NCBI GenBank assembly: GCA_015956445.1
Contig: WIUZ02000009.1
Coordinates: forward strand, 682,001 to 746,000
Reading direction: 5' to 3'
DNA: 64,000 bases
Source of the DNA: Thelephora terrestris
Taxonomy: Eukaryota; Basidiomycota; Agaricomycetes; Thelephorales; Thelephoraceae
The stretch's first letter is position 1, and each line of letters starts with the position of its first letter. The translations under genes and the position numbers were made by a program. The notes below the pieces were generated by a model. The model searched no databases. It saw only the letters and a list, made by a program, of their open reading frames with translations, and was not told the origin of the DNA. Shown here in pieces: positions 1 to 64,000 of this stretch.

Positions 1-3000
1 TGGCGGCAACGTATTCAGCTTCGGCGGTCGAGAGGGTGACAAGCGATTGGCGTTTCGAGCTCCAGGACACGGCGCCTCCATCAATAAGGAAGGCGAATCC
101 AGAGATGGCGTGTCGGTCCTCGTTGGACATTCCGTCAGCGTCGGTATAGCCAGAGATCGAAGGGCCTTGCTCTCCGTAGACGAGCCAATGGTCACGTGTT
201 CCTTTGAGATAACAGAAGATTCGTTTTACGGCCTCCCAGTGTGGTTGTCCGGGGTTGTCTGAGAAACGCGCGACTTGTCCAACAGCGAAGGAAATGTCGG
301 GACGGGTTCCGACAGCGGCATACATCAGAGATCCGACGGCTTCTCGATAAGGGCGTCCGGCCATCTTGCCGATGTCAGCGGTGGTCGTTGGACAGTCGTT
401 TCGAGATAAGGTGGAGTTGGCGACGATGGGGATGGATAAAGGCTTGGCGTCTTCGAAACCGTAGCGAGTAATGATAGAATCGATGTAGGAGCGTTGGGAT
501 AGGGAGATGGTGCGGAGTTCACGATTCCTCTTGATCTCGAGTCCGAGCATCCAGTGAATCTCACCCATATCATGGATCTCGAGGTGTTTTCGAAGTCCGT
601 CTTTCGTCGCTTTGATGAGGGCAGAATCCGCAGCGGTGATGGTGAAGTCGTCGACGTGGGCAAGTAGGATGGTGGTGAGGGTTCCGTTTTCGCGGCGGAA
701 AAACACTGCGTGGTCGTGTTCAGATCGGGTTAGACCGATATCTCCAAGGACTTTCCGGAGGACTTGGTACCATCGGCGTCCACTCTGTTTGAGTCCGTAG
801 AGCGCCTTCAGGAGTCGAAGGACGTAGCCGTCTTTGCAGATCTTGATCTCGCCAGGAGGGGGTTTCATGTAGATGACTTCATCGTCGTTGAGTTCGCCGT
901 AAAGGTAGGCAGACTTGACATCCACTTGATGGATCTCCCAATCTAATCTAGCCGCGAGTGCTAGAACCGTCCGGATCGAGACCATCCGCGCGATCGGGGC
1001 AAAGGTGTCATCGAAGTCGACTCCGTGGACTTGCGTGAATCCTTGGGCAACCAGTCTCGCTCGGTGAGATGTGACGTTCCCATTGGCATCCTTCTTGAGT
1101 CGGAAAACCCACTTGGATCCGACGATATTGGCTCCTTCGGGTTTTGGAATGATTTTCCAAGTATTCCTCCTAATCAGCTTCTCGAGCTCCTCCTTCATCG
1201 CCTCCTCCCATTGCGATCTATCCGGCCTTCCGTAGACTTCCTGAATAGTCCTGGGTTCCATTCCTTCGTGGAAGGAGATCGCAGCGACCATTGCGAGTTC
1301 CTCTTGTCCGGACTCCCCCTGAGGTTCTTGATCTTTAGAAGGGGTGCTTGTCTTGTCTCTGGATCGGAGTCGGGACTCGAGAACGTTGGACTGATCGTGG
1401 TAAGCTTGATACCAGGGTCGTCTTGCGGGTGCCTTTACGGCTGGAGGATTTCCGGCAGGTTCGGGATTAGGAACAGGCTCCTCGAGGGACTTAGATTGCT
1501 CGGCAGGTTCGTCGTTCGAGGTTTGACGTTCGTCAAGGTTTGACGTCTTGACAGCTTCCTGATCGCTCTGATCGACAGGTTCTTGATGGACTTCGACGGG
1601 TTTGGCGGTGACTTTAGAAGGTTCTTGAGGGTCGTCGAAATCATCAAAATCGAAATCGGTATTCTCTATCTCCCCCTCGAGCAGCGGCGGGTCAGGAGCG
1701 GGCATAAAATTGACGTCGTATTCCACAGAAATGGTTCTCCTGGTGGGCCAGTAGATCCTGTGCCCTTTGCTCGAGTCGTCGAAACCAATCCATCGGCCTT
1801 CCTCGGCGCGTTCGCGGATCTTGGACGTCTTCTTCGTCACCCAGCAGAGGCTCCCCCACTCTCTCGTTCCCTTCAAGCTCGGCTTTTCTCCATACAGAGC
1901 CTCATAAGGCGTCATTCCATCGAGGGCTTTTGCGGGCGATCGGTTTCGGATCCAGACCGTGTGCTTAAGCGCTTCTCCCCAGAGCGATGCCGGTAGTCCG
2001 CTTGCGGATAGAAGGGCTCGAACGCCATCGAGCAGGGTGTAGTGTGCTCGCTCTGGGACACCGTTCTGGCTGTGAACGTCGTGGACCGAGAAGCGATGAA
2101 CCGTTCCTTTCGACTTGGTGTGTTGCAGAAAGTCACTGGAAGTATATTCTCCTCCCTTGTCGGACTGAAAGGTTTTGATGTCCACACCGAACTGGGTCCT
2201 CAGCCACGCTTCGTAATTCTGGTAGTTGGCGAGGACTTCTGACTTCTTACGCATCAGATCAATCGAGATCCAACGCTTCGCGTCGTCAACGAAGATGACG
2301 TAGTACTCGGCGTGCCCAACGGTTCGCGTAGTGGCAGGTCCCCAGACGTCACTATAGATGAGCTCTCCGAGCTTCTCGGATCGCTTCCCGGTGCGGGAAC
2401 TCGGGATCGGCTTCCTCTTCGCTTTCGCAAGTAGGCAGGGTTTGCAGGGGGTAGGAGGTTCTTCTTTCAGCCTGATTCCAGCGATAAGACCTTCGCTGAC
2501 CATCTTCTTTAGAGTCGAGTGGGCAACGTGCCCATGGCGTCGGTGAAGTTCATCGAGGGTGAGTGTCTCAGCACTCAGGGCGTAAAGGGGGTTTTCTTCA
2601 ACTCGATAGAGTCCACGGGATCTCGGGATCTGGGCGACAACTTGGCTTTTTGGGTTCCGGATGACGCACTTTCCATCCTGGAAGGCCACGGAATAGCCGG
2701 CCTGATCAATTTGGCTGATGGAGATGAGGGTGCAGCCCATGTTCGGGGCGTAGAGGACGTTGCGGAGACGGATTTTCGTGGGCGTTGAGCCGTTCGGTGC
2801 GTAGACAATCATATCTCCTTCACCAATCGCTGAGAACGACTCTTGATTTGCGGCGCCAATAGATTTCGGTGCGATTGACCGATAATTGATTAGGCGGTGT
2901 CGATCAGGTGTCATATGTCGAGTACACCCGGAGTCGTAGATTTCCGTGGAAGGTGAGTTGCTTGTCCGTCGTCCATTCGATGGCATCGCGAGGGCCTGTT

Positions 3001-4144
3001 CTAAGGTCGTTTCGGTGGGAACAGGGATCTCTTCAGGATAGGAGGGGGTTTCTGGCTCCAATGCCACTTCGTCAGCAAACACGCTGGTACCTTGGGCCAT
3101 AGCCATCCAGGCTTCCTCAAATTCGTCCTCCGCTATCGCAGCGGTTTCCCGCTCTCTCCTTTCCCCATTTCCGTTCCTCTCGTCTCGCTTCTCTCCTCGG
3201 GGCTTCCTGGGGCTCGGGCAATCGGTGGCCTTGTGCCCTTTGCCTCCGCAGTTGAAACAGGTGAATCTTGACTGGTCTCTGTCGCCGGTTCCTCGGTCTC
3301 CTCCTCCGCCTCCTCCGCCTCCTCCTCTGGAGTTTCCTCTTCCTCTGGGACCTCCTCGTCCTCGTCCTCGGCCTCTCCCGCGTCCTCTCGCGTCGGCGTG
3401 CAAGGCGATCTCGTTCGATCGAGCTCTTCCTCCTCGGGGCTGCATGCTTTGTCGGGCCTCGTATTCTTTGCGAGCGATGTCCTTAATCTCGGCTGGCAAG
3501 GTAGGTAGCTTCATTTTTCGATTTATGTTGACCGTTGACGATATTATGTTGGAGTACGACTGAGGTAGGGAGCGGATGATCGCGTCGACGTAATCCTCGT
3601 CGGGAATGAGGATGCTGCGGCTGGCAAGTTGCTGGTAGATGGATTCCATATCTTCGAGGTGGGCGATGACGTTGTCCTTCTCGTTGCAGACCATCTGGTA
3701 GAGGCGACCCTTCAGATTTGACTTTTGGTGCTCGGTGAGTGCCTCGAATCTCGTTTCGAGGGCTTTCCACATGCCGCAGAAGTGCTTATCCTTTGATATG
3801 TCGATGTAGACAGAGGTGGGGAGTACCTTTGCTAAAGCAGCTATCGCTTTCGCGTTGTCCTTTCTGCAGGACTTCATTTCTTCCTTCCACCGGCTCTCTC
3901 CTTCCTCCCAAACGTCCATACGCTTCTGGAGGTCACTCTCGTCTTCTCCATCCTTCTTGGATGGCTTCGGTTCGACGTCTTCGTACGTCTCAGCAGGGTA
4001 GTTCTCGGGTTTGTAAAGTCGTTCAAGGACATGGCCATCCATGAAATTCGCGAACAGGATCTTGAACAGATGCCAGTTGGTGCCGTCGGGGTCAAGTTTG
4101 GGGACAGTGGAGAGGATAGAAAAGTTAGAATTCGAGTCTGACAT
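1..4144 (-). CDS. Copia Gag-Pol polyprotein, copy A (3' end outside window)
   Basis: This reading frame encodes the same polyprotein as 7993-12441 and is open over all of the roughly 1381 codons that are visible. It starts at the ATG whose complement is 4142-4144. In order it contains Gag, the CCHC zinc knuckle, the aspartic protease DSG motif, the integrase with its zinc-binding and catalytic parts, the reverse transcriptase, and the start of RNase H, where the window cuts it. The absence of frameshifts or stops makes it potentially functional, provided the unseen end is intact. See copy B for motif positions. Confidence 0.9.
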   Translation of the reverse strand, partial: MSDSNSNFSILSTVPKLDPDGTNWHLFKILFANFMDGHVLERLYKPENYPAETYEDVEPKPSKKDGEDESDLQKRMDVWEEGESRWKEEMKSCRKDNAKAIAALAKVLPTSVYIDISKDKHFCGMWKALETRFEALTEHQKSNLKGRLYQMVCNEKDNVIAHLEDMESIYQQLASRSILIPDEDYVDAIIRSLPQSYSNIISSTVNINRKMKLPTLPAEIKDIARKEYEARQSMQPRGGRARSNEIALHADARGRGRGRGRGRGGPRGRGNSRGGGGGGGGGDRGTGDRDQSRFTCFNCGGKGHKATDCPSPRKPRGEKRDERNGNGERRERETAAIAEDEFEEAWMAMAQGTSVFADEVALEPETPSYPEEIPVPTETTLEQALAMPSNGRRTSNSPSTEIYDSGCTRHMTPDRHRLINYRSIAPKSIGAANQESFSAIGEGDMIVYAPNGSTPTKIRLRNVLYAPNMGCTLISISQIDQAGYSVAFQDGKCVIRNPKSQVVAQIPRSRGLYRVEENPLYALSAETLTLDELHRRHGHVAHSTLKKMVSEGLIAGIRLKEEPPTPCKPCLLAKAKRKPIPSSRTGKRSEKLGELIYSDVWGPATTRTVGHAEYYVIFVDDAKRWISIDLMRKKSEVLANYQNYEAWLRTQFGVDIKTFQSDKGGEYTSSDFLQHTKSKGTVHRFSVHDVHSQNGVPERAHYTLLDGVRALLSASGLPASLWGEALKHTVWIRNRSPAKALDGMTPYEALYGEKPSLKGTREWGSLCWVTKKTSKIRERAEEGRWIGFDDSSKGHRIYWPTRRTISVEYDVNFMPAPDPPLLEGEIENTDFDFDDFDDPQEPSKVTAKPVEVHQEPVDQSDQEAVKTSNLDERQTSNDEPAEQSKSLEEPVPNPEPAGNPPAVKAPARRPWYQAYHDQSNVLESRLRSRDKTSTPSKDQEPQGESGQEELAMVAAISFHEGMEPRTIQEVYGRPDRSQWEEAMKEELEKLIRRNTWKIIPKPEGANIVGSKWVFRLKKDANGNVTSHRARLVAQGFTQVHGVDFDDTFAPIARMVSIRTVLALAARLDWEIHQVDVKSAYLYGELNDDEVIYMKPPPGEIKICKDGYVLRLLKALYGLKQSGRRWYQVLRKVLGDIGLTRSEHDHAVFFRRENGTLTTILLAHVDDFTITAADSALIKATKDGLRKHLEIHDMGEIHWMLGLEIKRNRELRTISLSQRSYIDSIITRYGFEDAKPLSIPIVANSTLSRNDCPTTTADIGKMAGRPYREAVGSLMYAAVGTRPDISFAVGQVARFSDNPGQPHWEAVKRIFCYLKGTRDHWLVYGEQGPSISGYTDADGMSNEDRHAISGFAFLIDGGAVSWSSKRQSLVTLSTAEAEYVAA

Positions 4145-4292
4145 GGTAAGTGCACTCCTCGAGTGTCGGAAAGGGGTAGGTGGTGCAGAGGGGTCGTCTA
4201 GCAATAACGAGGGTCGTTGGGGTCGGCGAAAGTAGGTCGTCTAGGTCGTTTGACTCGATGAGCAAGAGAGTTACAACGCCGGGCTCATAACC

Positions 4293-4540
4293 TAACGGCG
4301 TGCGCAAGATAAGATGGGTAAAAACAGATAGTTCATTCGAGATAAATAGCTAGCTTTATATACAGTTGGGTGGTGTACGCGTAAGCTACATATATCAAAG
4401 AAGTGAAAGTGACAAAGAGAACTGGATGCAAGATGAAAGACAGTGAAACATATCAAAGCGCCACATACAACCTCAAAGAGTCGGGCCGATCCTCACGGCT
4501 CATAGCCGGGCCTTTGGCACGGGATCTGCGTTTTCCAACA
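4293..4540 (-). repeat. 5' LTR of Copia copy A (248 bp)
   Basis: The sequence is the reverse complement of the two LTRs of copy B. On the minus strand it starts TGTTGG and ends CCGTTA. A TATATAAAG box lies at 4354-4362 in that orientation. The inner end abuts the tRNA-like primer site at 4277-4292. Confidence 0.93.
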
Positions 4541-4823
4541 GATAAGTGAAAGGATGTCCGTCGGGATGCGGTTGACGTGGGCGAAGGAGTTCCTCCATTC
4601 GCGAATGGTTGCCAATGCGATTGAAGCATCCCGGTCGAGTTGGGAGACCGCTTCCAAGGTGTACCTGCGGATGTGTACAGTTAGTATGCCGTTCTTCGAT
4701 GAATCAAAGATGACTTTTTGCAACGTACAGAGGAGAATGTGCCAGACGCTTCAACTCTTTGTTGAGAGCAAATATGAGCTGCGAAAGCGATAAGCCCCTT
4801 CCGGGGTAAGTATGAGCGTCCAT
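4541..4823 (-). pseudogene. 5' part of an F-box gene, cut by Copia copy A
   Basis: The start codon is the complement of 4821-4823, and the N-terminus (MDAHTYPGRGLSLSQLIFAL) matches the other members of the cluster. Exon 1 is 4729-4823. A consensus intron at 4665-4728 (GTACGT, CTAAC branch site, CAG) joins exon 2 at 4541-4664. Exon 2 encodes the conserved REWRNSF segment and the F-box start, NRIPTDILSLI, and then stops dead at the Copia LTR. The remaining F-box and repeat region should lie beyond the left window edge. In intact relatives this is the substrate-recognition subunit of an SCF ubiquitin ligase; whether this copy was active before the insertion is unknown. Confidence 0.8.
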
Positions 4824-5914
4824 GGAGAGATGAAGAACGTGAAAGATCAAGTTCACCCTTGGGCGTACTAGCGCGCAAGCACGTGCTCCGGAGTCAACTT
4901 GAGTCGATGATCACCATGTCAATCAAGGCAACACACTTCTAAGTTATGTACCTGCAACCCGTTCGGCAGTGCAACTTCCGACACCCACGGGCACTAAAGA
5001 ACGATGCCCGTCACGATTTGAAGCTCGAGGCCGGACTTAAAACGTTCAACTTGGGCTCGACCGCTTCAGCCACCGGCGCGGCAGTAAAATCTGCCGTGGG
5101 AGCCCCGGTTTCATCGTGGGGCGTTCTTGCAAAGGTCATTAACCGAAGCGCTAGCCTCTGTTGGTCAGGGCTGTGTCCTTGCGTTCGCGCCTACACGCAT
5201 CTTAGTGTTTCCTGGCACGGAGTAAGAGATAGACTGAGGCTCACGGCAACTTCTCATTTTGCTGTTATTCTCAAGGCTGATGCACGACGTTGCAATTCCC
5301 ATTTGCACCGGCGCCCTGGCTGCGAACAGCGGTTATCGTTCCTTTTCTTTCACGCCAACATCTGCTAGTGCAGTGCCGGACCTGCGCACGCCAGAGCTTA
5401 TGTTATCTCTCATTGCTTGCCTGACTCGCCCCTCCTACCTCAACTTTCCCACTCTGCAAACCCAGTTTACGACTGATCTCGAAGCCTGAGTGTGTGCCAC
5501 AGTGTTCATCGGAGAGTTCCAAAAAGATGGGACCTCCTGCACGATTTCCATGGACCCAGCTCCCCAGGCTCTCCGTCGCCTCGCCAGGTGGCAGCCAGAG
5601 TCGTGATTCCCCCGTACCCATTAGGCAACCCTCTACCTCTCGGTTGGTAGACGAGCACCAGGTAGCTAACATGAGCGGGGGGATGTCAACCGAAGCGAAG
5701 CTCCGTTTGGCTTTTTTTACGTGGGGATCACGGTTTTCCGTGCTGTGGACTCGCGAATCAGCATCTCCCAATTTTTCAGCACGAGTTATCAAACCCTAGG
5801 GTTTTTTTGTGCAACCTTCACTACAAGCGCATCGTAGAGCGGTACAGAGAGTCAATCTGTATCGAGAACTTTCCTGAGCAACATCGAAGTTACCTGGTAC
5901 ACAACGTGGTCATT
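4824..5914. other. Intergenic stretch between two F-box family members
   Basis: I see no convincing gene here. The bases next to 4823 resemble the upstream flank of the F-box gene at 23074-24837. The stretch at about 5640-5815 is clearly similar to 15355-15560. Both precede, on the plus strand, the 3' end of an F-box gene, so they are a shared downstream flank and show that the duplicated unit included non-coding DNA. The short ORFs in this interval lack conserved features. Confidence 0.5.
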
Positions 5915-7596
5915 CTACACATCGTCTTCCTGATCGCAATCCACTGCATTGACCCACCGACCCAACTCCCCCGCCATCCCCGCAGGAAATAACGTCCACA
6001 AGCGGACTTTAACGCACCTGAAGGGTATTCCCAGTGAATGCTGCAACTTTGCGAGTTCCACAATAGCCTCCAGGCATTCCGTCTCATCGATGTCGATCAA
6101 TGGGTATAAGATCACGAGCGTCTCGATATGCGGGAATACGATGGGTTTCGAGTTGCGAAGCCTCGGACAGTCCAGGAAGGCGTCGATGAACATATGTAAA
6201 TCGCAGCCACTGATTGTTAACTTGTCCAAGGGCCCCAATAAGGAAAACAATATCGGAAGCTGTTCCGCCGCACGTAGCATCTCGTCGGCATCTGACATGG
6301 CGGCTCTATTTTCGATGTGGAGTTGTTTGACGTGGGACAGTAGGGGGTGGTACTGGATGGTCTTGAGGGCTTGAGCGAAAATCATCCACCTCATCTCTGC
6401 ACGAGGCATGTGTAACTCGGCCTCGTCTAGACCCAAGCTGGGAACTTCGAAGTTCAAATCAACGACGGTCGCGTCGGAGGAGCGGAAGGTGAGATGACAG
6501 TAGATGTCCTTGTCCTCGCAGTAATTCATCTCGAGGTTGACTCTCTCGATTGGGCTCGCCGTATACTGGTGGAGGATTGTATTCCACAAAACAGGGGTGG
6601 TGAATACCTCCAGGTCTGCACTCACGTAGTATTCATACGTATGGTGCGTCAGTGACGTGTACTTGGCGAAAGGGCATGATATGCGAGCTGCAACGTCGTA
6701 GATGCGTGTCCCAAGGCTATCGGCTACGCGCAGTGAGAAGGTCTTGACATTGGGAAGGACGACAATCGTTTCCTGCGCAACGCTCATCAGCTCGACTGTG
6801 ACAGGGATCTCCACATCGACCGTTTGTAACGTGGGTGATGCTTTCAGAAAGTCGAGTAGGTATGAAGCAGTAAGCTCGTGTTCCGGGCCTGACGATAGTT
6901 CGAACGTGGTGAGGTTCGGAAAGAGGAAACAGCTCAGTAAGGAAAGCCTCCCCGAACGGATAACAAATTCTTCCAGATCGATGGAACTTCTGAAGATGGG
7001 AGGTGAGGGAGCGGTCACGATGTCTAGTTCGTTTCGTAGATGGTAGAGATTGGGATCAATGATCTTGAGGGTGCGGAGGAGCGGGAGTTGCCCCGAGTTG
7101 GCTCCAGAAAACATGACGACGTCCTGCCAGCTGTTTTCGATGAATTCAAGGTGTTTGATTTGCTGAACGTGAGGAAGAATCAGTGTTGTAGTGCCAAGAG
7201 GAGCATCGTGGTGGGTGATGATGTCTAGCAAGGACCCTTTTGCGCGTCCGAGGAGGGTTGACGCGTACTCCTCGCCCTTTATGAGGAACAGCTGTGACCA
7301 TAGCGTGCCACGATTGAGAAGGACTCCACGCCAACGACGAGAAACGGAAGCGGCATGGAAACGGTCCGCCTGGGAGGAGAGGTTGGTGGCGATGAGGGAA
7401 AGGATATCCGCCGGGATGCGGTTGAAGCGAACGAAAGAGTTCCTCCACTCGCGAATAGTTGCCAACGCGATTGAAGCATCTCGGTCGAGTTGGGAGGCCG
7501 CGTCCAAAGTGGAGCTGCAGGGGTAATCAGGATATTGACCTCCGATGTGATTTTTCAACATACATCGGTGAATATGCAACGCGCTTCAGCTCTTCG

Positions 7597-7844
7597 TGTT
7601 GGAAAACGCAGATCCCGTGCCAAAGGCCCGGCTATGAGCCGTGAGGATCGGCCCGACTCTTTGAGGTTGTATGTGGCGCTTTGATATGTTTCACTGTCTT
7701 TCATCTTGCATCCAGTTCTCTTTGTCACTTTCACTTCTTTGATATATGTAGCTTACGCGTACACCACCCAACTGTATATAAAGCTAGCTATTTATCTCGA
7801 ATGAACTATCTGTTTTTACCCATCTTATCTTGCGCACGCCGTTA
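7597..7844 (+). repeat. 5' LTR of Copia copy B
   Basis: The LTR starts TGTTGG and ends CCGTTA. A TATATAAAG box at 7775-7783 is the likely core promoter. The sequence is identical to 12449-12696. Confidence 0.95.
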
Positions 7845-7860
7845 GGTTATGAGCCCGGCG
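7845..7860 (+). promoter_or_regulatory. Primer-binding site, initiator-tRNA anticodon-arm type
   Basis: The sequence ggttatgagcccggcg directly follows the LTR. Its complement, cgccgggctcataacc, reads like the anticodon stem and CAU loop of eukaryotic initiator tRNA-Met. It does not resemble a tRNA 3' end. This is the arrangement known for Drosophila copia and Ty5, where a half-tRNA cut in the anticodon loop primes reverse transcription. The same site is present in copy A. Confidence 0.75.
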
Positions 7861-7992
7861 TTGTAACTCTCTTGCTCATCGAGTCAAACGACCTAGACGA
7901 CCTACTTTCGCCGACCCCAACGACCCTCGTTATTGCTAGACGACCCCTCTGCACCACCTACCCCTTTCCGACACTCGAGGAGTGCACTTACC

Positions 7993-10900
7993 ATGTCAGA
8001 CTCGAATTCTAACTTTTCTATCCTCTCCACTGTCCCCAAACTTGACCCCGACGGCACCAACTGGCATCTGTTCAAGATCCTGTTCGCGAATTTCATGGAT
8101 GGCCATGTCCTTGAACGACTTTACAAACCCGAGAACTACCCTGCTGAGACGTACGAAGACGTCGAACCGAAGCCATCCAAGAAGGATGGAGAAGACGAGA
8201 GTGACCTCCAGAAGCGTATGGACGTTTGGGAGGAAGGAGAGAGCCGGTGGAAGGAAGAAATGAAGTCCTGCAGAAAGGACAACGCGAAAGCGATAGCTGC
8301 TTTAGCAAAGGTACTCCCCACCTCTGTCTACATCGACATATCAAAGGATAAGCACTTCTGCGGCATGTGGAAAGCCCTCGAAACGAGATTCGAGGCACTC
8401 ACCGAGCACCAAAAGTCAAATCTGAAGGGTCGCCTCTACCAGATGGTCTGCAACGAGAAGGACAACGTCATCGCCCACCTCGAAGATATGGAATCCATCT
8501 ACCAGCAACTTGCCAGCCGCAGCATCCTCATTCCCGACGAGGATTACGTCGACGCGATCATCCGCTCCCTACCTCAGTCGTACTCCAACATAATATCGTC
8601 GACGGTCAACATAAATCGAAAAATGAAGCTACCTACCTTGCCAGCCGAGATTAAGGACATCGCTCGCAAAGAATACGAGGCCCGACAAAGCATGCAGCCC
8701 CGAGGAGGAAGAGCTCGATCGAACGAGATCGCCTTGCACGCCGACGCGAGAGGACGCGGGAGAGGCCGAGGACGAGGACGAGGAGGTCCCAGAGGAAGAG
8801 GAAACTCCAGAGGAGGAGGCGGAGGAGGCGGAGGAGGAGACCGAGGAACCGGCGACAGAGACCAGTCAAGATTCACCTGTTTCAACTGCGGAGGCAAAGG
8901 GCACAAGGCCACCGATTGCCCGAGCCCCAGGAAGCCCCGAGGAGAGAAGCGAGACGAGAGGAACGGAAATGGGGAAAGGAGAGAGCGGGAAACCGCTGCG
9001 ATAGCGGAGGACGAATTTGAGGAAGCCTGGATGGCTATGGCCCAAGGTACCAGCGTGTTTGCTGACGAAGTGGCATTGGAGCCAGAAACCCCCTCCTATC
9101 CTGAAGAGATCCCTGTTCCCACCGAAACGACCTTAGAACAGGCCCTCGCGATGCCATCGAATGGACGACGGACAAGCAACTCACCTTCCACGGAAATCTA
9201 CGACTCCGGGTGTACTCGACATATGACACCTGATCGACACCGCCTAATCAATTATCGGTCAATCGCACCGAAATCTATTGGCGCCGCAAATCAAGAGTCG
9301 TTCTCAGCGATTGGTGAAGGAGATATGATTGTCTACGCACCGAACGGCTCAACGCCCACGAAAATCCGTCTCCGCAACGTCCTCTACGCCCCGAACATGG
9401 GCTGCACCCTCATCTCCATCAGCCAAATTGATCAGGCCGGCTATTCCGTGGCCTTCCAGGATGGAAAGTGCGTCATCCGGAACCCAAAAAGCCAAGTTGT
9501 CGCCCAGATCCCGAGATCCCGTGGACTCTATCGAGTTGAAGAAAACCCCCTTTACGCCCTGAGTGCTGAGACACTCACCCTCGATGAACTTCACCGACGC
9601 CATGGGCACGTTGCCCACTCGACTCTAAAGAAGATGGTCAGCGAAGGTCTTATCGCTGGAATCAGGCTGAAAGAAGAACCTCCTACCCCCTGCAAACCCT
9701 GCCTACTTGCGAAAGCGAAGAGGAAGCCGATCCCGAGTTCCCGCACCGGGAAGCGATCCGAGAAGCTCGGAGAGCTCATCTATAGTGACGTCTGGGGACC
9801 TGCCACTACGCGAACCGTTGGGCACGCCGAGTACTACGTCATCTTCGTTGACGACGCGAAGCGTTGGATCTCGATTGATCTGATGCGTAAGAAGTCAGAA
9901 GTCCTCGCCAACTACCAGAATTACGAAGCGTGGCTGAGGACCCAGTTCGGTGTGGACATCAAAACCTTTCAGTCCGACAAGGGAGGAGAATATACTTCCA
10001 GTGACTTTCTGCAACACACCAAGTCGAAAGGAACGGTTCATCGCTTCTCGGTCCACGACGTTCACAGCCAGAACGGTGTCCCAGAGCGAGCACACTACAC
10101 CCTGCTCGATGGCGTTCGAGCCCTTCTATCCGCAAGCGGACTACCGGCATCGCTCTGGGGAGAAGCGCTTAAGCACACGGTCTGGATCCGAAACCGATCG
10201 CCCGCAAAAGCCCTCGATGGAATGACGCCTTATGAGGCTCTGTATGGAGAAAAGCCGAGCTTGAAGGGAACGAGAGAGTGGGGGAGCCTCTGCTGGGTGA
10301 CGAAGAAGACGTCCAAGATCCGCGAACGCGCCGAGGAAGGCCGATGGATTGGTTTCGACGACTCGAGCAAAGGGCACAGGATCTACTGGCCCACCAGGAG
10401 AACCATTTCTGTGGAATACGACGTCAATTTTATGCCCGCTCCTGACCCGCCGCTGCTCGAGGGGGAGATAGAGAATACCGATTTCGATTTTGATGATTTC
10501 GACGACCCTCAAGAACCTTCTAAAGTCACCGCCAAACCCGTCGAAGTCCATCAAGAACCTGTCGATCAGAGCGATCAGGAAGCTGTCAAGACGTCAAACC
10601 TTGACGAACGTCAAACCTCGAACGACGAACCTGCCGAGCAATCTAAGTCCCTCGAGGAGCCTGTTCCTAATCCCGAACCTGCCGGAAATCCTCCAGCCGT
10701 AAAGGCACCCGCAAGACGACCCTGGTATCAAGCTTACCACGATCAGTCCAACGTTCTCGAGTCCCGACTCCGATCCAGAGACAAGACAAGCACCCCTTCT
10801 AAAGATCAAGAACCTCAGGGGGAGTCCGGACAAGAGGAACTCGCAATGGTCGCTGCGATCTCCTTCCACGAAGGAATGGAACCCAGGACTATTCAGGAAG

Positions 10901-12441
10901 TCTACGGAAGGCCGGATAGATCGCAATGGGAGGAGGCGATGAAGGAGGAGCTCGAGAAGCTGATTAGGAGGAATACTTGGAAAATCATTCCAAAACCCGA
11001 AGGAGCCAATATCGTCGGATCCAAGTGGGTTTTCCGACTCAAGAAGGATGCCAATGGGAACGTCACATCTCACCGAGCGAGACTGGTTGCCCAAGGATTC
11101 ACGCAAGTCCACGGAGTCGACTTCGATGACACCTTTGCCCCGATCGCGCGGATGGTCTCGATCCGGACGGTTCTAGCACTCGCGGCTAGATTAGATTGGG
11201 AGATCCATCAAGTGGATGTCAAGTCTGCCTACCTTTACGGCGAACTCAACGACGATGAAGTCATCTACATGAAACCCCCTCCTGGCGAGATCAAGATCTG
11301 CAAAGACGGCTACGTCCTTCGACTCCTGAAGGCGCTCTACGGACTCAAACAGAGTGGACGCCGATGGTACCAAGTCCTCCGGAAAGTCCTTGGAGATATC
11401 GGTCTAACCCGATCTGAACACGACCACGCAGTGTTTTTCCGCCGCGAAAACGGAACCCTCACCACCATCCTACTTGCCCACGTCGACGACTTCACCATCA
11501 CCGCTGCGGATTCTGCCCTCATCAAAGCGACGAAAGACGGACTTCGAAAACACCTCGAGATCCATGATATGGGTGAGATTCACTGGATGCTCGGACTCGA
11601 GATCAAGAGGAATCGTGAACTCCGCACCATCTCCCTATCCCAACGCTCCTACATCGATTCTATCATTACTCGCTACGGTTTCGAAGACGCCAAGCCTTTA
11701 TCCATCCCCATCGTCGCCAACTCCACCTTATCTCGAAACGACTGTCCAACGACCACCGCTGACATCGGCAAGATGGCCGGACGCCCTTATCGAGAAGCCG
11801 TCGGATCTCTGATGTATGCCGCTGTCGGAACCCGTCCCGACATTTCCTTCGCTGTTGGACAAGTCGCGCGTTTCTCAGACAACCCCGGACAACCACACTG
11901 GGAGGCCGTAAAACGAATCTTCTGTTATCTCAAAGGAACACGTGACCATTGGCTCGTCTACGGAGAGCAAGGCCCTTCGATCTCTGGCTATACCGACGCT
12001 GACGGAATGTCCAACGAGGACCGACACGCCATCTCTGGATTCGCCTTCCTTATTGATGGAGGCGCCGTGTCCTGGAGCTCGAAACGCCAATCGCTTGTCA
12101 CCCTCTCGACCGCCGAAGCTGAATACGTTGCCGCCACCCACGCCGCCAAGGAAGCCATCTGGCTCAGAGAATTTATCTCTGAAGTCTACCAACCCCAAGG
12201 CCCGATGCCTCTCCATTCCGATTCCCAATCCGCCATCGCTCTGGCTCGCAATGAGCAATTTCACGCACGCACGAAACACATCGACATCAGATTTCACTTT
12301 ATCCGTTATGTAATAGAAGCCGGCAAGATTGTTATCGACTACTGCCCTACCGAAGATATGGTCGCCGATACCCTCACGAAAGCTCTGCCAAGCGCCAAGG
12401 CCAAACACTTCGCGTCGGCCCTAGGCCTTCGGAAGGTTTGA
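7993..12441 (+). CDS. Copia Gag-Pol polyprotein (1482 aa)
   Basis: I chose the ATG at 7993 (acc-ATG context, MSDSNSNFS), although the frame is open 20 codons further upstream. Residues 1-235 are UBN2-type Gag. A basic Arg/Gly stretch leads to the zinc knuckle C296-X2-C-X4-H-X4-C309. The protease DSG starts at D404. A GAG-pre-integrase HH-CC zinc-binding part follows near 9590-9710. The integrase catalytic residues D599, D662 and E698 have the D-35-E spacing of the family. Reverse transcriptase includes VDVKSAYLYGEL and the active-site HVDD at 1163-1166. RNase H begins with the TDAD at about 1335 and ends near the stop. All catalytic residues expected for an active element are present. The purine tract and 3' LTR follow at once. 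Confidence 0.95.
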   Translation: MSDSNSNFSILSTVPKLDPDGTNWHLFKILFANFMDGHVLERLYKPENYPAETYEDVEPKPSKKDGEDESDLQKRMDVWEEGESRWKEEMKSCRKDNAKAIAALAKVLPTSVYIDISKDKHFCGMWKALETRFEALTEHQKSNLKGRLYQMVCNEKDNVIAHLEDMESIYQQLASRSILIPDEDYVDAIIRSLPQSYSNIISSTVNINRKMKLPTLPAEIKDIARKEYEARQSMQPRGGRARSNEIALHADARGRGRGRGRGRGGPRGRGNSRGGGGGGGGGDRGTGDRDQSRFTCFNCGGKGHKATDCPSPRKPRGEKRDERNGNGERRERETAAIAEDEFEEAWMAMAQGTSVFADEVALEPETPSYPEEIPVPTETTLEQALAMPSNGRRTSNSPSTEIYDSGCTRHMTPDRHRLINYRSIAPKSIGAANQESFSAIGEGDMIVYAPNGSTPTKIRLRNVLYAPNMGCTLISISQIDQAGYSVAFQDGKCVIRNPKSQVVAQIPRSRGLYRVEENPLYALSAETLTLDELHRRHGHVAHSTLKKMVSEGLIAGIRLKEEPPTPCKPCLLAKAKRKPIPSSRTGKRSEKLGELIYSDVWGPATTRTVGHAEYYVIFVDDAKRWISIDLMRKKSEVLANYQNYEAWLRTQFGVDIKTFQSDKGGEYTSSDFLQHTKSKGTVHRFSVHDVHSQNGVPERAHYTLLDGVRALLSASGLPASLWGEALKHTVWIRNRSPAKALDGMTPYEALYGEKPSLKGTREWGSLCWVTKKTSKIRERAEEGRWIGFDDSSKGHRIYWPTRRTISVEYDVNFMPAPDPPLLEGEIENTDFDFDDFDDPQEPSKVTAKPVEVHQEPVDQSDQEAVKTSNLDERQTSNDEPAEQSKSLEEPVPNPEPAGNPPAVKAPARRPWYQAYHDQSNVLESRLRSRDKTSTPSKDQEPQGESGQEELAMVAAISFHEGMEPRTIQEVYGRPDRSQWEEAMKEELEKLIRRNTWKIIPKPEGANIVGSKWVFRLKKDANGNVTSHRARLVAQGFTQVHGVDFDDTFAPIARMVSIRTVLALAARLDWEIHQVDVKSAYLYGELNDDEVIYMKPPPGEIKICKDGYVLRLLKALYGLKQSGRRWYQVLRKVLGDIGLTRSEHDHAVFFRRENGTLTTILLAHVDDFTITAADSALIKATKDGLRKHLEIHDMGEIHWMLGLEIKRNRELRTISLSQRSYIDSIITRYGFEDAKPLSIPIVANSTLSRNDCPTTTADIGKMAGRPYREAVGSLMYAAVGTRPDISFAVGQVARFSDNPGQPHWEAVKRIFCYLKGTRDHWLVYGEQGPSISGYTDADGMSNEDRHAISGFAFLIDGGAVSWSSKRQSLVTLSTAEAEYVAATHAAKEAIWLREFISEVYQPQGPMPLHSDSQSAIALARNEQFHARTKHIDIRFHFIRYVIEAGKIVIDYCPTEDMVADTLTKALPSAKAKHFASALGLRKV

Positions 12442-12448
12442 GGGGGAG
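12441..12448 (+). promoter_or_regulatory. Polypurine tract of Copia copy B
   Basis: The purine run AGGGGGAG abuts the first base of the 3' LTR. It is where plus-strand DNA synthesis would be primed. It overlaps the stop codon of Gag-Pol by one base. Confidence 0.8.
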
Positions 12449-12696
12449 TGTTGGAAAACGCAGATCCCGTGCCAAAGGCCCGGCTATGAGCCGTGAGGAT
12501 CGGCCCGACTCTTTGAGGTTGTATGTGGCGCTTTGATATGTTTCACTGTCTTTCATCTTGCATCCAGTTCTCTTTGTCACTTTCACTTCTTTGATATATG
12601 TAGCTTACGCGTACACCACCCAACTGTATATAAAGCTAGCTATTTATCTCGAATGAACTATCTGTTTTTACCCATCTTATCTTGCGCACGCCGTTA
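12449..12696 (+). repeat. 3' LTR of Copia copy B
   Basis: This LTR is identical by eye to 7597-7844. Its TATATAA box at 12627 points rightward, towards the F-box-like gene whose ATG is at 13014, about 390 bp downstream. It is followed by the target duplication cttcg at 12697-12701. Confidence 0.95.
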
Positions 12697-13013
12697 CTTC
12701 GTTGAGGGCGAAGATGAGCTGCGAGAGCGACAGGCCTCTTCCGGGGTAATCGTGTGTGTCCATAGAGAGACTTGCGAGTGACTGGATAACGAAGGCGCCC
12801 ATCGATCGTGCTTCTTGGTCAGACAATCTACTTGCCGATGCTCGCCTTCTTCAACCTCCATCACCTTCTCAGACCTTACTTTGCGACGTCACCATCTCCT
12901 CGAGTACAGCATGTCGAACTCCCAGTCCACGAAGACCAGAGTCAAGTATCGTCATCGATGTAAGCCAACGCGCTTGACACGTTGAGCGGTGCTGACACCA
13001 CATCGCACCCAGT

Positions 13014-14645
13014 ATGGGCCGAGAGATAAACATCGAGTCGATAAGAGCCTTGGAGAGGCAAATAGAAGAGGGAAATGGAGACGCGCTCAAGCTCAAACGC
13101 GCTCGAAACTCGCTGTTGAACATATCCACGCTCGTTCCCCCAGAAATTATGGGAGTCATCTTTTCCTGGACCCTCACCAGGGGGAACCCGCCTTCAAGCT
13201 TTAGCGGGTTCTCCGGGGGTTCTTATAACTTCCTCCTCGTCTGTCATTATTGGTTTGAGGTCGCATCAAGCACTCCGGAGCTTTGGGGCTTTTGGGGAAA
13301 TACCTTGCGACAGTGGAAGAAACGGCATCATCATCATCATCCCAATCCTACACCCCTAGACCTAGTGTTAAATGGCAACATGGGGGGTACAGATGCCTCA
13401 ATCGACGATACCCTCAGGGACGCGCTCAGAGATCGCGCCTCTCGAGATACAATCCGACAACTCCATCTCCTTTGGCACCGTCAAGGCCTTTTGTCCTCCA
13501 TCATTTCCTTATTGACCCCCGACGGCGATGAACCTCAATGCAGGTCAATCGAATCGATTGATTTGCGGAGCTTGGGAGCCTCCGTTTTGGTCGTCTCAAA
13601 TTTCTTCTCCCGGGCCTACTTCCCAAAGTTGCGAAGTCTCCTCCTCCATGGTTCGTTCATACTGCCACCGTGGGACCACATTGCACAACGGACCACGCTT
13701 CTGACAATTCTGTCGCTCGATGTCAGTAAATCCTCGCCTTCACCTTCTCCAACTACTCGACAGTTGTTTTCAATCCTTGCTTCAAACCCGGGCCTCCAAT
13801 TACTTTCGCTCAGTGGCCCTGCGCTCCCCGAAGACGGCAGTAACGGATTTATACCCTCAGTGGCACTGCGACATCTGAAAAGACTCTTCCTGACGGGAGA
13901 ACTTCGTCGTGTCTTCAGTGTATTAGACCGACTGTCTTTCCCATGTCCGTTGAGTTGCATCGAAGTCGTCGCACTGAACTCCACGGTGGCAGGCATCACA
14001 CACACCTTCGGCCCGTACCTACAGCAATACTTCCAGCAAGATTGCGAGCTTCAGGATGCACTAGCCATCAGAACATTTTCCTCCCGCACCCGCCTCTCGA
14101 TCCGTGTCAAAACCGAAGGCAGGCCTCATACCTCTGGCCCGTTCTCGGCGGGGTTCCAGGCTACGCTAGCTCATAGGGTTCGTCACGAGGTCCTGGAAAA
14201 GCTTTGCCATGACTTCGTTGCGTTTACCCCTCAGGAACGTGCCTCTAATTTTCACACAAGCCTTCCCACAACCCGGTTGGAAGACCTACTTGTCGCGATG
14301 CCAAACATTGAAACATTGTCGCTTATCGGCACGGTAATTTCCGAGGGTTTGTTTCAGCCGAATTCAGGCGGGCCGCATGTCAAAGCGAAGCTCCTTCCCT
14401 CGCTTCGGTTCCTTTCCCTGGAAAACGTCACCCTGGCCGATGGAAATTGGCGACCCCTGACGGAATACCTGGCTCGCCAGGCCTCTGATGGCCGGGCGAT
14501 TACTCTCAGGGTCCAGGGTAAATGCTCTCATATGTGCCCGGATGTGGCAAAGAAGATAGAGGGTTTGGTTTTGAGGTTCGATTGTCATATACTCCCGTCG
14601 ATGCGTTGTCTGGGTTGCTGCTACAGTGACCCAGTATCAGGATAG
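13014..14645 (+). CDS. F-box-like protein, agaricomycete type (543 aa)
   Basis: A single open frame starts MGREINIESIRALERQIEE. The N-terminus has a short helical segment and then the F-box-like core LLNISTLVPPEIMGVIFSW (about residues 38-56), followed by CHYWFEVASSTPELW. This is the usual layout of mushroom F-box proteins in which the box starts some 30-50 residues in. The remaining part is leucine-rich and repeat-like (for example LRSLLLHG, LSLSGPAL, LRFLSLENV) and should form the substrate-binding part of an SCF ubiquitin ligase. A His run lies near residue 105. It is unrelated at sequence level to the duplicated F-box family around it. It is divergent from the split F-box gene, whose ATG is 250 bp away. 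The exact substrate is unknown. Confidence 0.75.
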   Translation: MGREINIESIRALERQIEEGNGDALKLKRARNSLLNISTLVPPEIMGVIFSWTLTRGNPPSSFSGFSGGSYNFLLVCHYWFEVASSTPELWGFWGNTLRQWKKRHHHHHPNPTPLDLVLNGNMGGTDASIDDTLRDALRDRASRDTIRQLHLLWHRQGLLSSIISLLTPDGDEPQCRSIESIDLRSLGASVLVVSNFFSRAYFPKLRSLLLHGSFILPPWDHIAQRTTLLTILSLDVSKSSPSPSPTTRQLFSILASNPGLQLLSLSGPALPEDGSNGFIPSVALRHLKRLFLTGELRRVFSVLDRLSFPCPLSCIEVVALNSTVAGITHTFGPYLQQYFQQDCELQDALAIRTFSSRTRLSIRVKTEGRPHTSGPFSAGFQATLAHRVRHEVLEKLCHDFVAFTPQERASNFHTSLPTTRLEDLLVAMPNIETLSLIGTVISEGLFQPNSGGPHVKAKLLPSLRFLSLENVTLADGNWRPLTEYLARQASDGRAITLRVQGKCSHMCPDVAKKIEGLVLRFDCHILPSMRCLGCCYSDPVSG

Positions 14646-15660
14646 TCCAGCGGTACCTCGTGGTGGAGTGGTCGGTATATCCGTAGTGACAATTTGTAGC
14701 AATCTGTGGAGATCTTGCATTTTAGGGGTTTCTTGGAGAGAACTCGCCCCAACCTCACGCTTCTATTACCTTGCGAGCCCTTGCAAGGCAGCATCGTTAT
14801 TGGCACAACGCGATGACTGTGTCACAACAAACATCAACGTCGGGCGTCTCTGCTGTACAGGTGAAACGTTGAAGAGCTGGATAGGAAGTGTGAGTGGATG
14901 CATCACGGTGCTTGCAGTCAACTGCGTCAAGAACGGCACGACAATTCAGACCATTCCCCCCGCATCCCCCCCCCATGCTCTGAATTTGAGGCTGGGTTCC
15001 AGCCTAGGCACGACTCGGAGATGGCTGGGAACGAGGGATGCCACTGCGACTAAAGAATTGAGCTGGCCGGTGGGTTTGGGCTGAAAACACAACTTCTGGG
15101 AGAGCTCAGAACTGCCTCTGGGCTCGTGCAGTGTGATATCCATTGTTGTTCCACGGAACGTTCCCTAGAGTACCACGTTTCTGCGCACAGACCGTGAGGC
15201 GTGTTACAGGATTTTCTGGGCGATCGCAGTTTTTGTGTGGCTTGAGCTTCCAGTTTCGACTCGGATGTCCGGTCACGGAATGTTGAAGGGAAGGAGTCCA
15301 ACTTCGGGTTCGCTGCAGTAGATCACATCTGGCGCTATGAGTCTCCGACCGACGCAGTAGACGAGCACCAAGTAGCTAATGGCATGAGCGAGGGGATGTT
15401 AACCGAAGCGAAGATCACTGGTTTGGCTTTGTTCACTTGGGGGGTCTGCACCTGTGGTCGGCGATGTAAGCGGTGATCACGGTTTTCCGTGCTGTGGACT
15501 TGCGATTCAGCATCTCCCAACGTGTTATCGAACCTTAGGGGTTTTTGCGCAACCTTCATTACAAGCGCATCGTAAGGCGGTACGGAGAGTACATCTGTAT
15601 CGAGAACTCTAAATCATCGCTGAGCAACATCGAAGTTACCTGGTACACAATTTGGCCATT
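14646..15660. other. Intergenic stretch with duplicated F-box 3' flank
   Basis: No gene is recognisable. The right part, about 15355-15560, repeats the sequence at 5640-5815, including the string cggttttccgtgctgtggact. It marks the downstream edge of the duplicated F-box unit. The remainder has only short ORFs without conserved features. Confidence 0.5.
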
Positions 15661-17406
15661 CTACACATCGTCTTCCTCACCGCAATCCACTGCATTGACC
15701 CACCGACCCAACTCCCCTGCCATCCCTGCAGGAAATAACGTCCACAAGCGAATTTTAACACACCCAAAGGGTATCCCCAGTGAATGCTGCAACTTTGCGA
15801 GTTCCACAATAGCCTCCAGGCATTCCGTCTCATCGATTTCGATCAATGGGTATAAGATCACGAGCGTCTCGATATGCGGGAATACGATGGGTTTCGAGTT
15901 GCGAAGCCTCGGACAGTCCATGAAGGCGTCGATGAACATATGTAAATCGCAGCCACTGATGGTTAACTCGTCCAAGGGCCCTAATAAGGAAAACAGTATC
16001 GGAACCTGTTCCGCCGCACATAGCATCTCGTCGGCACCCCACAGGGCGGCTCTATTTTCAATGTGGAGTCGTTTGACGTGGGACAGTAGGGGGCGATACT
16101 GGATGGTCTTGAGGGCTTGACCGAAAACCATCCACCACATCTCCGTACGAGTCATGTGTAAATCGGCCTCGTCTAGACGCGTGCTGGCAACTTCGAAGTC
16201 CAAATCAACGACGGTCGTGTCGGAGGAGCGGAAGGCGAGATAACAGTAGATGGCCTTGTCTTCGCTGTAATTCATCTCGAGTTTGACTCCCTCAATTGGG
16301 CTCGCCGTATACTGGTGAAGGATTGTGTTCCACAAAACAGGTGTGGTGAGTACCTCCATGCGTGGACTCATGTGGTATTCATACGTATCGTGCGTCAGCG
16401 ACGTGGACTTAGCGACAGGGCACGATATGCAAGCTGCAACGTCGTAGATGCGCTTCACATAGCTATCGGCTACGTGCAGTGAGAAGGTCTTGACATTAGG
16501 AAGGACGACAATTGTTTCCTGCGGAACGCTCCTCGGCTCGATTGCGATAAGGATCTTCACATCGACCGTTTGCAACGTGGGTGATCCTTTCAAAAAGTCG
16601 AGTAGGTGTGAAGCAGAACACCGGTTTTCTTGGCCTGACGAGATTTCGAACGTGGTGAGGTTCGGAAAGAGGAAACAGCTCAATGAGGAAAACCTCCCCG
16701 AACGGATAACAAATTCTTCCAGATCGACAGAACCTCTGAAGAGGGGAGGTGAGGCAGCGGTCACGATGTCTTGGGGAAATCGTGAGCGGTAGAGATCGGG
16801 ATCTATGATCTTGAGGGTGCGGAGGAGCGGGAGTTGCCCTGAGTTGGCTTCAGAGAACGTTACCACGTCCTGCCAGGGGTTTCCGATGAATTCGAGGTAC
16901 CTGATTTGCTGAGCGTGAGGAAGAATCAGGCTTGTAGTGCCAAGAGGTGCATCCTGGTGGGTGATGATGTCTAGCAAGGACCCTTTTGCGCGTCCGAGGA
17001 GGGTTGACGCGTACTCCTCGCCCTTTATGAGAAACAGCTGTGACCATAGCGTGCCACGATTGAGAAGGACTCCACGCCAACGACGAGAAACGGAAGCGGC
17101 ATGGAAACGGTCCGCCTGGGAGGAGAGGTTGGTGGCGATGAGGGAAAGGATATCCGCCGGGATGCGGTTGAAGCGAACGAAAGAGTTCCTCCACTCGCGA
17201 ATAGTTGCCAACGCGATTGAAGCATCCCGGTCGAGTTGGGAGACCGCGTCCAAAGTGGAGCTGCAGGGTGTAATCAGTATACTGTCCTTCGATGTCATTG
17301 TTTCAACATACATCGGTGAATATGCAACGCGCTTCAGCTCTTCATTGAGGGCGAAGATGAGCTGCGAGAGCGACAGGCCTCTTCCGGGGTAAGCATGTGT
17401 GTCCAT
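15661..17406 (-). CDS. F-box/LRR-like protein, intact member of the duplicated family (about 564 aa)
   Basis: The ATG is the complement of 17404-17406 and the N-terminus begins MDTHAYPGRGLSLSQLIFAL. A 51-nt intron at 17261-17311 (GTATGT to CTGCAG) is in frame and stop-free, so it also reads as coding. I infer it is spliced because the paralogues have introns with stops at the same position. After splicing, the REWRNSF segment and the F-box core NRIPADILSLIATNLSS lie at about residues 50-80, followed by SRRWRGVLLNRGTLW and a long region of imperfect leucine-rich repeats. The predicted role is substrate recognition in an SCF E3 complex. The gene is most similar to the copy split by Copia B, so this pair arose from a recent duplication that included the 3' flank. 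Confidence 0.8.
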   Translation of the reverse strand: MDTHAYPGRGLSLSQLIFALNEELKRVAYSPMYVETMTSKDSILITPCSSTLDAVSQLDRDASIALATIREWRNSFVRFNRIPADILSLIATNLSSQADRFHAASVSRRWRGVLLNRGTLWSQLFLIKGEEYASTLLGRAKGSLLDIITHQDAPLGTTSLILPHAQQIRYLEFIGNPWQDVVTFSEANSGQLPLLRTLKIIDPDLYRSRFPQDIVTAASPPLFRGSVDLEEFVIRSGRFSSLSCFLFPNLTTFEISSGQENRCSASHLLDFLKGSPTLQTVDVKILIAIEPRSVPQETIVVLPNVKTFSLHVADSYVKRIYDVAACISCPVAKSTSLTHDTYEYHMSPRMEVLTTPVLWNTILHQYTASPIEGVKLEMNYSEDKAIYCYLAFRSSDTTVVDLDFEVASTRLDEADLHMTRTEMWWMVFGQALKTIQYRPLLSHVKRLHIENRAALWGADEMLCAAEQVPILFSLLGPLDELTISGCDLHMFIDAFMDCPRLRNSKPIVFPHIETLVILYPLIEIDETECLEAIVELAKLQHSLGIPFGCVKIRLWTLFPAGMAGELGRWVNAVDCGEEDDV

Positions 17407-18160
17407 TGGAGAGACGTGAACTTTCCTCGGGATTTCCCGACGAGGCGCTTGGGGTCACTTTGAGATGCGCGCCTCCAGTTCTGTCTCCGCTGAATGATTC
17501 TGAGGATTCCACTAAAGAACGTCCTATCTATCAACCTAGCTTGGTATGGGTATGGGTTGCACGTGTGCGCCTCCGAGTCGAGCCTCCGGCCGGGGGGAAA
17601 CCCCGCTTTCGTCCCGAACATCCCGGCAGGACCCCTCATCCTGCTGTCGAGGTCACCACTTTGACTGTGATACACACAAATGGGGTGGGTTCTCAGCTGA
17701 AACGGACGAGGCCTTGGCTGCGCTTCTCATCTTTGTGTAGACGTTCGCTCGTCCAAGGTCTTCAGGCATGATTCGCTCTCCCGGACGAGGCCACCTTTTG
17801 TGGTGGTCGCCGTGAATGAAGGAACCAATACAGCTGGGGAACGAGCTTTGATTGTTACTAGCCTGTCCGGTTTTTGATTGGTATCTAGGCCAAAGCCCTA
17901 GGGGTGGAACCCCGCGCCGGGAATGCGTCGAATCTATTGCGACCCTGACTCCCGGCCACGCTATCCCAATCACGAGCGCTATCATCGAACCCCTGCACCC
18001 TTGATGCATGTTCGCGACGTTTAAATACCATGGCACATCGGCTACCCTTGGTTTTTTTTCTTCCCTTGGAGGCCCGGCCACTTCGCGCCTTTCAACCCAC
18101 TAGTCACATCCCCCCCAACTCCCTTGTCGATACCGTTTCCGCCTTTCCCTCTTCGGAATC
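17407..18160. other. Intergenic stretch
   Basis: I see no supported gene. The interval separates the F-box gene start from the RING gene start, so it probably carries both promoters. The pyrimidine-rich end near 18040-18160 (tttttttcttccc and following) would fit a fungal core promoter of the RING gene. Confidence 0.4.
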
Positions 18161-19306
18161 ATGCTCGTCATCAATCCTGAGTCGAGTTGTGACATTTGCC
18201 TCGAACATTTCTCTGTAGACGGGGACCAGAGAGCTCCCCATGCTCCCCGATGTGGGCACGTGTTTTGTTTGAGGTAAGATAACGCTGACCGCCCGATTGT
18301 TCTGATTCTCCCTCCTTGTATGGATCTCAATTTTTACCAGGTGTCTCAAGTCGTTGACTCGAAGGGTCTGCCCTATGTGCCGGACTCCATTCCAGCGCAG
18401 CGAAGTCACAAAGATCCACCTCGAACAACAAGCACGGTCTTCAGATTCCAGCACCAAACTCGCCCGCGAGTTACACAATCGCATAAATTCGTTCGTTCAG
18501 ACAGGAGCTAGCACTTCTGTCGCTCACTCTTTGGCCGAAGACTGCAAGAAATTCTTCCAGGAGAACTCTTCTACCGATGTGCGTATCAATTCCTTGGCAG
18601 AGGACTCGGGTGCTAACGGTGACATTAAGCATCATGATTCTTACGTCACGTACCAACTCCTCAAGCGAAGGTCACGGGCTCATATGCGGGATCGTATGAC
18701 CTCTAGATCTTCAACCGGCGATGCCGAACTCGGTGACGAGAACGAACGGAGGAGGTCCCGGGCTCGTCAAAACCCGCAAGGTAACGCTACCGACGATGAC
18801 CTTCGCGAGGCAATCGAGGAGAGTAGGAGAACTGCGGAGGACCGGGACCTCCAGGAAGCGCTTCGACTGAGCCGAGAGGAGGAGGAAAAACGCAAGGCAG
18901 CTCAAAACTCGATCGAGTCGGCCCCTTTCGATAACAACAATCGACTGTGCGTCGCAAAGCCTAACCTCTTTCTATTCCGCTTAGTGTCTTGGACAGACCT
19001 GTTCCCAACAACGGTTTCCCGCTGTTCGACGCGTCATCCCAACCTCAGTTCACCGGAATTCAACCTCAATTCACCGCCGTCCAACCACAATTTACTGCTT
19101 TCAACCCATGGCAACAACAAGCTGAGCAACAGGCCATGCAGGCCCAATGGGCTCAACAACAGAATGAGTGGTTGCGCCAACAACAAGAATTACAGGCACA
19201 ACAAGAGTTACGAGCACAACAGCAGGCTCAGTTCCAACTGGCTCAACAGCAAGAGGAATGGCTGCGCCAGCAAAACCAACAGCAACAGCACCGGCAGCTG
19301 CTCCTC

Positions 19307-19339
<33 letters not shown>

Positions 19340-19597
19340 ATGTTCTTACAACCCCAGGGGAACCCCTTGATCGCCCAGCCGACCGGGTTTGGGTCAAACA
19401 ATCCATTTGCACCCACTCAACCGGCTTCCTCCCCTTCCCCTACCTCTTTCTCTCCACCACCACAGAATTTGATCCCCACATTCAATCTACCTGGGACATT
19501 CAAAAACAGGTACAGCACCGCCTTGACTACTGGAACAAATCCCTTCTCGAAGCCACAGCAGCCACAGAACCCCAAACAACCTTTCTTCTCTATATGA
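18161..19597 (+). CDS. RING-finger protein with epsin-like UIM/NPF tail (about 443 aa), probable gene fusion
   Basis: Three exons, 18161-18273, 18341-18946 and 18985-19597, join in frame through GTAAGA...CAG and GTGCGT...TTAG introns. Residues 10-51 form a C3HC4 RING: C10, C13, C31, H33, C36, C39, C48, C51, with the first intron inside it. RINGs of this kind recruit E2 enzymes for ubiquitin transfer. From about residue 145 the text changes. It has a MRDRM segment, two consecutive UIM-like helices (DDDLREAIEESRR at about 188-202 and DLQEALRLSREEEEKR just after), a long Gln-rich stretch, NPW near 275, and NPF motifs near 380 and 424. That order matches the tail of fungal epsins, which bind ubiquitinated cargo and EH-domain endocytic proteins. 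The ENTH membrane-binding domain of epsin is absent. I infer a RING to epsin-tail fusion, but a long-standing family with this architecture is also possible. Confidence 0.72.
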
Positions 19598-19916
19598 CAG
19601 CCGTATCTCGCGGAGGGGCCATCTAGTATGTGTTGTGTTGTTGAATGTGGTATGAAAAACGGATCGGATTGACCATTTTACGCTCGACAGTTCCTAATAC
19701 CTCCTTCCCGTCCCTTTATGTACTTAGCATTTTATCAACTAGCCTTAACCCGCAAGTCGGGCGCTCAGATGCTCTGATCGTACCAGACGACGTCCACCAC
19801 GTCCCGGGCGCCTGTGTCGCGACTTCGAACGATCTCTGGAGTACCTATGGCTTCGCTGATGCCTGCCACCCTCCCCGAGACCAACCATATACCGCTCGAG
19901 GTTTTGTACCGTCGAT

Positions 19917-20835
19917 ATGGATATTTCTCAATCGATATCGGTCCCGCCGCTACCCAATCTAACCATCATTCCCCTCTCGGCGCAATCCTCGTATCGCACC
20001 GTTGGTTTGGAACCAGAAGATTCCGGAGAAGATTTAACCTCAATCCCCGAGACATTTCTAGCACTCTCTCCGGACAGATTCCCAACGACCACTACGACCT
20101 CAGCAAAACCCCACCGCCCGAAAAGACGTTCCAACAGAGCTGCAAACAGTCGATCCGCAACACCGTGGTCTTCTCGGAATTCCCCGAACTTTCTGAAGAC
20201 GTGCTATTCACATTCACTAGCACTGACAGCAACTCCCGGATGCTGGTGGTCCACGATCCTTTGACCATCCTTGAGATTGCACGAGCTGGGACCGCACTGA
20301 AGCTCGAGGCCCAATTGAATTACCTCTTGCTCAGCGGGTCTCGGTTCACGCTCTTATACCCAAGGACCTGGCCTTTGGTCCCACCGAGCTCCAACATTCC
20401 CGCAATTCCCTTTCGAGACGCAGCCTGGGAGCAGAACCAAGAAGACTTCCGGGCCTACATCTCGAGGGTCAAGAGGTTGTTCCCTCGTTGGGAGGTACTA
20501 CAAGATACCGACCGGTTGGTGAATTCTCTTCTCACGAACCGTACTTCGCCCATCCCACCACAGGCAAGGGCGACCAGAAGAGGGACATGTCGTGGTGGCC
20601 CAAGGTTTCGATCTGGGAAGCAAGTAACCTCAATGTTGGGTGTTGGACCCCGCTCTGTGAACGGTGGTTCCAGAAACGTCTTCAGGGTATTAAGGACGGC
20701 ACGGCCCGACCTCATCCTGCCCCGGTTTGGAGTAAAAACCTGAGGTACGAGAAACACTCAAAGGACTTCTTCAGGAACTGGAAGAACATCGGACGGGGCT
20801 ACCTGATAAATGAGTGTTCAATTGAAAAGATGTAA
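19917..20835 (+). pseudogene. Conserved agaricomycete protein of unknown function, frameshifted
   Basis: I recognise the style of a widespread unnamed mushroom family but cannot name a function. The N-terminus MDISQSISVPPLPNL is in one frame. Near 20175 (tcttctcg then gaattcc) the reading continues one frame over with EFPELSEDVLFTF and HDPLTILEI, and then LNYLLLSGSRFTL. A 59-nt intron at 20519-20577 (GTGAAT to CCAG) leads to the C-terminal signature MSWWPKVSIWEASNLNVG and a basic end, stop 20833-20835. The frameshift could be a real one-base loss or a sequence error. If real, the gene is broken. A frame starting upstream at 19814 covers the middle part but not the expected N-terminus. Confidence 0.55.
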
Positions 20836-21253
20836 CCTTTCTCGTAGTCTCTGGGACACCGCTGACTCGCCCATGTGCTTCTCTCGTTTCGTTGAAATCT
20901 GTGACATCTCAACCCCATCCATTTCAAACAAACTTTTGGTCTACATTGTTCGCATTGCCTTGCCGTTTGACCTAGCCACAGCGTCCTGCGTTCCTCGCCA
21001 ACCGATGAAGCTCCCACCATCCGACAACTGACTTCATCGTAGGCATATTGCCGCATTGTATGATCACATCTCAACTCGAGCTCGACTGCTGGGGTAAGGA
21101 GGTGGAGTACCACGACTTAGAACTGTTGTGCTTGTGTATTGCGAAGGTTTTTGTAAGGATTGATACACCAAATAAAAACGGCTTAGACGATACACACCAC
21201 CCGGGTGCACCGCATAAGGTCGTGCCAGCCAAAGGGAACCACGGCTCCAGATC
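20836..21253. other. Convergent intergenic stretch
   Basis: This 418-bp gap lies between two genes that converge. No gene or repeat is visible. It should hold both polyadenylation regions. Confidence 0.4.
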
Positions 21254-22869
21254 TCAATGTGCTCCGGCCCGCGGTTTCCTCCTGTTCAGCAAGGGAGCAA
21301 GCTTCCCCTCCATCTGGCAACGCCATACGAATTCCTTGATGAATGGTTCGTAGTCGAACGTCCGCTTGATATTCTCCGTCTAACAACCATCGTGAACGAT
21401 AACGCCAAGGGCCGTCAGAAGGCACTTACATTTGCCAACCGAGGCTTTTCGAGCTCGTCTTCGACCGTGGTCTTGACCGAAAGCGCGTTTTCGATACACC
21501 GATTCCATGCGCTGAGCAGCTCCTCCGGCGACATGTTCATGATCTGGAGGTCTCTCGCCATCCTCTGCGCGCCAAAGTCTGGTGCGAAAACCGGAGGGGT
21601 GGGGTTCTGAAACGAAGCTGAGGTCGCGAAAACCTCCTTTGAACTGTTCAGCAACGTAGAGTCGATCTGGTGTCAAATATTACGCATTAACAGTGTTTCC
21701 CGACGGAGGTAAACGAGAAATAACCAGCCTTATCTCCCCACCCACCCGGGTAAGCACTGTTGAGCCGGGTCTCCAGCTTGTCTCGTTCCCTCTTGAGGAG
21801 CTCAAGTTGATCAGATGCCCTGCAAAACTGGTCCTCGACAATCGCGAGCAGGTTGAATCTGATGCTCCCGGTCTCTTCGTCACCCCCACCATATTTGCGC
21901 ATCTTCATCCTCAACACGGGGCGGACAATGTCCATCCAACTTGAGTGAACAGTCGAACCAGATCCTGAAGGTGAAGGGGACGAATGCAACTCCCCAACCT
22001 CGACAGGTCCGGACTTCAACCCGTCCAATTCCCAGACCTTACCTCGGAATGGTATGTAACCGATGAAGTGGTAGGCCTCTTCTTGGTTCGCATCGGTTGC
22101 TTCGGGGTTCATGGGTTTCTTCCTTTTGGCCGCGAGCTTTCGCCGTTTTGCAGGAGGAGCGTTCATTGAGCGTTCAGCTTTCGCGGCATCCTCCAGCGTT
22201 TTGATCGCCAGTACGTTCGTTGCTCCCCGTATATCAGCGGGTCTGTGATAGATTTAGGACATTAGACAGACAGGGACTGGGGTGCGGTGTTGGCGTACCG
22301 AGCAAGGTCGTTATGCGCTTGTCTGATGAAATGGGCATTTGAAACAGCCAGACCCTTCATCTACAGCTGAGAGATTTAGGTAGGCCGTTAGCGAAGGAAT
22401 GAGCGCACGGACGTACGGGGGACGACATCCTTTCCGTCTCGTTCCTGAACACCCTTAACCTCTCCCCGATGTCGACCTCTTCGACGTTCAGAAGGACGTT
22501 CAGGATCGCCATCGATGCACAAGCGTCGTCGCTCAACTGATTCGCGAACCACAGCTTGGCCGAATCATCTTCTCCGTCCTCCAGACCGCATGATTCCTTC
22601 TTCGGCAGCCCATCGCTATCTTTCTTCCACAAGAAACAAAAGACTAAGCCGTGGATCGGATGGAGGTGGTCGGATGCCCATGGTTCTATGTCGTAGAGTT
22701 CGACAACTTGGAGACTCTGCACGCCGAGACTACGGACGAGAGTGGTGAACACGCCGGGGTCAGATTCGATGACGGCGAACGGCCCGCCGATGAGATCGTG
22801 TTCGTCCCTGTCGTTAGAAGTGGCGTTGGGACCCGCAAGGTTGGGAGGGGCGTCGACAGTCGCGTCCAT
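21254..22869 (-). CDS. Ubiquitin carboxyl-terminal hydrolase, UCHL5/UCH37 type (about 466 aa)
   Basis: Five exons read on the minus strand: 22869-22417, 22360-22299, 22242-21705, 21666-21430 and 21364-21254. Exon 1 holds the UCH start (LIGGPFAVIESDPGVFTTL) and the oxyanion glutamine and nucleophile in NQLSDDACAS (Q111, C117). Exon 3 holds the catalytic His in EAYHFIGYIPFRGKVWELDG (about H230) and the Asp 15 residues later (about D245). Exons 4 and 5 hold the C-terminal ULD-like helix (RTFDYEPFIKEF), which in UCHL5 binds the proteasome receptor Rpn13 or the INO80 complex. That extension separates UCHL5 from short UCHs. The enzyme removes ubiquitin from proteasome-bound substrates. The third intron (21667-21704, 38 nt, GTCGGG donor) is unusually short, so that junction is the least certain part. 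Confidence 0.85.
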
Positions 22870-23073
22870 GGCAAAACACGCGTCGCACTGTGATCATTGA
22901 GGATCATCGACAGTGATGGTGAGTCGATCGCCTTCCAGACATAGGTGCCGGAAAGATAGGGAAAACGATCCTGGTTCGGATTGGGTACTGTACAAAACTA
23001 CAACAACAAGCAAGAGCATCGAGGAGAAACCCGTCATATGGTACTGTACATATATGGACCTTCTTCGGACCTT

Positions 23074-24837
23074 CTACATATCATCTTCTTCCACGTACTC
23101 CTCCTCACGGCAATCCACTGTACCAACCCACCGCTTCAACTCCTCCTCTATCTGTACAGGAAGCCACCCCATGCGGACCGTCAACCGTTCAAAGGGAATC
23201 GCCAGCGCATGCTGTAACTTCGCGAGTCCCATGACGGCACTCACGCATTCCACCTCATTATCTTCCATCGGCGGGTGCAAAATCGTGAGCTCCTTGGTGT
23301 GCAGGAACACGATCGGCTTCTCCAAGTCGTTAAGCCATGGACCGTCAAAGAAGTGGGGAAGGAAAACGCATAGATCGCAGCCGCTGATGGTCAACCCGTC
23401 CAAGGGCCCCAATGAACTGAAAAGTTTTCGAATCGTTTGCGCGGTACGCATCTCGTAGTAGGTGTTCGGTACAGCGGCTTCGAATTCAATGCGGAGTCGT
23501 TTGACGTGGGATAGTAGGGGATGATTCTGGATGGTTGTGAGCGCTTGACAGAGAACCTCCCAGCCCATTTCGACGCGGGGCATGGTCAACTCGTCCGCGG
23601 TCGCATCCGTTTCGATAATGTTTAAACCCAGTCTATAGATAGTTGCGTCGGGGGACTGGAAGGTGAGGAAACTTTCGAGGTCATCCATTGAAGATCGTTT
23701 GATCTCGAGCGTGACTTCTTCGATTGGACTTGCCATGGACCGGGGAACAATAGTACTCCAAAAAGCAGGGGTGGGGAATAGCACCAGGCCGTTATTCATG
23801 TCGTCCTCGAACATCTGGTACGTGAGCAGCGTGGACCTCGCGCGAGGACACGATATGTGGGCCGCAATATTGTATACCTGTGCTGCGGGGTCATTGGTTA
23901 CGCGCAGGGAGAAGGTCTCGGCATTTGGAAGGACGACAACCATTTCCTCGGGGACATTCCACGGCGTGAGAGGCGCAGATATCTTCACATCGACGGTTTG
24001 CAACATTGGCGAAGCTTCCAGAAAGTCGAGTAGGTATGAGGCACTATACTCCACTGCCAGCGGCTCTGACGATAGTTCAAACGTGGTGATGTTCGGGAAG
24101 ACAAAATGGCCCAACAAGGAAGGTCTGTCGTGGCAATGGAAGACAAATGCTTCCAGGTCGACAGAACTCTTGAAGAAGGTAGACGAAGGAGGGGTCACAA
24201 CGCCGGGTTGACCGTGCGATCTGGCGATCAGGGGGGAAATGATTTGGAGGGTGCGGAGGGAGAGATCGAATTCAGAAAACGTTATAATGTCCTGCCAGGG
24301 GCAGTATTTGAGCTTGAGATTCCTGATTTGCTGAGCGCGAGGGGAAATCAGTGCAATCGTGCTGCTGGGAATATCGCGATAGGAAATGATATCCAACGCG
24401 GATCCTTTCGCCCGTTCGAGGAGGGTTGATACATACTCCTCGCCCTTTCCAAGGAATAACTGTGACCATAACGCGCCGTGCTTGAGGAAGACCCTGCGCC
24501 AATGACGGCACACCGACGCGACACGGAAATGGACCTTCTGGCAAGGCAGGTGGGTGGGGATGAGGGAAAGGATATCGATCGGGATGCGGTTGACCGGAAT
24601 GAAAGAGTTCCTCCACTCGCGAATTGTTGCCAACGCATGCGAGGCGCCTTGGTCGAGTTGAGAGACCTCCTCCAAAGTCGAGCTGCAGAGGCAATCAGCG
24701 TGTCGCTCTTCGATGGATCTAAAATGGCCTTTTGCAACGTACAGTGGAGAATACGCCACGCGCTTCAACTCTTCGTTGAGAGCGAAGATGAGCTGCGAAA
24801 GAGATAGGCCCCTTCCGGGGTAAGTATGAGCGTTCAT
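23074..24837 (-). CDS. F-box/LRR-like protein, intact divergent member of the duplicated family (about 567 aa)
   Basis: The ATG is the complement of 24835-24837 (MNAHTYPGRGLSLSQLIFAL). A 60-nt intron at 24683-24742 (GTACGT to CTGCAG) is in frame and stop-free but aligns with introns of its paralogues. The F-box core NRIPIDILSLIPTHLPC follows REWRNSF, then RVASVCRHWRRVFLKHGALW and a long leucine-rich region. It is clearly more diverged from the pair at 5915-12763 and 15661-17406 than they are from each other. The C-terminus ends in an acidic EEEYVEEDDM. Its start is head-to-head with the F-box pseudogene at 25085. Confidence 0.8.
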   Translation of the reverse strand: MNAHTYPGRGLSLSQLIFALNEELKRVAYSPLYVAKGHFRSIEERHADCLCSSTLEEVSQLDQGASHALATIREWRNSFIPVNRIPIDILSLIPTHLPCQKVHFRVASVCRHWRRVFLKHGALWSQLFLGKGEEYVSTLLERAKGSALDIISYRDIPSSTIALISPRAQQIRNLKLKYCPWQDIITFSEFDLSLRTLQIISPLIARSHGQPGVVTPPSSTFFKSSVDLEAFVFHCHDRPSLLGHFVFPNITTFELSSEPLAVEYSASYLLDFLEASPMLQTVDVKISAPLTPWNVPEEMVVVLPNAETFSLRVTNDPAAQVYNIAAHISCPRARSTLLTYQMFEDDMNNGLVLFPTPAFWSTIVPRSMASPIEEVTLEIKRSSMDDLESFLTFQSPDATIYRLGLNIIETDATADELTMPRVEMGWEVLCQALTTIQNHPLLSHVKRLRIEFEAAVPNTYYEMRTAQTIRKLFSSLGPLDGLTISGCDLCVFLPHFFDGPWLNDLEKPIVFLHTKELTILHPPMEDNEVECVSAVMGLAKLQHALAIPFERLTVRMGWLPVQIEEELKRWVGTVDCREEEYVEEDDM

Positions 24838-25084
24838 TGGAGAGATGGAGAGCGTGCAAGATCAAGGTGGCCCTTGTACATGAGACTTGTAAGCTGGCCG
24901 TGAAAGAACCGGGCCATTCGGGAAACTCCACCAGGGTGGCTCCTTTACTGTAGTGTGACACCCATTCAGCACAGCCACCTCCGCCGGCACTCACGGGTGC
25001 CTGCGCGCTCGATCAATTTCTTACTCTCCCTGTGAGCTTCAACGACCAGAATCGACTGCATTTTCAACACCCCCCATCCTCTCG
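24838..25084. promoter_or_regulatory. Shared upstream region of two divergent F-box family members
   Basis: These 247 bp separate the ATG of the gene at 23074-24837 from the ATG of the pseudogene at 25085. The bases just upstream of the former resemble those upstream of the broken F-box gene at 4541-4823. I see no clear TATA box. Confidence 0.35.
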
Positions 25085-25571
25085 ATGAGTGCACGGAATT
25101 CTCCTGGAAACTACTTGTCCCTTTCACAGCTCCACTTCGATCTCAGCGAGGGGGGGCCGAAGCGCACTGCGTATTCTCCGTCGTGTGTTGACTACCCCCG
25201 TAGGTCAACCTCTGATCAGGTTTCCCAACCTGACCCGCATGCCACTGCCACGTTTGCGACTATATGCGAATGGAGCAACTCCTTCCTTCCCATACGCCGT
25301 ATCCCGCTAGAGATCCTTTCCCTCATCGCCGCCCTTCAATCCCCCAAAAAGCAGCGCCACTGCGCTAGCTTTGCATGCCGCTACTGGCGCAGGACGTTCC
25401 ATCGATGCGACGGGTTATGGTCCGAGTTGTCGCTCTCGAAGTGGGAGGTTATGTGAAGACTTTGCTCGAACGCGCGAAAGGGCCACGCTAGATATCGTGG
25501 TCGATCTCGGGATTCCCGCCAGAAAGATGGCCTTACTTTCTTCTCCCACCATACAAATCCTCGTGCCATGA
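25085..25571 (+). pseudogene. Decayed F-box family member
   Basis: The start MSARNSPGNYLSLSQLHFDL and the segment IRRIPLEILSLIAALQSP align with the intact F-box genes, including CEWSNSF and YWRRTFHRCDGLW. Near 25440 one base is missing relative to the family (SKWEVM then stop), and the match resumes in another frame as YVKTLLERAKG. Near 25487 a second single-base loss shifts to LDIVVDLGIPARKMALLSS. Homology ends at about 25570, so most of the repeat region is gone. The region around 25890-25935 still resembles the 3' flank of the gene at 23074-24837, which suggests a large internal deletion. Confidence 0.75.
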
Positions 25572-25966
25572 TTCTGTCGGGACGCAGAAATTGGAAAAAT
25601 GAAGCGGCAGCGTTCCCTATTGTACTTAATATGTCGCCTCGCAGATCATCCAAGGCTAGGCCATAGTTCACTCACATGGTCATGGTGTACCGATGATCCG
25701 CTGCACGTAGGCACCTGGATCATTTGTAGGTGAGTTGGATTTCCCATCGTGCATACACCAGAGGCATCTTCCCCAATTGATTGGTCACCCCCAGGATAAA
25801 AATTCTGAAAGTTTGAGAGAGTGACATTCACGTACACAACTCACAACAAATGGCTTCCACAGCGGAATCAATAGCTTGGTGGGTAACCAGTCATATGGTG
25901 CTATATATGGGCATTGTACATATCATCTTACGAGGGAAAATACGGTAGCGCTCACTTGCAGCAGCA

Positions 25967-26400
25967 CTAGCATCGGCCCACAACGGCGCGCCCTGTTTTA
26001 GAAGAACAGGGCCGGGACCTGCGGCCCTGGCCCCAGTGAAGCCGTTTAAACGGACTTCCTGGGAAAAAATCTTTATTTTCGTGATCTGGTCGGTAGACAC
26101 GAACGCAACTTCATAACTTAAATGCTACAGGATGATGGGAATGCTTGTTGTATTACCACTTAGAAAACAGTGCGACAGAACCAACACTCGTTTATGCTGC
26201 CTGGATAGCTTGCCAGCGAAGGAGTCAGATCCAAAGGTGATGCACGTTAACCGGGAACTCGCTTACCTCAGTCAAGCCTTCCGGGTATACCACGTTGGTT
26301 GTTCGAGCATCCTCTTGGTCTTCAGGCAGGAGGATCTTCACGTTCTCACTGCTTGTTGCCCGGGAGAGTGCCACATAGAGTTGCCCGTTGTCGGACCCCT
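25967..26400 (-). mobile_element. Helitron-like remnant: helicase C-terminus and possible 3' end
   Basis: On the minus strand 26400-26267 encodes GQLYVALSRATSSENVKILL, the C-terminal motif VI region of PIF1-type helicases found in Helitrons. It is bounded by a splice acceptor (AATCCAG) and a donor (GTAAGC). About 250 bp further, a hairpin (25991-26011, CCCTGTT stem) precedes CTAG at 25967-25970 followed by T, which is the form of a Helitron 3' terminus. The hairpin is about 20 nt from CTAG, slightly further than usual. I saw no Rep domain or 5' end. It could also be a fragment of a host PIF1 helicase. Confidence 0.5.
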
Positions 26401-26633
26401 GGATTAATCATGATTTATTTACTATTTTTCGCACAATTAATAGTGTACTTACAGCCCAAGCAGGAATATTTTATGGATAATTGTTTATTCATTTGATAAG
26501 ATAAGGACAATAGATAAGATAAGAGATAAGATAAGCCTGGAAAAATCATGGAAAATCATGGAATTCCTTGGAGCCTACTGGAGAACACCGGAACGTATTA
26601 GAAGGTAATGGAACATTCTAGAAGGTGACGGAA

Positions 26634-27755
26634 TGTCACAGATGTGACCACTGGTCACCCAAAGGAACAAGACAGAATGCCATGGAACATGATGGAATGT
26701 TATGGAATAATGTGGAGTGCGTTGGAATGTTCTGGGACATTCTCCTGTAAATTAGTATATATAGACCTCAACCACACTTCTAAGGGACAATCAGTTCACC
26801 CCACAAGGACAGCAGCTCACCCACTACTCAGGGAGAATCACCAACAGCTCAGTCTTCACCTAGACTGAGGCTCTCTTTGCTAGTTTTCCCCCACAACTTT
26901 TCATCTACCCCCTACCCCTTAGGACTGATTGGTTGAGTGATTTTGAGTAATCACATACCACTTCCAGCCTCATCCTCTGTGTGAAGAAGCACTAAGTCAG
27001 AAGTACTGATCAAGCCTAGCACACTTGTGACGTTGGAGTTTTTGGTGTCTGTATTGCTGAAGTCTGATACTTTAGGCAGATAGCCCTCCACTTCAGAAGA
27101 GTGTTTGTCTAGGTAACAGCCAGATTTAGCAGGTACCACAAAGGTCTCCGACATATTCTACGACATATCATTTTATCCCAAGTTTATTTGAAGTTATATT
27201 TGTTTGACGCACTAGACGTCATCTGTAGCAAGTTTAAGGTATCTGACATACCTCTATAAGCTCTACGACATATCTTGTCACTTTTACGACATATCAAGCA
27301 CAGCCTCAGGTGTAAGCGTACACCTTCCTTATTTGGTTTAGCTTCACGACACAGCCTCGACACAGCTTTAGGTACAGCCTAAGGACAGGACTATTACACA
27401 GCATCAAGCACAGCCTCAAGGCCCATCCTTGAGTCAGGAACCCCATTCCTATCAGAACATAGATTCCCACGGTGAAGTTAGGTGTCTAATCAGAGTGTAC
27501 AGAGCCCCTGAGTGATAACATTACTGATTCCCTAGAATAATTACTGAGGGACACACTACTAGTAGATCCCCAGCGAACTCATCAGGACCAAGAGCCGGAA
27601 AGAGGAACCCCGCTCTACCCTGTGGAGTTGTTAGTCGAGTTCATTGACTAATCAACCAGCCTGCTTGGTTTCTATACTCTAGTCTCTAAGCAAACCAAAG
27701 GGTGTTAGTTATCTTCTGTATAGGAAATAACACTACACTCCCCACGAACCCGACA
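26634..27755 (+). repeat. Probable LTR of a Gypsy-type element, with adjoining primer site
   Basis: The right boundary is fairly clear: the LTR-like end ...CCCGACA at 27755 is followed by actggagcccacggcgaggg, a tRNA-like primer site. The left boundary is a guess from the matching start TGTC at 26634, and it may be further left because the text style does not change there. A TATATATAG box lies near 26756. There is no second copy in the window, so the LTR cannot be confirmed by repetition. It lies 106 bp upstream of the gag-protease ORF. Confidence 0.45.
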
Positions 27756-27861
27756 ACTGGAGCCCACGGCGAGGGATTCCAGTAAACAAACCCACATCAC
27801 CCAGGACATCTCATTCACCATTAGACCCTCTTCTACCCTTAATCCCCACCCCACTCACAGT

Positions 27862-30800
27862 ATGACTCGTCTATCAGAGTCAGAAAACGAACACTCCCCC
27901 ATCTTCAGGAATGAAGATCGACACTACTCTGGTTCCTATTTGGAACTGCCCTCCCCCAACAGATCAAGAGCACCCCGAACCTTTGATGGGGAGCCCCACA
28001 GCCTGGAACCTTTCCTGGAGACATATGAGCACCTCTGTGAGCGTTACAGAGTGACCTCATCCAGAGAAAAGTACCAAGGGCTTATTAGATATTGCAGTGA
28101 TAAGGTAGCTCGGAAGCTCCGGAGTTTGCCTTCCCATGCTGAGAGAGATTACCACGATCTCTTGAAGGATTTGGAGTACTACTTTGGAGTCAAAGAAGTA
28201 TGTCTGAACATGGGAAAAATCGATGGATTCACAGCCAAATGGAGACAACGCAAGATGCGTACCTTGGATGAGTTTAAGAAATATCAGCTAGAATTCTGGA
28301 AGCTGGTTGGCCTAGCCAAAGAAAGGAAGAGGATCTCCAACCGAGAGGTTCGCAGATATTTCTGGGAAGGACTGAATTCCTCGTTCAGAAGACAGGCAGA
28401 ATCTCATATGAGGATGGTGAACCCTGAGTTGGATGTTACCATCCCATTTGAAATATCTGACATAGAGAAGGCGGCTAACTCAGTCCTCAACCCCAACAGG
28501 TTTGACCAGCATCTCACTACAAGGACTAGGTACGATTCCTCGGACTCTGAATCTGACTCAGATGAGGATGATGATGAGAAGGAGAAGAAGCACGGATACA
28601 GTTCTGGAGATGAGTCAGACCATGACGTAAAACCCCTTACACAACGGAAGTCACCCATCACCCCACCCAAGACACCTCCCAGGACCAAGAAGGGCAAAGG
28701 GAAAGATGACAAGGAACTTAACAAGCTAGTTGAGAGCATGAGTGGGCTGAAACTCAACGAACCAGACTACCTAGTAAAGTACGTCAATCTTGTCAGGAAC
28801 TACCCAGAGCTCAAAGGCATAATAGAGGCCCCAGTTCAACAAGGCCCAAGCAGATCCTCTTGGCAAGGTGGAACATTCCAGAGAGACCCTCCTCCCCATC
28901 AGAGATTCAACAACCCTCCCCGTCAACAGTTCAATTCCCCTTCCCAACAACGAACCAACCCCAATCCTCAGCAACCAAGTAAACCCCCTCAGAAGAGTTT
29001 TGCTCTGGGAACAGGAGCCAGTGCAATTGGGATTAGTATTACCTGCTATGGTTGTGGACAGCCAGGGCACCATATCAGGTATTGTGAGGAAGTGAACAAG
29101 CTAATCCAGCAAGGGAAAGTTGTGAGAGAACCAAACAGTGGAAGACTCCAACGACCTGACGGCTCACGAATAATCCGGGCTCAAGAAGAAACTTGGGTGC
29201 AGGCAATCCAGCGTGAGGTAGCAGAAGTTCATTTCACACGAATTGGGACATATGAACATGATGAAGACGACGCAGCATGTAATTACATGGAAGTAGAATA
29301 CGAGGAAGAAGACGCTGGGACAGATGCACAAGAGGAACTAGGATGGGCCTCTGGGCAGGTAGGAAATTACCAAGCTTATAGTGCAATAAGGACAGAACAG
29401 GTCAGCAAAGCTCATAGGAAAAACATAGCCCAGGGAAACTTACCTAGCAGTGCCCAAGGGGTGAAGAAACTCCCCAGGGGTGGCAAAGCAAATGGTCTGG
29501 GTAGGAAAGAAGCCCCCATCAAGGTAAGCGTCAATCCTAATGGCCACCAAGGAAGGAACCCCAAAGGAATGGGAACCATGAACATCAACAAGGGCATAGC
29601 TGAGGAGACAGCTGACATACAGGCGGTGCCAATGGACGTCGACAAGACAATCCCCATAAAACCCATAAAGAGCACGAGGAAGGAGCCTACGCATCAACCT
29701 AAACCCAACATCATCAAAGTCGCTAATACTGGGCCTGTGGGAAGAGACAGTTCAGAAATAACCAAGGAAATTCTGAGCACCCCAGTTACCCTAACAGTAC
29801 AGGAGATTGTGAGTAATGCGCCTTCCTTGCGACGAAACCTAGTGAGCGCCATGAGACCACAGCGTGAGGCTTTGGCCCCAGCTCAGGACAAAACAGGTTT
29901 TGTTGGGATTTACGAGGACGATCACTCAGACCCATCTGATGCAGAAATGTCAGAGGAAGAAGAGGGAGAGGAGGAGGAAGAAGAAGCTTACCTCAGTGAA
30001 CAGGTAAAAGAACCCCAGATAACGACGGAGAAGGGAGACTTGTTGAAAGTACCGGTGAGGATAGGAAAAGCACGGATGACTGGAATATTTGACAGTGGAT
30101 CCCAGCTCAACGTCATCAGTCAGAACTTGGCAGAAAAGGCAGGAATACCTTGGTTAGACGCTGAACCGCACCAAATTCAATTATTGTCAGTTGATGGTAA
30201 CCTAACCAGATGTGCAGGAATGGTGCCAATGGCTGAAATAACGATTGAAACTGATGATGGACCAATCTTAACCAGGGGAAACTTGTATGTCAATCCTCGA
30301 GTCGGATTTCAGCTACTCTTGGGAAGACCCTGGGGACGTAGGAATCGGGCTCATCTCATTGAAGACAATGAGGGAACAAGAATAGCATTCCGGACCAAGA
30401 ACGGGTGGCACAACATAACCCCTATCTCTAACCTAAAAAGGCAAGGGACCAATACACCACAGACAGAACGGAAGCAAAGTCCGGCCGAAGTCTATGCCAT
30501 TAGGGAAGCACAGGAAGTACCAGAAACGGATGAAGAAGAAGAGGATGACGACATAGGAAGCAACGTAGCTCATATTGGAGCCCAGGGCCTAGAAGATAGA
30601 GGGAGAGATTTTCCCTACTCACCTGTGGCAATTGGAGAAATGGATCCACCGGAACCAGGACAGAGACGAGAGGTAGAAGAGTCTGACAAGGAAGAAGAAC
30701 AAGGAATGGACGAGTATGAAGTTGGAGCAGCAGAAGAAGAAGAAGCCCAGGGACAGGAACACCCAGGAAATCAGGCAGAGTTAAATACTCAAATTGAGGA

Positions 30801-33279
30801 GTCTACCGTTCGGTCGGTTCTACATGAAACACTGATACAAAAGGTGCTAAGGGGAGTGACAGATCAAGACTGGGAGGAGTTTCAGCAAATGATGCAACAA
30901 GAGAAGCAGAATGATGAAGCGCGATGGAGAAGGCTATGCGATGACAACACCTTGGAAGAAGCAGAGGAGTTTGACATTGATGACTACAGGGAAGAGCCTA
31001 ATTTAGAAGACGAGCGAGACAGCGGAGAAGCGGAGCCCTCGCAAACGCTGGACATACTGGACGACGAACCCGAACAAGAATTACCGAACAATGTACCTAC
31101 TAGCCGAAGGCGGAAAGGACCCGGAGGCATGAAAAGAAGAACTCGGACGACTAAGCTACGACGGACGAGCCGGACTAGTTACCAGACAGAGAAAGCTCAA
31201 GGAGAAGAATATCTAAGGTATATAGGAAGGTACCGCCACAAGGAACGGCAGACGCGTGAAACGACAAGGACGCGTAACAAGGAAAGGCCTGCGGCAGCGT
31301 ACTCATGCCGAATACCGGAACCGGACCTGTCGAACGAATGGGATGACGGAAGCGAGGGCGACGATGAAGACGATGAAGCGATGGATGACGTGACACCGAA
31401 GCTGTTGGCGGAACGTCGGAAGGCTAATGAAATTGATGGCGACGACGTCATTAGTTTACAAAGGCTTGGACTTCCCGATAAGGAAGGACTAACCTTCCGA
31501 GATGCCCGAAGGCGTGCCGTGAGTCTTGAAGTGGAAGAGGAAGACGGATTTGGCCTAGTAACCGGCAGAAATAGTCTTGAAGGATCAATGCCCAATGAAA
31601 CGGATGGCTATGAATCCGCGATAAGCGGTATTAGTACGGAGAACAACCAAGAAGGATCTGAGCTTACCATGAAAAGCGTGTCCCACGAAACAGGCACACC
31701 AGATAAGCCGGTGTCGACCCAAGAGGGTAAAGGCGAAGACCCTGAGGTGGTTGATAAAGGAGATATTCAGGGAAAGGAGGAATTAGCTCGAAACCTATGG
31801 AATGGTGAGACACGAGGAAATGAGCCTAAAAGAAACCCTGAAGAACTTAGCTCGTTTCGAATCCGTGAGAAGGACGTAGATGGATCTAATAAGGAAAAGG
31901 TCAGGGTCGAATACAAGAGAAGGATGCCGTACGACGTACCTGAAGACGTCGACGAAGAGTTGTCGGCGGCGGAAGAATCCACAAACGATAGCGTCGTACG
32001 ACGCCATTGCGTAACAAGGCTGTACGACCGACGACAGGATCAAACCCTGAGGACAGATAAACCCGGAACAGAGTTGATAAGAGAGAGAGAAACTTACCAA
32101 GATGAGTCTGGTTCGGAAGACGACGAACTCATTTCGCGAAGTGGAGCAGGGATAGGAACGGCACCCAAGGAGAGAAAAAACGGAACAGTGTCAATCCGGG
32201 ATGAAATTGAACGCGTAACCACGCTAGGAACAAGGAACCAGGAACGGAGCAAGGGGAGTCGCGGACGAAGGGAAGATAGCGAGGACGACCCCGCTTCTGA
32301 CCGTACCGAAGACGGAAGCATAGGGGAAGGAGCAATCTACAACGAAGAGGATGGTCCCCTGCAAAATCGGATCAGTACGCCAAGACAACGAGTAACACTA
32401 AGGTACTTACCGGAACCGGGATATCGTCCGCAAGGACTGTTGGCGTCGAAGGAGATGGTGATTTTTGCACAAGACGAAGATCTCGGTCAGCGACACCTAC
32501 ACGCGTCTGACGTGACGTTAGTGATAGAGGGCCCCGCAGGGAACAGGACCGTGTATCATGGAGACGTGACGTTAAGGCTTGATGAACCGGAACCGGGTGA
32601 CGTGATTTACGTGCCTGTCAGGAATAAGGTTAGGCGAGCACATGAGTACGTGTTCCGTAGAGGCGTGCGCCTTGGAGGTGGCGCGACCGTGCTCTCGACG
32701 GAGACCACAACCAAAACTAAAGGAGGAAACGAAATAAAATGGAACGCCGTACGAAAGGAAGAACTCGAGGGGGTAATTGACGACATGAACCGACACCCCA
32801 TGATCAAGGACGAAAAGGTCCGGACGTACATGGTCGATAAGCTAGAAGACGGAAAAATCAGGGTATGCACCGGGCTTTACCACGAAAGGACTAAGCCACG
32901 GACCAAGAAAGCTTACGACAGCATGTCAGATGAGTCTGACTCCGGCGACGAACGAGACGATAGGTACCGGCATCAAGACGAGAAGCGCCGGGGTCTTCCC
33001 AAATACGGAAGAGACCCACAGACCTCCGCTGGAACGACTAGCGCCCGAGCACAAAGTTGGAATAATTTTGCAAACGATAAGGGCCGCAGCCACCTTATCG
33101 ATTCAAAACCTGTGGGAACTTGTGAAAAGGGTTCAGACCACCCTGAGGATGAAGTCAGAAAGAAAATAACACTGGGGGCGAACCCCCACTTACTGACCGA
33201 GTACTTTGTAAAGACTTTGTGGTTCCATGTCCAAAGTGCTCACACTGTGCTGGGTGAGTTTAATGTGAGTAAGTTTTAA
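27862..33279 (+). CDS. Gypsy-type Gag-protease ORF with long charged extension (1805 aa)
   Basis: Residues about 30-210 resemble the Gag of agaricomycete Gypsy elements (FDGEPHSLEPFLETYEHL, then FWEGLNSSFRRQAE). A CCHC knuckle CYGCGQPGHHIRYC lies at 395-408. The retropepsin follows, with its active site FDSGSQLNVIS at D744 and LLLGRPWG about 95 residues later. Reverse transcriptase, RNase H and integrase are absent. Instead about 1000 residues follow, rich in Glu, Asp, Arg and Lys with no motif I recognise. Only a short stretch (LRYLPEPGYRPQG to VYVPVRNKV) looks folded. From about 31000 the DNA becomes much richer in CpG than the gag part. The last 37 codons are read from a CACTG transposon end. 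It may be an element that lost pol, or a domesticated or chimeric gene. Confidence 0.7.
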   Translation: MTRLSESENEHSPIFRNEDRHYSGSYLELPSPNRSRAPRTFDGEPHSLEPFLETYEHLCERYRVTSSREKYQGLIRYCSDKVARKLRSLPSHAERDYHDLLKDLEYYFGVKEVCLNMGKIDGFTAKWRQRKMRTLDEFKKYQLEFWKLVGLAKERKRISNREVRRYFWEGLNSSFRRQAESHMRMVNPELDVTIPFEISDIEKAANSVLNPNRFDQHLTTRTRYDSSDSESDSDEDDDEKEKKHGYSSGDESDHDVKPLTQRKSPITPPKTPPRTKKGKGKDDKELNKLVESMSGLKLNEPDYLVKYVNLVRNYPELKGIIEAPVQQGPSRSSWQGGTFQRDPPPHQRFNNPPRQQFNSPSQQRTNPNPQQPSKPPQKSFALGTGASAIGISITCYGCGQPGHHIRYCEEVNKLIQQGKVVREPNSGRLQRPDGSRIIRAQEETWVQAIQREVAEVHFTRIGTYEHDEDDAACNYMEVEYEEEDAGTDAQEELGWASGQVGNYQAYSAIRTEQVSKAHRKNIAQGNLPSSAQGVKKLPRGGKANGLGRKEAPIKVSVNPNGHQGRNPKGMGTMNINKGIAEETADIQAVPMDVDKTIPIKPIKSTRKEPTHQPKPNIIKVANTGPVGRDSSEITKEILSTPVTLTVQEIVSNAPSLRRNLVSAMRPQREALAPAQDKTGFVGIYEDDHSDPSDAEMSEEEEGEEEEEEAYLSEQVKEPQITTEKGDLLKVPVRIGKARMTGIFDSGSQLNVISQNLAEKAGIPWLDAEPHQIQLLSVDGNLTRCAGMVPMAEITIETDDGPILTRGNLYVNPRVGFQLLLGRPWGRRNRAHLIEDNEGTRIAFRTKNGWHNITPISNLKRQGTNTPQTERKQSPAEVYAIREAQEVPETDEEEEDDDIGSNVAHIGAQGLEDRGRDFPYSPVAIGEMDPPEPGQRREVEESDKEEEQGMDEYEVGAAEEEEAQGQEHPGNQAELNTQIEESTVRSVLHETLIQKVLRGVTDQDWEEFQQMMQQEKQNDEARWRRLCDDNTLEEAEEFDIDDYREEPNLEDERDSGEAEPSQTLDILDDEPEQELPNNVPTSRRRKGPGGMKRRTRTTKLRRTSRTSYQTEKAQGEEYLRYIGRYRHKERQTRETTRTRNKERPAAAYSCRIPEPDLSNEWDDGSEGDDEDDEAMDDVTPKLLAERRKANEIDGDDVISLQRLGLPDKEGLTFRDARRRAVSLEVEEEDGFGLVTGRNSLEGSMPNETDGYESAISGISTENNQEGSELTMKSVSHETGTPDKPVSTQEGKGEDPEVVDKGDIQGKEELARNLWNGETRGNEPKRNPEELSSFRIREKDVDGSNKEKVRVEYKRRMPYDVPEDVDEELSAAEESTNDSVVRRHCVTRLYDRRQDQTLRTDKPGTELIRERETYQDESGSEDDELISRSGAGIGTAPKERKNGTVSIRDEIERVTTLGTRNQERSKGSRGRREDSEDDPASDRTEDGSIGEGAIYNEEDGPLQNRISTPRQRVTLRYLPEPGYRPQGLLASKEMVIFAQDEDLGQRHLHASDVTLVIEGPAGNRTVYHGDVTLRLDEPEPGDVIYVPVRNKVRRAHEYVFRRGVRLGGGATVLSTETTTKTKGGNEIKWNAVRKEELEGVIDDMNRHPMIKDEKVRTYMVDKLEDGKIRVCTGLYHERTKPRTKKAYDSMSDESDSGDERDDRYRHQDEKRRGLPKYGRDPQTSAGTTSARAQSWNNFANDKGRSHLIDSKPVGTCEKGSDHPEDEVRKKITLGANPHLLTEYFVKTLWFHVQSAHTVLGEFNVSKF

Positions 33280-34008
33280 ATGTACTGTCAAATGTGTCTA
33301 TACACCCCTGATACAGCATGTTGTAGCTTTAGCATAGATCCTTTCAGTAACTCTCTTTCACAATCTTCTCCTCAAACCAAGAGAGAATTTTCTGAATGTC
33401 TCTAATATTCTCCATATGAGTACTTTGTGATTAATTTCCTTTGGTTCGTTTAGAATATTCCCACTCATTAAATTTAAAAAGTATTTAGCTGCATCCTGGG
33501 CCAGAAAATCATGTATACATCTAAAATGTCCCCAATGATATACTCATGATTTACCCAAAGAGCTCAAGCTAAGTACACGTAGGTTCCTTTCAGAAAGTTG
33601 ACAAATTTTCCTTCGAATGACCCGGGCAGTATTTTCAGATTGTACTGATCATGTGATCATGTCGCCGATCACAAAGTACCGAGCGCGGTAAAAGTTGATT
33701 ACAATCAGAACATACCGATCGGTTGTGCTCACCATGTCGTCACCCAGTATTACCTTAGTAAATACAGAACGTACTTTTTGATGTACCGCGTCAGTTTTAG
33801 TTTCAGTTCTTTCAGAAAATTCGAGATCAGTTCTTTCTTAGTTTTTTCTATGGTTCTTTTAGGTTTCCCCAAAAAAGCACTCGCCGAGGACAAGCTAAGT
33901 ACTTTGCGACGCGATTCCAACGCGCGAAGTGGGTGTCCGTCGGGTTTCGTGTTTGTTGTTATGTTCATGGTTTTATTCGGTTCGCGGTTGATTTCGGGTT
34001 TGTGTTAG
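33170..34008. mobile_element. Single CACTG transposon end and unassigned flank
   Basis: CACTGGGGGC at 33170 is the terminus shared by the five palindromic elements further right, and taa precedes it as a possible target base triplet. I could not find a matching inverted end downstream, so the right boundary is unknown and 34008 is only where I stop describing. The interval has AT-rich sequence with words such as gtactttgt that also occur in the palindromic elements, and no gene I can support. Confidence 0.35.
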
Positions 34009-34021
34009 ATGTTCTGTCGGT

Positions 34022-34172
34022 GTTGAGTTGATTCTGTCGGGATATCGGACAGACGTTACGTCGAAATGGGTTGATTCTGTCGGGACATCGGGCGGACGTT
34101 ATGTCGAAACCGACATATGTTATGTCGAAATGAGTTTATTCTGTCGGGACATCGGGCGGATTTTATGTCGAA
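34022..34172. repeat. Tandem repeat of a 45-60 bp unit
   Basis: Three imperfect copies of the word ttgattctgtcgggacatcgg, each followed by a gacgttatgtcgaaa-like segment, run in tandem. The middle copy carries an extra repeat of the tatgtcgaaa part. It looks like local tandem duplication in non-coding DNA. Confidence 0.65.
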
Positions 34173-34427
34173 GGTAACACAGATTATATCTAAACTGATG
34201 TATGTTATGTTGTACTACAGCCATCTTGTAGAAACTAACATATGGTGTGCCAAAACTACTATAGGGTGTGGCGAAACTAATGATCGAGGGGTACAGGGAC
34301 TACAGTACTAGATACGTGGTGGGAAGGCGACAGGGTGACGGGTCGAGCTAATCATACCAGAAAAGACGGACTAGGCAATCGCGGAGCGTGGGGCGCGCGC
34401 CGTGTGAGGGTCGGAAGACGGGAGGTA

Positions 34428-35175
34428 ATGATGTGCAGGAAGGGATTTGGGAATCGAGGAAGGAGATGACCGGACGTAACGAACGTTGAGACCATCGGAA
34501 TGATCAGCAACGAGGAAAGATAATCAGGCTGAAGAACTTACAAGATCATCCTGAAACTACGCAGACGATGGCCTGTCGCAAGACCGATGTGCCGTTCGTC
34601 TGTTCGGGGAGGTGGTGGACGTTGGCAGGTAGGAATCGCGGCAGTGATGACGTGCAGGAAGGGATTTGGGGATCGAGGGAGAAGACCGGACGTAACGAAC
34701 GTTAGACCGATGTGCCGTTCGTTTAGGTGGTGGGCGAAGGAGCGGAGTTGGTGAGTTGAAAACGCAGCGGTGATGACGTGCAGGAAGGAATTTGGGTGTC
34801 GAGGAAGGAGATGACCGGACGCAACGAACGTTGAGACCATCGGAATGATCAGCCCCGGGGAGAGATAATCAGGCTAAAGAACTTACAAAATCATCGTGAG
34901 ACTACGCAGGTGATGGCCTGTCGCAAGACCGATGTGCCGTTTGTCTGTTCAGAAAGTCGGTGGGCATTGGTGGGTTGGAATCGCAGCGGTGATGACGTGC
35001 AGGGAGGGATTTGGATATCGAGGAAGGAGAAGACCGGACGTAACGAACGTTGAGACCTGGGAGGGTCGGATTGATCAGCCCCGAGGACCCAAGATGATAA
35101 TCGGACGAAAGAACTTACAGAATTGTCTTGAGACTACGCAGCCTATCGTAAGACCGAGGCGCCGTTCATCTGTTG
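34428..35175. repeat. Tandem array of about four divergent units with repeated splice-like site
   Basis: Copies start near 34428, 34648, 34770 and 34990 with gtgatgacgtgcaggaagg (or close variants) and continue with gaccggacgtaacgaacgtt. Three carry a block ending in gaacttacaaaatcatc or a variant, then gactacgcag and the text aagaccgatgtgccgtt. On the minus strand aacttac reads GTAAGTT, a good donor site, so the array may be repeated non-coding exons or leader of a minus-strand gene. The second copy lacks this block. I recognise no protein. Confidence 0.6.
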
Positions 35176-35749
35176 GCGAGGTGTCTGCTGAACGGGATAA
35201 ATAGAACGGTTGGGGTTGAGGTATGATCCATCGCAAGGCCGGTGAGGGATGGGTGTGACCGGAGAGTCTCGGATGGTTGGAGAGAGACTGAAAATTGACG
35301 TTGAGCCTGAAGGGGGAAAAGCAATGGGTCGAGCCCTTGAGAAAAAAACATACCGTGAGACTACATGGACAGCGAAAGATGTTGGGTGACCAGCACCGAT
35401 GGCAAGACGATGAAGATGCGGTGTCTGGATGAAGTTGGAGGAGAAGATTCCCACGTTATCGCCTGGACATCGCGTGTCTAATAATGACTTTTTTGCTATT
35501 TGCTACAATTAAAGTAAACAACTATATAAACGAGGGCGTGGATATAAAAGATAGGTGTTTCGAGGACAATCCACAAAGTATATTACTACGTCTGGGCAGC
35601 GAACCGACAAGAGAGACCGAAACCAACGCTGATTGCGGGACGGACACCGCGGAAGAAGAGTTCAGCCTCCGAGAAGATCCGTCCGTCCGTGGAGGAAAAG
35701 AAACATTTGACGGTGAGCGACGCCTGTTTTGACAAGTCGTCATGGATGA
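35176..35749. other. Unassigned stretch
   Basis: No gene is supported. The part near 35715-35770 (gacaagtcgtcatggatgatcaagctgg) resembles 38330-38370, so short segments are dispersed through the 35-38 kb region. Confidence 0.35.
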
Positions 35750-36505
35750 TCAAGCTGGAGGTACGAGGGATAGTTGGATTCGATCATTCGACTGGGCGCA
35801 CCGTCGTGGAACGTGAAACGTGGACGCACCAATCTCTGTGAAGACCCTCACAACACCTTCGCCAGTCTTCGCGCTGATCTCGAAGAACAGTGGACCAGCT
35901 TCCTTTGCGTATGCCTCCGCTTCGTCCCGGGAGACCTGCCTGACGTTCTCGGTATCCAGGGCGGGTGATCCGCCAGCCTCACCAGGGGTAGCAGTGGCAT
36001 CGTCAGGTTCACCCTCACCTTCTGACTCGGAGGTCGACGAAGAACCTGTCGTCGTTTTTTTGATTAGATCTATCTTGTTTCCGGCGAATGTCTTGGCCTT
36101 TTCGAGGCTGGTGACTTTCGTGGCGTCGTATACAACAATTGCGGCCTGAGCGTAGCGGTAATGCATAGGCTGATCACCAGAACCTACAGAAAGGAGGGCG
36201 TGAGTCGACACTTTTGTGCAAGTAAAGATGTAGAGATTGGCGGGGGACGTACGGCTAGAAAATGGAAACGTTTCTGACCCGCAGTGTCCCGGGTCTCATA
36301 ACGCGGCACTCTATCCTTCAATCTGCACTTCTGTGTTGAAAAAGCTGCGCCAAATGTAGGCTCCTTGCTCAGCTGGAACTCATTTGAGACCTGGAACAAC
36401 GAGGTGGAACAGGTGAGCCAGCGATACGGAAATGTTACAAGACGAGCAGCCACACGCACAAAACGCAGTACGGTGGATGATTTGCCGGACGTCGAAGCAT
36501 AGTAT
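35750..36505 (-). pseudogene. Rab5/Ypt5-like small GTPase, decayed
   Basis: Exons on the minus strand read as a Rab5 GTPase. About 36505-36460 ends the P-loop region (SGKSSTVLRF), 36390-36253 gives VSNEFQLSKEPTFGAAF and the switch II text DTAGQKRFHFLA, and 36169 onward gives the text PMHYRYAQAAIVVYDAT. Introns at 36391-36459 and 36170-36252 have good ends. The G4 motif NKID and G5 SAK are present. Several lesions suggest loss of function: the first P-loop glycine is replaced, WDTAGQ reads RDTAGQ with QK for the catalytic-region QE, about 18 codons are missing between KAKT and AGNKID, and no C-terminal cysteine pair for prenylation is visible. An intact Rab5 would act in early endosome fusion. 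Confidence 0.65.
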
Positions 36506-38683
36506 GTCACACAGTGGTTTCGCCTCGAGCGTCTGCACGAGCTGTGTGATTGTTCTGTGATGGAGGCGATTAATCATTGTCACACCACACCCAACACGAT
36601 TGACAGCGCGGTGACGGGCATAACTTACCACGGAGAAGTACGAGTGAACTCGGACTCGCAACGTTGGGCGCGGTGCAGAGCAAACGATGCGGCGGACTCA
36701 ATGAGGACGATGTCGGATGCGAACAGCAACGTAGGAGTGTGTGATGGCGGCAAGCGGGTGATGGGCATTGAAGGGAGATATGGAGGAGTGTGAGAGGAGG
36801 GGGAGGGGCGACAATGAGGTTATGGGCAGAGAGATGTGTTTCGGATGGTGATGGTTCGAAGAGGTGCAAGGATGTTGACGAAAAAGGAGCAGGCTGTAGC
36901 AGACCGTAAAGAAAAAGAGGACCGGACGCGGAGAGGAGGGCGTACTCTCAACGGGATGCGACTTGAAGAGACGGAACTTGGGGCTGTGAAAGAAATGATG
37001 AGGTCCAATGCGCTAAGAGTCGTCAGAAGAGATCAGAACGTACGGGAACATAAACCTGTTGCCCTCCCGCTGTTATATCCGGCTCACGATGGAGAAGGGG
37101 CAACTGAGGAGAAGGGGCGACGAGGGACGGGATGGGAGGGGAAGGGAGAGGTAGACTGACAATTGGGGTCGCGCGTAGTCCAACCCAACAGCGAGTTCGG
37201 TTCGACGAGGCAGCGCTCATCGGACTAGTAGAGTTGGAATCTGGGATCTGAACATTCGGATCTTGCTGTTTGGCTTTAGACGACCGATTCCATGAAACGG
37301 GTCGTCGTTTTCCCTCGTGGTGTTCTTCTCCTGGAGAATCTTGGCATCCGCCTTGCCAGACTGCTTTGTGAAATACAAAATAATAAGCGGGAGTTTGAAG
37401 GATTGGAACGGATAGATGGGATGTCGAGGAAGTGGGGCGGAACCTTGGTGCCGTACGGCCAGTCGCAGTAGTGTCCCCTGGGACCGAGGTGAGCTTCTAC
37501 CAGACGGATGGATCAACGCCGCCTGGTGTCGCAATTAGACGCGGCCCTGGGGAAGGAGGTGTGGATGTGAAGGTAGTCGAAGTTGGATGGTCGGGAGATC
37601 TAGAGGAGGACGGGTATAATGAGCGCTGAAACCTGGTGGAGTACGCTTTATCAACCATTGGACAGGAACAGGGAAACGTGAGCGGAATGTACCTCACATT
37701 ACCAACCGGCCGTCAGAGACAGCCTCCGCCCGCGTAGAAGTCGATCCGCAAAGCGATTTTGCCGTAGGGAGTCGCAAACGAAGGGGGATGGAAGCGAGCG
37801 AGAGGAAAACTTCAATCGTGTGGACTTGCGCGGATGAAGCCGTAATAAAAGGTTCCGGCAGATGTTTTACACTGAGCTGAGGGATGGAAGTTAGGATACG
37901 AGCCTGAAAACGGATCGATGAGCAAGTCGGTCTATGGGCAGACGACAATCCAACCCCTGAAAACGGATCGGATCGCTGAGCAAGTCGGTCTATAGGCAGA
38001 CGACAATCCAACCTACCTGTTCACACTTCAAACCTCCCAGAGCACCTGATGGGAAGATCGCCGTTCCGCGGCGTGTGTCGCACCCCATCCCTGTATTTGT
38101 GTGGGGGACTGGCACCGATGGTGGAGATGAGACGAAGAAAATTACAGATTCCCACGACCGTACTTGAGGATCGAATGTCGGAGTCCGACGAAAGAAGGAA
38201 TTAAAATAAAGCACAACATCCGACAGCCAGATCTGGTGGAGCCCAGGGGCTGGCGTAGGAGTTGGGAGTAGCAAACGAGTCCGGTGATATTTGGACGTCT
38301 GAACGAAGGTAGACGGCCGACAGCCTGCTCCGACAAGTCATCGTCGATAATTCAGGCTGGGAGCAATGAGTATGCTTAATTAGATTGTTGTGGATTGGAT
38401 GCCGTACTCCGATCCAGCGGTTCAGGCCTCAGGGGCGAGTGGTTCCGCGATAACGAAAAGCACGGTGTGTTGAATCGAATACTGGTCTGTGTGACAGTGT
38501 CTAGGGAAGCCCGGGTGCGCGTCGCTTTTTAGAACGGAGGCAAAAACTTGGGGACCAATAAATTGTCACAACGTCTTTCGCTATATACTTCTATCATAGC
38601 GGACACGAATAGATGAAGCTATGTCGATATTTTGAAAGTTCCAGCGCCCATGATCCTCAAAGCCCTGTCATGCCGACGAACGA
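36506..38683. other. Unassigned 2.2-kb stretch with a short tandem duplication
   Basis: I see no gene I can name. A 53-57 bp tandem duplication (cctgaaaacggatcg ... cgacaatccaacc) occupies about 37903-38013. The stretch 36770-37160 is G/A-rich on the plus strand. A minus-strand frame at 37217-37534 has a plausible basic segment (SGKADAKILQEKN) but no supporting splice context. Confidence 0.4.
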
Positions 38684-40109
38684 TCAGCAATTGATATTTA
38701 ATACCGTAACGATAATCGAATGGAAAATGGAAAAACACACCAGAGTAACAACGGAAACATAGCGACAATATACCAGATCTGAAAGTAGGAGAAAACTCGT
38801 GTTAGTGGATATCGGAAGCCAAATAACCATTCGCACCATAGCGATCCAGCGGCCCAGACATAGCATGACCATCATTGGTGTCCTGTCCGATGGATTTCTT
38901 CTCCATACATGCACCATCGTCCCCCCCTCTGAGAACGGAGACGTGCATGCCTGACATACATTCAATCATCAACAAGCCACACGGATTTGCATTTCGACTT
39001 ACCAGCACTTGGACCGAATCAGAAGCTGAGATTGGAATATTCAATGCTGACGAGAATGGGGTGAGTACAGAGGTAGAGCGCACTTTCTAGCTCGAGGGTT
39101 TGTACGACTGCAGCAGGCGAGCGAGCCGCGGTATGGAGCGACCCATTGCTTCCACCGAAGGCAAAGTATCCGCGACTGTCGCACACAATCGACGTCGTCA
39201 CATTGTCTAAGATTTCAACCTTCGCCGAACCACTGGGCTGTATATTTGCGCTTGGGGTGTGACCTCTCATTACTGGATAGAAGTCAACTCCATCAAGGAG
39301 GTTCGTCACCGCGAGGGTCATTTGATCAGCTGATATCGACGACGCTCCACTAAAACTGGTCAAATTCGTAAGAGGGCTTGTTTCATGACATACATTTGAC
39401 AGCCTCTCGGTACAATCTGCCACATCATATCCATCGAGCATGTGCTCCAGCAACTAACGATCTGTTGAGATTGTCCCGACGATGAGTGGGCGCGGCACCT
39501 ACACAATTCCGTGTTCCATGTAGGATACAATGACGAAGTCTTCACATTGCAAAAAATGAATTGACCTTGGTAACGGCTTTGAGAGTGAACCACGCAGACG
39601 AAGAAACACAGGGGGGTCTGGAAGAACTGTGGTATCGATCCAGCTGGTGGAAGACCCCCTCCGCTCTTTGTGTGTCGCGAGTATGACGTTGGTTCCACAC
39701 CCAACAGCGAGAAGATCTCGCTTAGGATGATGTTCTAAACAGTGTATCGGGGCCTCATTGATATCCGTCCAAACCCGATTACACTTTCGCACCTGGTTGT
39801 GACTCAGCGATAAACGGGCCTACCCTGCAAAAGACTTACGACGTGATCTTGAAACTCCACTGTATGAACATCTCCACTTCTGAAGCTACAAAACAATTTT
39901 CCATGTGTGGAGGGATGCCATACCACAGTAGACACAGGAGATGCATCGACGAACCTTTCGACCAGTTTCCAACGAGCGGTGGAGAACACCGACAAGACAC
40001 CATTTTCTCCACCACTGGCAAGATACGACCCATCGGGGGAAAATTGCAAGGTTGTTATTGCGCCTCCGCAGACGAGAAAACTCGTCTCAGTTTCATATCG
40101 GGAGGACAT
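38684..40109 (-). CDS. WD40-repeat protein with C-terminal membrane segment (about 400 aa)
   Basis: Six exons join in frame on the minus strand: 40109-39840, 39792-39505, 39461-39394, 39349-39084, 39046-39003 and 38950-38684. Their introns are 37-52 nt long with GTAAGT, GTGTAG, GTATGT, GTGCGC and GTAAGT donors. The N-terminus has a clear WD-type blade (ITTLQFSPDGSYLASGGENG), and further blades include HCLEHHPKRDLLAVGCG and the text TLAVTNLLDGVDFYPV. The last exon has VHVWRRNP, which ends a blade, and then hydrophobic stretches (WIAMVRMVIWLPI and YVSVVTLVCFSIFHSIIVTV). I recognise the overall form as a common agaricomycete WD40 family with a C-terminal anchor. Its partner and role are unknown. 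All six exons keep frame, so it appears intact. Confidence 0.7.
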
Positions 40110-40232
40110 GGGAGAGAAGTGAAAGATCGATTGCCTCGTGCTCGATGATAGCTCCCGCGAGAACGATCACAAAAACGGCCGTATCTTTACTAAGGCTAAG
40201 GATTGGATAACGCAACGATAAAAAAAGATTCC

Positions 40233-41218
40233 TCAAGCAGCCTTCCTCAACTTCCTCTTCTTGGAGGGGCTAGGGCCGTCTGTGGACTCCTTGCAAACAA
40301 GAACCTGCTCACTCGTCGAGGCTGGCGTGGTGGTTTTGGGTTGCTTGGAGCGGCTAGGGCCGGCTGTGGACTCCTTGCCAACAAGAGCCTGCTTACTCTT
40401 CGAGGCTGGCGTGGTGGTTTTGGGTTGCGACTGCAGCCTAGAACTGTGCGCCTTGTAGCCGTGAATTATCTATGCAAGATCAACGCAGAACGGATCAACT
40501 TAATTAATCACGTACATCTCCCAAAGTGACAATATGAGAGAGTGGGCCCTGGGCAGGGTTAGGAGACGGACAGGGAGGGAGGATGTGAAACTCACTTCGG
40601 CGCCCATGAGAATGGGAGAGCGGCCCTGGGGCTTCAGTGTCAGAGAAGAACTTGTCAAAGGGATGCAGTTTAGACGAACCGCCAGGGAACCATCGAAGAG
40701 GGGCACTGTGCTGAATCTGATGTAATCAAACTGGAGGAGGGCATCGGCAACAGTCAGGGCACGGAGCCGGTTGCTCAAAGTATTGGTATCCTGGACGAGA
40801 GTATTGAAGAGGAATGGGTTGAGACCATTTTTCGTGGTCGCGACCCGTTTCAACAGAGATTCGTGTTCTGCGGCCAAAAGGTCACCAATGAGTCTCATCT
40901 TGAGGTGGTCATGCCATTCCTCATCGGGTTCGAGTACTACCCTTCCAGTACGAGAGACAAAATCGTGGATCCTTGTTTCATTGTGTTCTCGGAGGCGGCG
41001 ATTATCCTCGGAAAGCCGCTGAATTAGAGTACGCATCTCAGAGATCTTGGCAGAGAGAGAGGCAGGGCCCTGGGGGGTGACAGTGGACGAACTGCATAAG
41101 GAGAGTCAGCAAGCGTCAAGGAGAGGCCCCGGTGGTTGACTAACGGGATTGCATTCACCACATTGATTGATGCGAGGCGCGAACCGATGGGTTCCGTGGT
41201 CTTCAACGCGGAAGTCAT
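40233..41218 (-). CDS. Protein of unknown function with coiled coil and repetitive lysine-rich tail (about 284 aa)
   Basis: Three exons join in frame: 41218-41145, 41091-40516 and 40437-40233. The introns start GTTAGT and GTACGT and end TGCAG and CTAG. I do not recognise the family. The second exon starts with a heptad-like, charged segment (AKISEMRTLIQRLSEDNRRL), suggesting a coiled coil, followed by a mixed region with DEEWHDHLKMRLIGDLLAA. The last exon encodes two tandem copies of a unit of about 32 residues (PKTTTPAS ... KEST-GPS) and ends KKRKLRKAA, a typical basic nuclear localisation signal. The tail arose from a DNA-level tandem duplication at about 40260-40430. A nuclear protein is the best guess. 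Confidence 0.6.
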
Positions 41219-41878
41219 GTTCTCGACAGAATCTGTGTTCGCGGCAACGTCAAGCATAGATCTGATAGATAGATCACGATATCGGGGCAATTTTGAAAGA
41301 AAGCGACATCTTACACGTCGCTTGCGATAGACATTCGTGTATCTCTGAAAATGCTAGGTGAACGAGTGACGGAAGCGACGTTATCAGGCATAGTGCTATC
41401 GGTCCATTAGTCTTTGGACACATCGCGAGGGGGAAAAAAATACATGTCACCGTCATCGTCGCCGGGGCTACCCTCAGTGTGCCTAAAAAAATAAGATCAG
41501 TCGAGTGGAGATCGTTGCGCAATTAAACCAACGCACACCCTCTTCTTTCCAGCTCTGGCATATTCTTTGCGAGGCGGCGACGACATGGCGGCGAAAGGGG
41601 GACTGACGTGGAACGGGATTGAAAGAGAGTCACGCGATAAGAATTACAGATCGGTGTGTGGCATATACACCAAGCGGCAGAACCTAGGGCCAAGGGTTGC
41701 TTGGGGTTTGACATCGGCGTCTTCCGTCGGTACAATGACCTTGGAATATATCGAGGGGACATGCAAGTTGTATTGAAGATACGGATGAGAAAACTAAATG
41801 ATACATTGGAAGCACTGGCGAAGTCGCAGATAGTGTAACATTTAGCGCCGTCAAAATAGAAGAAAGTTTTGGGAACGA
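41219..41878. other. Unassigned stretch
   Basis: No gene is supported. It lies upstream of the gene at 40233-41218 and downstream of the cell-wall gene, so part of it should be promoter and part 3' region. Confidence 0.35.
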
Positions 41879-42471
41879 CTATTCATAGTGGGGCCTTTTG
41901 TGTGAGCCGCTGGGGGTAGCTAAGGAAGAGGAACCGGAGCTCTTGGGAGCAGACGCAATGGAAGAAAGATAGGAAGAGGTTCCACTGAGAACCGGGCCAG
42001 GAGGAGTGCCTCCAATCGGGAGGGAGCTAGCGTCGTTGATGATTGCTCGTCAGCAGTGAACGTTCCGGTCATTCCAGTCAATTGGGACTTGGCGAAGAAG
42101 GCCAAGGCGGGGTGCTGAGGTGAGGTCGGATCCTTGAGGGAGATGGACTTGATTCTGATAAAATATTGGTCAGAGTTGAGTCCAATGGTAGGGTCAGGAG
42201 TAAATTGAAGTGAGCTGACGTTGGAAGCATCGGTAGAGGGAGAGATCAGTTGGAGAGAGGTCTGTTGCTGGGAGTTTCCAACGTGAATGGAGATCTTGCA
42301 GGGACCGTAGTCCTTCAAGGAAGGCGCAGGGCTGTTGGTCTTCTCAATCCATTGTATAGTCTGCGGCTGACTGGCTTGCCAAGAGGTCGTGGCAACGGGG
42401 GAGGTCGTGTAAGGGGACGTGAACGCCGAGATGGCGGCGGTCAAGGCCAACAAGAGGGTGGTGGCACGCAT
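41879..42471 (-). pseudogene. Secreted Kre9/Knh1-like (Ser/Thr-rich) cell-wall protein, frameshifted
   Basis: The ATG is the complement of 42469-42471. MRATTLLLALTAAISAF is a typical signal peptide. The domain that follows (QPQTIQWIEKTNSPAPSLKD to FTPDPTIGLNSDQYFIRI) matches the N-terminal domain seen in Kre9/Knh1-like and many basidiomycete GPI-anchored proteins with roles in beta-1,6-glucan or wall organisation. Around 42045 (FTADEQSS) the frame that continues the family text changes: the other frame gives SLPIGGTPPGPVLSGTSSYL and a Ser-rich end with stop at 41879. I see no intron there, so a small indel or sequence error is likely. No GPI-signal hydrophobic tail is visible. Confidence 0.6.
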
Positions 42472-42916
42472 TATGAACAGGGGTAAGGAGAGTGTGAGTG
42501 AGAAGGAACGGGTGGGGGCTGTAGCGACAGCCGGCAAGTAAGAGACGTAGACCGAGATTGTCGGGAGGAGATTGTCGTGGGGGAATAAGGACGGATGGGC
42601 AACGGGTAAGGGAGCTCATTGGCGACGGGTGAATATTGAATGGTGGCGGTCGAGGAGTAGAAGGCAAGTTCCGGCGTTCGCAGGCCATCGGCTTGGACGA
42701 TGTTTTTACCCGACTCCAGTGATGTCCTTTTAGCGCACGCCTACACACACACAAACATTTTCCAAAGGGATTCTTATCTTCTCGACGACTTTGACACGCT
42801 GTCTGAGCAAAACCGTCACATTTATGTCGAAACAAAATACTACTCGACGTCTAAGCACACATCGGCAATGTATATGAATCCATCATCTACGTAGGCGTTA
42901 GCATCCGCACTTTCAA
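42472..42916. other. Intergenic stretch
   Basis: I see nothing supported here. The left part must contain the promoter of the secreted-protein gene. It has a purine-rich plus strand near 42480-42650. Confidence 0.35.
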
Positions 42917-45526
42917 TCAGCCCAAGCATAGGGAGTTTACCTTGTTCAGCGGTAAAACGTGGATGAATGCCTGGTTCGGTGGTTTGAGTGTTGTCTTTGC
43001 GAAATGGGAAATGATGCAATCAGTTGAGACGACGAAGGATTTGCTTGACCTTGCACTGTAGCAGATAAATCCTCCCGCGAAACCGAATTGAGTGTAGGTT
43101 TTCTGGAGTTCCTGATCCACAGCCAAGTCGTACTGGTCGAGATGCGCGTATGTAGCGTTCGTTGCGGAGCCATTGGGGAGGGCGTACGAAGCCCTGAATA
43201 TGGATGTGATCTTCCCGGCTCTGAGAGTAGTTCCTCCTTCCCGTCGGAAGATTACGTTGCTGTCCCTCGGAAGGGATTTATCCGTGGCATAAATCACCCC
43301 TCGGACAGATAATTTATCCAGTCCTAGAACGCAATGAGGGACAAACAAGCAACTCCCATTGACGCCTGTGTAAAGCGTCGTGTTGAGAATTTTATTGAGC
43401 GTTTGGAGTAGGAGTTGATAAACGCCTGGGCTGAGGTCGAAAGGGGTTGGCGGTTTAGTGGTGGGGTGGTGGGTTTCGTCGGCGAGTCTGGTCCCCCGGT
43501 GGTCTTCATTCAAGACCGTCCTGTATGCATCTTGAAGGTGACACGATTCGAGAGGGAGATCGTCTCGTTCGAGTAACGCTTGCAGATTTGAGCTTTGACA
43601 GACAGACGACATGAACGTTGCTTCGAGTTCCCCTAAATGGACATAAAGCGGTGATATATTGATGGGTTTGGAACGACAAACCTGACTTATTGTTTACGTT
43701 TTGCAAGCCAAGCACCTCAAGGAATCTCTCACCACCGAACGCGCGGACAGAATGGGTGGGACCAAAGAGACGAAGGAAGTCTCCGGCATGGAGTGCAACG
43801 TGGTGGATAGGTTGGATTTTCGAATCTTTGAATAAAGCCTTCATTGTCATTAGGTAGCGTGTCATAAGCATCTCAGAGTCCGCGATGATTTGGTTGTTGA
43901 TGGTCCTCTGGTCAGCAAGCTGGACTGAGGATGTGAGGTCCATGAAGTTGCAAAGGAGGGAAAATCGACGGTCGGCCAAGTTCCCCCAGATCCTTATCAA
44001 AGTAATCGGGAGATGGACAGTGCAAATGACCATCCACTGATCCGCAGTAAGCTTTCCTCGGGCCGCAGTGCCCCAGTTTCGCGGCGCGGGGCTCATCCAA
44101 GACGGTAGTTCAGTCCGCTCCATGTCGTCCCATACGGCTTGCATGACGTCTTTCCTGAGGACATCCCGAGAGGTGGGATTCCGTTGCTGGGTCTCGCTTC
44201 TTGAAATGTGTGCATCACGCTGGAGTGGACGGTAAGTTGTGAACCAGTTGAAGCCAGTGATGTCTTCGAAACTCACCCATAGGGAGAGTCGCTCCCACAT
44301 CTCATTCTTCGTCCCAGAATCGTCTAAGTTATACCGTTGGCACATTCCTTGCAAGGTCTCGCGGTTGAACCGACGCAGAAATGGAGGTCCCTCTACAAAA
44401 TTGAAAAACACACGCTCCGCTATGGTAAGGATCTCGTGTAGGTGGCTGTTGGCGGTCGGACCGCTAGATCCTACCGAAGTCGGGTTGTCCACTTGCATCA
44501 TGTCGGGGGCGTCAGGAAGGAGAATGTCATTTGCTTGAGCCTGTGCTCTCTACAAACAGTTTTTAGATGTAAACCTCAAGCATTCGCCTGACTCACCCAT
44601 GCAACGATCGCTTTCGCAAGAGCAAGCTTCCCGCCCGCACGCCGTAATCCATTGTCTGCGCATATGTGCCACAGAAGGTTCTTGGAGGTATTCTCCGCAC
44701 TAAGCTTTTCCAGGAGGTCGTTCGGATTTTCCCGGATCGTCTGGAGACATGCGCAGAAGGCGTGATCAGATGGACGCGGGATCGGCTTCTTGACCCGAAA
44801 GGCGCTTCCGTCCCCACCCTCAATAGAGATATCTATGCCCCAAACCTTCCTACAGTGTGTCTGGAATAGGCCGAGGAACGCTGCGTGCATCGAGTCGACA
44901 ACCGAGAAAAGGATCGGGTTCCAATAGGGAAGGTCTAGAAGCACTGACCACCGGATACCATGGAGTTTGAAATGGCGCTCACGATCTCGTTCACTATCAA
45001 GATCTCGCCATTCGCGTGCCCATTGGATGTGATCGTGGAACGTGCGTTCTGGCCATGTAGCTTTGTCAAGGTTCTCGATATCCTGGATGATGAGAAGGCA
45101 GAATGTACAAAAGAATGTGGAGTTAACGCTCCCGAACCCTGCCATCTGACGGGCCGCCAACATATCGCAGACCAGGGGGATCATGGCACCCCTACAAAAT
45201 CTTCCGTGGAGAAATCTTGCAGTTGCTGTGAGAAATATCCCCCTCCAGAGCTCGAGAAGCTCTTTCGTCAGCAAGGAAACCGCGTGGTTTATTTGTTCGA
45301 GGGACGGCTTCCCAGGCCCGGGAATAACCCCCGCCAGGTACATATTCCGGTACTTGAAGCGCTCGTTTGGAGGGAAGTTTTTGAGGACCATGTAAATTGC
45401 AGTGGCGGACATCGTTTGCTTCGCCTCGAGCGAGCCAAGGGGATGGAAACTGTCCGCGCCAAGGCTAAAAAGGAGTCGTGCTTCGTCACCGTGTTTTGCA
45501 AAGAAGGGAGTCTCATCCCCATCTTT

Positions 45527-46367
45527 CACTGGGGGCAAGGGGTCACTTACCCAGCAGATACATTGTGGTTACATTGTGATTTTTTAGACAATGTGTCCAG
45601 CCTGTGGCCAGGAGGTACATGCTGAGTCCTTTTACAAAGTACCCATCAATGCGACCACAATGTGGCCAGTGGGTCCATCTTGATCACTTTTACAAAGTGC
45701 CCATCAATTCGATCACAATGTGCCCTGTGGGTCCATGCAGGATACATTGTAAAAGTATCCATCAAAGTGGCCACTGGGCACTTTGTGAAAGAAACCCCTG
45801 GTTTCTTTCACAATTTTGTTCACAATGTATCCTACTGGGTGCCTGAGCCACTCATTGAGAGTTCTTTCAGAAAGTATCCAGCAATGTGTCCACAAAGTAT
45901 TTAACCAGATACTCTATTTTTTCTTTGAGAGTTTGTTGTGAAATCCAACCACATTGAGAGTTCATTGTGAAAACATTAAGAAGACCCCCCTGGGGACATT
46001 TTGGTCGCATTGCTAGGTACTTTTTGAAAGAACTCTCAATGAGTGGCTCAGGCACCCAGTAGGATACATTGTAAACAAAATTGTGAAAGAAACCAGGGGT
46101 TTCTTTCACAAAGTGCCCAGTGGCCACTTTGATGGATACTTTTACAATGTATCCTGCATGGACCCACAGGGCACATTGTGATCGAATTGATGGGCACTTT
46201 GTAAAAGTGATCAAGATGGACCCACTGGCCACATTGTGGTCGCATTGATGGGTACTTTGTAAAAGGACTCAGCATGTACCTCCTGGCCACAGGCTGGACA
46301 CATTGTCTAAAAAATCACAATGTAACCACAATGTATCTGCTGGGTAAGTGACCCCTTGCCCCCAGTG
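45527..46367. mobile_element. Palindromic CACTG element 1 (841 bp)
   Basis: The ends are CACTGGGGGCAAGGGGTCA and its inverse complement. The two halves are inverted copies along nearly the whole element, meeting near 45945. The 3-bp target duplication ttt is at 45524-45526 and 46368-46370. CACTG termini with a 3-bp duplication are the mark of the CACTA/EnSpm superfamily. It has no transposase of its own and is inserted in the transposase pseudogene between SFK and DGDE. Confidence 0.88.
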
Positions 46368-46643
46368 TTTGAAGCTTCGGATGACCGGAGAATCCCAGAT
46401 GTCGGCCATGCGATCGGAGATGGGACGGTCGTACGCTGTGTCTAGAATTTCCTCAACCCCCGGGCGAGCCAATGTCCTTGCTACCCACTCTTTGAGGCTT
46501 TGGTGTACGTATTTTCGACGAGGAACCGTGATTGTCCCACCCCCGATCCGTCGCTCGGTAAAGAGTGGTACCCCGCAAGGCTGGCTCTCTGGGGTTGCCC
46601 GGTGGGTGCATTCCCTTGTCTCCAAGGTATCGACATTGACTAT

Positions 46644-47596
46644 CACTGGGGGCAAGGGGTCAAATACCCAGTGGGTACATGCTGAATACATTGTAATCAC
46701 AGTCAAAAAGTGATCACAATGTGCCCAGTGGGGAAAATTTGAATACATTCAAAATGTACCTGGCCATGTGAACCCAATGTGCCCAGTGGGCACATTTTGA
46801 TTGCGATCACAATGTACCCATCAATGTGATCTCAATATGCCCACTGGGGACATTTTGATTGCAATCACAATGTACACATCAATGTGATCTCAATGTGCCT
46901 GCTGTGCACATTTTAATTTCTTTCACAATGTTCCCATCAATGTGTTCTCAATGTACCCAGCTCATTACATAATAGTTTCTTTCACAATGTTGTCCACAAT
47001 GTGTCCAGCATGTGGCTGAGCCACTCATTCAAAATTCTTTCACAAAGTATCCAGTGATGTGTCCATAATGTGTACAGCCATACACATAGTGATTTCTTTG
47101 AAAGTTCATGATGAAATTGAACAATATTGTGATTACACTATGATTACTCCAAAAAGAACCCCCTGGGGACATTATGGACACATCACTGGATAATCTTTGA
47201 AAGAATTTTGAATGAGTGGCTCAGCCACATGCTGGACACATTGTGGACAACATTGTGAAAGAAACTATTATGTAATGAGCTGGGTACATTGAGAACACAT
47301 TGATGGGAACATTGTGAAAGAAATTAAAATGTGCACAGCAGGCACATTGAGATCACATTGATGTGTACATTGTGATTGCAATCAAAATGTCCCCAGTGGG
47401 CATATTGAGATCACATTGATGGGTACATTGTGATCGCAATCAAAATGTGCCCACTGGGCACATTGGGTTCACATGGCCAGGTACATTTTGAATGTATTCA
47501 AATTTTCCCCACTGGGCACATTGTGATCACTTTTTGACTGTGATCACAATGTATCCAGCATGTACCCACCGGGTATTTGACCCCTTGCCCCCAGTG
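46644..47596. mobile_element. Palindromic CACTG element 2 (953 bp)
   Basis: The ends match element 1 for the first 19 bases. The interior belongs to the same subfamily as element 4 at 55271. The target duplication tat is at 46641-46643 and 47597-47599. The inverted halves meet near 47120. Words such as atcacaatgt and cccagtgggcacat recur every 25-40 bp. It is inserted in the transposase pseudogene between GTGI and VNVD. Confidence 0.88.
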
Positions 47597-48551
47597 TATC
47601 CCTGTGCCAGGATAGGGGTAAAGCGCATAACAGGCGGGGCATTGGATGTAGGACGTCGTGCGTGGTTCGAGGTCAAACTGGTCGAGAACAGTTCGAGGAT
47701 CCTTCGGGATACGATCGATCGTCTCTTGTGGGACTCGTGATGCTTGCAAAATAGACCTGATTCCAGCGATTAGAACCCTCGTTGCTCTCCGGGTTATTCG
47801 AAAGAAGAGACAAAGGATAAGCGTCGTGAGGAGCGCCGTTGAGATGACTGGGTCAATGGGGAGGGGAGACTGTAGGTAGGGGCCTAGATTTGTATGAGAC
47901 GCAGTGGATCAATTATGGGTCCGGTGCGGACTTACTTGAGTCGACGACAACGTACCCGTGCCGCAAAACGATGGAATGACGTCTCCGGCGGTTCCATTCC
48001 AGTTCCTTGTGGCGGCGCATGCGACGCAGGCCTTCGTACACCTTATCCTCCACTCCAGTCGCTTCGTCGCTCTTTGGAGTTAACGCCTTCAGGTGAGAGA
48101 GGATCTCGCAGAGCCTACTCTCGTTTTCAAGGTACAGATAATTTGATCGCTCGGCTGGGTCCAGAGCGTGAACTCCATGATTTGCGAGATGGACTTCAGA
48201 CAAACTTGGATACTAATATTCGATCTCTGGGCACGGATCGATAGTGAAAAAGAGTGCTTGATCAAAGGGTGTCCATGCCATCCGAAGGGTAACTTCGGCC
48301 TCAAGTACGAAAATTCCGTCTTGTGATTTTGTGGGTAGATGCGGGTCAGGGAGTTTGGGAAGGTTGTGATTGAGGACAAGGGAAGCCACATTTCCGGAGA
48401 AGTTGTCCAAATTTTCAACCCGTAAGTCATCCTTGCGGTGATCCAACGCAGTAGACTTGGGAACGAGACGCCCGGGGCCAACGAAACTCTGGGTGTCGTG
48501 GTCGAATGTGGTGCAATGCGATTTGCATGTGCACAGCACGGATCGTTTCAT

Positions 48552-49064
48552 AGAGCAGGTCTTGGCGAGGTTCAGAACGTTCGAGTTTTACGAGGGGAGA
48601 TGAGTGATGGTTGAACGTTGAAAAGCCACAAAGAGGGTCTGGTCTGCGAACAATTGAACTGGCCTTTTTCACGGGAATCGGACGTAACCGATATAGCAAT
48701 CCTCCAGGTACCGATTGTAACTCGTAAGCGCACGGCCTAGTCATAGGCGCGGATGATATCGTCATGGAATAGCCCAAAGTTCACGAGAACTTCCGCCTGA
48801 ACGAGTGAACCAGACCTCTGGGTGAGGACAAAAACATGTACTTCGTCGAAATCGCTATCTCTAGGGAACGGAAATTACATATAAACAACATATATAAACA
48901 ACATATGAATCTCTCGTTTGTAACTTATTGCGTAAAAAACATATCACATGAGCATAACGTAAGTACTTTCATCGATCTCGGAGAAAAGTGTTTCGAGGGC
49001 ATGGGCCATCCAGACCGAAGCCAGTCGGACAATGGCGACTAAGAGATAAGAATGAAGCATTCCA
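48552..49064. other. Unassigned stretch
   Basis: No gene is supported. It separates the start of the transposase pseudogene from the 3' end of the gene at 49065-51851. Confidence 0.35.
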
Positions 49065-51851
49065 TTTAGCGGTGTAGGGGCTGCGTTTGGGGGGTCGATA
49101 GAGTCCTGTGAGGCGGTTAGGGGGAGCGAAAGGGCATGTAATTGGCCACTCACGCAATTATTTGTGGAGGATGGAAATAAGGTGCATTGGGACCCGGACG
49201 AAGCATATCGTTGGCGTTCGGCAAAGTACTGAACCAAACATCATCGTAGGCGTTTCGCGGGAGACGCCGAACAAAAGTGTGGCTGTTGCTGGGGACATCG
49301 GCTGTAACCCGGACCCGGGGCCATGCACCACGCTGGTGCCCAAACAGCCCTGCTAACCGAGCTCGATTATAGACGAGGTCGAAAATTCGGAGCCAGGCGG
49401 TCACCGCCTCAGACACTGGGGGCAGGGGCACCTGGAATCGGTGATTACATCTTGATTACATGGTGAGTTCATGTGCACTTTTCAATAATTGTAATTGCCG
49501 ATTCCAGGTTGATTACATTTCAAATGTTACCTTGACATGTAATTCAACTGTGCCCACCAACTCCATTTGAAATTTCCTCAAAATGTTCCCAAGCAATGTT
49601 TCCTGAATGTGCCCAGTGGGTACATTGTGAAAACATCTCATGTTTTTGAGCGCATTTAGATTACATCTCGGACGATTGAAGAAAATGCTGATTACATTGC
49701 AGTATCATTTTTGCCGACAGGTCAAAAGCATCCCAGAAACATTTGTTGAGAACATTTCAAATGGAATTGGTGGACATTGGTTGGATTACATGTCAAGGTA
49801 ACATTTGAAATGTAATCAACCTGGAATTGGCGATTACAATTATTGGAAAGTGCACATGAACTCACCATGTAATCAAGATGTAATCACCGATTCCAGGTGC
49901 CCCTGCCCCCAGTGAGATCTCCAGCAAGGGACATAGATGCGATATTGATGGATGCTGGAACCGGGGATTGTTTCTTCTTCGTCGCTGGACATGCCGTCGA
50001 TCCCAATTGCTTCCAGTAGCGGGCGTTGGCTCCCAAGGGACGGGTATAAAAAGGTCAAGTCGAGGCGGCGCTCGAAAAGCTTTTTCGCGATCAGGATCGA
50101 AAAATGAGTAGGAAAGAAGCTTGCACTCACAAGTCGCTTCCGCTCCCTTCGCTTCTTGTCTTGACATTTCTCTTCGTAGTCAGAATCTTGTCGCAGGCGA
50201 TAATCCTTGATCAAGGAGGTGATGGCGGAGCGAGTCTTCGAATGGACCATGTTGACCACCTCATCCAAGTCTGGGGGGTATATCCTTGAATATGTAGCAA
50301 GAAACTTCGCGACAAAAACTTCCGCTGCAGATCTGTTCCACGGGTTTGCTGGCGTACCATCAAGGTGGATGCGGAAGTTTTCAGCGTCGCAACACGGACC
50401 CTTAAGTGGATCGAATTTTTCGATCTCCTGCGGATCGACCGTATTTGCCGTTAGAAACTCCTCCCCGATCATCTTCTTCATCAGCATCCGGATCCTATCC
50501 TACACGAGCATCCCTCAGTTCTCAAAACCCATGACACTCTGTGTAGTACTTACCGATAAATTGTTCTCGTAAGGGGAACGTCGCTTTCTGCAGTACTTCT
50601 TCGGACGCATCGACCGGGACGGCCCAGAGCCCTCGTCGTCAGCATAGTCAGGGCGTTCCGTGGCGGTGTGCCTTTCGGCGGTAGAATTTTGCAGAGAGCT
50701 CAACCCTTTGAGTATGGCGTCAGTCATTGCTTCCTGGCCCCTTTGAATCGACATCGCGAGGCGGAGGATGTCGTCGACCGTTGCTGGGCGACCCTGTAGG
50801 GATTGAATGAGAGACAGCCACTGATTGCAGCAAGGGAATCAGCTAACCTGTGTGCCTGCATCACCGTCACTGCCATTCATCAAATCGTCGGTGTCTGATT
50901 CGTACGTGATATCCGCCGCACGACCTTTACCCTTTGCGCGCGAGGTATGCCGTGAGGGCGATCCGACACCTTGCCTGTCTGGCGCCGAGTCTGGCCAGCC
51001 GGTATCGATGGCGGGGGAGAGAGGTCGTTGGGTGTTTGCGGATCCGCCGATGTTCACAGGGGGGCACGTGGAGGCATCTTGCTGCTGATTAGAGGCCGGG
51101 AGGTCGGAACTCGATGCACGGGGAGTGATTGTACCACTGCTATAAGCATCCAGGGGTGGCCGCAAGTTCAGCGAGAGGTTCAATTCTGATACGCCCGACT
51201 GATTCAGGTGAGCGCCATTGATGTACGTCGATGACAGGCTTTACTTACCGACTCGACGATGCGTGAAGCAGCCAAGATATCGCTATCGCGGATTAAACCC
51301 CCCTCGCTGCCTGGAATAGGGACCTGTGCTGGTGGTTCCAGGTCGGTTACCATAGGGTCATCCGAGCTGGAACCACAGGGATCCTCCCTCCATAGTTGCT
51401 GTGTTGCAAGATCGAAATAAAGTGGGGGGCCGTCCGCGTCAAAGCGAAGCTGGATCCACCGTGACCCCTGTTTGTATCGCGAGCAATGAGCAATGAGCAA
51501 AAATCAACGTGGGTTAGAACGAAATTTACATTATGAGTAACGCCCGACGATTCTTGCTGAGTCTCCTGATGCGACTGTTATACTTGATTCGATTTGAAGA
51601 GTTCACAAAGGAAGTGAAACACATACACCGGGGACAATAACAGAGGAAACATCGTGAGTAGCAGGTCCAGGGTGGTCTTGGGGAGCGCTCCTTTGAACTG
51701 GATAATTTATTGGGAATTAATGACGACCGATACCGCACAAGGTGTACGCACCAATAGCGTTCAGCTCTTGAGAAATATGAGCGGGTAGTTCTATCTGGAT
51801 AAACGGTGCTTGTTGCGAAGGGTGGGTGGGTGGATCCATGGGTGGATCCAT
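49065..51851 (-). pseudogene. Multi-exon agaricomycete gene of unknown function, interrupted by CACTG element 3
   Basis: The ATG is the complement of 51849-51851 (MDPPMDPPTHPSQQAPFIQ). Several short exons follow, for example the text around LRFDADGPPLYFDLATQQLW (about 51420), the Ser/Pro-rich NLRPPLDAYSSGT segment (about 51150), KKYCRKRRSPYENNLS (about 50580), and CCDAENFRIHLDGTPANPWN (about 50370). Near 49970 comes GIDGMSSDEEETIPG. This resembles a large unnamed mushroom family whose members keep the MSSDEE and PRWR-like text, but I know no function. The coding text breaks at CWRS by element 3 (49414-49914) and resumes as EAVTAWLRIFDLVYNRARL, in frame once one aga triplet is counted. The end is predicted through a GTGAGT intron to a stop at 49065-49067. 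Confidence 0.6.
49414..49914. mobile_element. Palindromic CACTG element 3 (501 bp)
   Basis: The ends are CACTGGGGGCAGGGGCACCT and its inverse complement. The halves pair along nearly the whole length. The target duplication aga is at 49411-49413 and 49915-49917. It has the same length and nearly the same sequence as element 5 at 60069. It is inserted in an exon of the gene at 49065-51851. Confidence 0.9.
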
Positions 51852-52147
51852 GGCAAGAGTGGAGAGGTGTAGGCATCGATGAATCACTTATATAGAGATA
51901 TACCTGGTCCTCGTGGTTCCAGGTGAAAGAGCTCGTTCGACGTACGATGCGTTACGGGCCCAGAAAGAGTCGGAAGTGACTTGGATAGTGACTGGTGACT
52001 TCGTGACTGATGGAGGAGACAATCAAATAACGGTGAAATCGCACATCGCGACACAGATTTGAGATTTGATCGATGATCCGTTGAGTTATAGATAAATATT
52101 ATGGGCTTTGAACGTTTGAACTTTTGGGACACTACAGTGTACAGGCT
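51852..52147. other. Intergenic stretch
   Basis: A short gap upstream of the multi-exon gene. I see nothing beyond a likely promoter. Confidence 0.3.
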
Positions 52148-53071
52148 CTAGTTATTCCCACCGACGAATTTCTTCTTGAAAGTGAACCAAGCATTCCCAA
52201 TGCTCCCGACGCCCCCGTGACAAATGTACAAAAGAAATACCACGCCAACAGTAACAAAGAACGCTCTGACGCTCTCGTTTGAGACGTAGACGTTTACATT
52301 GTGCTGGATCGGGCCGACAATCGTCTGTGTGTCAAGTGAGCGACTGTCAGCTTTGCGCATCTAAGTGCCAACTCACTCGACTACCAAAAACGAGACCAGT
52401 ACAAACTTCTCCCCCCGGATTGGGGCCCCCCTGCTGCCCCTGAGTAGACAGAGGGGTATTGAAAACTGTTTGCGAAGGTCCGCAATGGTCGCCCTTGCCA
52501 GAGATGAAGCTATCCGCAAGCTCGGGGCCCGCATCCTCCTGGGGATCCTGGCTCCGTATGAGTATGATCTAGATACAATTCTGAGAGACGTACCGCAGCC
52601 GATTCGAGGTCGTCCAATGCCGAGACGGCTTCCTGGTGTACACTGTGATCAGGGAATTTCCACAGGCAAAACAGTCCACATACGTCACCGGCGTTATCGT
52701 CAGGAGCTGCGTTTGAGGCACGGATAGCTTGGAGCAGAAGAGGAAGCCGGGTGATAATCCCTTCGGGGTCGGAGTTGACCACATCGAAAACAACTAGAAT
52801 TGTGAGGTTTAGCAGAGGAAAAGAGACAAATGTTGATCGTTGTCGATCATCCCTCACGTTGGCGCTGTTGAGGTGAATAGATTTCGGCGATTGCGTTTAT
52901 CAACTCCTCAATCGTTACATTAGGTTCGTCGGGGAGGGCTTGGAAGGGAACGAAGCCGTGAGGGAAGATGTTAGGGAAGATGGTAGGAAGGAAGGTGAGG
53001 TGCCTTGGATCATGGGAGACGACTTCGATGAATTGTTCTGCAGTTGCCAAATCAATGGAGGCCGATGACAT
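52148..53071 (-). CDS. Possible multi-exon gene of unknown function with C-terminal membrane helix
   Basis: Two groups of coding-like text lie on the minus strand. The first, from an ATG complementary to 53069-53071, reads MSSASIDLATAEQFIEVVSH and continues after a likely intron with LTILVVFDVVNSDPEGI and GDVCGLFCLWKFPDH. The second, after an ACACAG acceptor near 52326, reads TIVGPIQHNVNVYVSNESVR and the hydrophobic AFFVTVGVVFLLYICHGGVG, and ends KKKFVGGNN at 52148. Whether they are one gene or two is uncertain because I could not fix the splice sites in between. I recognise no family. Confidence 0.4.
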
Positions 53072-54121
53072 AACAAAGGGGAAAAAGACATACGTTGGCG
53101 AAGAGATTGCATGTCTGGAGTTAGATGTCTGAAGGTAGAAATAAGACGGCCCCGAACGATGAAAGGAATTATCGGAATATCAGAACTTCGACGAGGAGAG
53201 GTTTTATAGATATCTAAGTCCTAGTCGAACACCTCGTTTTTTTTAGATCAAACGAGGCGACCATCTCAACAAAATCACAGAACCACTTCACGCCTCGTGT
53301 TGCAGGGATCAAACGAGGTGTCCGTTCCTCGCCTAACGAGCGACCTGTATCGAAAGATCAGTAAACCTTTCCAACTTTCCCTGCGAATGGCTCTTTGAAT
53401 CTCTTTGTTGCGGGATATCCGTGGGAGATGGAGTCAATCCAGAGCTCGGTTGGAGTCATGTCAGAGCCCGATATGAATGTTTCAGGTGAAAGAAAAACGA
53501 CAACCGGGTAGGAGAAAGCCGTTCGGTTGGGCGAGTAACAGGTCCAAAGACATCCGATAGGGTCTAAAGACGTCCGATAGGGTCTAAAGACGTCCGATAG
53601 GATCCAAAGACGGATCCAAAGGGCGTGACGATGCGTGACGAAGACGAGGGGAGTTCCGCGTCGCATCCCACGCGCGATAGTTTTCAAAGGACGTCTGCCG
53701 GCGCTAACTTCGTTAGTCAACTCTCGATCCCATCACACATAAGAAAGGTTATTGTTGGGAGGCCTTCGCAAAGGGTTCGCGTCCCGTTTGGAGATCAAAA
53801 ACGGGATAAAAACGGCTTGCAGATGGCGGAAGGAAACAGAAGCTGTGCGCTCACCAGAAATCGTCAATGTCCGACCTCCCTCCGCCTATCTACCTCCCAT
53901 CGTCAGGCGGTTACACTAGGTCTCGAATCGTTCCAGAGGTGAGAAGTTCGAGTTTCCAACTACCGAAAGGCCGATTGTTGAATCCCTCCAGCCTGTTGAC
54001 CGCCGGAGATTTCCGTTTCGCCGGTACAGCTACGACGAGGAAGGATTCTTGGTGGTCAGGACGAAAAACATGAACCGAGACCCGTAATTTGTTTCCCTCT
54101 GCCTTCCTTCTGTCTCGCTAA
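53072..54121. other. Intergenic stretch with a 20-bp tandem repeat
   Basis: The repeat at 53541-53612 is described separately. A possible short coding start (MSDLPPPIYLPSSGGYTRSR at 53867) has no further support. The word aaacgagg occurs three times between 53230 and 53340. Confidence 0.4.
53541..53612. repeat. 20-bp tandem repeat, about 3.6 copies
   Basis: Units ggtctaaagacgtccgatag are repeated at 53541, 53561 and 53581 with few changes, followed by a partial unit. Confidence 0.85.
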
Positions 54122-54884
54122 ATGAGTTTCAGGCGTCCCCACCCCTACGAGAAGTCGGTACCGAGACCCTCTGCAACACCCTCAGAGAGTAGGGCTGTCT
54201 GTCCAGCACGAACGCTCGACTCAGGCTCTGCAACAGAGTTACTGAAGCAGCTTATTCCCACTCTTGCTCAGGACCCCGAGTCCTTCGAATCTTCCGCGTT
54301 ATCCATATTCAACGCTCACAACATCGACCCGTCTGTTTCGGACGCTCTTGTAAAGGTTGTGAAGCAAAGCTTCGCCGCCTCACCATCCGAACCCATTCCC
54401 GACAGGTATGTTTGCAACTCCGCGTATCCTAACCTATTTCGTGATCCCTGACTGTCCTTCGTAAAGTTCGCAGGAAGCTCCCCGTACATTTACTACAAGC
54501 CGTGCCAACACTCCAGGTCCCGGTCCAATCTCTCTCGTTCCATTCAAGCACGAAAGGGCATTCTCCTCTGGTTCACGAGGAATGACAACGTGGTATTCTA
54601 CCGAAGCGTACCAAGACGTTCCCGAGCCACCTAGTGTCATAAAACCGACTGCAGGAACCTTGTATGTTCACAAGAATTTGTCTACCGGAATCTTGCAAGT
54701 TTGGCTCTTTGGGATGAACGCGACTTGGTTTTCTGTTCCTGACAGTGGGCAGGTCTTCCATCCTGCCCTTCAAGATAGGGTTCTAAGTGTCAGAGCCGAT
54801 GGCACCCCAAGTTGGGTTCACGCTGTTGGTCTCAACTCAGCGCGAGCCCGCAATCGAGAAGGACGTCGCGTCGCGTTCGCCTGA
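54122..54884 (+). CDS. Conserved agaricomycete protein of unknown function (233 aa)
   Basis: Two exons, 54122-54405 and 54467-54884, join in frame. The 61-nt intron has GTATGT, a CTAAC-type branch and a TAAAG acceptor. The N-terminus MSFRRPHPYEKSVPRP is disordered, and then an acidic helical part (LLKQLIPTLAQDPESF) follows. The C-terminal domain has TAGTLYVHKNLSTGILQVWL, then HPALQDRVLSVRADGTPSWV and a basic tail. The last text recurs in many unnamed mushroom proteins, but I know no function. The frame is intact and the end lies close to the disrupted gene at 55158. Confidence 0.6.
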
Positions 54885-55270
54885 ATGTATTAATCAAGTC
54901 CCATTTTTCGTGTGATATTAGACAATAATCAGATATCTATTACTTTATTACCAATACTGCGTGTTTGATCCCAAATCAAGTGTATCAGTTTTATTCGTGA
55001 TTCATGCCTGCTGTCCGCTCGTAGACAAAGCGAAAGAGAAATAAAGCAAAGGGTGAAAGAACAAACTGAGTAGAAAAGTTCCCCCCCCCACGGCGATTTG
55101 GCTGCACCGCCCCCACCTTTACCCCCTCGCTCACATACGCCGTCTAAACTTTCTGCCATGTCTCGCAGAGTCGCCAACGCTCGAAGGGAGTTCAACAAAT
55201 TTATGGATGGGAGAGAAGACTTAGGCGGTGACGCCATCTTCTCACCTCATACTCCTGCCAGGCCTGCAGA

Positions 55271-56165
55271 CACTGGGGGCAAGGGGTCAAATACCCAGTG
55301 GGTACATGCTGAATACATTGTGATCACAGTCAAAAAGTGATCACAATGTGCCCAGTGGGGAAAATTTGAATACATTCAAAATGTACCTGGCCATGTGAAC
55401 CCAATGTGCCCAGTGGGCACATTTTGATTGCGATCACAATGTACCCATCAATGTGATCTCAATGTGCCCAGTGGGGACATTTTGATTGCAATCACAATGC
55501 ACACATCAATGTGATCTCAATGTGCCTGCTGTGCACATTTTAATTTCTTTCACAATGTCCCCATCAATGTGTTCTCAATGTACCCAGCTCATTACATAAT
55601 AGTTTCTTTCACAATGTTGTCCACAATGTGTCCAGCATGTGGCTGAGCCACTCATTCAAACTTCTTTCACAAAGTATCCAGTGATGTGTCTAGAATGTGT
55701 ACAGCCATACACATAGTGATTTCTTTGAAAGTTCATGATGAAATTGAACAATATTGTGATTACATTGTGATTACTTCAAAAAGAACCCCCTGGGGACATT
55801 ATGGACACATCACTGGATACTTTGTGAAAGAAGTTTGAATGAGTGGCTCAGCCACATGCTGGACACATTGTGGACAACATTGTGAAAGAAACTATTATGT
55901 AATGAGCTGGGTACATTGAGAACACATTGATGGGGACATTGTGAAAGAAATTAAAATGTGCACAGCAGGCACATTGAGATCACATTGATGTGTACATTGT
56001 GATCGCAATCAAAATGTGCCCACTGGGCACATTGGGTTCACATGGCCAGGTACATTTTGAATGTATTCAAATTTTCCCCACTGGGCACATTGTGATCACT
56101 TTTTGACTGTGATCACAATGTATTCAGCATGTACCCACTGGGTATTTGACCCCTTGCCCCCAGTG
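55271..56165. mobile_element. Palindromic CACTG element 4 (895 bp)
   Basis: The ends are CACTGGGGGCAAGGGGTCA and its inverse complement. The target duplication aga is at 55268-55270 and 56166-56168. It is the same subfamily as element 2, differing by a few substitutions and a segment present only in the right half of element 2. It is a non-autonomous CACTA-type element with no coding capacity. Confidence 0.88.
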
Positions 56166-56476
56166 AGAACGTCCGATTGGACGACCCACCCGGCCTGTCT
56201 TCGATCGTGCGGAGGCAGCTGTGGTAGTTACATTACTGAGTAAAGTGTGATAACTGGTCAGATTTCACCCTCAAAGTTATCATGATAACTTTGAGTACTG
56301 CTCAACCCATACTCACCCACTGTTTTGGGTTGATGGGAGAGGTCCCAATCAGGCAGGTGCCGAGAGTGTGGATTGCCTGGGAGTCTGGGTAGGTTTCCTT
56401 TTTGGGAATATCCCAGAAAGGAAATATTGATGGCTTATGTAAGCAATGATGGGAAACAGAATAGATGAAATGTCTA

Positions 56477-56528
56477 TAAAAGGAAATACCATAAAAGGAA
56501 ATACCATAAAAGGAAATACCATAAGAAG
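56477..56528. repeat. 15-bp minisatellite in left arm, 3 copies
   Basis: The unit ataaaaggaaatacc is repeated three times. The matching array in the right arm (about 59405-59500, in reverse complement) has six copies. Confidence 0.85.
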
Positions 56529-56591
56529 AAATTTGATGGATTACATAATGGGATCATGTGACTTCCTAAAAAGGAAATTTTACCTGGTATG

Positions 56592-56795
56592 TTATTTTTA
56601 CCAAATATGTTATTTTACCAAATATGCTATTTTTACCAAATATGCTATTTTTACCAAATATGTTATTTTTACCAAATATGTTATTTTTACCAAATATGTT
56701 ATTTTTACCAAATATGCTATTTTTACCAAATATGTTATTTTTACCAAATATGTTATTTTTACCAAATATGCTATTTTTACCAAATATTCTATTTT
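56592..56795. repeat. 15-bp minisatellite in left arm, about 11 copies
   Basis: The unit tttttaccaaatatg recurs 11 times with t/c variation and one shorter unit. Because 15 is a multiple of three it keeps several frames open, which produces spurious ORFs. The right-arm array at about 59118-59340 has 12 copies. Confidence 0.88.
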
Positions 56796-57300
56796 TTACC
56801 AGATTTGTTATTTTTCTAACTACAGCAATTTCTAAGTATGAGAACTTCTAAATAGCATAATTTTCAAGGATAGTGACCTTTCAATAAGTCGATTTTCCAA
56901 CATTACAATTGGAAGGTCTTCATTTCAATGAGATTTATGTAAACTTTTCTTTGCCTTTTCTACCATATGATAGAATATGGTTCTGTTTGTAGTCATGACC
57001 TTACCTAACCTAAACCGACCCTAACTCAACTTGATTTTGTTTTATCTTATCTCACCTAACCCCTAATCTAATCTAATCTACAAGTGTTTCATCTAATCTA
57101 CCCAAAATAGTCCACCTGACCTAACCTAACCTACAGTAAATCCAACCCACTGTAAATGTAATCTACCATAAACATAATCTACAGTAAACATAGTCTACGG
57201 CAAACGTAGTCTACGGCAAACGTAGTCTACGGTAAATGTAGTCTACGGTAAACTTAATCTACCGTAAACGTACTCTACCGTGAACATAATCTACCTTAAA

Positions 57301-57430
57301 CTTAACCTAACCTACCTAACCTAACCTAACCTAACCTAACCTAAACCTAACCTAACCTAAACCTAACCTAACCTAAACCTAACCTAACCTAAACCTAACC
57401 TAACCTAAACCTAACCTAACCTAACCTACC
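57301..57430. repeat. TTAGG/CCTAA-like array in left arm
   Basis: The stretch is made of CCTAA pentamers with occasional CCTAAA hexamers. Its counterpart in the right arm, about 58519-58585, is only half as long. Similar dispersed words extend outward (for example taacctaac near 57000 and 57650). Confidence 0.8.
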
Positions 57431-58518
57431 GTCAACGTAAACCTAACCTGACCTAACCTACCCTAAACCTAACCTACTCTACACCTAACCTACTCTACAC
57501 CTAACCCACCCTAAACCCCACCCTACAGTAGTCCACCTAACCTTACCTGACCCTGTTCTAAAGTAGCCTTACCCAACCCAATATGGTCTACTCGACCTAA
57601 CCTAACTAAATCTATCTGGCCCTGACCTGACCTAACCTGATCTAACCCAGCCTAGCATAACCTAACCTAATCTGCAAAAATGTGAACCTAGCTCAACCTA
57701 TCCTCACCCAGCCCATTAGTATGTAACTTGGTTTATGGGAACACAGGATGAACCACACACTTCCCAACTACAAGCTGACAATTGCTCAAGTGCATCTACT
57801 TTGCTGGACCTACAAGCCAGTGGACCTATAAGCCTATATGCCCACAAACCCATGGGGACCTATACTCAGTACATGTGACAAGCCATATTCTGTTCCAGAC
57901 CGCAACCTGACTGCAACCCAAGCCCTTTCACCCTGCAGGCTAATGGACTCATCAACTCAAACCCTTACAGATCTGTAGGCCCATAATACACCAACTGGCT
58001 AATAGGTCCAGCTAGGTGGACAAGTTTGGGTTGCAGTCAGGTTGCAGTCTGGAACAGAATATGGCTTGTCACATGTACTGAGTATAGGTCCCCATGGGTT
58101 TGTGGGCATATAGGCTTATAGGTCCACTGGCTTGTAGGTCCAGCAAAGTAGATGCACTTGAGCAATTGTCAGCTTGTAGTTGGGAAGTGTGTGGTTCATC
58201 CTGTGTTCCCATAAACCAAGTTACATACTAATGGGCTGGGTGAGGATAGGTTGAGCTAGGTTCACATTTTTGCAGATTAGGTTAGGTTATGCTAGGCTGG
58301 GTTAGATCAGGTTAGGTCAGGTCAGGGCCAGATAGATTTAGTTAGGTTAGGTCGAGTAGACCATATTGGGTTGGGTAAGGCTACTTTAGAACAGGGTCAG
58401 GTAAGGTTAGGTGGACTACTGTAGGGTGGGGTTTAGGGTAGGTTAGGTGTAGAGTAGGTTAGGTGTAGAGTAGGTTAGGTTTAGGGTAGGTTAGGTCAGG
58501 TTAGGTTTACGTTGACGG

Positions 58519-58585
58519 TAGGTTAGGTTAGGCTAGGTTTAGGTTAGGTTAGGTTTAGGTTAGGTTAGGTTTAGGTTAAGTTTAA
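58519..58585. repeat. TTAGG-like array in right arm
   Basis: GGTTA and GGTTTA units run in tandem as the mirror of the left-arm array but with fewer copies. Confidence 0.78.
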
Positions 58586-59117
58586 GGTAGATTATGTTCA
58601 CGGTAGAGTACGTTTACGGTAGATTAAGTTTACCGTAGACTACATTTACCGTAGACTACGTTTGCCGTAGACTACGTTTGCCGTAGACTACGTTTGCCGT
58701 AGACTACGTTTGCCGTAGACTATGTTTACTGTAGATTATGTTTATGGTAGATTACATTTACAGTGGGTTGGATTTACTGTAGGTTAGGTTAGGTCAGGTG
58801 GACTATTTTGGGTAGATTAGATGAAACACTTGTAGATTAGATTAGATTAGGGGTTAGGTGAGATAAGATAAAACAAAATCAAGTTGAGTTAGGGTCGGTT
58901 TAGGTTAGGTAAGGTCATGACTACAAACAGAACCATATTCTATCATATGGTAGAAAAAGCAAAGAAAAGTTTACATAAATCTCATTGAAATGAAGACCTT
59001 CCAATTGTAATGTTGGAAAATCGACTTATTGAAAGGTCACTATCCTTGAAAATTATGCTATTTAGAAGTTCTCATACTTAGAAATTGCTGTAGTTAGAAA
59101 AATAACAAATCTGGTAA

Positions 59118-59345
59118 AAAATAGAATATTTGGTAAAAATAGCATATTTGGTAAAAATAACATATTTGGTAAAAATAACATATTTGGTAAAAATAACATA
59201 TTTGGTAAAAATAACATATTTGGTAAAAATAACATATTTGGTAAAAATAACATATTTGGTAAAAATAACATATTTGGTAAAAATAACATATTTGGTAAAA
59301 ATAACATATTTGGTAAAAATAACATATTTGGTAAAAATAACATAC
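59118..59345. repeat. 15-bp minisatellite in right arm, 12 copies
   Basis: The unit catatttggtaaaaa (with flanking variation) mirrors 56592-56795. Copies here are more uniform than in the left arm, all but one carrying the same base at the variable site. Confidence 0.85.
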
Positions 59346-60068
59346 CAGGTAAAATTTCCTTTTAGGAAGTCACATGATCCCATTATGTAATCCATCAAAT
59401 TTCTTCTTATGGTATTTCCTTTTATGGTATTTCCTTTTATGGTATTTCCTTTTATGGTATTTCCTTTTATGGTATTTCCTTTTATGGTATTTCCTTTTAT
59501 AGACATTCCATCTATTCTGTTTCCCATCATTGCTTACATAAGCCATCAATATTTCCTTTCTGGGATATTCCCAAAAAGGAAACCCACCCAGACTCCCAGG
59601 CAATCCACACTCTCGGCACCTGCCTAATTGGGACCTCTCCCATCAACCCAAAACAGTGGGTGAGTATGGGTTGAGCAGTACTCAAAGTTATCATGATAAC
59701 TTTGAGGGTGAAATCTGACCAGTTATCACACTTTACTCAGTAATGTAACTACCACAGCTGGTGTACTCGGCCTACGCTGCTGGCGCCCGGCAGGAAAACC
59801 AAGCTTGCGCCACTGAGGCCTCCTCTCCTCCTCATGTTGATCCAGAAGCCAAGGCCGTTGAAGCACTTTGACGTACGTCCCCTTTTTCCCGCCATTTTAT
59901 TGTCTACTCTCTGACGTTCAATCTACCGCACATCCTCTCTATTCTATTCGCACATCCCATCCCATCTAAACGCCCCATCTCAATTCAGTCTAAGCGATCG
60001 GATTCTTAGAAGCCTTCGATCCGATCCCCGGTTCCTGACCCCATTTTTACGCGTACGTCGCTTATTGA

Positions 60069-60569
60069 CACTGGGGGCAGGGGCACCTGGAATTGGTGAT
60101 TACATCTTGATTACATGGTGAGTTCATGTGCACTTTCCAATAATTGTAATCGCCGATTCCAGGTTGATTACATTTCAAATGTTACCTTGACATGTAATTC
60201 AACTGTTGCCACCAACTCCATTTGAAATTTCCTCAAAATGTTCCCTAGCAATGTTTCCTGAATGTGCCCAGTGGGTACATTGTGAAAACATCTCATGTTT
60301 TTGAGCGCATTTAGATTACATCTTGGACGATTGAAGAACATGCTGATTACATTGCAGTATCATTTTTGCCAACAGGTCAAAAACATCCCAGAAACATTTG
60401 TTGAGAACATTTCAATTGGAGTTGGTGGACATTGGTTGGATTACATGTCAAGGTAACATTTGAAATGTAATCAACCTGGAATCGGCGATTACAATTATTG
60501 GAAAGTGCACATGAACTCACCATGTAATCAAGATGTAATCACCGATTCCAGGTGCCCCTGCCCCCAGTG
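60069..60569. mobile_element. Palindromic CACTG element 5 (501 bp)
   Basis: The ends are CACTGGGGGCAGGGGCACCT and its inverse complement. The target duplication tga is at 60066-60068 and 60570-60572. It is the same subfamily and length as element 3, with scattered substitutions. It lies in apparently non-coding DNA. Confidence 0.9.
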
Positions 60570-60572
60570 TGA

Positions 60573-62528
60573 CTTCACTCTTTGAGCACTTGACTTATTA
60601 AGCGCCCTCTATCTCTTTCCCTCTCCCCTACGTCCTTGCCAACCGTTCTCCTCTCTCCTTCGCCCACGTTCTCGACGAACGTCCGGACTACCTCTCGCTG
60701 GTCGACTGTAACGCCACTGGTGCGGTTTCCGCTCGTTTGATCTGCCTGCTTGGCAACCTATCCTCTCGGCCTCCTACCTTCGACGGACCTCAAACCCGCC
60801 CCGATCTCTACCTCAACCCTCCTCCCTGCCCCCCGAAAACTCTCTTTTTGGACTCTACACCTCTTCGTCGACGTCCTCCGACCCTTCGATTCCCCGTTTA
60901 CGCCGCCGTTTGTCGCCCAACAGTAGAACCCCCTCCCGCCTAATATCTCCCTCCCAGGTCTTCCTTCTCTCCTCTATCTCTCGTGTTCCTCTCTCTCCTC
61001 GTGGTCGCAACTGGTATCGTCTTACAGAGCAACGTAGGCCGGACAACCTCTCAGCTTTCGGAAAGGGTTCCGCGCAGCCGTTGCGTCTTCGTTGAGTCCG
61101 CCGTCTCCTTCCTTTTCTGCCTCTTTTCTGCCTCTTTCTCTTTGTTTTCTTTTTCCCTTCTCCGAGCCCCCTCTTCTTGAATAGCCTATCCTATCCTAAT
61201 CCCCTCTCCGCCTCCCGTCCTATAATTTTTTATTTCTATCTCTCTGTTTCTTTTGATATTTCTGCTTATCTTACCTCCCCCCCCCCTAATTTCCGTGCCA
61301 TCTCAGCCTCGTTTGTCCGCCCGCCCGTCCCTTCGCCCCAACGCGAACGCGAACCCCTCAAACCTCTTCAGCGACGTCCAACCGTCGACCCTCTCCCTCA
61401 AAGTTTCTTGTCTGCGTGCAACGCCGCGCCGCCACCACCACCCTCCTCGATCCCCTCGCTCACCTGGATCACCCATTCTCAGGTCCACTCCCACCTCTGT
61501 TTTCTCTCCCCTTCCGTTCGACCTGCTATTCCGTCACCGCCGCCACCCCTCTCGTGCACGACGGCCCCTTGTCGGCCTGCCGCACACTGTTCCCACCACC
61601 GCCGCCCGCTTTTTCCGCCACCGATCTCTCACGTAGACCTCCTCCCCAACTCCTTTCCCTTGTTCGACGCCGGCCATCGTCTGGACGTTCGCCCTTCGTC
61701 GACGACCCCTTTTCCGTTCTCGTTACCCCCCCTTAGTTCTCCCCTTTCGTCCGGCCTCCCTCTTTTGGTCCCGGCCCCTTTCCCTTCCTTTCTCCGTATT
61801 CGATATACGTAGTTCGTTTTCACCTTTCCTCCCCACTCTTGTTCCCGCGCTCCACCTACTAGTAATCTTTCCCTAGGTAGACTACCTACTACTTAGTTTA
61901 CCTCGCGTGCAACAGAGCCCCCCCCCGTTTCCGTTCCCCTCGCGTGATAAGTCTTCTCCTTATCCGCCACTCGCGTATATCCCCAGGTAATCAGTTTTAT
62001 TTGTTATTAAGTGTCACGACTTCGGCACTCCGGTAATAATTGAGCCGTTTACCCGGTCTCTCGCGTCTCCCTCCTTACCCCGTATTTTAATTTTCTCTTT
62101 GGCTTTCCGGCGCGTAGCTCGCCTCTAAAACGTTCCCTTCTTTTTTTTTTTTTTTTTCACCCTTTTTCTTCCCCTTCGAATCTTTTTTAGTTCCCCGCGT
62201 TCGCCGTTCCACGCCCTCCCCGTATTTTATTCTCTCCGGTCTCATTCTAATCTTTTTTCCGCCTACGTCATTTGATTTTTTTTTCCTTTCTTTCTCTCTC
62301 CCGGTTTTCCAATCGGCTTTTCCCCTCTTTCCTTTTCTGTCTCCGTTTCTCACGACCGCTACCTCTTCGATCGTAGCTCAGTCTCCTTCGTTTTTTTCGG
62401 CCCCTCTCGGTCCCGTTTTTCCCCTACTCTTCCTCCGCCTTCTGCCTCCTCTAGCTATATTTTTTCATTTTTCATTTTTCATTTTTCATTTTTTTTTTCT
62501 TTCTCTCCCTCCCGCCCACCCCTTGCTT

Positions 62529-62560
<32 letters not shown>

Positions 62561-62621
62561 CTTTCTGTTTGCTGTGGGTACCTGTAGGTACAGGTGAAAT
62601 AAAAATCTTTATTTTCCCACC
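60573..62621 (+). other. C/T-rich tract of about 2 kb
   Basis: The plus strand is overwhelmingly C and T, with poly-T near 62529-62560, a catttttcatttttc repeat just before it and several C runs. Open frames such as 61177-61812 exist because such sequence rarely makes stop codons, and their products are Pro/Ser-rich without motifs. It directly precedes the Gypsy pol ORF and may be the untranslated leader or LTR of that element, but no primer site or repeat shows this. Confidence 0.5.
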
Positions 62622-64000
62622 ATGTCCCACAGACCCGTTAAAACGATGAATAGGGCTAGGAAAGTTTGGGTACGACCCATCTCTCCCTCTGTTCCCCCTC
62701 ACTCCGTCACCTCCTGCAGGCCTCAATCGGACTCAGAATGGGATGTCCAATCTGAACAGAGCTGTTCTGACCAAGAATCTTGGAATGAACTACCCAGCTT
62801 AATGCATAAGTACGATAGCTTGGATTCTGAGGAAGATTGTGATACGCCTGCAACCCCTCAAAACCCCCCTTATGCAGTATTCAAGTATAGGAAGGTTCAG
62901 GACAGGGTAAAGCCTGTGGCAATGCCAATTCCTGAACATCAGAAGCCTCGACGTAGCTTCCCTCAAGACCCTCTCCTCAACCTCCCTAAGTTACCCTACC
63001 ACCCCCCTACCTTTTCCCCTACTACTAGGATTACATCTGAACGGATGAAAGAGCTTGATATTGATAACCATGAGGAGTTGTCAACTGAGGAACGTAAATT
63101 GTTGCAATATGTTTTGTGCCTCAATGAAAGGAGTATAGCCTTTGATGAGGACGAAAGAGGAACATTTCGTAATGATTACTTCTCTGATTACATCATTCCT
63201 ACTATTGAGCACGAACCATGGACTGAGAAGAACATACCCTTAGGTCTAAGTCACAAGGATGAAGTTCTACGTCTCCTTAAGGAAAAGATCAAGGCTGGAG
63301 TCTACGAGAGAGCCCAAACAGCTTATAGATCCAGATGGTTCTATGTTCTTAAGAAGGACGGTGGTTTAAGGTTAGTCCATGACCTTAGACGTCTTAATAG
63401 TGTAACAATCAGGGACTCAGCTGTTCCTCCCATCATTGAAGAATTTGTTGAAGCATATGCTGGACGTAGTGTTTATACTGTATTGGATATGTACTGGGGC
63501 TTCCATGCCAGAGTCCTAGATGTCCATAGTAGAGATCTTACTGCCTTCCAGACCCCTATAGGAGTTTTCCGACTTACGTCACTGCCAATGGGATACGTTA
63601 ATGCCCCAGCAGAATTCCAGGATACTATGATGTTCATCCTCCATGATGAAGTCCCAGACGTTGCAGGAGTCTTTATAGACGACATACCAATCAAGGGACC
63701 AGCTTCAAAGTACCTTGGACCAGATGGCAAGGAGGAAACCCTCAAAGAGAACCCAGGTATCAGAAGATACATATGGGAGCATATCAGCGACGTTCATAGA
63801 ATTCTTCATAGAATCGGAGAAGCAGGTGGTACAATATCGGCCAAGAAGATGCAGCTCTGCCGTGCAGAAGTAGAAATAGTAGGTCATAAGTGCAGTGCTA
63901 AAGGAAGAGAGCCAGTAGATTGTCGTGCTCAGAAGGTTGAAAATTGGCCAGTACCTCGTAACCTCAAAGAGCTCAGAGGATTCTTAGGCTTATGTGGAAC
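62622..64000 (+). CDS. Gypsy-type reverse transcriptase ORF (pol, 3' end outside window)
   Basis: The ATG at 62622 (cccacc-ATG) opens a frame of 459 codons that continues past the window. After an acidic, Ser-rich N-terminus it contains PLGLSHKDEVLRLLKEKIKA, then YRSRWFYVLKKDGGLRLVHD and RRLNSVTIRDS (RT motifs 1-2), LDMYWGF (motif A), LTSLPMGYVNAPAEFQDTM (motif B) and VFIDDIPIKGP (motif C, with FIDD in place of YIDD/YVDD). It reaches LKELRGFLGLCG, which precedes the RNase H. This is the agaricomycete Gypsy clade in which pol follows a separate gag-protease ORF. No gag or protease is seen upstream here. Confidence 0.88.
   Translation, partial: MSHRPVKTMNRARKVWVRPISPSVPPHSVTSCRPQSDSEWDVQSEQSCSDQESWNELPSLMHKYDSLDSEEDCDTPATPQNPPYAVFKYRKVQDRVKPVAMPIPEHQKPRRSFPQDPLLNLPKLPYHPPTFSPTTRITSERMKELDIDNHEELSTEERKLLQYVLCLNERSIAFDEDERGTFRNDYFSDYIIPTIEHEPWTEKNIPLGLSHKDEVLRLLKEKIKAGVYERAQTAYRSRWFYVLKKDGGLRLVHDLRRLNSVTIRDSAVPPIIEEFVEAYAGRSVYTVLDMYWGFHARVLDVHSRDLTAFQTPIGVFRLTSLPMGYVNAPAEFQDTMMFILHDEVPDVAGVFIDDIPIKGPASKYLGPDGKEETLKENPGIRRYIWEHISDVHRILHRIGEAGGTISAKKMQLCRAEVEIVGHKCSAKGREPVDCRAQKVENWPVPRNLKELRGFLGLCG

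Follow-up and report, generated by a model that had tools for sequence, protein, structure and literature searches.

The gene described here is almost certainly a recent chimeric gene, in which the front of a gene coding for a RING finger protein has been joined to the back of an epsin gene, as judged from its likeness at the DNA level to two genes of the same genome. It lies in a stretch of 64,000 nucleotides (C60:682001-746000; hereafter the window) of a genome of 40.6 Mb in 60 contigs, which was searched for its relatives. The explanation that best accommodates the observations as a whole combines three elements: the chimeric origin, the repair of a break as the route to it, and a function as a ubiquitin ligase (E3) that would be recruited to sites of endocytosis. 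We give this combination a probability of roughly 0.5.

The gene is encoded on the + strand, from an ATG at 18161 to a stop codon that ends at 19597, and its three exons specify a protein of 443 residues (Table 1); the three-exon model and coordinates of a preliminary description of this DNA were thus confirmed to the base. The N-terminal part of the protein carries a C3HC4 RING at residues 10-51. This is the one match to the RING pattern in the chimera, has a full set of zinc ligands (C10, C13, C31, H33, C36, C39, C48 and C51) and is recognized by the Pfam zf-RING_5 model (E 7.6e-9; 35.9 bits vs a cut-off of 27.9), in agreement with the complete RING first proposed at these residues. Two UIM-like motifs are found further along, both matching a pattern of the form D/E..hydrophobic-x-x-A-hydrophobic-x-x-S, which was chosen after the protein was seen; when the 47-residue stretch was shuffled 200,000 times, this post hoc pattern was matched at least once with P 0.0055, and twice with P 5e-6. 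The Pfam UIM model matches neither the chimera nor the epsin parent; hence, the UIM assignment, which had been made in the preliminary description, stands on the motif and on homology to the epsin parent. A search of solved structures with the UIM stretch recovered one match (E 8.8) to a VWFA-domain protein, which we take to be proteasomal Rpn10, a UIM protein. The Gln-rich linker and NPF motifs noticed earlier are likewise present, the latter at residues 379 and 425 with an NPW at 280, and two or more NPFs occur in a shuffled protein with P 0.0043. The chimeric protein contains no DPW or DPF. Pfam searches at E up to 10 gave no ENTH match in the chimera, and for the C2HC and C2H2 fingers only one C2H2 match, of 7.2 bits, whose residues (46-56) overlap with the RING.

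When the head and the tail of the protein were searched separately against the genome, each led to a single close relative. The tail gave seven matches: two are the chimera itself, three belong to one gene on contig C4 (79-89% per stretch) and the remaining two are weak (E 0.18 and 5.7). The head gave nine: two are the chimera itself, two belong to one gene on contig C34 (90 and 92%) and the other five are weaker (24-47%). The best non-self matches are an epsin gene and a RING gene, the outcome anticipated earlier for a fusion. The epsin parent on C4 has an open frame (512 residues by gene model) with an ENTH domain at 21-144 (E 7.9e-53) and is the normal epsin that had been expected elsewhere in the genome; the RING parent on C34 also has an open frame, of 474 residues by gene model. 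A second ENTH gene is present on C5. Pattern scans of bacterial/archaeal and viral contigs returned 42 and 13 pattern matches, respectively, with no confirmed relative among them, as expected.

The likeness to both parents extends well beyond the coding sequence. By blastn, the RING-derived segment and the C34 locus are identical in 1152 of 1264 columns, with 56 gap columns, and differ by substitution at 56 of 1208 aligned sites, making it a copy of about 95%; the epsin-derived segment aligns with the C4 locus in two pieces, with 806 of 875 and 219 of 232 positions identical (a copy of about 96%), and takes in the intron of 38 bp as well as some 140 bp of 3' flank. Thus, the interval 18161-19597 given in the preliminary description holds as the coding part but not as the full captured unit, which spans 17451-19736. 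The parent switches between 18664 and 18666, inside exon 2 and with the frame kept; this bears out the idea of a RING fused to an epsin tail devoid of the ENTH domain, and places the switch inside the interval 18600-18700 in which a transcript end had been considered earlier.

With its RING parent the chimera has in common the 5' flank, start codon, RING, intron 1 and linker, whereas it is without 14 linker residues and everything past parental residue 159. With its epsin parent it has in common both UIM-like motifs, the Gln-rich linker, the NPFs, one intron and the 3' flank; in contrast to that epsin, it has a RING and linker instead of the ENTH domain, and nine residues fewer between the UIMs. 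It further lacks 232 bp that in the epsin parent lie between two copies of ACAGG: 177 of these are coding, and with the deletion 59 codons and the final intron of that parent (55 bp) have gone, while the frame is intact. Both introns of the chimera are at the parental positions and of the parental lengths. An intron of 38 bp is short, and this length is the same in the two epsin copies despite differences at 6 of the 38 sites. The gene thus displays two features of a chimera made from DNA, namely distinct parents that are still present and the retention of parental introns and flanks. Since introns and flanks of both parents have been kept, the sources were DNA rather than mRNA, and retroposition is ruled out.

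Table 1. Positions, in the window, of the chimeric gene, its copied segments, its joints and the adjoining DNA
Feature	Position	Strand	Details
F-box-like open frame, left flank of the insertion	15664-17454	-	stop to stop; Pfam PF12937, E 1.8e-7
Left junction filler	17447-17450	.	4 bp with no counterpart in the flank or the RING parent
Copy of RING parent	17451-18664	+	C34; 710 bp of 5' flank, exon 1, intron 1, start of exon 2
Exon 1	18161-18273	+	protein start and first five of the eight RING zinc ligands
Intron 1	18274-18340	+	67 bp, GTAAGA..CAG; inherited from RING parent
Exon 2	18341-18946	+	last three zinc ligands, linker, fusion point, epsin residues with two UIM-like motifs
Fusion point	18665	+	one extra G, from neither parent; completes codon 146 (Lys, 18663-18665)
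Copy of epsin parent	18666-19736	+	C4; from just past ENTH through 3' flank
UIM-like motif 1	18792-18824	+	residues 189-199
UIM-like motif 2	18840-18872	+	residues 205-215
Intron 2	18947-18984	+	38 bp, GTGCGT..TAG, CTAAC box; inherited from epsin parent
Exon 3	18985-19597	+	Gln-rich linker; NPF motifs at 19400-19408 and 19538-19546
ACAGG at the deletion site	19506-19510	+	5-bp repeat where the two blastn pieces overlap
Right junction filler	19737-19748	.	12 bp
Right flank	19749-24876	.	collinear with inverted paralogous C60 segment lacking the chimera

The two halves have diverged from their parents to a like extent, with a dS of 0.110 for the RING half and 0.105 for the epsin half, which fits the prediction from one event. 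The alignment of 441 codons contains 29 synonymous differences and 30 replacements, pooled over the chimera and parent lineages as no outgroup was used; this pooling makes any test of constraint on the chimera a weak one. For the halves together dN/dS is 0.277 (bootstrap 0.158-0.495), and of 400 resamples 2.25% reach or exceed 0.5. Considered separately, the halves do not fall clearly below this value: the RING half is at 0.302 (0.104-0.873) and the epsin half at 0.265 (0.123-0.588). In the RING half there are 11 replacements, none of which falls on a zinc ligand: H22D and H23Q lie within residues 10-52 and nine in the other 102 residues. In the epsin half, the key residues of the two UIMs (L192, A195, S199; L208, A211, S215) and both NPFs are unchanged, and K194E falls within the first UIM.

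These figures bear on the foremost alternative to a functional gene: a real chimera without lasting function, that is, a young duplicate drifting to loss, with its frame open by chance or owing to its short life. We regard this as a serious possibility, though we lean against it. It would accord with several observations: the 5' flank, with 31 substitutions in 704 sites (0.044), is as diverged as the coding parts; 30 replacements exceed the 16-25 expected if both lineages were equally constrained (0.25-0.3); neither half alone has a dN/dS clearly under 0.5; 59 codons of the epsin tail are gone; and one copy was found, in one genome. The first two count directly against constraint. Against drift, few of the bootstraps of the pooled dN/dS reach 0.5, as given above, and the outcome of a neutral simulation is also adverse to it. 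In this simulation the chimera evolved neutrally and the parents at a constraint of 0.05, 0.2 or 0.3, with three transition fractions (nine settings of 2000 runs each); a replacement share as low as that observed together with the absence of a stop was obtained with P 0.0005-0.0185 across the nine settings. The components of this joint value differ in weight. The replacement share alone has P 0.005-0.334 and is at or below 0.05 in three of the nine settings, fitting neutrality in the other six, while the absent stop alone has P 0.05-0.064; as the replacement share mostly fails to reject neutrality, the joint value leans on the absent stop. There is indeed no premature stop in the frame of the chimera. 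A similar indication comes from indels: those in the coding part are of 42, 27, 3 and 3 bp, in addition to the 232-bp deletion, and all keep the frame, while those in the 5' flank are of 1, 2, 3, 1, 1 and 6 bp. From 8 indels in 945 non-coding bp, about 5.6 would be expected in the coding lineage of the chimera, in which no frame-breaking one is seen. In our reading, constraint on the chimera would be relaxed and not absent, which is short of proof of function.

If the gene does function, its parts suggest how. The RING would bind E2~ubiquitin, the UIMs would bind ubiquitin on cargo or adaptors, and the NPFs would bind scaffolds with EH domains, at least four matches to genes for which are present in the genome. 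As the ENTH domain is absent, the chimera would not be tethered to the membrane by itself, and the E3 would instead be recruited to endocytic sites. Once there it would ubiquitinate itself, the scaffolds or nearby cargo, and its expression would follow the pattern of the RING parent. Among solved structures, the RINGs of RNF4 come closest in sequence (E 2.6e-12 to a chain of 133 residues that has two RINGs, and 2.1e-6 to a single RING), and the C-x-I-C and CP-x-C-R positions are common to both; in RNF4 these positions contact E2~Ub. RNF4 binds SUMO chains through SIMs, whereas the second part of the chimera would bind ubiquitin and EH domains. The absence of the long C-terminal part of the RING parent counts against an E3 function. 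Weighing these points, we hold the chances that the chimera is a working E3 to be not quite even. The fuller reading, offered more tentatively still, is that of a selected, working endocytic RING E3 with its own ubiquitin-reading and EH-docking tail, which a single event of break repair may have made out of two unlinked genes, and which may be driven from the promoter of the RING parent.

Epsins read ubiquitin and are also ubiquitylated themselves, and the yeast epsin, when ubiquitylated at its membrane-binding domain, leaves the membrane (PMC6723200; PMC9400068). In the RING-UIM E3s, according to a review, the UIM binds ubiquitin and aids its transfer (PMC12522283). A second alternative takes the tail as the active part. 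Here the RING would be idle, and an epsin tail without an ENTH domain would act as a competitor of the true epsin in binding to EH scaffolds and to ubiquitinated cargo, thereby dampening endocytosis. The intact UIM key residues and NPFs, together with the loss of the membrane-binding ENTH domain, are what such a competitor should possess; however, the zinc ligands of the RING and the positions common to RNF4 are unchanged as well, and hence nothing marks the RING as dead. We therefore consider a mere competitor unlikely.

The site in which the chimera resides can be compared with a version of itself that has no insert. At a distance of about 76 kb on the same contig there is a paralogous segment in inverted orientation, which matches the left flank at 87% and the right flank at 92 and 94%; in it, 177 bp (C60:777957-778133) stand in for positions 17447-19752 of the window, the two segments being otherwise collinear. 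These 177 bp have their sole other genome match on C11, where about 60 bp of them recur together with the adjoining right flank at 71%. Going by the C11 copy, the right flank begins at about 19749; at this point the C11 copy also carries 22 bp that are absent from the paralogue. It reaches across the right boundary of the arrangement without insert, which suggests that this arrangement predates the insertion. A search with the left-flank DNA gave at least 44 matches including itself, 27 of them on C60, with the others at 67-92% identity. Judged from these copies, the chimera landed in a fast-duplicating F-box region.

The surroundings merit description in their own right. F-box-like open frames are found in the window at 5918-7585, 15664-17454 and 23077-24861, and the family is expanded on C60. 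In the right flank there is a match to Peptidase_C12, a ubiquitin C-terminal hydrolase domain (22360-22893; E 6.4e-28), and the region 20463-24876 that holds it is duplicated at 94% on C60; this gene, the F-box genes and the RING chimera make up a small cluster of ubiquitin-system genes. Several mobile elements are also present. A Copia element at 7596-12696 consists of 249-bp repeats around a frame open for 1514 residues; it has split a copy of an F-box gene on the 5' side of that gene, the F-box sequence resuming at 12697. Its ends are identical in 249 of 249 bases, which points to a young insertion, probably a very young one. A second Copia frame (2-4540, - strand) has Pfam scores almost equal to those of the first and shares its end repeat, which here lies at about 4293-4540 (248 of 248 bases). 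An open frame of 1851 codons at 27724-33276, with a weak aspartyl-protease match just below the cut-off, is possibly a retroelement polyprotein. Matches to a tnp2-type transposase (44579-45568) and to the reverse transcriptase model RVT_1 (62598-63998) complete the set.

With regard to the route of formation, a DNA copy of the front of the RING gene with its 5' flank was joined end to end with a DNA copy of the back of the epsin gene with its 3' flank, within a segment of the F-box-gene cluster and in place of roughly 180 bp present in the insert-free paralogue. The likeliest event is a double-strand break into which two ectopic DNA fragments were built during repair by end joining. Filler is found at all three joints (4, 1 and 12 bp), and the edges of the insert have no repeat in common beyond a direct or inverted word of 6 bp, which is also the commonest value in 500 random pairs; filler, loss of target DNA and the lack of terminal repeats together argue for end joining at a break.

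The competing route, an improbable one, would be a transposon of the Helitron or Pack type that captured the two fragments and joined them. Elements of the Copia, tnp2 and RVT_1 kinds are at hand in the window, and Helitrons of Pleurotus with captured genes of unknown origin have been described, together with the end rules of these elements (TC...CTRR and a 3' hairpin), in PMC4289320. A CTAG at 19739-19742, in the right filler, fits CTRR. However, the left edge is not TC, and the 42 bases up to the CTAG form a stem of no more than 4 bp (-0.5 kcal/mol); as epsin-derived DNA reaches 19736, any hairpin before the CTAG would in any case be parental. The insert edges are also devoid of a target-site duplication or terminal repeat, the 6-bp words being at the level of chance. 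A Helitron or an inverted-repeat element at these edges is hence rejected on the end features. That the joints are an artefact of assembly or of chimeric reads is highly improbable: the segments differ from both parents by about 4-5% substitutions and by private indels, and so were not made by joining present loci, which rules out an assembly chimera; filler bases at each joint speak in the same direction.

Among the known systems closest to the chimera are the RING-UIM E3s RNF114, RNF125, RNF138 and RNF166, in which a C3HC4 RING likewise stands at the N-terminus and a UIM closer to the C-terminus (PMC12522283). In contrast to the chimera, in which no such fingers were found and which ends in an epsin tail with NPFs, these are defined by a C2HC and two C2H2 fingers in between (PMC12522283). 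By its predicted domains the chimera is thus neither an epsin, as it has no ENTH domain, nor an E3 of the RNF114 kind, as it has no such fingers. That it belongs to an old RING-UIM family unrelated to epsin, as the existence of these E3s might suggest (PMC12522283), can be dismissed, since the parental copies refute it in this genome: its tail is a DNA copy of the resident epsin, the head and tail searches of the genome gave no other joined RING-UIM/epsin-tail gene, and in place of the ancestral family weighed in the preliminary description there is one close relative per half, on different contigs, although the counts of large families in these genome searches are lower bounds.

Chimeric genes as such are already known. 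The maize p2/p1 gene is likewise a novel gene generated via end joining with filler DNA (PMC2686159); it merged neighbouring paralogues, whereas here the parents are unrelated genes on other contigs and the joining took place at a third site. In animals as well, domains are reported to be gained chiefly through the joining of adjacent genes (PMC2926785). Direct searches of the literature, with a coverage that leaves out most subscription journals, gave no paper whose title or opening abstract lines describe a RING-epsin fusion.

Because both parents are still present, the birth of this chimera can be read base by base. Both parents, a joint defined to the base, fillers, an insert-free paralogous site and halves of like age are rarely readable together. 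In one step, the chimera has swapped a membrane anchor for a ubiquitin-transfer module. If the proposed function is true, it would write ubiquitin where an epsin normally only reads it, and the fusion of a reader and a writer of ubiquitin in one endocytic protein becomes an idea that may be tested directly.
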